Assembly: GCA_036172665.1 (NCBI GenBank) | Contig: CM069871.1 | Coordinates: 9,238,001 to 9,302,000 of the forward strand | Source of the DNA: Prosopocoilus inquinatus | Lineage: Eukaryota > Arthropoda > Insecta > Coleoptera > Lucanidae | Direction: 5' to 3' | DNA: 64,000 nt | Shown: piece after piece, positions 1-64,000 of the stretch | Layout of the letters: each line of letters starts with the position of its first letter | Position numbering within the stretch: the stretch's first letter is position 1 | The notes under the pieces: generated by a model | What the model saw: the letters and a program-made list of their open reading frames with translations, nothing else | The model's database searches: none | Told to the model about the DNA's origin: nothing | Position numbers and translations under genes: made by a program

Positions 1-179
1 AATATAACATTTTTCGTGAATTTTTACATTTTTTTAAGTGCTATTCAGTTTCTTTCAAAAATTCCATCTAGAAATTCGATGGTCATTTGTTTTTTTTTTT
101 TTTAATATCAAGAAATTCGTCATTCATTTGTTTTTTTGTCAAACTTTTCATTTTTTTTTTTATTAAAAATGTATTTAAT

Positions 180-720
180 TCGAATATTTAATATTAATAT
201 TCTTTTCCGGGAACAAATAACTCTTTACTATCCCCCTCCCTCGAAAAAAATAAATTTTTTAAAGTTTAAAAAACTCCAAAGGAAAATAAATTTAGTTAAA
301 AAAAAACAACCCATCCCAACCAAGGAATTCGCTATTCATTTGTTCTTTGTTTGGGAACAAATAGCACTCTCTTTCCTATCCCCCTCCCTCGAAAAATAAT
401 AAATCTTCTAAAGTCTAAAAAACTCGAAAGGAAAATAAATTTACGTAAAAAAAATACAACCCAACCCAACCGAGAAATTCGTCATTCATTTGCTTTTTTT
501 TTGTCAAATTTTTTACCAAATATCACTTTCTTTCCTATCCCCTTCCCCGAAAGGAATAAATCTTCTAAATTTTAAAAATCTACGAAGAAAAATAAATTTT
601 TTACCAAATATCACTTTCTTTCCTATCCCCTTCCCCGAAAGGAATAAATCTTCTAAATTTTAAAAATCTACAAAGAAAAATAAATTTACTTTTAAATTGC
701 TTAAAAAAAAAAGGTTGTTT
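180..720. repeat. Short tandem repeats with TTTCCTATCCCC motif
   Basis: Diverged copies of one unit follow each other. Each has the core CTTTCCTATCCCC, then a CCTCGAAA or CCCCGAAAGG block, then a run like AATAAATCTTCTAAA. The last two copies, near 515 and 603, are almost identical and 88 bp apart; the earlier ones are about 140 bp apart. The small open frames here are by-products of the repeat. Confidence 0.7.
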
Positions 721-1290
721 TTAATTCGATTTTTGAAACAGGGAAATTCGCTATTCATTTGTATTTTTTTTCAAACTTTTTATTAAACTTCTTAAAAAGC
801 GAAATGCAGAGTTTGTGAAATTCGTCATTCAATTCTTTTATTGACATTTTTTGAAATTTTTTATTCAAAAAATGTAATATTTACATCGACATTTTATTTA
901 CAGTAATCGGTTTTATTTTATTTATTTTGGGGGTGGCCTCCCGCTTATCAAACGTTATGCATATTGAATCTCTGTTTTCTCTCTCCCCCCTCCAAAAAAA
1001 AAATATAAGAATTTTTAAAATAAAAAATTCGCTTGTTAATTTAAAGGATGACTTACATTTGAATTTTTGTTTTTGAACTTTTTAAAAAGAAAGTAGCATT
1101 TTCCTAGCAAATGATCTGCGTATAACCAATTAATTTTTGAAGGGGAAAAATACATTTTCCTTTGATTTTTTTGAATTTCTAGAAGTCAAAAAGTAAATCG
1201 TTTCTAATCGGAATTTATCTAATTTTTTAACTCATTTTTTAAATACTTTTTTTGAAAAAACTACGTTCAGCATTTTTTTAATAGCAATTG

Positions 1291-1410
1291 ACTCTTGTCC
1301 GATGAAAATTGTTTTGAATCTTTAACCGGACAGAATATAAATGGAAAAGTACTCAACATTTCTCTCTGTATTTATATTCTGTCCGGTGAAAGATTAAAAA
1401 CTCTTTTTTT
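1291..1410. repeat. Degenerate foldback hairpin related to the 14.3-kb hairpins
   Basis: Left and right arms pair through ACCGGACAGAATATAAAT and ATTTATATTCTGTCCGGT. The left flank carries CTTGTCCGATGAAAATT, also seen beside the hairpin at 14269. The apex keeps only fragments of the ribozyme-like core of that family, with an AAATGTTGAGTACTTTTCC-like remnant on the minus strand. Confidence 0.65.
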
Positions 1411-1497
1411 TAATTTTTAAGTCATTTCATTTAAATTTTGTTTTTTTTATTTAATTGTGTACTTATGAACAAGTCTAAGAAATGAACCAATTTTCAG

Positions 1498-2714
1498 AAA
1501 ACAACGTCCCTCAGGGGGCGAACCGCTGGCGCAACAAACTATTCATCACCGTCCCCCGCAGGGTTGAAGCAGGTGTACCTTCAACCCTCAACTACGTTTG
1601 GATCAACAGCACCGAACGCCACAACGTCCCCCTAATCCCGTACCCCACTTACGAAGCCAATCGAATGCAAGCAGAACCCACCCCTGACCACTTGGTGTCG
1701 GTCTACAGAATCGCCATCGACCCCTGTGATCGACTCTGGATGGCAGACACAGGCGTCATCAACACCGTTGGTAAAGTTACTGAAGACTTTTGGTGTACCC
1801 GACCATCCCTTATTAAAGCATACCGGGTTTCTTGCAGGAAATAAAACAACGATCCAGCCCCAGAGGATAGTCATCATAGACCTTAACACAGACGAGATCA
1901 TCAAAGTGCACAATTTTAACCCCCGCGATCTCACCGAGCGCACGGTCATTAATTTGGTCACCGTTGACGTCACCCCCGATAAATGCGACGAGGCTTACGC
2001 CTACTTTCCGGATTTGGGGGGTTACGGCATGCTGGTCTATAGCCTGAAGGACGATGAGTCTTGGAGGGTGGAACACAACTTCTTCCACTTGGAGCCCCTG
2101 CGGGGGGAATTCTGCATAGGAGGGCTCCGCTTCCAATGGAACGACGGGGTTTTCAGCTTGGCGCTTTCTGACCTGAAACCAGATGGTTTTAGGGACTTGT
2201 ACTTCCACTCGATGGCCGGTACCAACCTGTACAAGGTGTCCACGAAAGTACTGCGTGATAAACAATTGGCCACCCGGACGTTCCATGGAAGTGATTTCAT
2301 TGTAAGCATTGGGGTGGACCAATCAAATATTTATGTAAATTGTCGAGGTTTATTTTCCTCATTTTTTTTTGTTTGTAGTATTTGGGGGATAGGGGTGAGG
2401 GTTTCCAAACTTCGGCTACCGACTTGCACAAGCCAACGGGGGTGTTGTTCTTGAATCTGGTGAATCAAAACGCGGTGGGGTGTTGGAATACAAGCAAGCC
2501 TCGAAGGAGGGAGAATGTTGGGGTCGTTCATAAGGACGACGCGAGGATGATCTACCCCGCGGATTTAAAAGTGGCGCAGGACGACCTTGTGGTTTTGACG
2601 AACTCGATGCCCATTTTCTTGTATTCCACTTTGGATTACGACCAGGTCAACTTCAGGGTTTGGATGAATAAAGTCGAGGATGCCATCAGGGGTACAGTCT
2701 GCAGTGATGTATAA
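1498..2714 (+). CDS. Yellow/major royal jelly protein family member, 5' incomplete
   Basis: Three exons are read at 1498-1770, 1838-2301 and 2379-2714. The introns are 67 and 77 nt with GT-AG ends (GTAAAG/TTGCAG and GTAAGC/TTGTAG), and phases 1 and 0 join without a break. About 356 residues are visible. The first exon has the family hallmarks NNVPQGANRWRNKLFITVPR and PSTLNYVW, then DPCDRLWMADTG. The middle exon has DLGGYGMLVYSL, and the last has YLGDRGEGFQTSATD followed by VNQNAVGCWN. Yellow proteins are secreted; members act in cuticle pigmentation and related catecholamine chemistry. The signal peptide exon is not visible: the ATG at 1482 lies before the acceptor at 1496-1497 and is probably intronic. 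Which yellow paralogue this is cannot be decided here. Confidence 0.88.
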
Positions 2715-2764
2715 GTCTTTTTTTAATATCAAATTTAACTGTCATATTATTTTTTTATGTTGGT

Positions 2765-2770
2765 AATAAA
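2765..2770 (+). terminator. Poly(A) signal AATAAA of the yellow-family gene
   Basis: AATAAA lies 51 nt after the stop codon and is followed by a T/G-rich stretch, as expected for a cleavage and polyadenylation site. Confidence 0.7.
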
Positions 2771-2819
2771 GTGTTACGGATGTTTTGTTTCATTCTAAAT
2801 AGAAAAAAATCTTATTTAC

Positions 2820-3003
2820 TGTTAACGCATAACGTATTTATGCGTAACTACGATCCATGATTTACGATATAGGTTTAGATAGTATGCCATGTAAGAGTTT
2901 CTATGTATTACACAGTCAGTTGTCTGCTGTCTGATAAAAGTTTTAATTAAAGAAAGTTCTTATACAAGTGTATCGTATTTGGTGTTTACTCGCAAGCCTA
3001 ACA
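2820..3003 (+). repeat. 5' LTR of the Copia element
   Basis: The 184-bp repeat TGTTAACGC...CCTAACA is preceded by the target site TTTAC. It would supply the promoter of the element. Confidence 0.95.
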
Positions 3004-3017
3004 GGTTACGGGCCCAG
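3004..3017 (+). other. Primer binding site, half-tRNA type
   Basis: GGTTACGGGCCCAG directly abuts the 5' LTR. It is complementary, with one mismatch, to the anticodon stem-loop strand of initiator methionine tRNA (CTGGGCCCATAACC). Drosophila copia is known to prime from an internal cut of that tRNA rather than from its 3' end. The mismatch falls opposite the middle anticodon base. Confidence 0.8.
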
Positions 3018-3036
3018 ATCAACCACAGTGCTAAAC

Positions 3037-6000
3037 ATGAATATGAACATTGCAAGAATTGAATGTCTCGGCAAAGATAATTATGACTCCTGGAAACTAC
3101 ATATGGAGGCTCTTCTCATCAAAAATGATGCTTGGCCGTACGTGATAGGCGAAATTGCAAAACCAGAACTTATTGAAGGTGACATCACATCGGTAGAAGC
3201 AAGAAAAGCTTGGGAAAAAGCAGATGCTAAGGCAAAGTCTGATATCATATTAGCCATCAGTGGATCCGAACTAAAGCAAATTAAGGGTTGTCTTACATCG
3301 CGTCAAGTTTGGCTAAAGCTAGAGGGAATTTATCATTCACGTGGACCTGCAAGAAAAGCTACATTACTGAAACAGTTGATGCTCCATCGAATGGAAGAAG
3401 GCAGCGATATTCGTGAACATGTAAATACATTTTTTGACGCAGTTGATAAGTTACAAGATATGCAGGTGGACATACATCCTGATGTTCTGGCGACAATGCT
3501 TTTATACAGTTTGCCGTCAAATTTTGACAACTTTAGATGCGCCATCGAAGCTCGTGATGAATTGCCCTCGCCCGATGTTTTACGTGTAAAAATTATAGAA
3601 GAAAACGACGCACGAAGAAATGAATCTCAAGGTGTAGGTGCCAAAGCGATGTACGTAAATAAAAATAAGAATCGACATGGCAAGAACATGACAGATCAGA
3701 AAAATAGTCAGTCAACGGAGAGCAAGAAGATTTTCAAGTTTCGTTGTTATAAATGTAACGAACCAGGTCACAAAGCTGTGAATTGTCCAAAGAAGGCAAG
3801 TGTTAAACATTCAGCTGTATCATTATGTGCAGATGCTTTGCAAGTGGCAGCAAGAAAATCAGTTCGAACATGGTGTTTGGACAGTGGAGCTACTAGTCAC
3901 TTATGTAGTACATTGGATTCGTTTTGTAAAATAGACAGTTCAAAAAGGGGAAAACTGAATTTGGCGAACGATGCTTCAACGGAAACCACCGCTGAAGGAA
4001 GTGTGAAAATCGTAACTGATTTAAACGGGGAGAATACAGTTGTTATTTTGAAAGAAACTTTGCATGTCCCAGATCTCCGTATGAATTTAATGTCTGTAAG
4101 TAAAATAACAGATAAAAATTTTGACGTTATATTCACAAAGACAGACGCTAAAATTGTGGATAGCAACGGAAATGTCAAATTAATGGCAGACAGAATCGGT
4201 GGTCTGTATTATGTACGTGAATCTGAACAAAGCAATACCAATAAATCGAGTTACGCATTTTCGACAGAAGAAAATTCTTCAAATTTTGAAATTTGGCATC
4301 GTAGACTTGGTCACTTGAATGCAAGAGATCTCGTCGAAGCTAAACGTCGAGGGACCATTACAGGTTTAAATGTAGAATCTAAAATAAAAGATTTTACTTG
4401 CAAAAGCTGTCTGGAAGGAAAAATGACTCGTCAGCCATTTCCGAAGAAATCCAGCAGAGTTTCAAATTTGCTTGATTTGATTCATTCGGATATTTGTGGG
4501 CCAATGAGAGTCGAATCAATTGGTAAAGCGAAGTATTTCATCGAGTTTATTGACGACCGATCGAAATGGTGTGAGGTGCGTTTCTTGAAGTTCAAGAGTG
4601 AAGCACTACAAATGACAAAGCAATTTATTGCAGAAGTCGAAAATCAAAAAGGAATAAGTATCAAATGTTTTCAGTCTGATAATGGTTCAGAATTTACAAG
4701 CAAAGAGTTTAATGATTTCCTAAGGAGTAAAGGCATTACCAGACGACTCACAATACCCTACAATCCTGAACAAAATGGAATTGCAGAGCGACGCAACCGA
4801 ACACTCCTGGATACAGCAAGATGCTTACTGTTGCAAACTGGTTTGCCACAGAAGTTTTGGGCTGAAGCTGTTAACACGGCAAATTATATCCGAAACAGAT
4901 GTCCATCAAGCAGCCTGGGTGGATTGACTCCGTATGAACTCTGGACCGGCAAGGTGCCTGATGTGAGGCATTTCAAGGTATTCGGCTGCAAAATATACAT
5001 TTTGAATCGAGATCCAACTCGAGGCAAATGGGATCAACGTTGTAAAGAAGGTAATTTTATTGGTTATTCTGATGAATGCAAGGGTTTCAGAATTTGGTTA
5101 CCCGGAGAAAATAAAGTCGTCGTTTTACGCGATGTACGTTTTTCTGAAAACAGCATCGAGAAACAAGAACTTCAGAAGAATTCTCAGAAGGAATTTATTG
5201 ATCTGAATTTATTTGAAGAAACATCAATTCCTCCTGCAGAAGTTCAAGAAGGTGAAGAACGAGATGTGGAACCGGAACCGGTACAAGCTGTCGTCAGAGG
5301 ACGAGGTCGTCCTAGAATATTAAGAAATGGACAAAGAGGCCGACCAAGAAAAATTTACAATTGCGTTACTAATGATTCAGAAATTGTTTCAGATAATGCT
5401 GAAATTGCTGAAGTAGAATTAGACGCACTAATCTCTGAAGTACCTATGAAACAGGCTCTTACAAGCCCGGAAGCTGAAGAATGGTACGAAGCTATGACAT
5501 CAGAGATAAAATCGATTTTACGAAATGATACCTGGAAAATTGTCGACCGACCCAAGGAAAAAGCTGTCATCGGGAGTCGTATCATTTTACGAAATAAATA
5601 CAACTCCGATGGATCTCTTCACAGAAGGAAAGCTCGCTTAGTTGCTCAAGGCTTTAGTCAACGGCCTGGAGTACATTTCAACGAGACTTTTGCACCTGTG
5701 GCTCGCTTGGGATCAATACGACTAATGGCATCATTAGCTGCTCGATTTGAAATGAAAATGTATCAATTTGACATTACGACGGCATATTTAAATGGAAATT
5801 TAAAAGAAGAAATTTTGATGAAACCCCCTAAACAATTGTCGCAAATATTAAAGAAAATCATCGACGAAGAAGAAGCTGATGATGAAAATTTAGTAAAAAA
5901 GGCAGAGAAAATGTTACAAGACTTGAAGTTTGGAGACAAGGTGTGCCTACTTAAAAAGTCACTCTATGGTCTTCGTCAAGCCGGACGAAATTGGTATGAG

Positions 6001-7071
6001 AAGTTAGACGGCGTACTGAAGAAGTTCGGAGCAACTCCTACAAATGATTCTTGTGTATATTACATCGGTCAAGGGGAGGATATCACTATGATAGCCGTAT
6101 ATGTTGATGACATTTTAATCAGTTCTCGTGATTTCAGAATTGTCAATAAGCTTCGTGAGGAAATGTCCAGAAATTTCGAAGTTAAGGACCTCGGTGAAGT
6201 TTCTTATTGTCTGAACATCGAGATCAAGGTGAAACAAGGAGAAGTAACCATGAATCAACGAGGCCACATTGACGACATATTAAAGCGTTTTGGAATGCAT
6301 GACTGTAACTCAGTTGGAACACCAATAGATCCATGTGTAAAGTTATCCAGAAATATGAAACACTTGGATGAGGAAGAATCTAAATTACCATATCGAGAAC
6401 TGGTTGGTGCATTAACATACTTAGCTGTTACAACGCGTCCAGACATAAGTTTTGCTGCTAGCTATCTGGGACAGTTTAACAACTGTTTTGGCAGAGAACA
6501 TTGGATTGCGGCTAAACGAGTAATACGATACTTGAAAGGTACGAAGGATTTAGGACTGGTCTATCGTAAGGACTCTAAATCAATTGAAGGTTTCGTGGAT
6601 GCAGACTGGGGTGGTTGTGCTGAGGATAGGCGGTCATACACCGGTTTTATATTTAAATTATCCGGAAGTCCCATATCTTGGGATTCTAGAAAACAGCCAA
6701 CAGTAGCATTATCTACGACCGAAGCTGAGTATATGGGTTTGACCGAATGTACTAAAGAATCAATTTATTTGCGAAGATTTTTAGAACAATTAGGTTTTTC
6801 GAATTTATCAGAAGTAACTGTATTCAACGACAATATGGGAGCGTTAAAATTAGCACAAAATGCAACATATCATTCGCGAAGTAAGCATATCGATATGCGT
6901 CACCATTTTGTGAGAGAAGCTCTGAGTAAGAATCTACTCAAAATTGATCACGTTTCATCAAGTGATATGCCAGCCGACATGTTAACGAAAGGTCTTCCAA
7001 AGACAACACATTTGAAATGTGTTAAGATGTGCGGATTGAATCATGTCGACAGAAATTCAAGAAAATCATAG
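3037..7071 (+). CDS. Copia-type Gag-Pol polyprotein
   Basis: One frame of 1,344 residues. I chose the ATG at 3037, the first in frame after the primer site; the frame is open back to 2968 but without an earlier ATG. A Gag region is followed by a CCHC zinc knuckle CYKCNEPGHKAVNC near residue 237. Then come an aspartic protease site DSGATSH near 282 and a pre-integrase motif WHRRLGHLN near 420. Integrase catalytic residues fit D485, D548 and E584, exactly 35 residues between the last two. Reverse transcriptase has YVDDILIS near 1022, and RNase H has DADWGG near 1188 and STTEAEY. No frameshift or stop interrupts the frame, and all catalytic motifs look intact. Confidence 0.96.
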   Translation: MNMNIARIECLGKDNYDSWKLHMEALLIKNDAWPYVIGEIAKPELIEGDITSVEARKAWEKADAKAKSDIILAISGSELKQIKGCLTSRQVWLKLEGIYHSRGPARKATLLKQLMLHRMEEGSDIREHVNTFFDAVDKLQDMQVDIHPDVLATMLLYSLPSNFDNFRCAIEARDELPSPDVLRVKIIEENDARRNESQGVGAKAMYVNKNKNRHGKNMTDQKNSQSTESKKIFKFRCYKCNEPGHKAVNCPKKASVKHSAVSLCADALQVAARKSVRTWCLDSGATSHLCSTLDSFCKIDSSKRGKLNLANDASTETTAEGSVKIVTDLNGENTVVILKETLHVPDLRMNLMSVSKITDKNFDVIFTKTDAKIVDSNGNVKLMADRIGGLYYVRESEQSNTNKSSYAFSTEENSSNFEIWHRRLGHLNARDLVEAKRRGTITGLNVESKIKDFTCKSCLEGKMTRQPFPKKSSRVSNLLDLIHSDICGPMRVESIGKAKYFIEFIDDRSKWCEVRFLKFKSEALQMTKQFIAEVENQKGISIKCFQSDNGSEFTSKEFNDFLRSKGITRRLTIPYNPEQNGIAERRNRTLLDTARCLLLQTGLPQKFWAEAVNTANYIRNRCPSSSLGGLTPYELWTGKVPDVRHFKVFGCKIYILNRDPTRGKWDQRCKEGNFIGYSDECKGFRIWLPGENKVVVLRDVRFSENSIEKQELQKNSQKEFIDLNLFEETSIPPAEVQEGEERDVEPEPVQAVVRGRGRPRILRNGQRGRPRKIYNCVTNDSEIVSDNAEIAEVELDALISEVPMKQALTSPEAEEWYEAMTSEIKSILRNDTWKIVDRPKEKAVIGSRIILRNKYNSDGSLHRRKARLVAQGFSQRPGVHFNETFAPVARLGSIRLMASLAARFEMKMYQFDITTAYLNGNLKEEILMKPPKQLSQILKKIIDEEEADDENLVKKAEKMLQDLKFGDKVCLLKKSLYGLRQAGRNWYEKLDGVLKKFGATPTNDSCVYYIGQGEDITMIAVYVDDILISSRDFRIVNKLREEMSRNFEVKDLGEVSYCLNIEIKVKQGEVTMNQRGHIDDILKRFGMHDCNSVGTPIDPCVKLSRNMKHLDEEESKLPYRELVGALTYLAVTTRPDISFAASYLGQFNNCFGREHWIAAKRVIRYLKGTKDLGLVYRKDSKSIEGFVDADWGGCAEDRRSYTGFIFKLSGSPISWDSRKQPTVALSTTEAEYMGLTECTKESIYLRRFLEQLGFSNLSEVTVFNDNMGALKLAQNATYHSRSKHIDMRHHFVREALSKNLLKIDHVSSSDMPADMLTKGLPKTTHLKCVKMCGLNHVDRNSRKS

Positions 7072-7076
7072 ATCGC

Positions 7077-7083
7077 GGGGAGG
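7077..7083 (+). other. Polypurine tract of the Copia element
   Basis: GGGGAGG lies immediately before the 3' LTR, where the plus-strand primer is expected. Confidence 0.75.
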
Positions 7084-7267
7084 TGTTAACGCATAACGTA
7101 TTTATGCGTAACTACGATCCATGATTTACGATATAGGTTTAGATAGTATGCCATGTAAGAGTTTCTATGTATTACACAGTCAGTTGTCTGCTGTCTGATA
7201 AAAGTTTTAATTAAAGAAAGTTCTTATACAAGTGTATCGTATTTGGTGTTTACTCGCAATCCTAACA
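7084..7267 (+). repeat. 3' LTR of the Copia element
   Basis: It is identical to the 5' LTR except for T at 7260 and is followed by the target duplication TTTAC. Confidence 0.95.
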
Positions 7268-7272
7268 TTTAC

Positions 7273-8156
7273 TATTTCTATTTCGCTTGGTAAGCTTCGT
7301 TAAGCAACAAGACGTGGGCCCAGGAAAGTATTCCTCCATCCGATCAGTGGCGTACAAGGTTGTCATTGAATTGACCTCGAAAAGCTCATTGGATTGAGTG
7401 CCCACCAATTAAAATCGTCAGCGAAAACGGTTGTGCAAAAATCCAGATACTTATCGTTATTATTTTTATGCATTTCAATACACTTTATTTAATTAAAATA
7501 CTTTACCAAATTAGAAATCAAGTCGAAGTATGATTAATCTAAATTAGAAATCAGGTCGAAGTATGATTAATCTAAATTAGAAATCATGCCGAATTGACAT
7601 GAAAACAAAAAAATTAAAAACGCGCAGCTTATGCAACAAAAAAAATTAGTCAGCATTAGTCATACTGAGGTGTTATGTTAAAAGCAAGAACAAGCTTGCA
7701 TTGCAGTGTTTGCAGAACGTGAATCAACGATGACTTATTAGAAAGCTCCATGCATTGCGTAATGCAGCTCCCGATGCAAGCTAATTCTACGAATTCCAGC
7801 GTAGTTTCAGCTAAGCCCCATCAGTCGTAGATTTTGTAATAAATAGGGCGAGAGAGAAAGTTCCAGGGCAGTTCCGAATATCATGTGGTTCGGGTGTGAC
7901 ACGCGTCTTCTTAAAACTTCCTCGTCCTAAAGTTTAAAATTCAAAATTTATTCCGTCATTCAAATTTCCTGGTTTAATTTAAATAAAGTGTACCTGAGTG
8001 AATTTGAATAAAATATTATCGTTAATAAAGTTTTTTAGAAATAAATTGGTTCATGCAGATCTTCTGTTTCATATTATGGTTTCAACTTTATGGTAATTAT
8101 TTTTCTATTAATTTATTAATCTAATTAAATTCACATATTTTTTGGTTTGTATTTTC
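7273..8156. other. Intergenic stretch without recognisable gene
   Basis: This is the right flank of the Copia target site. It has short direct repeats (AAATTAGAAATCA with GTCGAAGTATGATTAATCT, near 7510-7575) but no open frame with codon-like composition. Confidence 0.5.
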
Positions 8157-10330
8157 AACGGACAAGAATCAACTTCATTTTTGAAAGAAGTTTACTTTCA
8201 GAATCTGGCGGTGCATTAATTGGTAAGTGTTGTTCAACATTTCATATTCAAATAATTGAAATGAAACACGAGATATTTCGAAATCGGTAGTCTTTGATTG
8301 ATTGAAATAATTTAATTAAAATAATTTTTAGGTTACAAAACAATATTTTCATTTTATTTAATTTTTATTATAATCAGTTAATCGACTTTTTATTTTTTAT
8401 TTTTTCTTTTAAATGGTTTCATTTGTTTCGTTTTTATTTGTTAATTATCAGTTGAATTGATCATCTTGTTTTTCTTAAATTTTTCTTTGGTTTGATTTTG
8501 TTTGACATATTTTTTATTTTTTAATTGTCAATTGATCGCCTTTTTTCTTTTTGTCTTTACCTTTACTCGGTTCGAGTTTATTTTATTTTATTTCACATTT
8601 TTATATCGTCGTCTGATCGCCATCTTTTAAAACGCTAGAAATGTTGCGAATTAATTTAATTAAAATTGCTTTTAGGTCGCGGAACAAAATCGTCATTGTA
8701 ATTGTGTTTTATTCGATGTGATTTTATTTTTCAATTATCAGTTGATCGTCTTTTGTTTTTGTGTTTTTTCTTTAATTTTTCGTTTGCTCGACGTGACTTT
8801 ATTTTACACTTTAATCATGTCTATTGATGTCTATTTTTGTTTTCTGTTTTATTCGAATTACCTTTTTTTTCGATTTTTTTTTAATTATTACTTATTGATC
8901 GTCTTTTTTTTTGAGTTTGGTTTATAACAAAATTCCAAATTGATGTTTAGTCAATTTGGCATATTGTTAGTTTTCTTGTTTGTTTTATTTTTGGTCTTAA
9001 ATTTATCGACTTTTATTTATTTATTCCTCACCTGACTTCATTTTATTTATTCATTTTTGTTCTATTTTTCTTTTAATCGATTTCATTTGTTTTGTTTTTA
9101 TTTTGTAATTACCTATCGTTTGATCATTTTGTTTTCATTTATTCTTTGGTTTGATTTTATTTAACGTGATCATTTATTTTTTAATTGTCACTTGATTGTC
9201 TTTTATTTTTTGTTTGTTTGTTTATTTCCTCGTTTAAGTTACAAAACAGTATTTTCATTTTATTTAATTTTTAATGTAATCAGTTGATCGACTTTTTATT
9301 TTTTTCTTTTAATCGATTTCATTTGTTTTCTTTTTATTTTTTATCAATTGAATTGATCATTTTGTTCTATTTGTAATTTTTCCTTGATTTGATTTTATTT
9401 GACATATTTTTTTTTAATTGCCAATTGATCGCCCTTTGTTTTTGTTTGTCTTTTTTTTTGTCTGTACCTTTACTCGGTTCCAGTTTATTTTATTTTACAT
9501 TTTTAAATCGTCGACTGATCGCCATCTTTTAAAACGCGAAACATTCCGAATTAATTTAATTAAAATGGCTTTTAGGTCACGAAACAAAATTGTCATTATA
9601 ATTGTGTTTTATTCGACGTGATTTTATTTTTTAATTATCAATTGATCGTCTTTTGTTTTTGTGTTTCTTTTTTATTTTTCGTTTGCTCGATGTGACTTTA
9701 TTTTACACTTTAATCCCCTAATCCCCTCGATCTGTGGCCATTTTTGTTTTCTGTTTTATTCGAGTTACCTTTTTTTCGTTTTTTTTTTAATTATTACTTA
9801 TTGATCGTCTTTTTTCTGAGTTTGGTTGATAACAAAATTTTGCAATTTTTAAATCAATTTGACATACTGTTAGTTTTTTGTTTGTTTTATTTTTGGTCCT
9901 AAACTTATCAACTTTTATTTATTTATTTCTCACCTGACTTCATTTTATTTAATTTTTGTTTTTTTTTTTCTTTAACCGTCGACTGATCGCCATCTTTTAA
10001 AATGCGAAATGTTTCGAATTAATTTAATTAAAATAGGTTTTAGGTCACGAAACAAAATCGTCATTGTGAATTGTGTTTTATTCGACACGATTTTATTTCT
10101 TAATTGTCAATTGATCGTCTTTTATTTTTGTGTTTTTTTTTTATTTTTCGTTTACTCGATGTGACTTTATTTTACACTTTAGTCATGTCGATTGATGTCT
10201 ATTTTTGTTTTCTCTTTTATTCGATTTTCCTTGTATTTTTTGTTTTTTTAATTATTACTTATTGATCGTCCTTTTTCGAGTTTGGTTTATGACAAAACTC
10301 GTCAATTTTTAAATCTGGCATGTTGTTAGT
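8157..10330 (+). repeat. AT-rich interspersed repeat block, copy 1
   Basis: The block begins with GGACAAGAATCAACTTCATT and contains repeated modules such as TTGATCGTCTTTTGTTTTTG, GATCGCCATCTTTTAAAACG and TAGGTTACAAAACA. Modules recur two or three times inside the block at about 0.9-1 kb. The same start and modules recur at 14692-18060. No coding capacity is seen. It may be the body of a long degenerate element or a higher-order satellite. Confidence 0.75.
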
Positions 10331-11100
10331 GTTTTTCTATGCTAATTATTTTTTAATAAATTTATTAATTAAAATAAATTCACATATTTTTTGGTTTGTA
10401 TTTTCTTAGTTATTGTACGAACATATTCGGCAAATACCAAAAATATAAGTAGACGCCATTCGAGCAATTCATGGAAGAAAAAGATTTGGAAATCGATTTC
10501 TGGCTTTCCATGCTAAAACCTGGGCGCTATTAACAAAGAAATCGAAAATCAACATTGTACGGATTGTCAAAAGAACTGGGGGTAAAAAGGAGTTTTTTTT
10601 CTTCTTCTTCTTCTTCTTCTTATTCAAAATATTGGCTTTTGGTTAATACCATTCCAGCCAGTTGCACAACCACTTATTACATTTAATATATAGAAGCAAG
10701 ATCAATAATTTAATTTAATTATTTTAATTATCATATATAAAAAGGGGTTGAAAAGTGGGTTCCAACCCCCGTCTGCACGTTTTACAGTTGCGTCTTGACT
10801 TCAAAGTCGTAAGCTACGTCGCAGGTTAAAAATCGTCTGCCAAATCCGTGGCATAATGTCGTGGACCAAATATTGAGTTATTTACCGACAAAGACACCGC
10901 CTTGCAGGTGGCCCAACACTAAATCTGCCGTTTGTAGACGCTGGTGGGGGATGACTGACGTCAGGTTACTGGAATGTGGCGACAACGATTAACAGGCCAT
11001 TTCACTCTGGTTTGCGGTTAGCATGTTCATCAAATTTAAAAAAAAGAAATCTTGTTCTGTGTCTAACCGTTTCTGCAGATTTTGAAGAACAAAAAATAAA
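10331..11100. other. Intergenic stretch with a TTC microsatellite
   Basis: No gene was recognised. A pure CTT/TTC run lies near 10600-10620. A short hairpin formed by GGTTG and CAACC arms lies near 10746-10770. Confidence 0.5.
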
Positions 11101-11123
11101 GCAAAAAAAATCGAAGGGATACG

Positions 11124-11129
11124 TTTATT
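11124..11129 (-). terminator. Poly(A) signal of the TIL inhibitor gene
   Basis: Minus-strand AATAAA lies 32 nt past the stop codon of the TIL gene. Confidence 0.65.
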
Positions 11130-11161
11130 TCGTTTTGATTCTAATTATAAATGTGTTGCGT

Positions 11162-13277
11162 TTAACACTGGTCTCGGCTTACACAGACGTCGCCCTTCAA
11201 ATAAAATCCTTCGTTGCAGACGCAGCCATCCGCGCATAGTTCCGGACACGTCAACGGAATCGGCTCTTCGCATGTGGGGGCACAGTGAGCCTGACATTGC
11301 GAGTACACCTTGTCAGGGCCACAATCTAAAAACACAAGCTGGCTCACGTGACCTTGCAAAAAAAATTTTAGGAACATCCAGATTTAGAGTTGGCAGAAAA
11401 ATTTTGACTAGCTATACAGGGAAGGGCAAAAGTATGGAACCGGCTTAATATTTCAAAAACTCTTTGACGTATCTATTTGAAATTTGGTTTGTGATTTGCA
11501 GTCAGCAAGACCTATATAATCGATTTGTTTCAATTGTTTATCTGCTCTTGTTTCTGTGATACAACGCCTACTTGATTCTTATTAAATGTCAACCTGCTGA
11601 TTTCTTTCCTTTATTTAATAGTTCGTTCAATTCTCTAAACTACCACATAAAAATATTAATCTATTACATAAGAAAATTTTCGAGAAAATAACGTTTGAAT
11701 GAAAAAGTTAGAAAAAAGGTTTATTGGTTGACATTCAACAAAAATATTAGTTTTAACAAAAAAAAAACTATAAGGCCATAAGACTATGGGCTGTATTTAA
11801 GATAGAAGTAAAGAAAATTTCAATCAAAGTTGCTTTAAAAACATGAAAACAGATACGGAAAAAGACAAAAATATGAAACCGGTTTAATATTTCGAAAATT
11901 GTTTGACGTATCTATTTGAAATTTGGTGTATGATTTAGAGCCAATAAGACTTACAGTATCAATTTGTTTCAATTGTTTATCTGCTCTTGTTTTTGAGATC
12001 CAAACCCAACTTCATTTTTTTTAATCGCAACCTGCTGATTTCTTTCCTTTATTTAATAGCTCGTTGCATTCTCTAAACAACCTTATAAAAATATTTGTCT
12101 ATTACATCAGAAAATTTTCGAGAAAATTGTGTTTGAATGAAAAAGTTAGAAGAAATGGTTTATTGACTGATATTCGACAGAAATACTGGTTTTAACAAAA
12201 AAAAACTAAAAGGCCACAAGGTTATGGGCTGTTTTTAAGGCAACTTAAATAAAAGTTGCCTTAAAAGCATGAACAAACAAATACCGAATATCAACGTAAA
12301 CCATTTTTTCTAATGTTTTCATTGAAACGTTATTTTTTCCAAAATTTTTTTATGCAATACATAAATATTTTTAGAGAATTAAAAGATATATTAAATAAAA
12401 GAAAGAAATCAGCAGGTTGTCATTTAATAAGAATCAAGTAGGCGTTGTATCTCAGAAACAAGAGCAGATAAACAATTGAAACAAATTGATAATATAGGTC
12501 TTATTGACTCTGGATCACAGACCAAATTTCAAATAGATACGTCAAACAGTTTTCGAAATATTAAGCTGGTTCCATACTTTTGCCCTTCCCTGTATATGTA
12601 GAACTGAAGGGGATGACATTCAGTTGGGTTTTGACTCTTTATTTTTTTTTTTTGACTCACATAGAAATCGAAAAATATGTTATACAGTAATGTAAGAGGT
12701 GTGTTTGTTTTACTTTCGACTCAGATCAGCAAATATCAGAAGTGAGGTGAGTTTTGCTGAGTTAAAACGTTCCTTAAAAAAAAAGTTAATTTCACTGACA
12801 TCGCGCAAATGTCAAATTAGACTTCCGGGCATTACGTACAGACGCATTCTAACCTAAATCTCTATTCGACTGACTTAGCAAAACTCAATCCTCAGACCCA
12901 GAATAAGCACATAATAAGTCCAAAATTGTTTGTACTAACAAGAGGGGTGTACGCAAACAAGGGGTTGCGGTTGCGGCATCTTAAACAACAGCAACCAAAA
13001 ATTACTTAAGTTTTACACTATTCAAAAATACAATTCGGTGTTGCCAACTCAAATAAACAGTATTTCTTGATCACCCTGTACGTATTTACGTTACTTTTAT
13101 TATTTTTTTTTGACTTGTGTCATAAAATTGATTGTATTTTTGCCTGCCTTAAAATTGTTTGGTGGATGTGTTTAATAAATAAAATCGATTGGATTTACCT
13201 GTAACACCGACTTGTCCAAAGGCGCGATTCGCCATCACCATCAGCACCAGGCAAAGAGGAATCATCACACAGCGCAT
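11162..13277 (-). CDS. Secreted TIL-domain serine protease inhibitor, two exons
   Basis: Exon 1 (13199-13277) starts at an ATG and encodes a signal peptide, MRCVMIPLCLVLMVMANRAF, then GQVGVT. It ends at a donor read as ACAG/GTAAAT. Exon 2 (11162-11325) follows a TTTTTAG acceptor. The phase-1 junction restores an aspartate codon, giving 80 residues. The mature part has ten cysteines in the spacing of a trypsin-inhibitor-like (Ascaris-type) domain, including CPELCADGCVCNEGFYLKG and a C-terminal cysteine. Proteins of this fold inhibit secreted serine proteases in haemolymph, venom or gut. The 1,873-bp intron carries an inverted-repeat transposon. The target protease cannot be read from the sequence. 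Confidence 0.9.
11414..12594. mobile_element. Inverted-repeat transposon (Tc1/mariner-like MITE) in the TIL intron
   Basis: Both ends read TACAGGGAAGGGCAAAAGTA inward, with flanking TA consistent with the Tc1/mariner target preference. Arms match for well over 150 bp. Inside lies an additional direct copy of the arm, starting near 11865 (CAAAAATATGAAACCGG), so three arm copies are present, two direct and one inverted. No transposase frame is seen, so it is non-autonomous. Confidence 0.85.
12600..13190. other. Remainder of the TIL intron
   Basis: Nothing coding is recognised. A stretch near 13020-13075 (GTTGCCAACTCAAA) has a relative near 18200, so part is dispersed repeat. Confidence 0.45.
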
Positions 13278-13311
13278 TTTGACGAAACGCTGTTCCGCGA
13301 GAGTTCCGCAT

Positions 13312-13318
13312 TTTTATA
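13312..13318 (-). promoter_or_regulatory. TATA box of the TIL inhibitor gene
   Basis: Minus-strand TATAAAA ends 34 nt before the start codon. With the usual TATA-to-start distance of about 30 nt, transcription would begin roughly 10 nt before the ATG, an unusually short leader. Confidence 0.6.
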
Positions 13319-13660
13319 CGTCAAGACGAACAATACGTTTTTTTTTATTGCAAATAATGCAATGAAAACCGATGCGTAACGAAAACGGCAAAAAAAGGAC
13401 AAAGAAGTGAGTTCAAGGTGAATGTCATCAGTTTTGACCGCAATTTATTTTGCAGTTAATACTACTAACAATAATAATAACAAATATGGTATAATGTGTC
13501 GCAATTCTAGGAAATTATTTGGTCGCTTTGTAGATGAGTTAATTCTGTGAATTTAGTTGAATGCTAGCGAATTCAATTTATTTTAGATGATATAACTATG
13601 CATGTTTCTTTTGTGTTTGTTGAAAAGCTGAAGGTAACAAAGAATTTTAACAGTAGACAG

Positions 13661-13893
13661 CATGGGCGTAACCAGACTTTTTTTTCTAAACCGGACATAT
13701 TTAAAAAAATATTAATACTAATCAATAATTATTAGATGTTTAACGGCAGTTTGGTTTAAGAAAAGCATAACTTAATTATTTTTGAACGTTTGAAAAGTAA
13801 GTTATCTCTATTGTAAAATTAACAACCAATTTTTTCTTTCTATTTCATTTAGAATATCAACCCCGGGCTTGCCCATGTCTAGCTACGCCCATG
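13661..13893. mobile_element. Small MITE with CATGGGCGTA termini
   Basis: Left end CATGGGCGTAACCAGAC matches the reverse complement of the right end, CATGGGCGTAGCTAGAC, with two mismatches. About 233 bp, no coding capacity. Superfamily not determined. Confidence 0.65.
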
Positions 13894-14268
13894 TTAGACA
13901 TGGTTACAAGTGTTATTAACGCTTCTCATCATTTTGGTGACAGACCGAGAGTATCCAAGACACCTCCTCAACATTTTTATATAGCTGGCTAAGGGCAACC
14001 TTCCGAACGGGCGATTAACTCTGCTTGCGCACCTTTTGCTACGCCACTGTCCATTCATTATTTCGAAAAAAAAAAAAAAAACGATTACACTTTCCTTTAT
14101 TAGGTATTTCAAAGAAATTAAAACAGAAATGCCACAAAGAGGTATACCAGGACCGGTATTGCATAATCTAGGAATTTGAACGTCTCAGTGATTCCCCGAT
14201 TATTGTAGCTGGAGGAGACGCCAAAACATTTACTACGCACTCAAAAAATTACTTGTCCGATGAAAATT

Positions 14269-14412
14269 GAAAGTACAAAGTTTTTTAATCTCGAACCGGA
14301 CAGAAAAATGAAAGGAAAACACCCCTGACGAAGCTATAAATCTATAGCGAAACGTTGAGTGTTTTCCCTTCATTTTTCTGTCCGGTTCGAGATTAAAAAA
14401 CTTTGTACTTTC
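14269..14412 (+). repeat. Near-perfect foldback hairpin with hammerhead-like apex
   Basis: Arms 14269-14322 and 14359-14412 are almost perfect inverse complements (GAAAGTACAAAG against CTTTGTACTTTC). The apex, 14325-14356, reads CTGACGA, then a 6-bp stem (GCTATA/TATAGC) with loop AATC, then GAAAC. That is the conserved order of a type I hammerhead ribozyme, with the long arms acting as stem I. The position expected for the cleavage triplet reads GTG rather than NUH, so this copy is probably inactive. Confidence 0.75.
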
Positions 14413-14510
14413 AAAAAATTACGTTTCAAAATACATTCCAAATTTTAACCTTTTAAAAAATCTTGTAGACACTGTGAAATGTATTTTAGTATCGTAGACT
14501 GTAGAGTAAG

Positions 14511-14674
14511 AAAGTTTTTTTTTAATCTTAAACCGGACAGAAATATGTATGAATGGAAAAACATTCAACGTTTCGCTATCGATTAATAGCTTCGTCAGCT
14601 GTTAATTGATAGTGAAACGTTGAGTGTTTTTCAATTCATGTTTCTATCCGGTTCAAGATTAAAAAAAAAACTTT
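14511..14674 (-). repeat. Second foldback hairpin of the same family
   Basis: Arms carry AACCGGACAGAAAT and ATTTC/TATCCGGTT and pair over about 60 bp. On the minus strand the core CTGACGA (14592-14598), a GCTAT/ATAGC stem and GAAAC (14570-14574) is kept. The other arm holds a decayed second copy of the core (plus-strand GTGAAACGTTGAG). Directly after it begins the AT-rich block at 14692. Confidence 0.7.
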
Positions 14675-14691
14675 TTAATTACAATTTTCTT

Positions 14692-17600
14692 GGGACAAGA
14701 ATCAACTTCATTTTTGAAACAATTTTATTTTCAGAATCTGGCAGTCATTATTTGGCAAGTGTTGTTCAACATTTCAAATTCAAATAGTTGAAATCAAACG
14801 CGAAATTTTTCTAAATTGGTAGTCTGAGGAAATAAATTGATTGATTGAAAATAATTTAATTAAACTAGCTTTTAGGTTACAAAACAATATCTTCATTTTA
14901 TTTAGTTTTTAATATAATCAATTGATCTACTTTTATTTTATTTTTTCTTTTAATCGATTTCATTTGTTTTGTTTTCATTTGTAATTTATCACTGCAATTA
15001 ATCATTTTGTTTTTTTAATCTTTTCCTTGGTTTGATTTTATTTGACATATGTTTCTATTTTTTAAATGTCAATTGATCGCCTTTTGTTTTTTGTTTGTTT
15101 TTCTTGTCTTTTCTTTTACTCAGTTCAAGTTTATCTTATTTTATTTTACATCTTTATATCGTCGATTTTATTTTTTAATTATCAATTAATCGTCTTTTGT
15201 TTTTGTGTTTTGTGGATCTGCGGCTATTTTTGTTTTTTCTTTTATTCGAGTTGACTTTTTTTCGATTTTTAATTATTACTTATTGGTCATCGTTTTTTTT
15301 TGAGTTCGGTTTATAACAAAATTTGTCAATTTTTAAATCAATTTGGCATATTGTTAGTTTTTTTGCTTGCTTTATTTTTTGTCCTAAATTTATCATCTTT
15401 TATTTCTTTATTCCTCAACTGACTTAATTTTATTTAATTTTTGTTTTTTTTTCTCTCTTTTAATCGATTTCATTTGTTTTGTTTTTATTTTGTAATTACC
15501 TATCGTTTGATCATTTTGTTTTCATTTATTCTTTGGTTTGATTTTATTTAACATGATCCTTTTTTTTAATTGTCACTTAATTGTCTTTTATTTTTTGTTT
15601 GTTTGTTTGTTTAAGTTACAAAACAGTATCTTCATTTTATTTAATTTTTAATATAATCAGTTGATCGACTTTTATTTTTTTCTTTTAATCGATTTCACTT
15701 GTTTTGTTTTTATTTCTTAATTCTCAATTGAATTGATTATTTTGTTCTTTTATTTTATTTAACATAATCTTTTATTTTTTAACTGTCATTTTGATTATTT
15801 TTTTTTGTTTGTTTGTTTTTTTTTCCCTTTATTTGATTCAGGTTTATTTTATTTTACATTTTTATTCCAACATTGACATCAAATCGTCATGGCAAATCTC
15901 TTTTACTTGACATAATTTATTTTTTTAATTATCAATTAATCGCCATTTGACTTTACTTTACGCTTCAATTCCGTCGATTGATGTCTATTTTTGATTCGAA
16001 ATAATTGATCGTCCTTTTTTTCATGTGTACAGATTATCTTTTGAGTTTGGATTACAACAAAATTCGTCAAGTTTTAAATCAATTCCTATTTTGGTCCTAA
16101 TTATATCACCTTTTATTTCTTTATTTCTCATTTTGGACTTCGTTTTATATAACATTTAATATAATCAACTATTCGACTTTTGTTTTTCTTTCTTTTAATA
16201 CATTTCAAATGTTTTCTTTTTATTTGTTGATTATCTATTAAACATCTTCTTTTTTTATTTTTTTATTTGGTTCTATTTTATTTGACACGTTTTTTTATTT
16301 TTTAATTATCGATTGATCGTCTTTTTGTTTTTTTTTTCATCTTTTCCTTTACTCGATTCCAATTTATGTTATTTTTTGTTTTTATCCCGTCGATTGATTG
16401 CCATTTTTCTAAATGCGAGATATTTCGAATGAATTTAACCAAAATAGTTTTTAGGTTACAAAACAACAGTGCCATTAGAAATGTCTGTTATTTAACATTA
16501 TTTTATATATTAATCATCAATTGATCATCTTTTGTTTTTGGATTTTTTTTTTCATTTACTCGACGTGACTTTATTTTACACTATAAGTCCCTCGATTGGT
16601 GGCCATTTCTGTTTCCCCTTTTATTCGATTTTTCATTTTGTTTTTTTTATTAATTGTTAATTCGTCGCATCGTCTTTGTTTTATTTTTTAATTTATCCAT
16701 TGGTCATCTTGCTTTTGGTTTATTTTACGGTTTGATTTTGACATGATTTTTTATTTTTTAACTGTCAATTGATCGTCTTTTGTTTTTTATTTTATTTTTT
16801 CTGTTCCCTTTATTCTGATGGCCATTTTCTAAAACGATATTCGACTTCAATTGTTCTGATTTTAATTTTCAATTTTTCAGTTGATCATCTTGTTATTTTG
16901 TTTTCTTTTTTGGTTTAATTTTATTTGACATGATTTTTCTTTATTTTTTAATTGTCAATTGTCTTTTGTTTTTTTTTCTTTTCGCTTTATTCTGATCGCC
17001 ATTTTTTGAAACGATGATCGACTTCAATTGTTCCGTTTTTAATTTTTAATTTTTCAGTTGATCATCTTGTTTTTTTGTTTTCTTCTTTGGTTTGATTTTA
17101 CTTGACATGACTTTTCTTTATTTTTTAATTGCCAATTGATCATCTTTTGTTTTTTATTTTTTTTTCTTTTCCCTTTATTCTGATCGCCATTTTTTGAAAC
17201 GATATTCAACTTCAATTGTTTTGTTTTTAATTTTTAATTTTTCAGTTGATCATCTTGTTTTTTGTTTTCTTCTTTGGTTTGATTTTACTTGACATGACTT
17301 TTCTCTATTTTTTAATTGCCAATTGATCGTCTTTTGTTTTTTATTTTTTTTCTTTTCCCTTTATTCTGATCGCCATTTTTTGAAACGATATTCAACTTCA
17401 ATTGTTTTGTTTTTAATTTTTAATTTTTCAGTTGATCATCTTGTTTTTTGTTTTCTTCTTTGGTTTGATTTTACTTGACATGACTTTTCTCTATTTTTTA
17501 ATTGCCAATTGATCGTCTTTTGTTTTTTATTTTTTTTTCTTTTCCCTTTATTCTGATCGCCATTTTTTAAAACGATATTCGACTTCAATTGTTTTGTTTT

Positions 17601-18060
17601 TAATTTTTAATTTTTCAGTTGATCATCTTGTTTTTTTGTTTTCTTCTTTGGTTTGGTTTTATTTGACATGATTTTTATTTTTTAATTGTCAATTGATCGT
17701 CTTTTGTTTTTTTTTTCTTTTTTTTCTTTTAAATTAAAGTTTATTTTACTTTTCCATTTTAATCACGTCTATCGATCGTCCTTTGTTAAACCGCGAGATA
17801 TTTCGAATTAATTTATTTAAAATGGTTTTTAATCGATTTTATGTTTCAATCATCAATTGAACGTCTTGCTTTTTGTTTCTTTTTCTTTGGTTTGATTTGA
17901 TTGATCGTCTTTTGTTTTTTCTTTGGTTTCCCCTTTATTTGATTCGAGTTTATTTTGCTTTTACATTTTAATCACGTCGTCTGATCGCCCTTTTATAAAA
18001 CGCGAGATATTTCGAATTAATTTATTTAAAATGACTTTTAGGTTACAAAACAGATATCAT
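14692..18060 (+). repeat. AT-rich interspersed repeat block, copy 2
   Basis: It starts like copy 1 (GGGACAAGAATCAACTTCAT) and repeats the same modules: CAGAATCTGGCAGT, GGTTACAAAACAATATCTTC and TTGATCGTCTTTTG. It ends with GGTTACAAAACAG near 18050. It contains the regular 185-bp array listed next. No coding capacity. Confidence 0.75.
16840..17700 (+). repeat. About 185-bp satellite, five tandem units
   Basis: The anchor ACTTCAATTG recurs near 16843, 17021, 17209, 17394 and 17581, spacing 178-188 bp. Each unit contains CAGTTGATCATCTTG, TTTGGTTTGATTTTA, TTGACATGA and CTGATCGCCATTTT. Units 3 and 4 are almost identical, pointing to recent amplification. Confidence 0.85.
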
Positions 18061-18859
18061 TGGAATTGTCGAAGCAGGATTTAGCTTAATTTTCTTTATT
18101 TGCATAACCTAAAATCTGGTCGTTGTTGATGTTATGTCAAATGTCAAAACGTATCATTTTGCACTGTAGCAAAGAACAGAACAAAAAAAATCTCTTAATT
18201 GTATTGCCAACTCAAACAGATATTTTTGATCGCATTGTAGATAAGGTAACAATTCGAAAACAAATACAAGCGATTACTGATGTTACGTCAAATGTCTTTC
18301 AATTAAAACAGCAAAACGCAAACATTCAGTCATTTTTAATCACATCGTAGACAAGGAAGCAATTCGAGAAAAAAAATACAAGCGATTAATTTTCAGTACA
18401 CATAAATTTATTTACAATTTCAAGTCGTAAAATTTCATAAATATTTACCACTTCACTTCCTAACCTAACACGTCTTTACAATACACAACAACATCCTTAA
18501 ATAATAATACTTTCCTCGTGCTTAGCTTAAGTTCGATCGTCTTATTTAATTCTTTAACAACTGTGATTGTGAGCTGCCTTAATAAATTCAATTTAATAAA
18601 AAAATTAAATTAAATACATATTAGCAAGCAAATCCCGAACGTTCGGGTTTAGAATCATTAATTTCCTTTTTTTTTTTTTTGTTCATTTGGTTAATAGGTG
18701 AATCCCCTCGAAAGTCACACCAAACCCCAATTTACGTTTTCATCGCATATCTCCTTCTTATTATTCTACCTACCCAATATAGATCCTAACGAATATTTTA
18801 TTAATTACAAGTCTATACAGGTACTTGAGCAATTGTACTTCGTGAAGATTAAAACTAAA
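18061..18859. other. 3' flank and likely 3' UTR region of the sevenless-type gene
   Basis: AT-rich, no gene recognised. A minus-strand AATAAA at 18797-18802, 58 nt past the stop codon, is a candidate poly(A) signal for the receptor gene; others lie farther on. Confidence 0.45.
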
Positions 18860-19188
18860 TCAAGTCTGATTCATTTTGCAGGGGTTATTGTTTGTTAGTA
18901 GGGGGGCGTCGTTCCCCCGCTTCTCCCTTCCCAGCGAGTTCCTGTGGTGAAATTTGTTTTCCGTCGCCTCTTCCTTGGGGTCCTTGAAAACTGCTGGTGG
19001 CGAGGGGGTGGTGATATTCGAACGTGGAATTTCATAGCCGTCGTTTTCAGCGAGGCAATCGCTGTCGTAAACCAATTCCAAGTACGTCGGGATTTCCGGG
19101 GGAACGTTCACCGGGGATGTCCCGTTGCGTTCCGTCTGGAGGAAAGGAGTTCTTTCCCGGCTTGAATCTTCGCTTTTCCAAGAAGCTC
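18860..19188 (-). CDS. sev: sev exon: C-terminal tail and stop
   Basis: The exon follows an acceptor AATTCATAG and completes a glycine codon from the previous exon. It encodes 109 codons of a hydrophilic cytoplasmic tail, including NVPPEIPTYLELVYD and DGYEIPRSN, with tyrosines in possible phospho-adaptor contexts. It ends with TGA. Confidence 0.85.
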
Positions 19189-22100
19189 CTATGAATTGGA
19201 CGTCGTGAATGTCTTATAGGTCTTATAGGTGGAAACAGAAATTAAAACTAGGACTTAAAGCATGCCATTTCCTTCGCTATAATATAAATGAAATTTACAA
19301 ACGTCGAAATAATGCGAAAGTTAATTGATGGTAATGACATTATTAATGATTTACCTGAGTTATTATGGTTAAAATCTTGAAAGTATGATTGGTTAGAAAC
19401 TCCTTCGAATTCTGCAAAAGCACGTTAGGATGTTCATTAGCGACATTCACATGCGTGTCGTGTCATGTCATGTCATGTCATAGTGTCATGCACATGGAAG
19501 ATTAAGATTTTCACTTACGTTCTGGTACGGTGCTGATGTATTGGCCTTCGTGGGCACCGTTCGAAGAGCTCGAAGCCGTTTGCTCGTGAAGATTTCTCAA
19601 AGTCTCCAGGCAGTACTTGAACGTCGGCCTTCTCTCGGCTTCGTAACTCCAGCAGAGCAACATTAAATCATGTCTGTCGAAGTAACAAACATTTAATTAT
19701 AAGTACATAAACCTCTTAATGAGTTTGCGCCATCCAACAATGCCCTCCAGTGCGCATGCATTTTTTTTTTTTTTTTGAGGGTCGGAAATTAAAATTTCGT
19801 TTGCAAAAGGCGATTGTCTCGCAATCCAAGTGTGGTGATTTCAGTGATTAGAAAGAAATTTTGCAAACGGTTGGCAAACTGAAAGCCAATGACAACACAA
19901 CCGGGAGTCATTACTGCAATTACGGATTGAATTATTAAGGTTGCGAGTGACGCATGCTGAAAATTAATTCCGAGGATACTAACAATTTATTCCACATTGA
20001 AGTTCGAATTTTATTAATTTTATTAAAATAGCTTCAAGTCCGAATTAAAAAAAAAAGATATATTCAGTACCCCCAGTCCGTAAATTAAACGGTGACAGAT
20101 TAATTAATTTTCGCATACGTAAACAAGTCTTTCCGAACCTTGAGATTCGATGACTTAAAAAAAATTAAGACAGAAAGTATGCCTCGAATGCAAATTAAAA
20201 AAAAAAAAACAATTATGTTATAAAGTATGCCTCGAATGCAAATTTAAAGAAAAAACAATTATTTTATAAACTGTGCCGCTGAATTTAGTAAAAAAATAAT
20301 AATGATTTAATTATTAACGTATAAATACAATCATCACAAGGATGGGATTATTTAAATTCCGATGTAAAATGCAGACTGCCGAAACTTAACCGAAAAGCGA
20401 ATTTTAAATTCCTTCAAACAAAAAGGACGCAGTTTCCAATTTAACGAAACAAGTTAAGAAGAATGCACAAATCAGAAAATGAGCTCACAGAAGACGACAA
20501 CGGAAACAAACTAACGGAAAGTCGATCTTATATTTTGCTTGAAATTTTAATTTAGTTTTGATTCATGATTGCGCATGTAATTTAATCTATTTTATTTTTT
20601 TATAAACTTTCTCAGCAGATAGGAGCTGGACAGGAAATACTGTGGTCTAAACAAACGCAAACGGGAATTTCATTTGCTTGGACAGTTACGCGCTCAAGAA
20701 CCTCCTTCTGAATTTTTATTTATTATTAAATTAATGGTCGTGAAAGGAAGACATTTACGTTTTCCTCTAAATAATACAGACTCCACATTTATTTATTATA
20801 GACTTGACAGCCCTGAAATAAATATGCATTGCATGTTTTGCCTGAAAAGGGCAGATTGCCAAAATTAAAATTAAATTACAAAACTAAATTTTGATTAACT
20901 CAAAATTACGTGCTTAATCGAAAAGCGAATTTTAAATTCTTTCAAAAAGATGCAGAGACAAATTAAAAAGAATGCACAAATCCAAAAATGAGCTCACAGA
21001 AGACGACAACGGAAACAAACTAATAAACGTAAACGCCCGGAAAATCAAACTTATGTTTTGTTCGAAATCTTAATACAGTTTTGATTCATGATTGCGGGTG
21101 TAGTTTACTCTATTTTATTTTAGTATAAACTTTCTCAGCAGATAAAAGCTGGACAGGAAAAACTGTGGTCTAAACAAGCGCAAGCAGAAATTTCATTTGC
21201 TTGGACAGTTACGAGCTCAAGAACCTCCAGAGCCTCTGAATTTTTATTTATTATTAAATTGATGGCCATGAAAGGAGGACATTTACGTTTTCCCCCAAAA
21301 AGTCGGTGCTTAAGAAAGATTGGGAATTACATTATTTTTATTTCTGTATTTCTAATTTGCTCAAAGTACTTAATGAATCCTTTGAAACAGAGATGGGAAC
21401 TTCATTTGCTTGCACAGTTACGAGCTCAAGGACCCATACAGCCTCCACATTATTTATTATAGACTTGACGGCCTTGAAATAAAAATACATTGTATGTATA
21501 TTCTTCTTTGATTTGATTTTATTTGACATGATTTTTCTTTATTTTTTAATTGTCAATTGATCGTCTTATGTTTTTTATTTTTTTTTCTTTTACTTTATTC
21601 TGATCGCCATTTTTTGAATCGATGATCGACTTCAATTGTTCCGTTTTTAATTTTTAATTTTTTCAGTTGATCATCTGTTTTTTTTTTGTTTTCTTCTTTG
21701 GTTTGATTTTATTTGACATGATTCTTCTTTATTTCTTAATTGTCAATTGATCGTCATGTTTTTTATTTTTTTTTTAACTATATTCTGATCGCCATTTTTT
21801 TAATTGATGATCAACTTCAATTGTTCTGTTTTTAATTATTAATTTTTCAGTTGATCATCTTATTTTTTTTGTTTTCTTCTTTGATTTGATTTTATTTGAC
21901 ATGATTCTTTTTTATTTTTTAATTGTCAATTGATCGTCTTATGTTTTTTATTTTTTTTCACTTTACTCTGATCGCCATTTTTTGAAACGATGATCGACTT
22001 CAATTGTTCCGTTTTTAATTTTTAATTTTTCAGTTGATCATCTTGTTTCTTTGTTTTCTTCTTTGGTTTGATTTTATTTGACATGATTCTTCTTTATTTT

Positions 22101-25100
22101 TTAATTGTCAATTGATCGTCTTATGTTATTTATTTTTTTTTCACTATATTCTGATCGCCATTTTTTGACTCGATGATCGACTTCAATTTTTCCGTTTTTA
22201 ATTTTTAATTTTTCAGCTGATCATCTTGTTTTTTTGTTTTCTTCTTTGGTTTGATTTTATTTGACACGATTTTTCTTTATTTTTTAATTGTCAGTTGATC
22301 GTCTTTTGTTTTTTTTTTCTTTTTTTTCCCTTTAATTTAAAGTTTATTTTACTTTTACACTTTAATCACGTCGATCGATCGCCCTTTGTTAAACCGCGAG
22401 ATATTTCGAATTAATTTATCTAAAATGGTCTTTAATCGATTTTATTTTTCAATCATCAATTGTACATCTTGCTTTCTGTTTTTTTTCTTTGGTTTGATTT
22501 GATTGATCGTCTTTTGTTTTTTCTTTGCTTTCCCCTTTATTTGATTCGAGCTTGGGGAACTTCATTTGCTTGCACAGTTACGACCTCAAGGACGCATACG
22601 GCCTCCGCATTTATTTATTATACGCTTGACGGCCTTGAAATAAATATACATTGTATGTTTTATTTGAAAAATGCAGATTGCCGAAACTAAAATTAAATTA
22701 TAAAGCTAAATTTTGATTAACTCAAAATTACCTACTTGATCGAAAAGTGAATTTTAAATTCTTTCAAAACACGCCCGGAAAGTCGAACTTATATTTTGTT
22801 CAAAATCTTAATATAGTTTTGATTCATGATTGCGGGTGTAATTTAATCTATTTTATTTTAACATAAACTTTCTCAGTAGATAAGAGCTGGACAGGAAATA
22901 CCGTAGTCTAAACAATTGGCCCGCAGAAACCGTGCGAATACGTCTCTGTTCCCCGCCGTGCTAATGTCACGAAGACTCTTTCGGAACGGCTGTATGTAAT
23001 TGTTAACGGGTCACTTTGCTAAGCTACAAAGAATTAGTTTATTGCGCGGGACAGTTCATTGGGAACCGTCGCGGAAGGTGCTCAATAAAGCCTAAAAATG
23101 ACGTGGGAGTTTTTCTGAAAAGGACCTTCCTTTTTAGAACCAAGGCCCGGGACAAGGTTTGTGTATCGGATAAACCACCCCCTAGTGCCTTTAGCTCATA
23201 CCTGAGTGATACCATCTACTAAATGCTACGTTTATCCCAAATACTGAATTACTTTAAGCGCGCAGAGAACGTGACATTAAATTAATTTAAAAGCTTGTTA
23301 AAATTTCCACCTGTTTTAGGCAACCTGTGTAACGCCTGCAGGCTAAGCGAGGAGAGGTGGAAAGTATTAATGTAAATAATTAGGCACCTCGACTTGAGAG
23401 AATGCCAAATTAAAAATCGTCCTAACTATGCGGCTGTTTTTGCTGTAGCAGTTTAATCCCCTAAATACCCCTTTAGGGAAACATGAGTGGGTGTGTGTAC
23501 TTGTATACACGGAAAAAAAACAGCCTGGATGCCTAGAATCCATTCGAAGACCCCCAGGGCATCGCAGAGTCTCTGTTACTACCTTCCGCCTGATAAGGTA
23601 TTGTAATTGTTATCTGACATGCCATATTCAGTTTTCTCTTTCAAATTTTTTTTATACTTGTTTATTTTTCTTTGTATCAATTTAAATTAGTGCTCAGTAA
23701 AACCATTGTAGCACGTAATGCTAATAATCAAACTAAGGTAAAGAAACTGAGTAATTACATAAGAATAATTTGATTTTTGTCTTACTTAAATCTGTAAGTT
23801 AAACGGCTGTGGGAGCGTACCAGTTCGCGCAATCAAGGGAAGTTTTCCCTAATTATTTAAATTTGAAAAGAAAACTAAAATTAACCCTATTTCCTTGCTT
23901 TGAAAACCACGTATACAAATACGTGCTGCAACGTTGGAATTTCTTATTTTTTCAAATTAAAACCGACGCCTAGAAACCCGTTTTTTTACAACTGATGGCA
24001 TCACCTTTTTAGGTAAATACGAATACCCAAAATGTGTGACATGAACACACGTAGAGATCGAAAGGATTGAGAAAATATAAAGAGCTGCGTAAGGTAAGTC
24101 GCAAACCAGGAATGACGTGAGATAAATTTAATTTACGAATGAGTTTCGGATACGAAGCAAAAGGAAATATGAGGTTAACAAACAGTCTAAAAAGGAAATT
24201 CAATAGGCTAAACATTGATAAGTTCGTATCACCTTGGATGCAAGTCCAGGACCTTACAAATCTCTCCACAATAATTTTAAGAGCATATTAAAATTGCACT
24301 CGAATTAAGCAAACCTGTTTCGTCTGCATTTATTTATTTCTTATAATTTAAAAGTACTAGATAGATCATTTAAAGCGCAGATGAGAATTTCATTTATTTA
24401 CTTGGACAGTTGCGAGTTCAAGGACCCCCTATGCCAGCCTCCGAATTTATTCATTATTAATTTGATGGCCATGAAAGGACAGACATTTACGTTTTCTTCT
24501 AAAGGTTCGATGCTTAAAGAAAGTTGGGAACCCCTGTTCCACACAATCTTTAATTTTTATTTCTTTATTTCTTATTTGCATTTCGTTTAAAATCACTTTA
24601 TAAATCCTATGAAGAAGAAATGGAAATTTCATTTGCTTGGACAGTTACGAGCTCAAGGACCTCCAGAGCTTTCGAATTTATTTATTATGACCATGAAAGG
24701 GGGCCGGTTGACGGACGCTTACGTTTTCTCCTTAAAGAAAAAGTTTTGAAACCCTGTTCAATACAATATTTCATTTCTTTATTTCTTATTTGTCCTTCGT
24801 TTAGAAGTACTCGATAAATCCTCGAAGCACAAACGGGAACTTCATTTGTTTGGATAGTTACGAGCACAAGGACTTCCAAAGCATCCGCCGAATCGATTTA
24901 TTATTAAATTGATGGTGCTTAAGAAAGATTGGGAATTCCGTTTCTACAGCGTGTTTCATTTCTATTTCCGTATTTCTTATTTGCTCAAAGTACTCTTAAT
25001 TAATTTTTGATACGCAGATGGGAACTTCCTTTTCTTGTACAGTTACGAGCTCAAGGACCCACAAAGTCTCTTCCTGTTTAAATTAACGTTATCAAATATT

Positions 25101-28100
25101 ATTATTAATTGGTGCTAAAACGTCGGAATTTCTTTTTATTTATTTCAAAAATCAAAGCCATCTTACAGGATAATCGATCATACCTAGATCTGGGCAGGAG
25201 CTATCGAATTAGTTTTTTACATTTTATTCAAGTGGGGGTGAAAATTGAAGGAAAGAATCTTCTAGAAATTGCTCGAATGGTTCGCGACTTGTTGCTTCGC
25301 ACAGTATCATAAAATAAATGACGTGCGACGCAATTTACATTACATGGACTGTACAGTAAACGAAATGTTTACAAAAGCGTAAAAACGAAGCAAATTATGA
25401 AGTCTAGACAGACGACTTTATTACAAGCTATTTAAATCTGCATGGAATGTATACATATATACCGTAGCCGCACAAATAATAATGAAATGATGTTTGTACT
25501 TTCCGTCATTTATTTTTTACTCGGGCTTTTGTGCCAGTTTGTGCTCGACTTGAAAAAAAAAATTGGACGGCAGGGAATTAATTAATGCAATCAATCTTAC
25601 TTTTATGTGACGGTGAATGAAACAAATCCTCTCGTACATGTCAGATTATTCCCAAGACGCAAGGTTTTCCCATTCAAACCAATCCCAAAAGGCCACCCAC
25701 ACAGACGAAACAAAACAGCCAAAAATTTAAAACCTAATACATAAATTATTAAATTGATTTAAAAATCTAGCAACGTTAGACAGTATCCTAGAAAATTAAA
25801 AACTAACATAGAACGTTACAAGCTATCCAAGAAAATTAGAAACTATTCTAGAATAATAGAAGCTAGACGTGTTAGATGGCGTAATGGCAATGGTACAATA
25901 AGGGTGACCAAAACATTTTTAAAAATTAATTAATGTTAGCCAAACCATTTTCTTAAGCCCCCCCAATTACTAGAAATTTATTTTACTCACAGAATTTCGG
26001 GGCAATCCGTCGGTTTACCAAGACGCCCCCCTCTTCTAACATAGTGCAGCACCTCCAGATTATTCCGTGCTGGATAGGGTTGTTGACCGAGCGTCATGAT
26101 CTCCCAGAGGAGCACGCCGAAAGCCCACACGTCCGATTGATTCGTGAAGACGCCATCGACCAAAGACTCGGGCGCCATCCAACGAACGGGCAACAACCCC
26201 TCCCCCTCTTTCCTGTAGTAATCGTTCTTGTAGATGTCCCTGGCCAACCCGAAATCGCCAATCTTCACGATTCTACTGTCGGGTTCGGTCGACGAAACCA
26301 GGCAGTTGCGACAGGCGAGGTCTCTATGGACGAAGTGCATTTCCTCCAGGTATCTACACCCCGTCGCGACGTCCACGCACATCTTCAGAAGCTCAACGAG
26401 CGTCAGGGGAGGCGGATTCGACTGGGGGAGGGCGAATGGAAAAAGCGATTTTATTCCAAAGTACTTAAGCAAAACGCACGCAACCAATCTCACCCCGGTT
26501 TTCCTCGACGACCTCAAATACGTGAGCAAATCTCCACCCTCCATGAGCTCCATGATGATGAAATGGGGATCGTTGTCGAGACAGACACCCAACAACTGGA
26601 GGATGTGCTTGTGTTTGAAGTGACTCATCAGCTGGGCCTCTTGTAGAAACTCGGTTTTCTCTTGGTCGGAGGCGCCCTTCCTCAAAGTCTAAAGCAAAAG
26701 TTTACAGGGAAAGTTCAGAAGTTGTTTGTGACGGCGCGCTTACTTTCACCGCGACTTTTGTGTCGCCCCCGCTGGACGTCAGGCCTTTCGCTTTGCCCTC
26801 GAAGACCTCACCGAAGGCACCGCTGCCCAAAAATTTCATTAAAGTTATCTGATCCCTGGAACAAAATTTAGAAAAAATCTTTAATAACAAGGATTTGAAA
26901 TAGATTTTTGAATCGCTCGTCGATGAGAGGATGGGACAGGAACGGGGAAAGAAGAGAAGAAGCTTTGGGACTGGCGGTGCAAAATGAGAAAAGGGCAGCA
27001 GGAAGTGAAAGAAAAGGAATGTGAAGAAGTTGCAACGCAAAGCAATTAAAGAAAAAAGAGGAGAAGATAGAGGAAGAAGGGAGGCCATGAAGAAAAAAAG
27101 ACGAATGGGAAAGATGGGAAATGCCAAAGTTTAAAGAAGAGGGAAGTCGAAATGTGAAGAAGATGAAACGTAATTAAAGAAAGAAAAAGTGAAAACCGGA
27201 AATGAGGAAGGTGGGGTGGAAAATGAGAAAACGGCGGCAGGAGAAAAAAGAAGAATGTGAAAAAGATGTAACGCAACTCAATTAAAGAAAAACGAAAAGA
27301 AGAGAGAGGAAGAAGGAAGACCATGAAGAAAAAAAGGCAAGATAAGAGCCAGGAATGGGAAAAGATGAGGGATACTAAAGTCTGAAGAAGATGGATGGAG
27401 AAATGTGTAGATTGGAAATGAGGAAGAAGCGAGGACAATCAAACGCCCCTTATCTGTCAAGGCCCCAACGACCTACCTTCTTATATGCGGCAAGAGCGTA
27501 ATCTCCTCGGCTGTGGGTTGGGCCGAAACGTACAAGACATTCGTATTATGAACAAAATTGCCCCTCCTAGGAAGCTCCCTGAGGGTGGCGAGTTCCACGT
27601 CGGGTCCTCGTATGGGTGCTATCACATGCTGGCTCTTCTTGTTCTTCTTACAGTTCCACTTACCTACAACCACCCACCCACATTTCAAAACTGTCTTGGA
27701 CGCATCGTTAGGATTACTTACAACATGCGACGCATATGAGGAGGGCGACGACGATTGAAAGAGGGATGCAGATGGCGACGAGAATCAACATCAACGGATC
27801 GGGTTTTTCGGCGAGCAGGGCGGCGGTGGTGGGATCGAATTCGATGTCCTCACTTGGATCTGACCAACCGTAGTCGTTCAGTGCCAAAGCCCGAAAGGCG
27901 TAGCGGAATTCGTCGCTTAAACCGTTGATCTTCCAGTAGGTTTCTGAGAAAAATTTAAGGGATGAAGGGCCAATTAAATTATTTTACCAAGCGCCAAGCT
28001 CTTCGTGCCTAGCCCAATTCCACAGCGTTGGAAGTAATGATTGGCTGAGTTGTCCAAACTGGGTCGTTTTTTTTTTTTTAATATGAAAACTTACCCGTCC

Positions 28101-31100
28101 CATTATAAAATTGCTCCCATTCGAATTCCTGTTCCTCCACAGATGGGGCTGTATGGAACCAAGCGCTTCTATTGGTGCTGCGTCTTTCGCGATAGGTCTT
28201 CAACTTCATCCCTTCAAGCTTATACAAAATGATGGGGGACCCATTTTCCCTGGAAGGTTCCCACCATACTTTAGACTCGTTTCCACTGACGAAGCGAACT
28301 TCGGGTTTGCCGGGGGGTGAAGGCCTATCGCCTTAAATTAAAAAAGCAACAAATTTTTTATGCATTTTTTTGTGGATTCTTCCGCGTGGCACTCACTCAC
28401 CGAGGGTCTCGAAAGTAAACCTGGAATCCTTGGGCCAAATGTATAGTTCCTCGTAATCCGGGTAGGTGAGCATGAAACGAAACTTGTATTGGGTTTTCGG
28501 TTTTAAATTCTCGACGTAGAGCTCGATGGTGTTGTCCAAGCCATCATCTTGGGGTTTGATCTTCTCCCAGTCGTTGGAGGTCAATGGGGCGTACTCAGCG
28601 ACGAAAGTCTCTGTGTATTTGGAGACGTTCCATTTGGCCTGGAGGGTGTAGGCCGTGTAATTAATAACCGTGATGTTGTCGGGTTCGGGGAACGTGGTGA
28701 TTTTAACGCTGGTGCTGTCGCTGGACGTGTCGTTGGTTTGGCTGTACGCTCGGACCCACACCAGGTAGCTCTCGTTGGGCGATAATTTTTGCAGGAAAGC
28801 GGAGTACTGGCTCGCGCCCACCGGAATGTCGTTGTCCATGACCATTTGCTCGCCTTTCTGTCTTATGCCCGATATAGTTCCTTCCGTTTGCCAGTGGATT
28901 TCGTAATAGATTGTGTCGCCGTTGAATTCTTTGGGCGGCAGCCAAGTCACCCTCACCAAGGTCGGGTTGAGGACCGTTACGGTGATGTTCTGTGGTTCTG
29001 ATGGTGCTGAAAAGGCATTTTTTTTTTACCTCTTACCACTTTTTTGTTAAATGAATCATTTGATTAGAAGAAAATTCTAAACTTAATTTATAACTTTACA
29101 AAAGATCGTGAGCGTTCTCCCAAGGTTACTTTAAATGTTTTAAATTTTAACTAATCAAACAGCGCGCCCTTTTTCGCTTATACAGTAAATTCACGCGCTT
29201 CCTGATACGCGTGTAAGCATCGCAAACTCTTTTCATATTCTCTTGAACATTCAACTGACGCACAGGTGGCGAGACTCAGTTATCAAAATACTTAAATACT
29301 TATGGCAAGAGACATTGCAATTTTTGATTTGTCAATCCACAGTTTAAAATTTACACTGGAGGGCCATTATTTGGCCGCTTTGTGTGGAGTAAGTTATTAT
29401 GCAAACTAGCTTCTTATTAGGTCAAAAATAATTGAGTGATGTCGCAAATTCTAAGCCAAAAAAAAAAAAAACAAAGGGGCGAACTCACAAGTTGAGTAGG
29501 TATTAGAATTATTGAAGAAAAAAAAAGGAACGCCACGAAAGCGCCACGAAAGAAGTCTAATGATAACAACAGAAGAAAAAAAGATAATGAGGACCATGAA
29601 ACAGGCAAGAAGGAAAGTCAAGGAGAAGCAGAAGTTGGTTGGGTGAACTGGTAATTTCATTTGAACACCAGACTTACTAAAAAAGAAGCTGAAGGTAAAG
29701 AGGCAAAAACGGAAAGAAGAAAAGGCAAATTTCAGAAAAACGAAGAGTTTTCGGTTGAACTACGTAAAAGACAAATTTAAAAAAAAAAATGCTGGATAAG
29801 AAAGAAAAAAGTGCCGCAAAAGAAACACAAGAGAAATCTAACGATAGGAAAGGAAGAAAAGGCCGTAGAAAGAAGAAGAATAAGTGTCATGAAACAATAG
29901 AGAAGGAAAGTTATGGAAAGCGGATATTGATGTTAGGAGATCGGCCATTTGAAAATCGGAATTGCTGAAAAAAAAGTTGCGACCATTTGAAAATCAGAAT
30001 TGCTAAAAAAGAAGTTGAAGGTAAAGAAGTAAAAGGAAACGAAACGAAAGGAAAATATAAGAAGTACAAAGAAATTCTGAAGTAGAAAGAAAAAGAAGTA
30101 TCACGAAAGTGGCACCATGATAACAAAGCAAGAAAGGAAGTTAGGCAAGAAGGAAAGTTCAAAAAAGCAGAAGTTAGTGTGAATGGACTGGTCATTTAAA
30201 AATCAAAATTGCTGAAAAAAGAGAAGCTATAGGGAAAGTAGCAAAAGATATGAAACGAAAGATTAATTGAAGAAATTGACCCAAGTTTAAAGAAATATTA
30301 AAGAAGAAAGAAAAAGAAATGTCACAAAAGAGATTATAAAGGAAGTTAAACTACTGCACAAGAAATAGTTAAAATAATTTGCTTTTGGATCAATGATGAC
30401 CAAGTTCCTCTGTCTAACATAATTTGTGAAAGGACTTCACAACCAAAATTTGTTTGACTCAATAGAAAAAATAAATTGTTCATAAAGAATAATTGATACT
30501 TATAAAAAAAAAAGACGTAATCCAAACATTCAATTCCATTCCTTTATAATTTCTTCTTCTGCTAACGTTTCGTTCCTCCTTATAAAAGGTCATCCTCAGG
30601 GTAAGCTGCGGCTTTACTTGTCTATTGTTTAATTTTGTTCTGTTTAATTAAATATTTTTTCCAAGTCACTTTCATCCTTCCTTTTTTTGAAACTTTTTTC
30701 TTCCTTACAGAACGCCATTACCAGAGTTGTTACAACATAATGTCCAAATTAATCTTGTTTAAAAGTTCTGTTCACTTGTTCTTCTTCTTCTTAATGATGC
30801 CAACGTTTTGGCCTTTATTACGAAACGATTTCCTCAAGACTACATTTGCTATTCTTCTTCTTTTCCTTGCCATTGCTGATTTTTAGTTAAATATTTTTTT
30901 ACCATTGGGATATCCTGTCGGTACTGTTCTTCTATTTTTGCTAAGATTTTCGTCTTCTTTGTCATCATTATTAAGTTATCAAAAAAAATGTCGACTTTTT
31001 CTTCTTACGTTTCGTCCTTTATTACGTCTACGAGACTACTTCTGCCATTCTTCTTCTTCTTCTTCTTCTTGTTTCCATGGCTGATATTCAATTAACTTTT

Positions 31101-34100
31101 TTTTCCAATGCGACTTCCGGTCACTATTCTTTTTTATTGGAGTTTCTTTTGATTCTTCTTTACAAAACAACCTTATCAAAGTTATTTCAAATAAATGTTC
31201 AAATTAATCTTGTTTAAAAGTTCTGTTCACTTGTTCTTCTTCTTAATGATGACAACGTTTTGGCCTTTATTACGAAACGATTTCCTCAAGACTACTTTTG
31301 CTATTCTTCTTCTTTTCCTTGCCATTGCTGATTTTTAGTTAAATATTTTTTTACCATTGGGATATCCTGTCGGTACTGTTCTTCTATTTTTGCTAAGATT
31401 TTCGTCTTCTTTGTCATCATTATTAAGTTATCAAAAAAAATGTCGACTTTTTCTTCTTACGTTTCTTTCTTTATTACGACTACGAGACTACTTCTGCCGT
31501 TCTTCTTCTTCTTCTTCTTGTTTCCATGGCTGATATTCAATTAACTTTTTTTTCCAATGCGACTTCCAGTCACTAATCTTTTTTATTGGAGTTTCTTTTG
31601 ATTCTTTTTTACAAAACAATCTTATCAAAGTTATTTCAAAGAAATGTTCAAATTAATCTTGTTTAAAAGTTCTGTTCACTTGTTCTTCTTTTTAATGATG
31701 CCAACCTTTTGGCCTTTATTACGAAACGATTTCGTCAAGACTACTTTTGCTATTCTTCTTCTTTCCCTTGCCACTGCTGATTTTTAGTTAAATATTTTTT
31801 TACCCTTGGGATATCATGTCGAGACTCTTCTTCTATTTTTGCTAATATTTTCGTCTTCTTTGTCATCATTATCAAGTTATCAAAAAAATGACGACTTTTT
31901 CTTCTTAAGTTTCGTTATTTATTACGAAAGGACTACTTCTGCCGTTCTTCTTCTTCTATTTCTTGTTTCCATTGTTGATATTCAGTTAAATTTTTTTTCC
32001 AATACGACTTCCAGTCACTATTCTTTTTTATTCTTCTTCTTTACAAAACAACCTTATCAAAGTAATTTAAAAGAAATGTTCAAATAAATTTTATTTTTAA
32101 CTTGTGTTATTGCTCCTCTTCAGCCAACGTTCTTTTTGTTGCTACCACTGCTGATGTTCATTTAAATATTTTTTTTTCACCATCTCTTCCAGTCGCTGTT
32201 CGTCTTCTCTTTTTAATTGACGTTTTCTCTTCCTTGCAAAAAACTCCTTATATGTCCAAATATGCAATATGCCCAAATACTCTGTCGTTGCTACCACTGG
32301 TAATGTCTATTTAAGTTTTTTTTTTTTTTGCACCAAGACGTCCAGCCACTGTACTTTTTTTCTTCTTTGTTGGGTTCTTCTTCCTTTCTTAAAAAACAAC
32401 ATCCTCAGAGTTTCACCGCTTTCTTCCTACTTGTTACCATTTTATAGATTTGACAGTAAGTACGAAGACTCTAGTAAAGATAGATGAGATTTTGAATCTT
32501 GATTGTCTTTGTCCTTTAGCCAGGGCAGGTCTCCCTAAATCATAGATCAATCAAGAATTTCCATTAATACAGGACAAAAGGAATTGCCAAATAATATTTG
32601 CAATAAATAAAATCAGGCAACATTAAGTACGCTGAAGAAAGGAAGAACGTCGAAAGCGTCAATGTTTGAGTTATTCGTTATTTATACCAATGTTTTTTCT
32701 TGCAAATATATTAACTATAACAATCGGATAAACATCCAAATCGGCCGAGATAATATGGTCCCCTCAGACTGATCTCTTGCATTTGGTTCATCAACAGACT
32801 ATGGCCAGATTGTAACAAAAATCCTTTGGGTCTACCCCCCAAACTATTTTTGTGATGTTTGGTTAAATTAGTTTGGGGATTGTTTCTCATCCAGTAAATT
32901 AAATCGACCAAAAAGAATCTGGTAATGCGAGAATCTTGCACTTTTTTTTTTCTTTTAAATTAATTTTCCACCCCAACCCAAACCGCACCGACCGGAAGGT
33001 GAAACTGCACACATTCAATTTAACAAATTATAAATTAGTTGCTGCCATGACGTTATTGGTTCTTCAACAGACTATGGCCAGATTATAAGAAAAATCTTTT
33101 GGGTCCACCCCCCAAACTATTTTTGTGATGTTTGGTTAAATTAGTTTGGGGATTGTTACTCATCTTTTAAATTAATTTTCCACCCCAACCCAACCCGCAC
33201 CAACCGGAAGGTGAAACTGCACACATTCAATTTAACAAATTATAAATTAGTTGCTGCCATGACGTTATTGGTTCATCAACAGACTATGGCCAGATTATAA
33301 GAAAAATCTTTTGGGTCCACCCCCCAAACTATTTTTGTGATGTTTGGTTAAATTAGTTTGGGGATTGTTACTCATCTTTTAAATTAATTTTCCACCCCAA
33401 CCCAACCCGCACCAACCGGAAGGTGAAACTGCACACATTCAATTTAATAAATTATAAATTAGTTGCTGCCATGACGTTTTATGATTCGAGGAAGCTGAGA
33501 GGTCGTCGATGATTGACAATTAAGTACACAGTCACTTTTCTTCCGTCCCTCGAGATAATTCTCGTACATTTGCAGCGAAATGTTTCACAATCGAGGACTT
33601 CGACGTGTAATTTAGCGCCTTTTTTTCCTCCGTTAAGTTTTCCTATATGCACAAGGATACGTGTTGCAAACGTTAAAAGCAAATTAAAGTGTTAATAGCA
33701 TACGTGACTTCTATCCACATCCTTAATTTCGCGCACACGACGACGACGAGGAACGAAAGAAAAAGGCGAGCAAGGATATAAAGATTTGCCTTGTAGAGGA
33801 CACGCATAGGAATGATCTATGTTTAACTACACGGCAATTGCTTAATTAGCATTAATTATTAGGTATGCAGAATGTAAATGAAATTGTCACGGCCCAATGG
33901 CGACGCCGCCGCCGCCGTCGCCTCCTCCTCCACCATCACCACCAAGAGTTACGGGTTAAAAATCGCTATGGTGAAATGCTTCTTTCCGAGACTGTGACCA
34001 TCGGAGTCCGCCGTTTCTTGTGTCCGCGCAAAAATCCGTAAAATCGGCGATTTTCCGGCGGTCTGTCGCAAGCGTCTGCATTGTCGCCCGGGGTCTTGCA

Positions 34101-37100
34101 CGTTTCTTTCTAGGGTGAGTGATCATTTGGGTGAGCACGTGGGGGCCTCGTTTCCCGGTCAATGTAAGCCGCGATTTTATTGCGAGCAACCTCGGCTTTC
34201 GAGGCTGCACAATTTGCCTATATAAAACTATGCACCTGAGTAGGTGATAGCAGATTATCACAGACAAACAAACGTACCGTGCCGGTAACTGAAGACCGAA
34301 GACATACCCTAACGTCATCGAAAACGTATTCATAATTCATCAAAATGCAATTGGCGCGGGTTCTTTTGTGCCTTGTCTCCATTCTCATCGCTGGATTCCT
34401 TCAAGTGCAAGGACACGCATCGTACAACGCCGTCAACGATCCAAGAAATAACAGAGGGCCCATTCTCTTCCCACCTGCACCGCCCGCCAAAGGAACCAGC
34501 GGGGTGATCCCCGGAGCTTCCGGGTACGGATTCGTCAAACCCGGAGGAGTCGGAATCTACCAGGCGTATTAATCGGCGTGGATAACTAGATTTATTTAAT
34601 TTATACAAGTATTTATTTGGTGTACATAGTAAGTTGAGTTACAACAATTAGGATCTCTTCGTTTATCTAGCATTTAAAATAATTAAAAAAAGAAAAGAAG
34701 TTACCAAGATGTAAACGCTGGGCCCAAGCTTATTTTTAGTATTTAAATAAAGTAGTTAGATAATGAATCGCTGTTTTTATTTTATTTTTTAACAGAAATT
34801 ACTTCCTCTAAACACAGGACCCCCTGCCCTTGAGATGAATGGCCATTAAGATACGTTAAAGTGAAGGCTTAAACGACGTGAACTCTTAACGTGCGAGAAC
34901 AATTTAGTAACTGTGAAGTAACAAAAAGAATGCGTTTTCTTCGATCATCAGCGTGAATTATTTTTTTTGTTGTTGTTGACGTGCTGCAGCTAAATTTAAT
35001 AGATTTGTAAATGGGCAGAACAAGCGTTTTGTAATTAAAAATTAAAATTGCAGTCAAAAACGACGGTTTTGTGTTTGACAATGTAAACGTAATTTCGAAA
35101 AATAAAATCATAGCGAGGGCAGCATGAAACGTCAGCCCAAAGACAAAATGCTGTTACAAATATTTGAATTGAAATCGTTTCACCTTATGGTAAAGAGATG
35201 GCGCTTCGTAAAGATTCTTATCACGCCTTGATTGCACTTTTGTCAGGCAATTCAGAAATTAATATCGTTGAGAAGTCAGAAGGCAAGGATTTTGCTGAGA
35301 ACGTGAAGATAAAACGGCTTTATAATAAACTAAATTAAAATAGTTCTTACTTTCTGACGACTGATGGCGTTGTGAATGACATTTACGTGGGATGATTTTC
35401 GTACATATTTTCAATTCAAAACATTGTTTTTAACTGGAAATCTAAACTTTGGAACAATAGATCGCTTTCTAAAAAGCTCAATACGATAAGCTTATTATTA
35501 TTTAAAATAGATTAAATAATTTCTTAAATTCGATCATAGATGACGCTAAATGCAATTCGTTACAATTAATAGAAGGCTTACGATTTTTTTAATAAGTTAA
35601 AAAAAAATCATAAACCTTTATTTCCAATTTAGTTTAAAACATTGTTTTTACTGGAAGTCTAAATGGTTTTCACTTTGGGACAATAGATGGCTCTCCAAGC
35701 AGTTCAATATGACGAGATTATTATTATTTAAGATAGATTCATTAATTTCTTAAGCGGACGGTAGGTGACGTTTTGTTACAACTAATAATAGACTGTTTAT
35801 AATTTTTTTTAACAAATTAATTTTTAATCCTACTCCAGAATCGTTCAATTGGTAATCGAAAGAGTCATTTTTTCCATTTGTTAAAATTAAATTTCTGAAG
35901 GCATGTCAAAAAGAAAAGAAAATTTCGAAGTTACAGACGTGTTCTCCTGCCATTTTGACATGCTTTTAAATTTAGTTTTAACAAATGAAAAAAGGAGTTA
36001 AAAAGAGTTGAAATGGGGGAAAGAGGCGGTCGATGAAACTTTTTTTTTGCCCCCTAAGAGATCGATGTTTCAAAAAGGTTGGGAATCCCTTACCCACATC
36101 CACCGTCTTCTGTTGGTATTGGTTGAAGTGAGAGTCTTCAACCGGTATGTTGATATTTTTACTATTTTTTACGAATGCGTGTAACTAATAATTTATTTTG
36201 TTTTATTTTTCCTTAGTAGACATGTGTTTTAGAGGCCGAAAAAAATAACAAGCTCTTCAATTGACTTTCAACGCGTTGTCCCCTTAGAAAAAAAAAATCT
36301 CCAAAAAGTAATCACCAGAGTAAGAGAGAGTATAACATGAAGATAATTAATTAGTATGGGGCCATTTAACTTATTTTATTATTTTCGGCGTTATATAACG
36401 GCGCTTGATAATTTTTTTCGAATAAATTTGTATATTTATACATTTTATTAGGTGATAAAATACTGTCCGATTGGCTAACAGCGAATTGCTAACTGAAAAC
36501 ATGCGATTAAAAAATTGTAAACACGCGTTTGTTCGCGTTTTTCAATCAATATTACTTAATAAATTTCGACCGTAAAATTCTTGTTTGTATCAAAAACAAT
36601 AACACCAACAAAATACTTTTTTTTTGCTTCTAATAAAACACTTAACCAACCAAAACATGTTTTGTTATGGAAATTAACCTGAAATTATTTTTAAAAACGC
36701 GTTAGGTCAACAATTGGCTGGGCGATGTCGCCACCTAAACTGTCATTAAAATTGTGTTGCGTAAACAATTTAGAAGGGACTTCAAATACAAAAATTTTTT
36801 GGTGGGTAACAAATAAAAAACCACCCCCTAATTTTTCGAGTTTCAAGAATTTCTTAAATCAATACGAACGGGGCTTTTAAAGTGTAAAACATACAAATCG
36901 TAATATTAATTAATTTTAAAAATGTGTTTGTTTGTCGACTTGCAAATTTAAAAAATTTAGCTGTGAAGCTTACCGAAAATAAAAATAAACGCTGTTGAAT
37001 GGAGACAACGCATTTTTGCGTCATAGTATCTCATAGCCGACAACAATTCGCTCAACTAATGACTTTGAAATAACAGTTCTTCTTCACAGGATTCGAAGAT

Positions 37101-40100
37101 TGAAGAACATATTAGTTTTCTTTATTATTTCAATAACCAGCTGTAATAATGTGACATTTACGTTTACAGAATTAATTTATTCTTCGTCGTGAGGAAAATG
37201 TGAGATACAGATGAGACAGCGGGGTAATGTAAACAACAGAGTAGAATTCTCCGAAGGCGCTGCGCTGCACAACTGATCGCCAGATGCAAAATGAGTCACG
37301 AATGCACGCGACACTAAGGATTTTCCTACAAAACATGCACGGCGTTACACAGTGTGAGTGTTTTTACAAGGAACCTGCAAGTTTCCCTTTATTTATCAGT
37401 TTTGTAATACAAATATACGATCAGTGTCAAAAAATTCTTACAGTATAAGCTAAATGAAACATCTGGATATTCCATGACTGGTAAAAGCAGGTTACTCAGA
37501 CACTATACTTGTCTGCTTTCATGACTCCAAGGGCAGTGAACTCGAAGCCGAAATCGAGGGTTCACCAAGTCCAAGCAAGTAGTGCACTTCAAGAAGAGTT
37601 AAAAATTTCGTAACTGTTTTCGTAAGCTTATCTGAATTTTTTTCATAATGTTTCATAACTAGCACTGCTTTAATTTCTGTACAAAAATGACATGCCTCCC
37701 TCTCTCTTTCTTCCTCTCCGAAAAGTATTTTGAATTTGTACTAAATTGTTTATCAACATTTTTGAATTGAATATTTTATTTGTAATTTATTTATCTTAAT
37801 TTCCTTAATGACATTTCTAAAAAAAAAAATAAGATTTCGTTCATTCCGACGAAAAATATTGTGTATAAGACGGACAGGGGGCTTAAATCTCAATCCATTA
37901 AGAAACGGGCATAGAGCGATTCCTGGCCCTAATTTCTGAACTCAAACCACAAACGTTCAAGCAAGAGGATGGATATTTGTATCGTCGGGGGTTGATTAAA
38001 ATTTTGTAAAAGGCGTGAGTAGAAAGTGTTTTGTTTTAAGTGAAAATCACAGATTTTGAAAAGTAAAAATTAAAGCGTTGTAAGATTCAGTGGCAAAGGT
38101 TTCAAGGACACGAAGAGCCCTTGCAAGTGATAATTTTCTTTTGTCTTTTAACCCCCGTTCCTCGCACCTCCTGATAATTTCTGTCGATACTTGAAATTTC
38201 TGATTCCATCCATCCAGTCCTAACCAAAAAAAAAAAAACTTCATCCGATCACTTTCAGACATCGGAGGAGATGCTCCCCGTCCCTCAAGCAAAACCGCAA
38301 AACACGTGAGTTCTCCATGTATTTATTAGGTCACTTTGATGACCGGAATATAGCCGGATAAAAGGGAAATGGAGATAGATGGTGCCAGCTCCTAGTGTGG
38401 GGGCATTGTCTAAATGACGAAGAATTTGAGACGTAAACAAAGGCTACCACTGAGAAAAAAGAAAATTGACAACCAATTGATGTTATTCACCGATCAGAAA
38501 GAGAAAAGTTGAGCCGAGACTAAGTACTCTGGCTTCATTTAACACAGAAAATAAATTATTTTCCTTGAAATATTAAATGTTCTTGCGTTTCCCCTTTTTA
38601 TTTCGCAGAAAGAAATGCGTTTCTTTTGCTGAGGCGTGAGAAATAACCGTGTAAAAACATTATACGCCTATACAAAAATCATAATTCTGAAGGGACACGT
38701 TATAGGGAACCAGCTCCTGGGCAAGTTTTGAATTTAGCAAGGAAAGTAATGGGTTCTTCGGCCCTAATTTAAGTAACAAGTTCTTTTGTCGAAATTGATA
38801 ATATAAATGTAATGCCGGAAAGTTAAGCGTTCGTGTATGTAAAGTGAGGTGGTAGAAGCTCCGGGAAGGTGAAGGAGCCACTGTCGAGTCACGATCCGAA
38901 AAGGAAAAGAAAGAGGTTCTCTGGTGGAGAGCTTCCCTACTTAACAGATAGGAAAATGAATTTTGTACTCTATTATATTGTTCCATTGTTTTAAATGAAA
39001 TTTTTTAAAATTGTCCCATAATTTTTATTATTTTCTATTGTTAGTTGTAATATTCTTGTCTTATTTTTATTTGTAAAATTAAGATTTTCAGCCCCTTTTT
39101 AACGCTTTCATTTTATTGGCGCTAATTAATTAATTATTTATTAAGGAACCGCGTCTTCAGAGAAAAGAGGAAAAGAGAATTTGAGGAAAACGCTTCACAC
39201 TGTAAGGCCCAATCGCTTGGGTAGAAAAGAAAAAGGGGCTCGCGGTAGCTCGTATAAAGGACAATACGAGATAAGTTATCAAAAACTAAAAATCAGATAT
39301 TTGGACAATATGCGATAATTTTTCAAAAACTAAAAATCAGGTCTTTGGACAATATAAGATAATTTTTAAATTTTTGCGTTTCTAGGTTGAGTTGGATTGG
39401 CTCCGCTTACATTGGACTTAATTCCAACAAATGAGTTCTGATATTTGTTTTTGATTTCGTTTCAAATTTTTAGTTTGATTTTTAAGTCTGTGCTTTGATT
39501 GGATAAAGTTAGGTTGGATTGCCCGATTGAATTCACCTTGAAATGGGTCTTAATTAATTTAATTAATTGAGTTTTAAGTTAATTTTGATTTTTTCCTTGG
39601 GTTAGGTAGAGGTTGAACTCAATTTCTTTGCAGCTTACTGTGTCTAAATAAGAAAAAAATTGTTTTAATTTAATTTTTAATTTTTTCCTTTTCCATTTTT
39701 AATTGAAAAAAGAATAAACAAAACTCGCGACATCACACGGGTAGTACTTAATTTTATTAATTGAGTTTTAAGTTAATTTTGATTTTTTCGGGTAAAATTT
39801 GAGTTGAACTCAATTTTTCCCAGCTTACTTTTTTTAAATAAGAAAACAAATATTTTAATTTAATTTTTTCCTTGAGTTTTCACATGTTTAATTGCAAAAA
39901 AAATTATAATAAATAAAACTCGCGACATCGCAGGGGTCGTATCTAATTTAATTAGCTGAGTTTTAAGTTAAATTTTGATTTTTTTCTTGGGTTGGATAGA
40001 CTAAGGGTTGTACTCAATTTTTTTCCCAGTTTAATTTTTTTAAATAAGAAAAAAAAAGCTAGTTTTAACATTTTTAATTAAAAACAAATATAATAAATGA

Positions 40101-43100
40101 ATTTTATTTATTGAGTAGACTTTCAGTTGAAATAAATTTTTTTCCAGTTTCATTTTTATTTATATAAAAAAAGATTGGTTCCATTTACATTCTAATTTCT
40201 TTTCTTGAATTTTAACATTTTCAATTGAAAAAAGAATTATAACAAATAAAACTCGTACTTAATTTAATTAATTGAGTTTTAAGTTAATTTTGATTTTTTC
40301 GGATAAAATTTGAGTTGAACTCAATTTTTCCCAGCTTACTTTTTTTAAATAAGAAAAAAAATATTTTAATTTAATTTTTTCCTTGAGTTTTAACATGTTT
40401 AATTGCAAAAAAAATTATAATAAATAAAACTCGCGACATCACACGGGTTGTATTTAATTTAATTAGTTGAGTTTTAAGTTACATTTTGATTTTTTTCTTG
40501 GGTTAGATAGACTACGGGTTGAACTCAATTTTTTCCCAGTTTCATCTTTTTAAATAAGAAAAAAAATTGTAAGTTTTAACATTTTTAATTAAAAACAAAT
40601 ATAATAAATAGAACTCGCGACATCACACGAGTCGTACTTAATTTAATTAATTGAGTTTTAAGTTAATTTTGATTTCTTCCTTGGGTCAGGCAGAGCTTGG
40701 ATCGAATTCAATTTCTTTCCAGCTTACTTTTTTAAAATAAGAAAAAATAAATTTTTAATTTACTTTTAATTTTTTCCTTTTCCATTTTTAATTGAAAAAG
40801 GAATTAATAAATAAAATTCGCGACATCACACGAGTCGTACTTAATTTAATTAATTGAGTTTTAAGTTAATTTTGATTTGTTTCTTGGATTAGGTAGAGTT
40901 TGGGTTGAACTCATTTTTTCTTCTACTTGAATTTTTTTTAAATAAGAAAAAAATTGTTTCAATTTAACTTTTAATTTTTTTCCTTGAGTTTTAACACTTT
41001 TAATTGAAAAGAAAGTTAATAAAACTCGCGACGTTACACGGTTAGTTTTTGAACTAGCATTTTGGGGCAAACCTGTAGCTACTAGTTCGCTATGTAATAA
41101 TAGGTCGATTGGATTGCATTGGAGTTCTCGAACTAATGCTCTGTTGGCCACGCCTCAAAGAGGGGGGGAGGGGGTGAAGCAGCTATGTGGAGGATGCTTG
41201 GCAATCTAAATCGACTTACAAACAAATTTCTTAAGAAAAAATATGTAGTTATTTAATTTTTAATTTTTTGTGGTGGTTGAAGCAAAAAGAAATTCAAGTA
41301 TAAAGGAAATGGTGTGTCAGTGCTGAATTAAATAAATTAATATAAAAGAGGAAACACTGACGGGAAAATAGAAAATTCTGTCATTTCCAGGATTTGAACC
41401 CGAGCCTTTCGGTATCGCGCCGAACATTCAAACCACTGAACTAAAGCGATCCCGGCGTTCAGGCGAATTAATCTAACAAAGGTTAGAATTAGGTGGAAAT
41501 AAATTCTCGGGTTCAAATCTCTAAAGTGACAGAATTTTTCTGTCTTCCTGTTAGTGTTTCCTCCTTTATATTAATTTATAAAAAGAAAATCTTGTTCCTT
41601 TCACTCTCTTTTTACTTTTCAACCCTGCCCATACGCTTAAAAAAAGGTTGCACCATCAGGGTGCTTAATTCTCGCGCGCCCTTACAACTGGTTGCAGCGA
41701 TTTAAGATTATAACCCAGTTGCGCCCTGTACAAAATAATAATTTGATACTAAGAGAAATAAAGGCTGACAAAAATCTGCCGCAAACAAGACTCGAACCTC
41801 TGGGTCGTAATAGTCAAATGGCCAAAGCGGTTTGGCATGTATCCAGACGATTTGGGTTCGAGTCCTAATTTTTTTGGAACTTGGACCTCGTGTTTCGTGT
41901 TTCCTTTAGCATTGTATCGCATGTAATTTTTATCATAAAAACCGCAACCACGGGAAGAAATGAAATTGAAACCCAAAAGAAGTCCATTCAAAAAATTACA
42001 TTTTTAAAACAGTGGGTCTTACCTCCAACTGCGGTTTGAAAGACGATCCCTCGTCCGATGTACACCCCATTCTCATTCTCATTCTCGTTCTCGTTCTCAT
42101 TCTCATTCTCATTCTGATTCTTCAAATTGCTATAATAATTACTGACCCCAACGGAAAACAGGTATTTAGAATAGGGCCTCAATCCGTTGATCTCGACGGT
42201 CTTATCAAAAGTAACCGTACGAGTGCAGGTTTCGTCGCACTGAAGCGAATCCTCCTCGTTGTAGGGCATGTAATAAATCCGGTACTCGATCGTGGCCATC
42301 GAAATATTCCTGCACTCCGGATGTATTTTGAAATCGGGCATCTTCAGGATTAACGAGTGTGCCGTCTCGCGAATTAGCGAGACCGTTATGTTCCGATTGA
42401 ATTTCGGCGTGAGGCACTTCTTCGGCGGGAAGGGTTGCATGTGAGGGCCGAAGATCAGCATATCCCGAGCGTCCACCTGCTCTTTCGATGTCACCAACAC
42501 ACCGCCGCTTCTCTTCAAGGTGTAGACCAGACCCAGAGTTGAATTCGTCCAATACAAGTTGCTAAAGTCTGATTTTAGATTTCGCAAGGGCATGCTGTCG
42601 CCGAGCAGGGAATTGTTGGCGATGACCTCACAGTAGCAGCCTTCTTTCTCGGAGGAGATGACTTCGCGGGTTGATGTATCGATGAAGATCAGGAGGGGTT
42701 TCGTTCTGTAGTCCGAGTGATCGATGGTGAAGGCTTTTTCGACCGCCGGGTAAATGGGGCAGTTGCAGGGGACGTCCTCTTCGTTTTGTGCGAAGACCTT
42801 CTCGTAGATGCGCTCGACGAAGAATGGTTCGATGCCCGAACCGTCCGTGTTGCACTGCATTAGGCGGTTCTGATGGTTTTGATCGGCTTCGACCCAGTAG
42901 AGTTTTCTAAAAAATTAATTTCCATTTAAGCAAGAAAAAGGAAGAGAGATTCGTTTATGTATGATGGATCACTCTGGGGCGATTGCCTACGGCGCCAGCG
43001 CGGCGTAGGTGATTCAGGAAAAAAGAAGGTCAAGGTCATCCGCACAAAGCAAGAGCACTTACCTTCAAAAGACCCCTTAAGCATTTCGATTGTTTTTTTT

Positions 43101-46100
43101 TTTTCTAAATATAATCCAAGCAGCGAAATGGTAGAACTGTTTTAGAATTATTGGGAAACGAGGGCGCGTTCAGAATGACTTACTTTGTAAAGGGCGACAC
43201 TTCGATTTTGGTAACCGCCGCCGGCGTCCTGAAAATCTGAACGCTCCTCATCACTCCCTTCTCAAAATGATTCAAATCCAACTTGTACAGGGAGCTTCCT
43301 TCTGCATCCCCGTTCGCCTGGACGTAATACAAACTCCTCTCCAACCAATCCACGGTGAGGGTGACGGCAGTTCCGTTCAGGTCAGCGATTTTGCTCTTGC
43401 TGTCGCTCTCGATGTTATAAACGAACAGTTCCTTCATGTCGTTCAACCAAAATAACTTGTTTTCCTTGATTAAATAGGCGATTTCCACCGGCGTGCTGAT
43501 GCCGTGTAATAAATACTTGTTTTTGTGTGAGTCGATATCTTGAATGAAGATGGAATCGGTGGAGGCGACGAGCAGGGTGGGTAGGGGGGATTCGACGCTG
43601 GTGTTGACTTGGACCGTCGCGGAAGGACCCGCGCTGTTTGTAAAGGCCTGGACCTGGAAAGGATGTTACAGTTCAATATTCAAGTCGTCGAGAACCATCC
43701 TGTATACGCCTATTATATTATTGTTAAAACGTGCGTAAAATCTCGCCTGTTACTTTAAGAAGTTCTTCAAGCAGTATATCGCTTTATTATATGCCATTAA
43801 AGAAAGCAGCAGCTTTTAATACGTAACAAAGCGGGCCGCTGGGGCGGAGGGTACGACGACCCCGGTTGCATCAAGCGGAGGGCCGTAAATTTTAGTTACA
43901 GGATGTCGCATTTTATTTGTATTATTTCAAACAAAAATTGAGTTGTTTTTGTTGAATAAAAATAAAATAATATAAAAAATAAATAAATAAATAAACAAAA
44001 ATAATAAATAAACTGTTGAATAAATATCTTGCAAGAATAGTGCTATTGTAAATCGTATGTATTCGTTACTGAGTAACGGGTATAACATGCGACTCGAATT
44101 ACCGATTTGTTACTTGTCAAAACATTTCGTTACTCGTATGACCACAGCGCACGATTTCACTCACGTTCCGATACGAAAGAGTGCGAGCTTCCGATCGGTT
44201 GGTAATTTATTAGCAAGCTTAAGAATTGCGCCCACTTAGTACGGACGCTCTTCACGCCGAATGTACTTTTCACTCCTTCCACCTTTGCGCGGCTACGATG
44301 CTTCATTGTCATTGAATGGAGAGGGAAGATATGCGAGTTAGTTCAGGTTTTTTTCTTCGACGACTAAAAGATTTAAATGTATTTAATCGTCAAAATGTTC
44401 ACACATCCTAGAGAGATAATAGAAGAAAGTTTCTCTTTGAAAATATAAAAAAGCATGTAATAGTCGCTGCAAATCACCACATACTTTAAATATTTAATTC
44501 CAAACAATAAAAACGCCCACAAGTCCACAGTATTGTGCTCGATGCAGCCACATGAGATAACTCCCTTCCAAGTACTGCGGACGGAGCTGGTACAGTCCGA
44601 GTATTAAATTTTCGTACTGAGCGCGGAACAAGTGGCCCGATTTCTTTTCCTTGTTTATTAGTAATTTCAATTATAAGTTGTTTACGTTTTTAATCGATTG
44701 TTTATCAACTTCAGGGTTGCCAGTTTGGACGAAATTCCGCCATTTCGGCTACATTTTTGACATAGTTGTTGGCGTTTAAAAATCTTATTTGGCGCCTGGC
44801 GCCTGATTTGGGCCACTTTTGTTATTCTCTTCACATAACGACACCCAGCAACATTTTATTAGCCGTTTTTCGTAATTCAACGTTTTTCATTTGTTTTATG
44901 TACATCGCAGTTGTGATCGTCTTTTGTCCTCCGTTAGCTGTTATTTTCTACGAACTTTTTGATGAAAAACTCTTGCTTTTTCGTTCAGCTTGGTGGTGTC
45001 GATATCATCTTCTGTTTTTTTTTTTTTTTTGGTTCACGCCTTGTATTTTGTCTCTTTTTTTTCATTATTATCTTTTTTATCTGACTTTTTCATCGTCCGT
45101 TTCTTTTTCCGTTTGCTTTGGTTTTCTACGAATTTTTAGATTTGTCCGAGAAGCTGTTATTAGCCCTTTTGCGTAGTTCGTAGTTTTTCATTTGTTTTTT
45201 CTCCATCAGCTATGATCGTCTTTTGTTCTCCGTTAGCTCTTATTTTCTACGAATTTTTTGATAAAAAACTTGCTTTTTCATTCAGCCTGGTGGTGTTGAT
45301 CTTTTCTTTTTTTCGCTTCATGGCTTGTATTTTGTTGCTGCTTCTTTCATTTCTCTTCTCTTTCGGATTGTTTTTGCAGGTTATTTTAGTTTTTTCTTTT
45401 GTTCATTTCTGCTTCTATTTTTAGCAAAACCAAAAACAAGAAAGAATAGTTCATTTTGACGATTTTCTTTTGTTTTATGCACTGTATTTCGTCGTTCCTT
45501 TCTTCGTGTTTTTTTTTTAATCATGTTATTTACTTTTGTTTTGTTTCGTTTGCTTTTATTGTCTACGAACTTTTTATTTCGTCCGAAAAACTGCTGTCGA
45601 TCTTCTTTTGTTGCCGTTTCTTTCATATACTTTTGTTTTTGATTTTTTGATGGTTAATTTTTTCTTGTTTGTTTCTTTGTCTTATTGTTCGTATATCTTT
45701 GTTCTTTGCTTGAATTTTCTTTTGCTTCTTCCTGCTATTATTTTTAGCAAAAAGAAAACAAAAACATAAAAGAATTTTTCCGTGACAACTGTCAAATTAA
45801 TGAATAATTGGTTTTTGTTTTTTATTATTTATTTATTATTACAATTTTTTTTATTTATTCGTGCTTTGAAATAATATAATGTACTTATTAATACAATTAT
45901 TAATATTTTTTTACATTTCGGAATTTGGCGTAATTGGGCTACTTTTTGTAATAAGTTTGGCTATATTTTTCAAGGAAAATCTGGCAACCCTGATCAACTG
46001 TTTATACTTATATACAGGGCGATCTAAATTGATTGTCCTGATCCTATACTACTTTCCGCGAGCTTCGTATCAATATTTACGCATACCGGATGTTTTTATT

Positions 46101-49100
46101 AATTAAGTTTGATTTGGATGTAAGTTTTGTGAATGTTCCCAGCACTCCCCTGCTTACCGTGCCAATCTTCGTCTGGTAGACCTAAATATTGATACGAAGC
46201 TCGCGGAAAGTAGTATAGGATCAGGACAATCAATTCGATCGCCCTGTACACCGTCTACGGATTATAAGTAGTAATTGAATTTTGAGTATGTTTTGATAAA
46301 CAAAATTGTTATAAAAGTAACCTTTAAGTTGAAAATTATATTGATGCATGTTATCTGATTATTTTATTGTACTATAGTAACGAAAGTAACGAGTAACGAA
46401 TACTTTGTAACGGGTACCGAAATCTAAAGTAACGAATACATGCGAGTACAAACTTCTTCGTTACTTTTACAGCACTATGCAAGAATAATGAGATGAAAGG
46501 TTTCTATCAGTGAAGGTCAGGTCGATTTTTCGATCAAGATAACAGCGTAAGGCCAGTGGATTATCTAAATGGCCGAAGACGTACGTTTTTTCTTTGAAAA
46601 CCGGACCTGCGCGCGTTCGTGTCCAGAATTCGAGGCAACTATTGGATTCGTTGGAATTTTTTTTTACTCATATGAGAGTGGCAGTTTCGCGTTCTGACGC
46701 TGTTTAGGGGTCGATAAAAAATCGTGAAAAAAAATTTCGAGTTTGCTTCGAATCGGTCAGCATGCTTCGTCGCTTATCAGATGAAGTGGAGGTGGAAAAT
46801 CATTTCGGTTCGATTTTATGATCCTAGACAGCAGCATAAGACAAGTGCATTCGTTAAAGGGTTGAAGATGTGCTTTCTTGCGTTTGCGCTTTTGCATCCA
46901 GAATTCGTCTTTTATTACTATTTTTTTCAAGGGGGTGCGCATATTATATATTTAGCCCTAGATTCGAGATTTCCTTACTGCGGCACTGGTAAATGTCATC
47001 ACATTTGCAAATCGTTGCAATTTCTACCTCTTCAGGCGAGGCGGCTTCCTTTGTCGGCTGATTTCAAAGCGAACCGCGCTGTTTCCGAAATATTCACGGC
47101 ATTTCCGTTCCGCTATAATTTTTCTTTTGAATTTCATCACATTACCCAACGTTTAACACGCGCTTAAATGCGTGAGAGAGGAACGCTTGGTATTTCAGAG
47201 ATTGTTTTGATTGGTCGATTGTCTGTCTCCCTTGTTAAAGACAGAAAGTAGGGGGATTGTGGTTATATAGTTCTGTGCAGAGCGAGATAATGATTCAGTC
47301 ACTTGGCAAATACCAACATCTTTGGTTGCAGTATGTGACTGTGACAAGACGTTCGACAAAGTTCAATTCCAATCCAAAAATTCCAATTTCTGAACAAACT
47401 AAAGTGGCGCCCATCCCGGGTGATGTACAGGAATTACGCCGAAGTTAAATTCCACGGCAGTAGCGAATAAGAACTGAACCACATAGCCGACGTAATTGAA
47501 AATTAGGGGGTTACCTGAAAATAATAAATTTCGTCTTGGAGTAGGTCGTTGAGGACGTACTCGCGAGCGTCTGGGGGGGCTTCCGCGTCCTGGCACACAT
47601 CCTCGCGCTCGCCTTCTTCCATGTACCAGCAAGAAATCTTGTAGCTCTGGATGACCCCGTTGGAATTCGTGGGTTTATCCCACCTGACAGTCGCGCTTAT
47701 AATCGGCGCCAGACTATGATGTCGACGGTACGTGATGTACGCACGAAGGTTTTCCGGCTCCGACGGTGTGGACGAGGGGGAATGTAGGACGAGGCGAATC
47801 TGGGTCGACGAGCCCCAATACGTGAAAGCCCTCAGTTGCACTTGCATTTCAGAGAACGGAGGCACGACGTGCCAGTATTTGATTGAGGGGGTGGTCGTAG
47901 TTACCTGCACACGCAAAAAGCAAATCACCGGTGCACATCGCACCTGATTAAAATAATCATTACCGGCGGATCCACGATGCCGTTGGATTCGATTTTAATC
48001 TCGTAGAAAACGTCGCCGTAATTAACCCTCTGGACCGGCATCCAGGTGATGTTGAACGACTCCCAACTACCGAGGACTTCCACTGAGTTGACGTCCACGA
48101 TTTCCGGCACTACCGAAATATTATCCAAGGTGACGCTTGTGCTGTCTGCAACGCACAAATGTTACGTTATATCGTGAGGGGGGAATGTGAGGGTGGAGGG
48201 CTTACTTGGAAGAACGTTGAGGGTCGAATCTATGATGTACACCATGTTCAGCCCAGAAAGACTCTTTCCGTTCACGACGGCGATGTTCCCGCCTTCCAGG
48301 TTGCTTATGACCGCGTTCTTGTCGTCTTGCAACCAGAGCAGACGGTTGTTGAAGTAACACAGTGGTCCTTGCATGTCCGGCTTTTGTAAACTGGTGACTT
48401 TCTCATCCAGCGTGCCTTCGAGTTGCATCGACCCGGCCATCGGGGCCCTGAACAAATTCGACCCTTCCGACCCCCGAACTATCCAGTACACGTACTGATG
48501 GTCAATATCGAGGGTCAACCCCATCACTTGTTTCCCGGAAAATAGTTGAGCGCTGTGGTAGATGATGCGCTCGGCTCCGTTGAGGCGCGAGCATTCCACC
48601 GCGTACAAAGTAGACCAGTACAGGTAGGCTTTGATGGGGTCGACTATCAATTCCTTGGCGATGGTCAAAATCGGAAGGGGTTCCTTGTCAACGCCACTGA
48701 GGCTCCCCCTCATTATCTATTATTACATAGTAAAACTGATGGATTAGAATTTGGGGGGTGAAGGGATATGGGGGAGAAGCGCCTTACCAATTGCTGCTTT
48801 GGATTCGACCAATACAATTTCTTGCCGATCCAATCGACCGAAATGCTCCCGACGGAATCGATGTTGGTGAGCTTTCCGTGTCTGTGCGTCGTGATGTTAT
48901 ACCAAAAAATCTGCGACGTGTTCGACACCAAATAGATCTTATCCTCGTACCAAGCCGTATCCGTGAAATAATAATCTTTCATCAGGCTCTGGTGGATGAG
49001 GGTTTCGACGTTTTCGCCGGTCGCATCCGACTTGAGCAATCCCTCGGAGGCAGACCAGAGAATCGTAGGGTGCCTTCCATCTTTGGATATTTTAAGGGAG

Positions 49101-52100
49101 CGTCCCCTAAATTCCGAAGACCAAGGTCCTTTCCCCGAGCTGGTATACGCAGCGGCCTTGATGATATACTCGGTGTCCTCTTTTAAGTTGTGGATGGTGT
49201 ACGACGTCGTGTTGATGTTCTGGTAGGTGTGGATCTCGTTAGTGGTGAGGTCCTTAACTGAGATTTCGTAAGACCAGTTTTGCCAAGCGCCCTTTCCTGA
49301 AAGCCAAAGCGCAAAAATAGCGCAATGGGGGTGGAGGTGATCAAATTTTATTGTTTACCTTGGCCACCTAGTAAATGAGGGGGCTTCCACGTAGTCTTCG
49401 CCCGGTTACTCCCAAAAATCGCCTGCATGGACGTCGGGGGGTTAATAGGAACCGGAACGGGCTGGGAAATCGGCAAGTTGATGATCACCTTCAAGTAACT
49501 CTCCTTCATCAACGCGTTAAACGAATTGTGGAAGTAAATCTCGTCGTTTGGATGGTACTCCTCGAAGAACACCTGGTTCCCGTCGGTCCAATAAAACTTC
49601 TTATTCGCCGTGGCGATCGAGATGACCTTCTGCAAGATCGAGTTTCTAATTTTAGGCCTGGCGTCGCTCACTTCTTTCCTGCGAGCAATTCGGAAGATGA
49701 TTGATTACTTTGGGTCGCCTTTTTTGCTGAAATTACCAACACCTACCCATCCAGGGAAACCGAGTTGACGGTCTTGTTGTTTTGGTTCGAGACGAGCAAC
49801 AGGAAGTTCGTGTGGTCCACGATGAACGCTCCCAAATTCGGCTCGGAAAAAATCAGTTCCGGTTTGATTTCGTGCTTGATTCCGTTGCTGATGTCGGCCA
49901 GGTCTAAACGATACAGCCCGCTCTTGTTGCCGTCGTGTATGATCCAAAATAAATACCTGGGGGCGCCCCAATTTTTTTTTTTGTTCTGTTTCTTTTTGAT
50001 TGACGAAGTTTGGTTTGATAACTTACCCGTTGTAAGAGTCGACTTCTATGTGGTGTGGTTTGATGGTGAGGCCGGCGACGGCGACGGTGAGCCCCCGGCC
50101 GTCCAATCCGCAACGCGTCACCGTCCACATCTTCCGCTCGTAATTCACCTCGCCCAGAATATACAATTGCTCGTTCAACCAATCAATGGATAGGTCCAGG
50201 GGGTGAAAGGCGAGCTGATTCGGCGAGAGGATTGCGGTTTTGCGGAAATTTGCTTCCCTTGACAAGGGCATCCTGTAGATGTATCTATCCGAGTCGGATA
50301 TGAAGAGCAAATTGTATTTGACGTGAATCGCAACGCCTGTAAAACAAGGAGGGGTGGTAAAATAATTACAACAGCACATCTAATAGCCACCTTTGATTTT
50401 GACATGGTGCTCCGTGTAGTATAAAGTGACCGGTTCGTCCATGATATCCACCCCTTGCTCAACGATTTCATGCTCGGTTCCGATTATTAAGACGGGGCCT
50501 TGAGTGTCTTTCACTGCAATTTCAGGTGAATTAAAATGGGGCGTGGATGTCGGAGAGGGGGACGTACCTGCTGATTCTCTTGGAGTCCGAACCACGTAAT
50601 AAGCAGCAGGGCCGGTGCCAACCCCGTTGCTCATGCTAATCGAAACGTTATACCTTTTGCCCGGTTTCAACGAGGTGAACATGTAAAAGTTTTTTTCCGC
50701 CGGTATGTCCTGCACAAACAATTTGGGGTAATGAAAGATGGGGGGCGAAATTATTAAAACAAAAGAAGACACAAAGCTACAAAAGCGTTGGGAAACATAA
50801 ACATAAACAGAGGAGAAGGCATGCTGGTTGTTAGTCGAGACAGGACCATCAAACACCATGAGGATTTATTTAGATTTGCTTTAAAAGTATAAAGGTGCGG
50901 GGGAAGTCAAGAAGTGCATTATTTCATTATTATTTTTTTTTTTTTGATGAAGGAAGCGCAAGTTGAGAACGCAAGTGGTTTTTATTGAGAGAGGGGGCAG
51001 CGCAGGGGGGGACGGGCAAAGAAATTTGATTGAATCCGTCAAACCTTGAGGGCGGAATAACTTGAGATGTCGTTATCTGTAATGCGCACCACATAGGAAA
51101 GGATAGGGCCGTTTGGAAAGGGACCGGGTTCCCAGCTAACACTGATGCGGGTGCAATCCACGGGTACCGCTCGTACACTAGATGGGGGTGAGATTGGAAC
51201 CCCGGCCGGTAGAGTCATGATGACGACGCTCTGCGCTGACGTGACGTGCTCCGTCGATTGGAACAGTATTATGGCCACCCTGAACTACAAAAGACAAAAA
51301 AAAAAACATGCCATTACAGGCTTCTTTTATTTTGGTTAACCCCCAGTCCATCGCTTTGTCAATTAGGTCTCCCTATTTGTCAATTTATTTTTTAGTTTAA
51401 GAAAAATATCAAGTAGGAGAGAGAGTCATTTGACAAATCAGTCTTTTCCTTTTGGTTTTCCCCTTTTGTCAATATTGGCTGCGGTAAGTGTACGGCCAAA
51501 CTAGTCAGACTAAACCACGTGATCAGTTTTTCCAATTGCTGATTGATCAGGTGGTTTGGTCCGACCGTTTACTTGGCGATCTCGTGTATTTTGGACCACT
51601 GACTTAACTCAACCCATGTTTCTCAATTTTGTCAAATAATGACTTTCCTACTTGACACAAGACTTGACATTTCCGAAGCCAGGAAATAAACTGACCAATA
51701 GGGAAACTTAATTGGCGAAAGGGGAAAACCAAAAGGAAGAAACTGGAACGATGCTAGAGAAAGTAATTTCGCTCACCCTGTATTTGGTGTAGGGCTGCAA
51801 GTTATTCACGGTGAAAATGGTGTCGTTTAACCCGAGTGACTGGTTCTTGTAGAACTGCCAGCTGGCCGAGTGCTCCTCGTATTTCCACTGGACCAAGTAC
51901 TTCAGCCCCGGCACGTCGGGCTTCTTGTAGTTCCATTCCAGTTTTAGGGAATTCGAAGTTAGGGAATCCGCCACCAAGGCAGGCGGTGGGGGAGTCCCCA
52001 AGTAAGAGCGCAACTGGGAGATGTAAATGGTGACTGCGTCGTTGCATCCCATCACGCAATACAGCTGCTTGGCTGATAGTATGTTGGTGGTATTCTGGAA

Positions 52101-52222
52101 AAGGACCGTCGATCTTAACTTTGCTGAGCTCAAAGAGCGAAAGGGTTTGGTGGTTTACTTACGCAGGCGGACATGCAGGTTGAATTCAGGGCTTTCCCCC
52201 AAAGACTGCATCCTGATTCACA
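18860..52222 (-). CDS. sev: Sevenless/ROS1 orphan-type receptor tyrosine kinase, 24 exons, 5' exon missing
   Basis: Twenty-four exons on the minus strand join in phase to 2,399 residues plus a stop, close to the size of Drosophila Sevenless and human ROS1. Order: a cysteine-rich start, fibronectin III domains, YWTD-type beta-propeller repeats (LYWSNP, LYWVEAD, LYWTNST), more fibronectin III domains, one transmembrane helix near residues 1887-1910, and a tyrosine kinase. The kinase has the G loop GSGAFGEV, VAVK, HRDLACRN near 2107, DFGLARDIYKNDYY near 2131 and RWMAPE, all catalytic residues intact. Sevenless specifies the R7 photoreceptor after binding Boss and signals through Ras. Introns of 3.9, 6.3 and 13.0 kb hold repeats and one nested gene. 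The signal-peptide exon lies upstream of 52222 and was not identified. The ROS1-type identity is firm; functional equivalence is inferred. Confidence 0.95.
19355..19411 (-). CDS. sev: sev exon: 57-nt tail exon
   Basis: A tiny exon between a TTTTGCAG acceptor and an AG/GTAAAT donor encodes FEGVSNQSYFQDFNHNNS. It joins in phase on both sides. Confidence 0.75.
19412..19518. repeat. Short sev intron with a TGTCA microsatellite
   Basis: The pentanucleotide TGTCA is repeated several times near 19459-19490. Confidence 0.6.
19519..19673 (-). CDS. sev: sev exon: end of kinase C-lobe
   Basis: It encodes HDLMLLCWSYEAERRPTF, the conserved final kinase subdomain with the CW and RRPTF motifs, then a serine-rich linker. 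The donor is GTAAGT. The first base completes the codon split by the 6.3-kb intron. Confidence 0.93.
21500..22540 (+). repeat. About 185-bp satellite, second array inside the sev intron
   Basis: The anchor ACTTCAAT recurs near 21629, 21813, 21997 and 22179, spacing 182-184 bp, with the same modules as the array at 16840-17700. It is bounded on both sides by the CTTCATTTGCTTG family, suggesting it was inserted into it. Confidence 0.8.
22915..23600. other. Low-repeat, higher-GC island in the sev intron
   Basis: This stretch is free of the surrounding repeats and richer in G and C. It holds no convincing exon. An intronic regulatory element is possible but nothing decisive is seen. Confidence 0.3.
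25991..26421 (-). CDS. sev: sev exon: kinase catalytic and activation loops
   Basis: It encodes HFVHRDLACRNCLV, then IGDFGLARDIYKNDYY and LPVRWMAPESL, SDVWAFGVLLWEIMTLGQQP and CPEIL. The DIYKNDYYRK activation loop is typical of the ROS1/ALK/insulin receptor group. The donor is GTGAGT. Confidence 0.95.
26494..26688 (-). CDS. sev: sev exon: kinase N-lobe, alpha-C to hinge
   Basis: It encodes TLRKGASDQEKTEFLQEAQL with the alpha-C glutamate, then KHILQLLGVCLD and IIMELMEGGDLLTYLRSSR across the hinge. It ends in phase 0 at a GTGAGA donor. The following intron (26422-26493) is 72 nt and has no stop in this frame. Confidence 0.94.
26744..26855 (-). CDS. sev: sev exon: kinase ATP-binding loop
   Basis: It encodes DQITLMKFLGSGAFGEVFEG and ends VAVK with the ATP-anchoring lysine. 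The downstream intron (26689-26743) is only 55 nt. Confidence 0.95.
26880..27440. repeat. Purine-rich repeats in a sev intron
   Basis: The plus strand is almost all A and G, with two related units of about 240 bp (AGGCCATGAAGAAAAAAAG near 27084 and AGACCATGAAGAAAAAAAGG near 27317). Open frames here are low-complexity artefacts. Confidence 0.7.
27477..27663 (-). CDS. sev: sev exon: juxtamembrane segment
   Basis: It encodes KWNCKKNKKSQHVIAPIRGP and continues to EITLLPHIRR, leading into the kinase domain. The basic start fits a stop-transfer sequence after the membrane helix. Acceptor TTGTAG, donor GTAGGT. Confidence 0.88.
27722..27943 (-). CDS. sev: sev exon: last fibronectin III strands and transmembrane helix
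   Basis: It encodes the end of a fibronectin III domain (FRYAFRALALNDYGWSDPSE), then a hydrophobic helix MLILVAICIPLSIVVALLIC. This is the only membrane span of the receptor. Confidence 0.92.
28095..28331 (-). CDS. sev: sev exon: fibronectin III domain
   Basis: It encodes PSPPGKPEVRFVSGNESKVW and WEPSRENGSPIILYKLEGMK, the typical tryptophan and PIxxY pattern of a fibronectin III repeat. Confidence 0.92.
28401..29006 (-). CDS. sev: sev exon: two fibronectin III domains
   Basis: It encodes PSEPQNITVTVLNPTLVRVT and WLPPKEFNGDTIYYEIHW, then a second domain with NITVINYTAYTLQAKWNVS. NESYLVWVRAY is a classic fibronectin III G-strand region. It follows the 13-kb intron. Confidence 0.93.
29440..30370. 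repeat. Purine-rich low-complexity block in the 13-kb sev intron
   Basis: The plus strand is dominated by A and G, with recurring GAAGTTGAAGGTAAAGAAG and CATTTGAAAATC phrases. It faces a CTT-rich block at 30600-32500 of opposite strand bias. Confidence 0.65.
30561..30599 (-). ncRNA. Hammerhead-like core, probably degenerate
   Basis: Minus strand reads CTGAGGA (30593-30599), a CCTT/AAGG stem with TTAT loop, then GAAAC (30567-30571). This is the order of a hammerhead core, but stem II is irregular and no clear cleavage triplet follows. Confidence 0.35.
30600..32500. repeat. About 450-bp tandem repeats rich in CTT
   Basis: AAATTAATCTTGTTTAAAAG starts near 30746, 31201 and 31650, spacing 455 and 449 bp. 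Later, decayed copies run to about 32500. Each unit has ACGTTTTGGCCTTTATTACG, GATATCCTGTCGG and TTCTTCTTC runs. Frames inside are low-complexity by-products. Confidence 0.85.
32740..33480. repeat. About 212-bp tandem repeats, three units
   Basis: The anchor CAGACTATGGCCAGATT occurs near 32795, 33068 and 33280. The last two units, 212 bp apart, are nearly identical; the first has an extra 60 bp. Units include CCCCCCAAACTATTTTTGTG and CGGAAGGTGAAACTGCAC. Confidence 0.88.
33880..33950. repeat. GC-rich GCC/TCC trinucleotide stretch
   Basis: GCCGCCGCCGCCGTCGCC followed by CTCCTCCTCCACC lies upstream of the nested gene, unusual against the AT-rich background. Confidence 0.6.
34136..34141 (+). promoter_or_regulatory. 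E-box upstream of the nested secreted-peptide gene
   Basis: CACGTG lies 83 nt before the TATA box, in a locally GC-richer segment. It is a candidate bHLH site only. Confidence 0.3.
34219..34227 (+). promoter_or_regulatory. TATA box of the nested secreted-peptide gene
   Basis: TATATAAAA lies 118 nt before the ATG. Transcription would start near 34250, just where the sequence AGATTATCACAGACA lies. Confidence 0.65.
34345..34572 (+). CDS. Small secreted Gly/Pro-rich peptide, nested in the sev intron
   Basis: A single-exon frame of 75 residues. It starts with a signal peptide MQLARVLLCLVSILIAGFLQ and a likely cut after VQG. The mature peptide, about 52 residues, has no cysteines. It is rich in glycine, proline and asparagine (NDPRNNRGPILFPPAPP, then GASGYGFVKPGGVGIYQAY). 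TATA box, leader and poly(A) signal frame it on the strand opposite to sev, so it is an independent gene in the 13-kb intron. I do not recognise the family. Composition fits a linear antimicrobial peptide, a cuticle-type peptide or a neuropeptide-like precursor; no dibasic processing site supports the last. Confidence 0.82.
   Translation: MQLARVLLCLVSILIAGFLQVQGHASYNAVNDPRNNRGPILFPPAPPAKGTSGVIPGASGYGFVKPGGVGIYQAY
34746..34751 (+). terminator. Poly(A) signal of the nested gene
   Basis: AATAAA lies 173 nt past the stop codon. Confidence 0.65.
34780..35860. repeat. Intronic stretch with a diverged duplication
   Basis: Segments near 35410-35550 and 35630-35780 share AAAACATTGTTTTTA, CTGGAA, CAATAGAT and ATTATTATTTAA phrases in the same order. 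No gene recognised. Confidence 0.5.
35868..35998. repeat. 130-bp foldback element
   Basis: TTTGTTAAAATTAAATTT and GGCATGTCAAAA on the left pair with TTTTGACATGC and AAATTTAGTTTTAACAAA on the right. It is a small MITE-like palindrome. Confidence 0.7.
36000..39500. other. Intronic stretch without recognised gene
   Basis: Mostly unique AT-rich sequence of the 13-kb sev intron. Short frames lack signal peptides, domains or splice support. Confidence 0.45.
39540..41040. repeat. About 190-bp tandem array with CTCGCGACATCACACG anchor
   Basis: The GC-containing anchor CTCGCGACATC (or a close variant) occurs near 39725, 39919, 40428, 40614, 40817 and 41022; one copy near 40248 has lost part of it. 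Between anchors lie TTAATTTAATTAATTGAGTT, a GAACTCAATTTTTCCCAG block and TTTAAATAAGAAAAAAA. Spacing is about 182-205 bp where intact. Confidence 0.87.
41317..41456 (-). mobile_element. tRNA-derived SINE, copy 1
   Basis: Minus strand carries an A-box-like TTTAGTTCAGTGG (41433-41445) and a B box GGGTTCAAATCC (41390-41401), spaced as in a tRNA. A tail follows with GACAGAATTTTCT, GTCAGTGTTTCCTC and TTTATATTAATTTAT. The tRNA cloverleaf is not complete, so it is a SINE head rather than a functional tRNA. Confidence 0.7.
41507..41580 (+). mobile_element. tRNA-derived SINE, copy 2 (5' truncated)
   Basis: It starts at the B box (CGGGTTCAAATCTC) and repeats the same tail (GACAGAATTTTTCTGTC, TTAGTGTTTCCTCC, TTTATATTAATTTAT). 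It faces copy 1 head to head across about 50 bp. Confidence 0.68.
41785..41960 (+). mobile_element. Second tRNA-like SINE head
   Basis: Plus strand has an A-box-like TGGCCAAAGCGG (41819-41830) and a B box GGTTCGAGTCC (41855-41865). A minus-strand B-box-like GGTTCGAGTCT lies at 41788-41798. No full cloverleaf can be drawn. A different family from the 41.4-kb pair. Confidence 0.5.
42023..42906 (-). CDS. sev: sev exon: beta-propeller blade and fibronectin III domain
   Basis: It encodes KLYWVEADQNHQNRLMQCNT, a cysteine pair (PCNCPIYP, GCYCEVI) and LYWTNSTLGLVYTLKRSGG, all of the propeller. A fibronectin III domain follows (NITVSLIRETAHSLILKMP). Near its end an alternating Asn-Glu run, coded by an AATGAG-type repeat at about 42068-42117, sits in a loop. 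Confidence 0.93.
43184..43653 (-). CDS. sev: sev exon: beta-propeller repeats
   Basis: It encodes PTLLVASTDSIFIQDID, then ENKLFWLNDMKELFVYNI and VDWLERSLYYVQANGD, the typical blades of a YWTD-type propeller. It starts in phase 0 as VQAFTNSAGPS, finishing a fibronectin III strand. Confidence 0.92.
44712..45992. mobile_element. Non-autonomous hAT element 2, nested in element 1
   Basis: Ends CAGGGTTGCCAG and CTGGCAACCCTG are perfect inverted repeats. Flanks ATCAACTT (44704-44711) and ATCAACTG (45993-46000) match at 7 of 8 bases, a target duplication. The interior is AT-rich with two internal copies of a TCGTCTTTTGT...CCGTTAGCT unit about 285 bp apart. The long open frames inside are low-complexity. 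Confidence 0.85.
46013..46249. mobile_element. Palindromic MITE (Tc1/mariner-like) nested in hAT element 1
   Basis: Both ends read TACAGGGCGATC inward, with flanking TA. Arms of about 70 bp match, including TTGATTGTCCTGATCC and CTTTCCGCGAGCTTCG. 237 bp, no coding capacity. Confidence 0.85.
46486..47514. other. sev intron remainder, no gene recognised
   Basis: A 147-codon open frame at 46724-47167 has no domain, no splice support and a composition unlike the exons; I treat it as chance. Confidence 0.45.
47515..47904 (-). CDS. sev: sev exon: fibronectin III domain
   Basis: 130 codons in phase 0 on both sides, starting VTTTTPSIKYWHVVPPFSE and including PSEPENLRAYITYRRHH and WDKPTNSNGVIQSYKISCW, ending DEIYYFQ. 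Confidence 0.92.
47964..48145 (-). CDS. sev: sev exon: fibronectin III domain, first half
   Basis: It encodes SVTLDNISVVPEIVDVN and GSWESFNITWMPVQRVNYGD, ending VDPP before a GTAATG donor. It continues in phase into the next exon. Confidence 0.9.
48206..48716 (-). CDS. sev: sev exon: beta-propeller repeats
   Basis: It starts IMRGSLSGVDKEPLPIL after a TAATAG acceptor. It encodes IVDPIKAYLYWSTLYAVECS, LDIDHQYVYWIVRGSEGSN and FNNRLLWLQDDKNAVISN, consecutive propeller blades. Confidence 0.93.
48788..49296 (-). CDS. sev: sev exon: fibronectin III end and propeller start
   Basis: It encodes GAWQNWSYEISVKDLTTNE and TEYIIKAAAYTSSGKGPWS of a fibronectin III domain. Propeller sequence follows with TILWSASEGLLKSDATGEN and VDWIGKKLYWSNPKQQL. 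Confidence 0.93.
49359..49678 (-). CDS. sev: sev exon: propeller end and fibronectin III start
   Basis: It encodes ATANKKFYWTDGNQVFFEEY of the last blade. After a proline-rich linker (SQPVPVPINPPTS) a fibronectin III start MQAIFGSNRAKTTWKPP follows. Confidence 0.92.
49747..49956 (-). CDS. sev: sev exon: beta-propeller blade
   Basis: It encodes YLFWIIHDGNKSGLYRLDLA and NFLLLVSNQNNKTVNSVSLD. Donor GTAGGT, acceptor CCCCCAG; both phases fit the neighbours. Confidence 0.9.
50027..50336 (-). CDS. sev: sev exon: beta-propeller blades
   Basis: It encodes LLFISDSDRYIYRMPLSREA and LSIDWLNEQLYILGEVNYE, typical YWTD-type blade motifs, ending HHIEVDSYNG. Confidence 0.92.
50391..50513 (-). CDS. sev: sev exon: linker into the first propeller
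   Basis: Short exon encoding KDTQGPVLIIGTEHEIVEQG, the first strand of a propeller, ending VKIKG. The donor is an unusual GTGGCT, but the phases on both sides fit. Confidence 0.82.
50568..50709 (-). CDS. sev: sev exon: fibronectin III C-terminal half
   Basis: It encodes DIPAEKNFYMFTSLKPGKRY and NVSISMSNGVGTGPAAYYVV, the last strands of a fibronectin III domain. Confidence 0.9.
51045..51284 (-). CDS. sev: sev exon: end of first and start of second fibronectin III domain
   Basis: 80 codons in phase 0. I use the acceptor TTTTGTAG, which gives KYR joined to FRVAIILFQSTEHVTSAQS, the usual YRFRV pattern. A nearer AG would break the frame. The second domain begins PISPPSSVRAVPVDCTRISV and WEPGPFPNGPILSYVVRI. 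The donor GTTTGA is weak. Confidence 0.87.
51367..51752. repeat. Imperfect inverted repeat in a sev intron
   Basis: CCTTTTGGTTTTCCCCTTTT near 51450 pairs with AAAGGGGAAAACCAAAAGG near 51719. A central pair AACCACGTGATCAG and CTGATCAGGTGGTT lies between. A MITE-like foldback fills the intron. Confidence 0.6.
51777..52094 (-). CDS. sev: sev exon: cysteine-rich segment and first fibronectin III domain
   Basis: 106 codons in phase 0: NTTNILSAKQLYCVMGCNDA, then PPPPALVADSLTSNSLKLEW and GLKYLVQWKYEEHSASWQFY. The order of cysteines followed by a VQWKY fibronectin III domain matches the ROS1 N-terminus. Confidence 0.92.
52163..52222 (-). CDS. sev: sev exon: N-terminal cysteine-rich segment
   Basis: 20 codons in phase 0 between a TTTTGCAG acceptor and a GTAAGT donor, encoding CESGCSLWGKALNSTCMSAC. 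It is the most upstream exon I can support; at least one exon with the signal peptide must lie beyond. Confidence 0.85.
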
Positions 52223-52270
52223 CTGCAAAAGAAGAAAAATGGGCATAATGTAGTATCAACCCTTCAACTA

Positions 52271-52441
52271 GTTTTCCTGCTTTGGAGATTTGGAGAATTG
52301 GAGAATTGTATATTTAGGGATTCCTCACATTGGCTTTTTTAGCGTCGTTCACTGGACGAAAGTTATTGGTTATCGTTGATCACGTGATAATGAAAACCAA
52401 TAGCGGCAATCCCCAAATACCCAATCTTCCAAGCAGGAAAA
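52271..52441. repeat. Small foldback element upstream of the sev exons
   Basis: TTTTCCTGCTTTGGA on the left pairs with TCCAAGCAGGAAAA on the right. An inner pair is ATTGGTTATCG with TGAAAACCAAT around TGATCACGTGA. Confidence 0.6.
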
Positions 52442-54590
52442 GCAGCTTTACACTTACTTACATGCAAGATAGGAGAAATAGGGAAAATAGAGAGGAAAGT
52501 TGAGTTTGATTTTTAAAATTTATTAAATCTGTGCTTCATCATCAAGTATCTAAAGTATTATTACGGTTCAAGTGCTTCGGAGAATTTGTTTGGGTTTTAC
52601 GGTTAAACAGCTCCTGCGGTTACGGTTGCCAGACGGACGTAAGTAATCCGTCAGACAGAAACGTAGCCAACCGGATACTGCAATTAGAGTGCGTTGTGTG
52701 TGAGGCTTCGCGAAATAAACCGGCGATATAAACCATTGACCACTTTCCCACGAAACGCACATCCACTGGACGGGACGCATTCTAAATTAATTCGGAGATC
52801 ATTGAGGCTAACAAGCTCGACGTTTGCAACGATGGAAAAATGAGCGTATGCAATGGATGGAACTTTCTCATAGCTTGACAATGAATACGAACACGAAAAG
52901 GATGTTACTATTTCTGCAAGAATTCCGAAAGAAAAACACCAAATTGTAAAGTTGAGAGAAGGCACAGGGTGACTACACGAGAATTACCACCCCCTTTAAC
53001 TTCTCCAATTTTGAATTTAAAAAGAAACGTCTATTACAAAACCAGGATATCCCAAGTTGAGTGGCCTATTAAAAGTTTTCGGAAAAACTAACATAAAACA
53101 TTCCAAAAATTAATACATCGCCCTAGGGGGAAGTGATCTTTCAATCTAAGATATTTTCACTTTTATATCACTTTCGATTATTCCGGAAGTCGCCATTAAC
53201 TTTCTTATTTCAAATGGAATGCTATACTTTTTATTGCAAATTCTGCTTCTGCACGTTATTCCAAGTAAAAGTTGTTAAGGCTTCCCTATACTTAAATGTA
53301 ACGATTTTTGAGATATCTTCGAATTTCTGAAAAGAAAAATATTTCGGTGACCTTTCGTTTTTAAGAGAATGTATTTACGACGCAATTAAATTTCAAGATT
53401 CAAGTTGCCCGTCGTTTGAACGAATAATGTTCGGCCTTTCAAATCATATCCCACTTATCCCTGAAAAATTCTCGGGATGGTCAAAATATGGCATCGAACC
53501 TTGTTATGTTTAACAGCCCGAAACTCAGTTTTCGTCAATGGAACACCCTGTATGTGTTTGCATCATGAGATGCAGAATCAAATTCTACATCGATTAGCAT
53601 CAGCATTCCCTATACCTATTTCTATAAGTTTTCTTGTTATCAATAATTGTTTCTTGTAATGGCATATTTTGGTAGAATTATGACAATTTTTCGCAGTAAA
53701 TTGTCGACAAATCAAAAATATTTATTGAGTTACACAATTATATCATGCGATCAACGGAATTTATAATTAAAGCAGGCCGTGATATTTTCCAAAAAGTTGG
53801 CAACACAGGCTTATAGTTTGAAATTAAAAATTTTAAGCGTCTGCATTGTGACATTTATTTCTTTTTTAATGATTGTTAATGAACGAATTTGTCTTGTGGG
53901 ACACTCCCTCCCCTATAATATTCTAAAAAACAATTTAAACCAGCATCCATACAAAATAAAAAGAATTGTATAAAGCGCGAGCATAACCTCAAATATGACA
54001 ACTGTCAACTTATTATTTATTTCTCATTGTATACAACCACACAGCATAAAATAGCACCAATCACAGCCTCCTCTAATTATGAATTCCATTGATCACCCGG
54101 TATTATCAGATATGTACAAATAAAACACAAAGAAATTGAAAAAATTAACAAAACAAATAAAAAAGGACCTTAATGTTTCATTTAAAATTAAATTTCAAGA
54201 TATCTTAAAAACCGTTACATTTAAGTGTAGGAAAATTTTAACAATTTTTAGACAGGTGCATAACTGTGAAATTTTATTTATTTTTTTTTAATGAAACATT
54301 GATATTTGTATACACATTTGAAACCTAAATTAAATTCTAGTGAGATATTGTCGGTATCGACCCTTTTGAAGTCGTTGAAGACTCGAAAGGGGGTCGATGA
54401 ACCTTTAGTGACCAATGAGAGTCGATGAATGTCTAGAGGTCTTTCAAGGGGTCGGAATTGTCAATGTCTTATTTAATGGAGGCTTATCTGAATAGTTTTT
54501 TTTTTTTTAAGTAAAAGACTTACAAATAATTTTAAATAAATTTGAATCAACTCGAACCAAAAAAGAGATTGATTATATCAAAATCAAAGT
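52442..54590. other. Upstream of sev, no gene recognised
   Basis: AT-rich, low repeat content. No signal-peptide exon with a phase-0 donor was found. A 93-codon minus-strand frame at 52684-52965 opens with GTG, not ATG. Confidence 0.45.
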
Positions 54591-54599
54591 ACTCAAAAT

Positions 54600-55340
54600 A
54601 CAGTCAAGTCAAATCAAACGTAAAACCAAAAGACGATCGTCGAATAAGACAGGACGAAAGTAAAAACTGCGTAAAACCTCAATAAGTCAAATCGATGTAA
54701 AAACTGACTTTCACATCACAAGCAAAAATTTAATCTATGATAAGTCAAATCGTCTAAAAGAAGAAACAAAAGACGATCAATTGATTATTAAAAAAATAAA
54801 AAATCAAAATGTGAAGTAAAATAAAAAAAAAGAGAAAACAAAAAGAAGAGGATTAATTGACAATTTCAAAGTAAAAACAAATGATATAAATCGAAACAAC
54901 TGACAAAAACTGACTTTCACGTCACAACCAAGAATTTAATCTATGATAAGTCAAATCGTATAAACAAAAAAAAAGACGATCATTTGATCATTAAAAAATT
55001 AAAAGTCATATCAAATAATATCAAACTGAAGAGAAAACAAAAAGAAAAACAAGATGATTAATTGATCGTTTAAAAGTAAAAGCAAAACAAATGAAATCGA
55101 TTAAAACAAAAACCAGAAGATACGGTCATTTGGTTAATTAAAAATTAATTAAAATAAAAGTCAAATGGGGAATAAAAAAATAAAGTATGACGATAAGTCA
55201 AAATGATTTAAAAATTGACAACTTTGATTCGATTATTTAAAAATTAATTAAAATAAAGTCGAATGAGAGGAATAAAAAAATAAAGTAGGTATGACGATAA
55301 GTCAAAGTGTTTTTAAAAATTGACGAATTTTGTCATGGCC
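54600..55340 (-). repeat. AT-rich satellite family in reverse orientation
   Basis: Phrases such as AAAAGACGATCAATTGATTA are the reverse complement of the TTGATCGTCTTTT modules at 8157-10330 and 14692-18060. Copies recur at about 190-200 bp. Confidence 0.75.
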
Positions 55341-56535
55341 CAAAGAATACCCTGTAAATACTATTAAAGAAACAGAGCAATCGATTAATAATTAAAAAAT
55401 CTAAATAAACTCAGTTCACTGACCGCACAACTTTTGTAAAAATAAATTAGTTTAAAGTGTTTAGGAAAAATTCTTACAATTGGCATTATTTTTCAAACTA
55501 AGGGCTCAATTAAAAAAATAAAACAAAATATTGTATTGTATTAAAATGGATTAGGATTGGCATCATATTTCAAACTAAAAGCTCAATTAAAAAAAACAAA
55601 GTAGTTTATAGGACCCGCGAAAGGATGGAAAAATAATTTTAGTACTCCTAGCAATAAGAAGAAAATTTTTCACAATTCACAATTAATTTGAAAATGATTG
55701 TTTATACGAGGGTGGGCCACAAAGTTCACGCATTCGAACACAGTTCATGTGTCCTCAGTTCATAAAACAAATGAAATATGAATTTAAACAAGATTAAAAA
55801 GTGATAGTATGGGCCTTATTTTGGACTTAAATTCTGTGAGAATCTTTAACTTTCTCGTGTGAAAGGTGTTAAAGAAAATCCTAAATACATTGAATTGCAA
55901 ACGTAGCCAAGGATGATTAGCCTTTTTTTGTCCGAGCAGACATACAGGTTGCCTATTTATGTTGGTCACATGGCTCTCAGTTTTATATGGAAGCTCTGTA
56001 TTAAAGTATTTACGACGAAAAATTTTGATTGACCACGCTTGAAGTTACTTTCTGAGTAACTGGTCTTGACATTGACTTTTAGGAAAATGCATAACTTTTT
56101 TCTGTTCCACAGGATTTTTCAAAATCAAATGCAATGAAAAGAATTTTGGAAGAAATCAATAAAAATTACAATGATGTTTTGAATACAAAAATGTTAAAGA
56201 AATCGTATGACCCGACGCATCACCGAATACGACGACTGTATAAGTAGAATGTATCGAGTCATACTTCTCTTTTAGAGAAGTTGAAACGAGTGTTCAGTAA
56301 GTAAATCGACTTTTCAAGGCATCCAAAAAAGAATCTTTTTTTCATTTTTCACACTGAAAGCTCGTTTAAGAAAACAGAATAGTTTACAGAACTGACGAAA
56401 GTATAGAAAAATAATTTTCGACAATCCAAAGACTAATGAATAAAAATTACAATGATATTTTGACTATACAAATGTTAAAGAAAACTTTTTTTAGAAAAAT
56501 TTTGTGCAAATCGTTTTTGATTGCAGTGAGAACCT

Positions 56536-56598
56536 CGAGCAGCCTCTGGACAGCTGTTTCAGCCCTGCTTGGGGCTTCTTCAGCAGAAACGTAGCTCG
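56536..56598 (-). ncRNA. Hammerhead ribozyme, unit 1
   Basis: Same sequence as the ribozyme described at 57381-57443, on the minus strand. Confidence 0.82.
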
Positions 56599-56847
56599 AC
56601 ATTCCCACTGCAGACCAAAAACGACTTGCCCAATTTATTCGCAAATGCGATGTAAGAATGATGAACATATAAAATAGCGACATCTTACTATCGCTTTTTG
56701 ACCTAACATTGCAGTAGGATAGACAAATTGAAGCGGGATTTGCTCCTAATGAGTCCCCCATGCAAGGCGGCCATGCTTGCTGTCAAAGCATAATGAAAGA
56801 TTTTAGAAAAATTTTGTGCAAATCGTTTTTGATTGCAGTGAGAACCT

Positions 56848-56910
56848 CGAGCAGCCTCTGGACAGCTGTTTCAGCCCTGCTTGGGGCTTCTTCAGCAGAA
56901 ACGTAGCTCG
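56848..56910 (-). ncRNA. Hammerhead ribozyme, unit 2
   Basis: Identical minus-strand copy exactly 312 bp from unit 1. Confidence 0.82.
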
Positions 56911-57159
56911 ACATTCCCACTGCAGACCAAAAACGACTTGCCCAATTTATTCGCAAATGCGATGTAAGAATGATGAACATATAAAATAGCGACATCTTAC
57001 TATCGCTTTTTGACCTAACATTGCAGTAGGATAGACAAATTGAAGCGGGATTTGCTCCTAATGAGTCCCCCATGCAAGGCGGCCATGCTTGCTGTCAAAG
57101 CATAATGAAAGATTTTAGAAAAATTTTGTGCAAATCGTTTTTGATTGCAGTGAGAACCT

Positions 57160-57185
57160 CGAGCAGCCTCTGGACAGCTGTTTCA
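57160..57185 (-). pseudogene. Truncated hammerhead at the inversion junction
   Basis: Only the 3' half (TGAAACAGCTGTCCAGAGG and the stem I strand) remains on the minus strand; CTGAAGA and most of stem II are lost. The break lies in TTTCA (57181-57185), which both orientations share. Confidence 0.8.
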
Positions 57186-57380
57186 TTATGCTTTGACAGC
57201 AAGCATGGCCGCCTTGCATGGGGGACTCATTAGGAGCAAATCCCGCTTCAATTTGTCTATCCTACTGCAATGTTAGGTCAAAAAGCGATAGTAAGATGTC
57301 GCTATTTTATATGTTCATCATTCTTACATCGCATTTGCGAATAAATTGGGCAAGTCGTTTTTGGTCTGCAGTGGGAATGT

Positions 57381-57443
57381 CGAGCTACGTTTCTGCTGAA
57401 GAAGCCCCAAGCAGGGCTGAAACAGCTGTCCAGAGGCTGCTCG
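57381..57443 (+). ncRNA. Hammerhead ribozyme, unit 4 (reference copy)
   Basis: Stem I pairs TTTCTG with CAGAGG (two G-U pairs) and CGAG with CTCG. Invariant CTGAAGA is at 57396-57402. Stem II AGCCC/GGGCT with loop CAAGCA is at 57403-57418, and GAAA at 57419-57422. Stem III is A-U plus C-G closed by the palindromic loop AGCT. The triplet GTC ends at 57430, the expected cut site. Stem I extends outward through TGCAGTG/CACTGCA and CGTTTTTG/CAAAAACG to span 57352-57471. Short stem III with palindromic loop is known from minimal type I hammerheads of Penelope-like elements and retrozymes, which may act as dimers. No conserved core base is missing. Confidence 0.87.
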
Positions 57444-57692
57444 AGGTTCTCACTGCAATCAAAAACGATTTGCACAAAATTTTTCTAAAATCTTTCATTA
57501 TGCTTTGACAGCAAGCATGGCCGCCTTGCATGGGGGACTCATTAGGAGCAAATCCCGCTTCAATTTGTCTATCCTACTGCAATGTTAGGTCAAAAAGCGA
57601 TAGTAAGATGTCGCTATTTTATATGTTCATCATTCTTACATCGCATTTGCGAATAAATTGGGCAAGTCGTTTTTGGTCTGCAGTGGGAATGT

Positions 57693-57755
57693 CGAGCTAC
57701 GTTTCTGCTGAAGAAGCCCCAAGCAGGGCTGAAACAGCTGTCCAGAGGCTGCTCG
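57693..57755 (+). ncRNA. Hammerhead ribozyme, unit 5
   Basis: Identical plus-strand copy 312 bp after unit 4. Confidence 0.85.
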
Positions 57756-58740
57756 AGGTTCTCACTGCAATCAAAAACGATTTGCACAAAATTTTTCTAA
57801 AATCTTTCATTATGCTTTGACAGCAAGCATGGCCGCCTTGCATGGGGGACTCATTAGGAGCAAATCCCGCTTCAATTTGTCTATCCTACTGCAATGTTAG
57901 GTCAAAAAGCGATAGTAAGATGTCGCTATTTTATATGTTAAAGAAAACGTACGGCGCATCACCGAATACGACCGTTGTATAAATGGAATGTACCGAGTCA
58001 TCTCTTATTTTAGAGAAGTTGAAGCGAGTTTTCAATAGATAAATCGACTTTTCAAGGCATCCAAAAAAGAATATTTTTTCCATTTTTCACACTGAAAGCT
58101 CGTTTAAGAAAACAGAATAGTTTACAGAACTAACGAAAGTGTAGAAGAATAATTTTTGACAATCCAAAGACGAATGAATAAAAGTTACAATGATATTTTG
58201 ACTACACAAATGTTAAAGAAAACCTACGACGCATCACCGAATACGACGGTTGTATTATTGGAATGTATATAGTCATCTCTTATTTTAGAGAAGTTGAAGC
58301 GAGTGTTGAAGAAGTAAATCGACTTTTCAAGGCATCCAAAAATGAATCTTTTTTCCATTTTTCACACTGAAAGCTCATTTAAGGAAACAGAGTAGTTTAC
58401 AGAACCGACGAAAGTATAGAAAAATAATTTTTGACAATCCAAAGACGAATGAATAAAAGTTACAATGATATTTTGACTACACAAATGTTAAAGAAAACGT
58501 ACGACGCATCACCGAATACGACGGTTGTATAAATGGAATGTATATAGTCATCTCTTACTTTAGAGAAGTTGAAGCGAGTGTTTAATAAGTAAAACGACTT
58601 TTCAAGACATCCAAAAAAGATTTCTTTGTTTCATTTTTCAAACTAAAAGCTCAATTAAAAAAACGATATAATTTACAGAACTGACGAGAGTATAGGAAAA
58701 TAATTTTTGATAATTCGAAGACAAACACAAGGATTAAATT

Positions 58741-59630
58741 TTAATGCGATTTCTGTGCAACTACCCTAAAACAGAAGGGTTCGTTTTCTAGTTCTTTGTT
58801 TTGGTATTTCTGCAGATTCTCAAACTCTTGATTTGATTTACGATTCTTGTCACTTTAACAACATAATAAAACAGCAACTTTCAGTCAGTGGCACAATCCC
58901 AATCCATCACGTCACATTTGCCGCTTCTGCATGCATGTAAACTATTATAAACATACACAGATCTTATCGTTTGTTTACTGACAATAATTTGTATAAGTAG
59001 TTGCTTGTTAGTGCAGGTCGTAAACTCTCCTTCTGAGGTCTCTTGGGAACGTCGTGGTCTCTTCGAGGGGCGACGGATGACAGAAACACGATTTGTTTGA
59101 AAGGATTCGTTAAAACCAGACCCTGACGATGACATGCGTTTAACAAAAATGCGCCCACGATTACGTAAATAATGCGTAATTTATTTATTTCCAAAGTTTC
59201 AGAGTAAATAAATAATCTGCTGCTACGTTTCATGTTAATAGTAACATCACGAGGTTGTCATTAACATTTTTTTTCTTTTTTATATAATCGATTACTGATG
59301 ATAGTTATGATTCTTTTAAATGCCATTGCATTGTGGATAACGTTTTTAATTTGTAATGGTTTTTAATCTAGATTAAATAAATAATATTAAAATTTGAAAT
59401 CATTTCGTTATTTCATATTTTACAAAACAGTTTGGCTCGTTTTAGCTACGCTCCGACTAAGTATGTACAAAAGTGGATTCTGATTAGTTCAGTTATAAAT
59501 TCATTTCCTTTCGACCTCGGTCCGTGTATTGAACTAAACGCATTCATTGGTTTTCTTAAACTCTTAAACTGTGTAGCTTTAAACTGATTTCTTTAGTCCT
59601 CGGTTTGAGTAATGATAAAACGATTTCATA
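58741..59630. other. Non-coding stretch between satellite and foldback
   Basis: No gene recognised. A minus-strand ATG frame at 58964-59233 has a hydrophobic stretch (IIYVIVGAFLLNAC) but no supporting splice donor. Confidence 0.4.
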
Positions 59631-59631
59631 G

Positions 59632-59748
59632 GCCGCGTTCAGTTGTTTACTCAGCAATCGTTTGTGATTGGCTTTTACTTTAATGTGAGCCCATCACAAA
59701 CAATTGCTGAGTAAACAAATCAGCCGCTGAGTGTCCTTGAACGCGCCC
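59632..59748. repeat. Foldback element with GCGTTCA termini
   Basis: TTTACTCAGCAATCGTTTGTGATTGGCT pairs with AGCCCATCACAAACAATTGCTGAGTAAA (split for length: outer arms CCGCGTTCA and TGAACGCGC). A short MITE-like palindrome of about 117 bp. Confidence 0.7.
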
Positions 59749-59749
59749 A

Positions 59750-60650
59750 TTGATTTACGATTGCAACAGATAGGTTTTTAAGACTCAGAGATGTCAAGAG
59801 GTTTGTAAAAATTGCACTAAGCGTACATGCGACTGAGATCGGAACAGCGGCAACGGCCGGTCTAGCAACACACCGACGTCAACGCAACCTAAATTGGAAG
59901 AACGTTTAGCGGAATTTTTACAACCCCTCGGCATCGCTATATTTTAACTTGCTTATTAAGCAACTGCCCCAGATGAAAGCGTCATTTAAGATATCTGAGA
60001 GAAGATTTAAAAATCGTGCGAGTCCTCTTGAATTCAAAGCATTATTTTAGACGTCAACTGAAAAAAAATAAAAGAAAAAGAAAAAGATATCTAATGCGCC
60101 AGCAAGCACACAACACGGTTCTAATCTCCCTATTCAATTACTTAATACTGAAAAATACATTAAGCTTATCGAGGAGCGCGCATTCCACTGTTTTTAATAT
60201 TCCCCCGATAACATAAATCGCCTCCGTGACAACAAAAATAACATAAATTTATGTAAAACAGTAATTTTATTAAAGCATAAATAATTTTTCAACAAAGCGC
60301 GATAATTTATTCCGCGACGTTATCACCGGCACAATAAATAATTCAATTTCAGAGGCGGTGATATTTTATTGGGCGCGTGGACTCAATCTGGAAACGAATT
60401 TTTGAATTTTGATTGGTCGACTTAGCGCCCGCCATTCTTGTACTATGAAATTTAATTCAATTCCTTAAATAAATTAAATTAGGCGGCAAAGTGCAGCGAA
60501 ATTTCAGATGGATCAAATATCGGAAAAAATAGAACGTGAAACCCAAAAAAAAATAAATAAAATAAAATCGAATTTGAAACAAAAAAAATACAAGAAATAG
60601 AGTAGACAGAAGTAAGGTCACGAATTATCCAACTTGATTGACCAAATTAG
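59750..60650. other. Non-coding stretch
   Basis: No gene recognised. 59810-59900 is somewhat GC-richer and free of repeats. Confidence 0.4.
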
Positions 60651-60654
60651 TTAT

Positions 60655-60774
60655 AAGTCAGTTTCGACTGTAGTGAATAGTTGACCGCAGTTCTCTTCCT
60701 GAAGAGGCCCCAAATAAGATCGAAACAGCTGTCCAGGGGATGGTCGCGAAGTTCGCTCCAATCGAAACTGACTT
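60655..60774 (+). ncRNA. Diverged hammerhead relative with conserved extended stem I
   Basis: The segment is 120 bp, as long as the matching part of the retrozyme unit (57352-57471). CTGAAGA is at 60699-60705, GAAA at 60722-60725, stem III loop AGCT, and GTC at 60731-60733. Stem I pairs TTCCTG with CAGGGG. The outer stem pairs AAGTCAGTTTCGA with TCGAAACTGACTT. Most stem bases differ from the retrozyme yet still pair. Stem II (GGCCCC against AAGATC) is poor, so this copy is probably inactive. Confidence 0.72.
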
Positions 60775-61089
60775 ACCTTACTTAACGTTACCAAAAAAGA
60801 AACACAAAGAAAAAGAAAGAGAAAATAAATCCGAAAACAAAATAAAACGAAGACGAATTGAAGAATTGAAGAAGCAAAAATACTATCTATTGATTAAGAT
60901 AGAGATGTTATTATTATTATTTTCAAAAAATTTTAGGTATGTGAAAAGAAAACATAAACAAAGAAAATTAGGAATAAAAAAAATAAATTCAATGAAAACA
61001 CATGACCTTGATTCACTGAGATTAAATTAAGGACAAACGAAAAAAGAACAAGAAAAGCAAATTGTGTTTAAAAAAAAAAGTAAAGGAAG

Positions 61090-63250
61090 TGAAGAAGAGA
61101 AAGTAGAAATAGACGTTCAGCTTATCTCAAGGTCAACCCAATTCAGCTAAACCCGATCTAAGGAAAAAGAAAATTCACAAAAAAATTAAAAGTGAACTTT
61201 TTCTCAAGGTCAATCCAACCTAAGTGAAACCAACCCAAGGAAAGATCACAAAAAAAAACAAAAAAATTAAAAATGAAATTGGTCTCGAACCCAACCCCAG
61301 AAGAGATTCAATGGAGATCAACTCAAGGTCAACCCAATTTAACCGAAGTCAATCTAGATAAGCCCAACCCAAGAAGATCATACAATAAACTAAAAACTAC
61401 AAAATTAAATCAATATAAAATAGATTCAACTCATCTCAAGGTCAACCCAACTCAGCTAAACTCGATCTGAGGAAAAAGAAAATTCGCAAGAAATTAAAAA
61501 TGGAATTCTTCTCAAAGTCAATCCAACCTAAATCAGACCCAACCCAAGGAGAGATCACAAAACATAAAAAACAAAAAAAATTAAAAATCAAATTTGTCTC
61601 AAGGTCGACTCAACCCAGCTGAATTCCACTACAAGAGCCAACCCATGAAGAGATATCACAAAACAGTAAAAACAAAAAAATTAATAAATGAAATTCAATA
61701 AAAATCCGTTCAACTCAACGCCGCCAAACCCGATCTAAAAAAAAGAAAAATTCACAGAAAATAAAAAATGTAATCCCTCTCAAGGTTAATCCAACCTAAG
61801 TGGGCCTCACTCAAGGAGAAATCACAAAAAGAACAAAAAAATTAAAAATTAAATTGGTCTCAAGGTCAACTCAACCCAACTGAATCCTACTGCGGTAGCC
61901 TAACCCAAGAAGAGATATCACAAAATAATAAAAACATATTAAAAATGAAACTATTCTCAAGGTCAACTCAGCCCAAATGTGTGAATTGAAATATAATAGA
62001 AATCGGTTCAGCTTATCTCAAGGTCAACCTTACATAATTAAATCCAACCTAACAGTATTCAACCAATGAAATAATTTTTTAAGTACTTTAAAATAAAAAA
62101 TTAAACAAAAATTTAAGAAATGAAATTAAATAAAAATAGTTTTAGTTTATCTCAATGTCAACCCAACTGAGCTAAGCCCAATCTAAGAAGAAAGAAATCT
62201 TGACAAAAAAATTAAAAAAGAAATCCCTCTCAAGGTCAACCCAACCTAAAGAAAAAGATTACAAAAAAATGAAATTGTTTGTCAACCCTACATAATTAAA
62301 TTCAACCTAACAGTATTCAATCAATGAAATGATTTTTGAAGTAATTTAAAATAAAAAATAAAACAAAAAATGTTACAAAATAACGATTAATGATTGAAGC
62401 TAAGCTGAGCCAGTCTCAAGGTCTGTTCAATCCGAGCAAACTCAATCTAACTCTGCTCAATCCGAGAAAATAATTGAGAATAAAAATAAAACTAGAAAAT
62501 CAAGAGTTAAAAAATTGAAATTCATTAAAAAACAAAGTCAAGCAACACACTAATAGATCATTGGATTTCTTTTCGTCTTTCTGACACAATTTTAGTCACA
62601 AAAATTTGCAGCGCAATGAAAAAAAATGAAAATTATGAAATGAAATGCATCAACTCAAGGTCAACCCAGCCTAACTGATCTCAACCTAAGTAATCCCAAT
62701 TCAAGAAAAGTTGTGATTGAATAAAAATCGGCTCAGCTCAGTCCAACCTAACTGAAGCCAACTTAAGTGAGTCCAACCCACGAAGTAAATTTTAAAGTAA
62801 TTAAAAATCAAAAAAATTTAAGAGAAGAATAAAACAAAAAATGTTAAAAATAACGATTAATAATTAAAACTAAGCTGAACTCTGAACGCTGATCTCAAGG
62901 GCTGCCAAACCAAGCAAATTCAACCTAACTCTGCTCAATCCAAGAAAAGAATTGAAAATAAAAGTTAAAAGTAAAAAATCAAGAGTTGAAAAACTGAAAT
63001 TTATTAAAAAATAAACCGAAACGAAACACCATCGATCAATCAATAAAAAAATTGAATAAAATAAAAGTAAAAAGTAAAAAATTAAGAGTTGAAAAACTGA
63101 AATTTATTAAAAAATAAACCTAAACAAAACACCATCGATCAATCAATAAAAAAATTGAAGAAAATAAAAGTAAAAAGTAAAAAATTAACAAAACACCATT
63201 GATCGATCAATAAAAAAATTGAAATAAAAAAATGATAACAAATTGAAACA
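61090..63250 (+). repeat. Degenerate tandem array with CTCAAGGTCAACCCAA motif
   Basis: Phrases CTCAAGGTCAACCCAAC, CCCAAGAAGAGATCACAAAA and AAAAAAATTAAAAATGAAAT alternate many times at about 100-200 bp. A final part (62980-63220) repeats AAGAGTTGAAAAACTGAAAT and AACACCATCGATCAATC. No coding. Confidence 0.75.
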
Positions 63251-64000
63251 AAACCAAAAGACTTATAAAGCAATAAAGCGTGAAATGGCTTTTAATGAGT
63301 TAAGTTAAATTAAATCTGATTTATCTACAATGTGCCCCCGGCACGTTTACGTTTTGAATTGGCCGTAAGAGATGATGATGTTTAATTCGGAGGGTGCAGG
63401 GAGGATCCTGCGTACTAATAACAATCAGGACTTGCCGCTACTGTTATGGTACCACTGATTACCGAGTGGGCTTAATGAGGAAATGGAGAATTAGGCAACC
63501 CGTTCGCTTTTGTCTCGGTAAATTACGTTCAGTTAAAAGTTTCAGATGGGACGGTACGCTCGATTTGAGCACGCAAATTGGTGTTTGCACAGAAGCAAAA
63601 AAAAAAAAAAAATAAAGAAAAACAAACGGGGCGGTGTAAACAACGACATGAAAAGATTTTGTTGATCAACAAAACTTTGATATTGTGAAATGACTCAAGG
63701 ATAAATAACAAATTAACGTAACGATCGCAAGATTACATTACATTACGTTAAATTAATATATCTTGTTTTTTTTGTGACTTCTTAATTTCGCTAATTTTGA
63801 CAAATATTATAATTCATTTGTCTGTTTGTTGTACTGATCGTCGTAAACATTTCTGCGCGTTTCCTTTCTTTTTTTGGACTTTGAAACAATTTTAAAAAGC
63901 AATCAAATAGTAATAACTATCCTTAATAAAGAACACTTAAAAACCCATTTAAATTTTGTCTGGTTTAAATGTACTAAATATTTTATTTTATTTATTTCCT
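63251..64000. other. Right end of the window, no gene recognised
   Basis: 63330-63570 is less AT-rich and repeat-free. No exon with domain or splice support is seen. Confidence 0.4.

Follow-up and report, generated by a model that had tools for sequence, protein, structure and literature searches.

Penelope-like insertion anatomy of a hammerhead-bearing retrozyme family in Prosopocoilus inquinatus

A stretch of 64,000 nucleotides from Prosopocoilus inquinatus (contig CM069871.1, positions 9,238,001 to 9,302,000; hereafter the window) carries a single recent copy of a mobile element that is small, non-coding and hammerhead-bearing. Its sequence matches indicate a family of thousands of copies dispersed through the genome. 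We consider it very likely that the element is a non-autonomous animal retrozyme, moved by Penelope-type double target-primed reverse transcription of circular or multimeric RNA.

Results

A single insertion in the window

The insertion spans 56486-57936 and contains four complete 312-bp units, with the hammerhead on the minus strand in two and on the plus strand in two. The unit period is 312 and identity is 100% across the insert. Direct coordinates bear out the four identical units of the first-pass annotation, two minus and two plus and each with a hammerhead, as well as its left limit for the array (56486), while the right limit of 57934 has to be corrected to 57936. Identity of the four units points to the copying of one template and not to amplification in place. 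The features are as follows.

56474-56485: target-site duplication, left copy, 12 bp, GTTAAAGAAAAC
56486-57185, minus strand: A-chain, putative hammerhead-strand cDNA that begins at unit site A (~305) and goes 2.23 times round the 312-nt unit
56486-56488: three extra T at the outer end of the A-chain
56489-57185, minus strand: arm of the insert, 697 bp
56549-56583, minus strand: hammerhead core, copy 1
56861-56895, minus strand: hammerhead core, copy 2
57181-57185: head-to-head junction, 5-bp microhomology TTTCA common to both chains
57181-57939, plus strand: arm of the insert, 759 bp, and B-chain, putative cDNA from unit site B (about 130-133), 2.43 laps
57186-57497, plus strand: reference 312-nt unit (unit position 1 = 57186), with site B at ~57318 (unit 133) and site A at ~57490 (unit 305)
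57346-57385, plus strand: extended stem I, 5' strand, pairing with 57439-57477
57396-57430, plus strand: hammerhead core, copy 3 (CTGAAGA at 57396-57402; predicted cleavage 3' of C57430)
57439-57477, plus strand: extended stem I, 3' strand
57708-57742, plus strand: hammerhead core, copy 4
57937-57939: final three bases of the B-chain, microhomology with the target duplication
57937-57948: target-site duplication, right copy, 12 bp, GTTAAAGAAAAC
57935-58722: 275-bp tandem repeat, the insertion target
60693-60741, plus strand: second hammerhead, older and diverged (RF00163, 27.4 bits, below gathering threshold)

Judged from this layout, the window copy is a single retroelement insertion into the 275-bp repeat, with a 12-bp target-site duplication. 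An array recently amplified beside sev had been proposed; the locus instead holds this one insertion, and the family is genome-wide, the exact hammerhead-core pattern having 12,816 matches in the genome and the reversed pattern, used as a control, none. The second hammerhead at 60693-60741 probably belongs to a related retrozyme subfamily.

No stop-to-stop open reading frame of at least 120 aa was found in 56486-57936, and the insert is therefore non-coding; at this length it holds neither a reverse transcriptase nor a GIY-YIG frame and is not an autonomous Penelope-like element. The suggested dependence on a reverse transcriptase in trans is supported, and a Penelope-like reverse transcriptase is present in the same genome.

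By eye, the left flank before 56486 looks like the same 275-bp repeat.

Two fixed ends and a symmetric target across the genome

We then mapped inserts at 78 loci in addition to the window, and 62 of the 86 mapped groups were simple head-to-head. Most of the loci were picked by their hammerhead core, a choice that enriches for long A-chains and conceals short B/B inserts, and in this sample 56 of the 62 groups followed one plan, with site A at one target end, site B at the other and both chains from one RNA strand; A/A was seen in none. Three loci, L003, L066 and L070, with ends at unit 3, 294 and 2, fell narrowly outside the windows set for A/B ends, and L011 had its other end at unit 37, also outside. 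L042 was B/B, and one group at L047, with ends at units 119 and 133 and a duplication, was B/B-like; another insert at L047 comprised a single chain, and an old A/B insert in L019 was without a duplication. When the outermost exact-pattern sites were taken alone, 24 inserts scored as AB/BA, 8 as AA and 10 as BB; alignment of 12 of the 18 AA or BB cases turned 11 into A/B and left one (L042) as B/B.

Among the adjacent sites listed within 1 kb of each other on C1 up to 6.36 Mb, adjoining pairs of the same class were '-+' in 23 cases for A, 26 for B and 19 for the core, and '+-' in none. Pooling of the site classes gave one '+-' pair, which represents two neighbouring inserts in L036.

The A/B inserts were flanked by target duplications whose length clustered at about 12 bp. 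The duplication score was at least 9 in 55 of the 56 inserts and at least 12 in 44, as compared to 12 and 1, respectively, of 278 mismatched flank pairs. The target logo (n = 55; 34 inserts with a single candidate duplication and 21 placed by fit) was AT-rich and two-fold symmetric around the duplication centre, with A at.78 and.71 at positions -2 and -1, A at.80 and.69 at 4 and 5, T at.73 and.82 at 8 and 9, and G at.51 followed by T at.73 and.67 at 13-15.

Tandem units in an inverted arrangement, as the window shows, would also suit a plain satellite or a DNA transposon of the foldback/TIR type. However, the inserts are dispersed, comprise at most a few units, carry target duplications, have unlike sequences at their two ends and include multi-lap chains on the same strand, and we give this explanation almost no credence. 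For the sampled loci, satellite and DNA transposon are thereby refuted; the long head-to-tail blocks free of target duplications that mark satellite DNA were not seen there.

Chains, junctions and the template

Chains longer than 312 nt made up 11 of 53 A-chains and 8 of 53 B-chains (19 of 106 in total), the longest in the sample reaching at most 2.5 units. Inner junctions lay at scattered positions, and the inner positions of the two chains fell within 10 nt of each other in 4 of 53 inserts, with 3.6 expected. Only 1 of 106 inner ends lay at unit 246, the first base beyond the predicted cleavage site (3' of unit 245). A linear self-cleaved monomer as template was rejected on account of the chains exceeding one lap and this single inner end. 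Microhomology was frequent at the inner junctions, being 3 or more at 61% of 41 clean junctions as compared to 6% in simulations, a figure of 61% that BLAST ends may inflate. Private variants were common to both chains of one insert at 0.286 of variant positions, a value reached in 0 of 500 permutations (mean 0.065, maximum 0.142). The fixed outer ends, the duplication, the orientation rule, the scattered junctions, the multi-lap chains and the shared template variants are thus apparent in the sequences of the inserts themselves.

The same counts of long chains and of inner ends at unit 246 would fit a linear multimer transcribed from genomic tandem copies and left uncleaved, with double priming kept and the hammerhead dispensable for insertion. 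This is a sub-case of our main explanation and does not exclude it. Against it, no sampled chain exceeds 2.5 units, so that the sampled inserts would be poor sources of long same-strand multimers, and a predicted circle with open linkers at A and B would account for both sites together. We regard the multimeric linear template as possible, yet the less likely form.

The head-to-head form could also arise by self-priming or foldback of a single cDNA, as proposed for the Penelope-like elements of Adineta, whose palindromic junctions are so explained in the part of that report drawn on here (PMC3846280). The nearly palindromic junction of one Penelope-like insert in the present genome (L079) speaks for it, and foldback may account for some Penelope-like junctions. 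However, a folded-back cDNA should end alike on both outer sides and have inner positions that match, whereas the retrozyme inserts have A at one end and B at the other, with inner offsets spread as by chance. For the retrozyme it is disfavoured on both counts, and we hold it to be very improbable.

Hammerhead and predicted RNA fold

Each unit contains CTGAAGA, a 5-bp stem II (AGCCC/GGGCT), GAAA and GTC, with a possible 2-bp stem III closed by an AGCT loop. The parts listed in the first-pass annotation are therefore all present, including a stem I of more than 25 bp, which was found to be quasi-continuous over about 40 bp; the description as recent and retrozyme-like, with a minimal type I hammerhead, is upheld. 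The covariance-model check gave a divided answer: at gathering thresholds Rfam reported no hammerhead anywhere in the window, but RF00163 (Hammerhead_1) aligned to the core below threshold (23.8 bits against a gathering value of 34; the search covered 161 bp and gave E 6.4e-4). An alignment of nine hammerhead copies gave no usable covariation, copies found with RF00163 being biased by the model and four of them being without the column-14 base. Core and stems together indicate a type I hammerhead in each unit, with presumed ribozyme activity.

The 312-nt circle folded at -112.1 kcal/mol, with 100 dinucleotide-shuffled sequences giving -74.7 +- 4.7 (z -8); the antisense-strand circle gave -85.9 kcal/mol. 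In the predicted fold, stem II pairs had probabilities of 0.98-1.0 and the stem I pair adjoining the core 0.21, and the minimum-energy circle paired CAGC (unit 238-241) with GCTG (210-213), which masks part of the catalytic core and speaks against our reading. Sites A and B were predicted to be unpaired at 0.72 and 0.65, respectively, against 0.34 overall.

Shared insertion anatomy of a Penelope-like element in this genome

A resident Penelope-like element (PLE; L080) has a 787-aa open reading frame with RVT_1 (1.6e-14) and GIY-YIG (9.9e-7), flanked on both sides by minimal hammerheads. Neighbouring GIY-YIG matches were oriented '-+' in 47 cases, '--' in 1 and '+-' in 0, and 19 of 20 head-to-head PLE pairs had one short and exactly one tail end. 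Exact flank repeats of 11-16 bp were present in 13 of 13 inserts, and a repeat of at least 11 was found in 1 of 156 mismatched flank pairs. Tail sites on the same strand lay 2604 nt apart in two inserts, which suggests more than one lap in PLEs too. The PLE target (n = 12) showed some flanking AA/TT preference, in part common to the retrozyme, but no clear central AA..TT, with A at position 4 in 5 of 12 as compared to 0.80 in the retrozyme. Around the start site that follows the hammerhead, sequence likeness between retrozyme and PLE was weak (p 0.028); elsewhere it lacked significance (B site, p 0.72). The insertion anatomy of the retrozyme, as aligned here, is that of the resident PLE: head-to-head, with two unlike ends and duplications of about 12 bp. 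A resident Penelope-like element is a likely kind of reverse transcriptase donor.

Twin priming by LINEs likewise yields head-to-head inversions, and a LINE-type (APE or RLE) retrotransposon could be considered as the mover. However, complete retrozyme inserts as a rule consist of opposed chains, the duplications cluster at 12 bp at a palindromic target, and the resident PLE has the same anatomy, all of which make mobilisation by a LINE unlikely.

Discussion

A model for retrozyme insertion

Under the Penelope-type explanation, the retrozyme RNA, with its minimal type I hammerhead within a long hairpin, would mature into a circle of about 312 nt, persistence as a multimer being the less likely course. 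The RNA would then be taken by a Penelope-type reverse transcriptase/endonuclease, perhaps from a family other than the PLE read here, which would cut an AT-rich, two-fold symmetric target in a staggered way; from the duplication and the target logo we infer that this leaves 12-nt 3' overhangs. Each 3' end would act as a primer on one and the same RNA species, with site A serving one of them and site B the other; both sites lie in single-stranded linkers of the predicted fold. The resulting cDNAs would converge, at times after running beyond a full lap, and end at scattered places, where they would be joined, often by about 3 bp of microhomology, so that the insert is head-to-head and flanked by a 12-bp duplication. 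Circularity of the RNA, activity of the ribozyme, polarity of the overhangs and the involvement of Penelope machinery enter here as presumed steps of the retrozyme model.

A further proposal, which we put forward tentatively and at somewhat less than even chance, is that one circular RNA in one RNP serves both target strands, and that circular RNA is the general Penelope template, with retrozymes as its parasites. If so, a symmetric Penelope-type dimer would offer site A to one of the two 12-nt 3' overhangs and site B to its counterpart, and the standard insertion, an A+B pair, would result from two rolling-circle reverse transcriptions that oppose each other. The short and tail sites of resident PLEs would serve likewise on their own hammerhead-flanked RNA, and retrozymes would be stripped-down parasites of Penelope retrotransposition.

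Retrozyme re-entry into DNA and the responsible reverse transcriptase are stated as hypotheses in the portion of PMC7229834 used here. Natural products of the insertion reaction number in the thousands in this genome, and the sampled inserts, with two fixed starts, a 12-bp symmetric target and a PLE-like anatomy, turn the question of re-entry into specific tests. Two-site priming would also offer a simple account of head-to-head pLTRs and 'optional' tails in Penelope elements.

Comparison with known systems

With a hammerhead per unit, short tandems of 312 bp, no coding capacity and a duplication of more than 4 bp, the element fits the metazoan non-LTR retrozymes. As characterised in the available text of PMC7229834, these have units of 170-400 nt, a range that includes 312 nt, and share with the present element the type I hammerhead, short tandems and strongly self-paired RNA; their duplications exceed 4 bp, and here they are about 12 bp in 55 of 56 A/B inserts. 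Head-to-head inserts, two fixed reverse transcription starts, a constant 12-bp duplication and a palindromic target are not described in that text but are present here, and its main text does not contain the word 'inverted'. A PLE is suspected there as the mover; unlike in that account, the present retrozyme is linked to a resident PLE by its insertion anatomy. A search of titles and abstract beginnings in the open-licence PMC literature found no report of head-to-head retrozyme inserts. The plant LTR retrozymes share the hammerhead and, in the part of PMC4918200 drawn on, a circular RNA life cycle, a circularity that is presumed here; they differ in their type III hammerhead, LTR type and 4-bp duplications, as given in passages of PMC7229834 and PMC7761336.

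Among PLEs, the Anolis element PAc (PMC11167929, in the sections considered) starts reverse transcription internally at two sites, and both strands of AT-rich DNA are cut and extended, which favours our model; the start site did not differ between strands in vitro, which counts against it. The retrozyme resembles PAc in having a tail at an end and the hammerhead upstream of the start sites, but encodes no protein, and the distance between its start sites around the circle is about 140 nt one way and 172 nt the other, as compared to 30-40 nt in the PLE. Published tails are called optional, whereas here an insert as a rule has one end of either kind. The Adineta vaga Penelope elements, in the cases shown in PMC3846280, have duplications of 8-10 bp and inverted pLTRs, mostly head-to-head and with a tail on one pLTR, as here; self-priming on an antisense template is proposed for them, whereas the retrozyme fits two target primers on one RNA species.

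Window insertion and its hammerhead

The segment at 56486-57936, which the first-pass annotation had read as an array, is instead one insertion in which two runs of a 312-bp unit face opposite ways, flanked by the duplication GTTAAAGAAAAC at 56474-56485 and 57937-57948:

697 bp, hammerhead on the minus strand, 100% periodic
759 bp, hammerhead on the plus strand, 100% periodic

The claim that every unit carries a complete hammerhead was borne out, with four complete cores in these fully periodic runs. The unit contains the parts of a minimal type I hammerhead (CTGAAGA, a 5-bp stem II, GAAA, GTC and a very long stem I), together with a possible 2-bp stem III bearing a self-complementary AGCT loop. 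The hammerhead would be active, with cleavage predicted after unit position 245 (position 1 is window 57186, plus strand). An Rfam scan of the window at gathering thresholds missed the hammerhead of the 312-bp unit, and RF00163 (Hammerhead_1) aligned to it only below threshold, at 23.8 bits.

Other features of the window were as follows.

1636-2454, plus: MRJP/yellow-family gene fragment
2947-7071, plus: intact-looking Copia-type ORF, 1374 aa (gag, integrase, RVT_2)
25987-26688, 28393-29025 and 48713-49354, minus: ORFs with tyrosine-kinase and fn3 domains
41379-41450, minus: tRNA family match (Rfam, 38 bits)
41988-42914: ORF, no family match
60693-60741, plus: hammerhead of an older subfamily

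The minus-strand tyrosine-kinase/fn3 ORFs are consistent with sev, as had been proposed, lying beside the insertion. The older subfamily, also found in L001, L002, L004 and L007 (loci from the same genome), has only the ribozyme and ∼55 nt 3′ of it in common with the retrozyme, and ends in these four loci in variants of AATCGAAACTGACTTGCAACTA. It looks like decayed A-chains (chains starting at site A, described below) of a related retrozyme.

A mobile family with paired ends

Pattern searches of the genome showed that the retrozyme is a mobile family spread genome-wide. In the 650-Mb assembly (173 contigs), the exact core pattern occurred 12,816 times (6359 + 6457), the A-end pattern 12,354 times and the B-end pattern 9,758 times, against 0 for each control.

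We mapped the window and 78 loci by BLAST against the window's unit. Loci came from an RF00163 search (L001-L008), the core pattern (L009-L038) and coordinates in the core-pattern list (L039-L078); the sample covers the initial 6 Mb of a single contig, the eight Rfam-search loci and the window, and is mostly core-selected. After removal of groups reaching locus ends and of identical bodies, 86 groups remained: 62 simple head-to-head inserts, 21 one-chain groups, and 3 composites (L017, L036, L064) in which inserts lie side by side or one within another. In 56 of the 62, one end lay at unit 296-312 (site A, ∼305) and the other at 122-145 (site B, ∼133), and no A/A insert was found among the 62. 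L003, L066 and L070 narrowly missed these ranges (unit 3, 294 and 2, respectively), L011 ended at A and unit 37, one L047 insert ended at 119 and 133 with a duplication present, and L042 was B/B with no duplication found. A crude count from positions only was less clean than alignment (AB/BA 24, AA 8, BB 10); 12 of its 18 AA/BB cases lay among the fetched loci, where alignment made 11 A/B and left L042 as B/B, and 6 lay outside them.

In the 56 A/B inserts, the hammerhead strand has its 3′ end at each outer end; both cDNAs therefore began at the target and ran inward. In the window insertion (56486-56488), L009 and L053, 1-3 extra A/T residues separate the A end (CTAAAA) from the duplication; slippage on AAAA and untemplated addition are possible alternatives for their origin.

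Among the one-chain groups, 13/21 were below 90% identity and 8/21 above (L028, L029, one in L047, L060, L072, one in L074, L075, L076). Exact 12-bp duplications flank both L028 and L029; BLAST had overlooked a short B piece in L028, and L029 contains an ambiguous short piece. In L047:4554-4967 a 12-bp duplication is flush with the 5′ end of the single chain; this insert was therefore made by one chain, and one-sided priming also takes place.

The best flank repeat scored ≥9 in 55 of the 56 A/B inserts and ≥12 in 44 (mode 12), versus 12 and 1 of 278 mismatched pairs; the sole exception was an old insert in L019. The target logo (55 sites, of which 21 had several equal placements and were positioned by fit) was two-fold symmetric around the duplication centre and extended 2-3 bases beyond the duplication, as expected of a symmetric, probably dimeric, endonuclease. 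The target cut would leave 3′ overhangs.

Template and start sites

In 53 two-segment inserts, A-chains measured 25-737 nt and B-chains 33-759 nt, with 19/106 exceeding 312 nt. Chains long enough to span the cleavage site (cut-offs 60 and 200 nt) numbered 52/53 for A and 22/53 for B, counts on which core-based locus choice bears by favouring long A-chains. Inner ends were scattered over the unit (1/106 at unit 246), and those of paired chains were unrelated (4/53 within 10 nt versus 3.6 expected). Junctions were clean in 41/53, where mean microhomology was 3.2 versus 0.70 simulated, an overlap possibly inflated by BLAST ends; the other 12/53 had a gap. Private variants were common to both chains of an insert at 0.286 versus 0.065 permuted (0/500); the two chains therefore had one RNA, or sister RNAs from a single locus, as template. 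Laps of one chain had 18 shared variants and 57 differences over 2641 overlapped positions, figures whose meaning is limited by later mutation and end misalignment. The template RNA may be a circle or, less probably, a multimer.

The circular fold predicted for the unit greatly exceeds both shuffled sequences (z −8) and the antisense in stability, and pairs CAGC with GCTG, masking part of the core. In the minimum-energy circle, two unpaired linkers connect the hammerhead hairpin with the other arm, and these correspond to sites A (unit 292 to 2) and B (119-143). Ensemble unpaired probability was 0.72 for A and 0.65 for B versus a unit mean of 0.34; 3.5% and 9% of 15-nt windows, respectively, were equally or more open.

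A resident Penelope-like element as likely mover

In a search for GIY-YIG domains (PF01541), 150 of the 2232 candidates were scored. Every one of these passed E 0.001, most of them at an identical score, and open frames reached 788 aa. One Penelope-like element (PLE) locus, L080, encodes a 787-aa protein (RVT_1 1.6e-14, GIY-YIG 9.9e-7) with minimal hammerheads on either side. Among the resident protein's matches with a named source, identity was highest for Tribolium (52%, covering 56% of the query) and Molorchus (49%, covering 59%); matches also included Allacma and mosquitoes.

Adjacent GIY-YIG matches ≤10 kb apart were oriented −+ in 47 cases, −− in 1 and +− in 0, and the resident PLE therefore inserts head-to-head too. 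Its inserts end on the outside at one of two sites: the short site lies ∼50 nt 3′ of the hammerhead, and the tail site about 33-39 nt beyond that. For the 20 pairs on contigs C1 and C2 covered by the tail sites used (the 100 listed first among 483 exact matches), 19 had exactly one tail end, 1 had none and 0 had two. Exact 11-16 bp flank repeats bordered 13/13 PLE inserts (≥11 in 1/156 mismatched pairs). A PLE of the resident type is the likely mover of the retrozyme. The PLE target logo (n = 12) partly has the outer AA/TT in common with the retrozyme's, and the centre does not clearly match; the putative partner may therefore be another PLE family of the genome.

The tail pattern also occurs four times on one strand at exact 140-nt spacing (C2:49248341, 49248481, 49248621, 49248761), perhaps a 140-nt hammerhead-plus-tail mini-unit derived from the PLE; retrozymes might originate in this way. 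Same-strand tail sites lie 2604 nt apart in two inserts (C1:418883 and 421487; C2:41411418 and 41414022), a spacing that suggests either PLE chains longer than one lap or a PLE template in tandem form.

Comparison with published systems

Animal retrozymes are described by Cervera and de la Pena (PMC7229834), who, in the passages considered, go no further than suggesting that PLEs or LINEs move them. Frangieh et al. (PMC11167929) show an Anolis PLE with two internal start sites and the tail between them, both target strands being cut and extended; no difference in start site between the strands was reported in vitro, in contrast to the strict A/B pairing of the retrozyme. For the inverted pLTRs described by Arkhipova et al. 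(PMC3846280), which have a single tail and duplications of 8-10 bp, self-priming was proposed. The short/tail rule of the resident PLE resembles the A/B rule of the retrozyme, and the two rules link the published retrozyme and PLE descriptions (PMC7229834, PMC11167929, PMC3846280).
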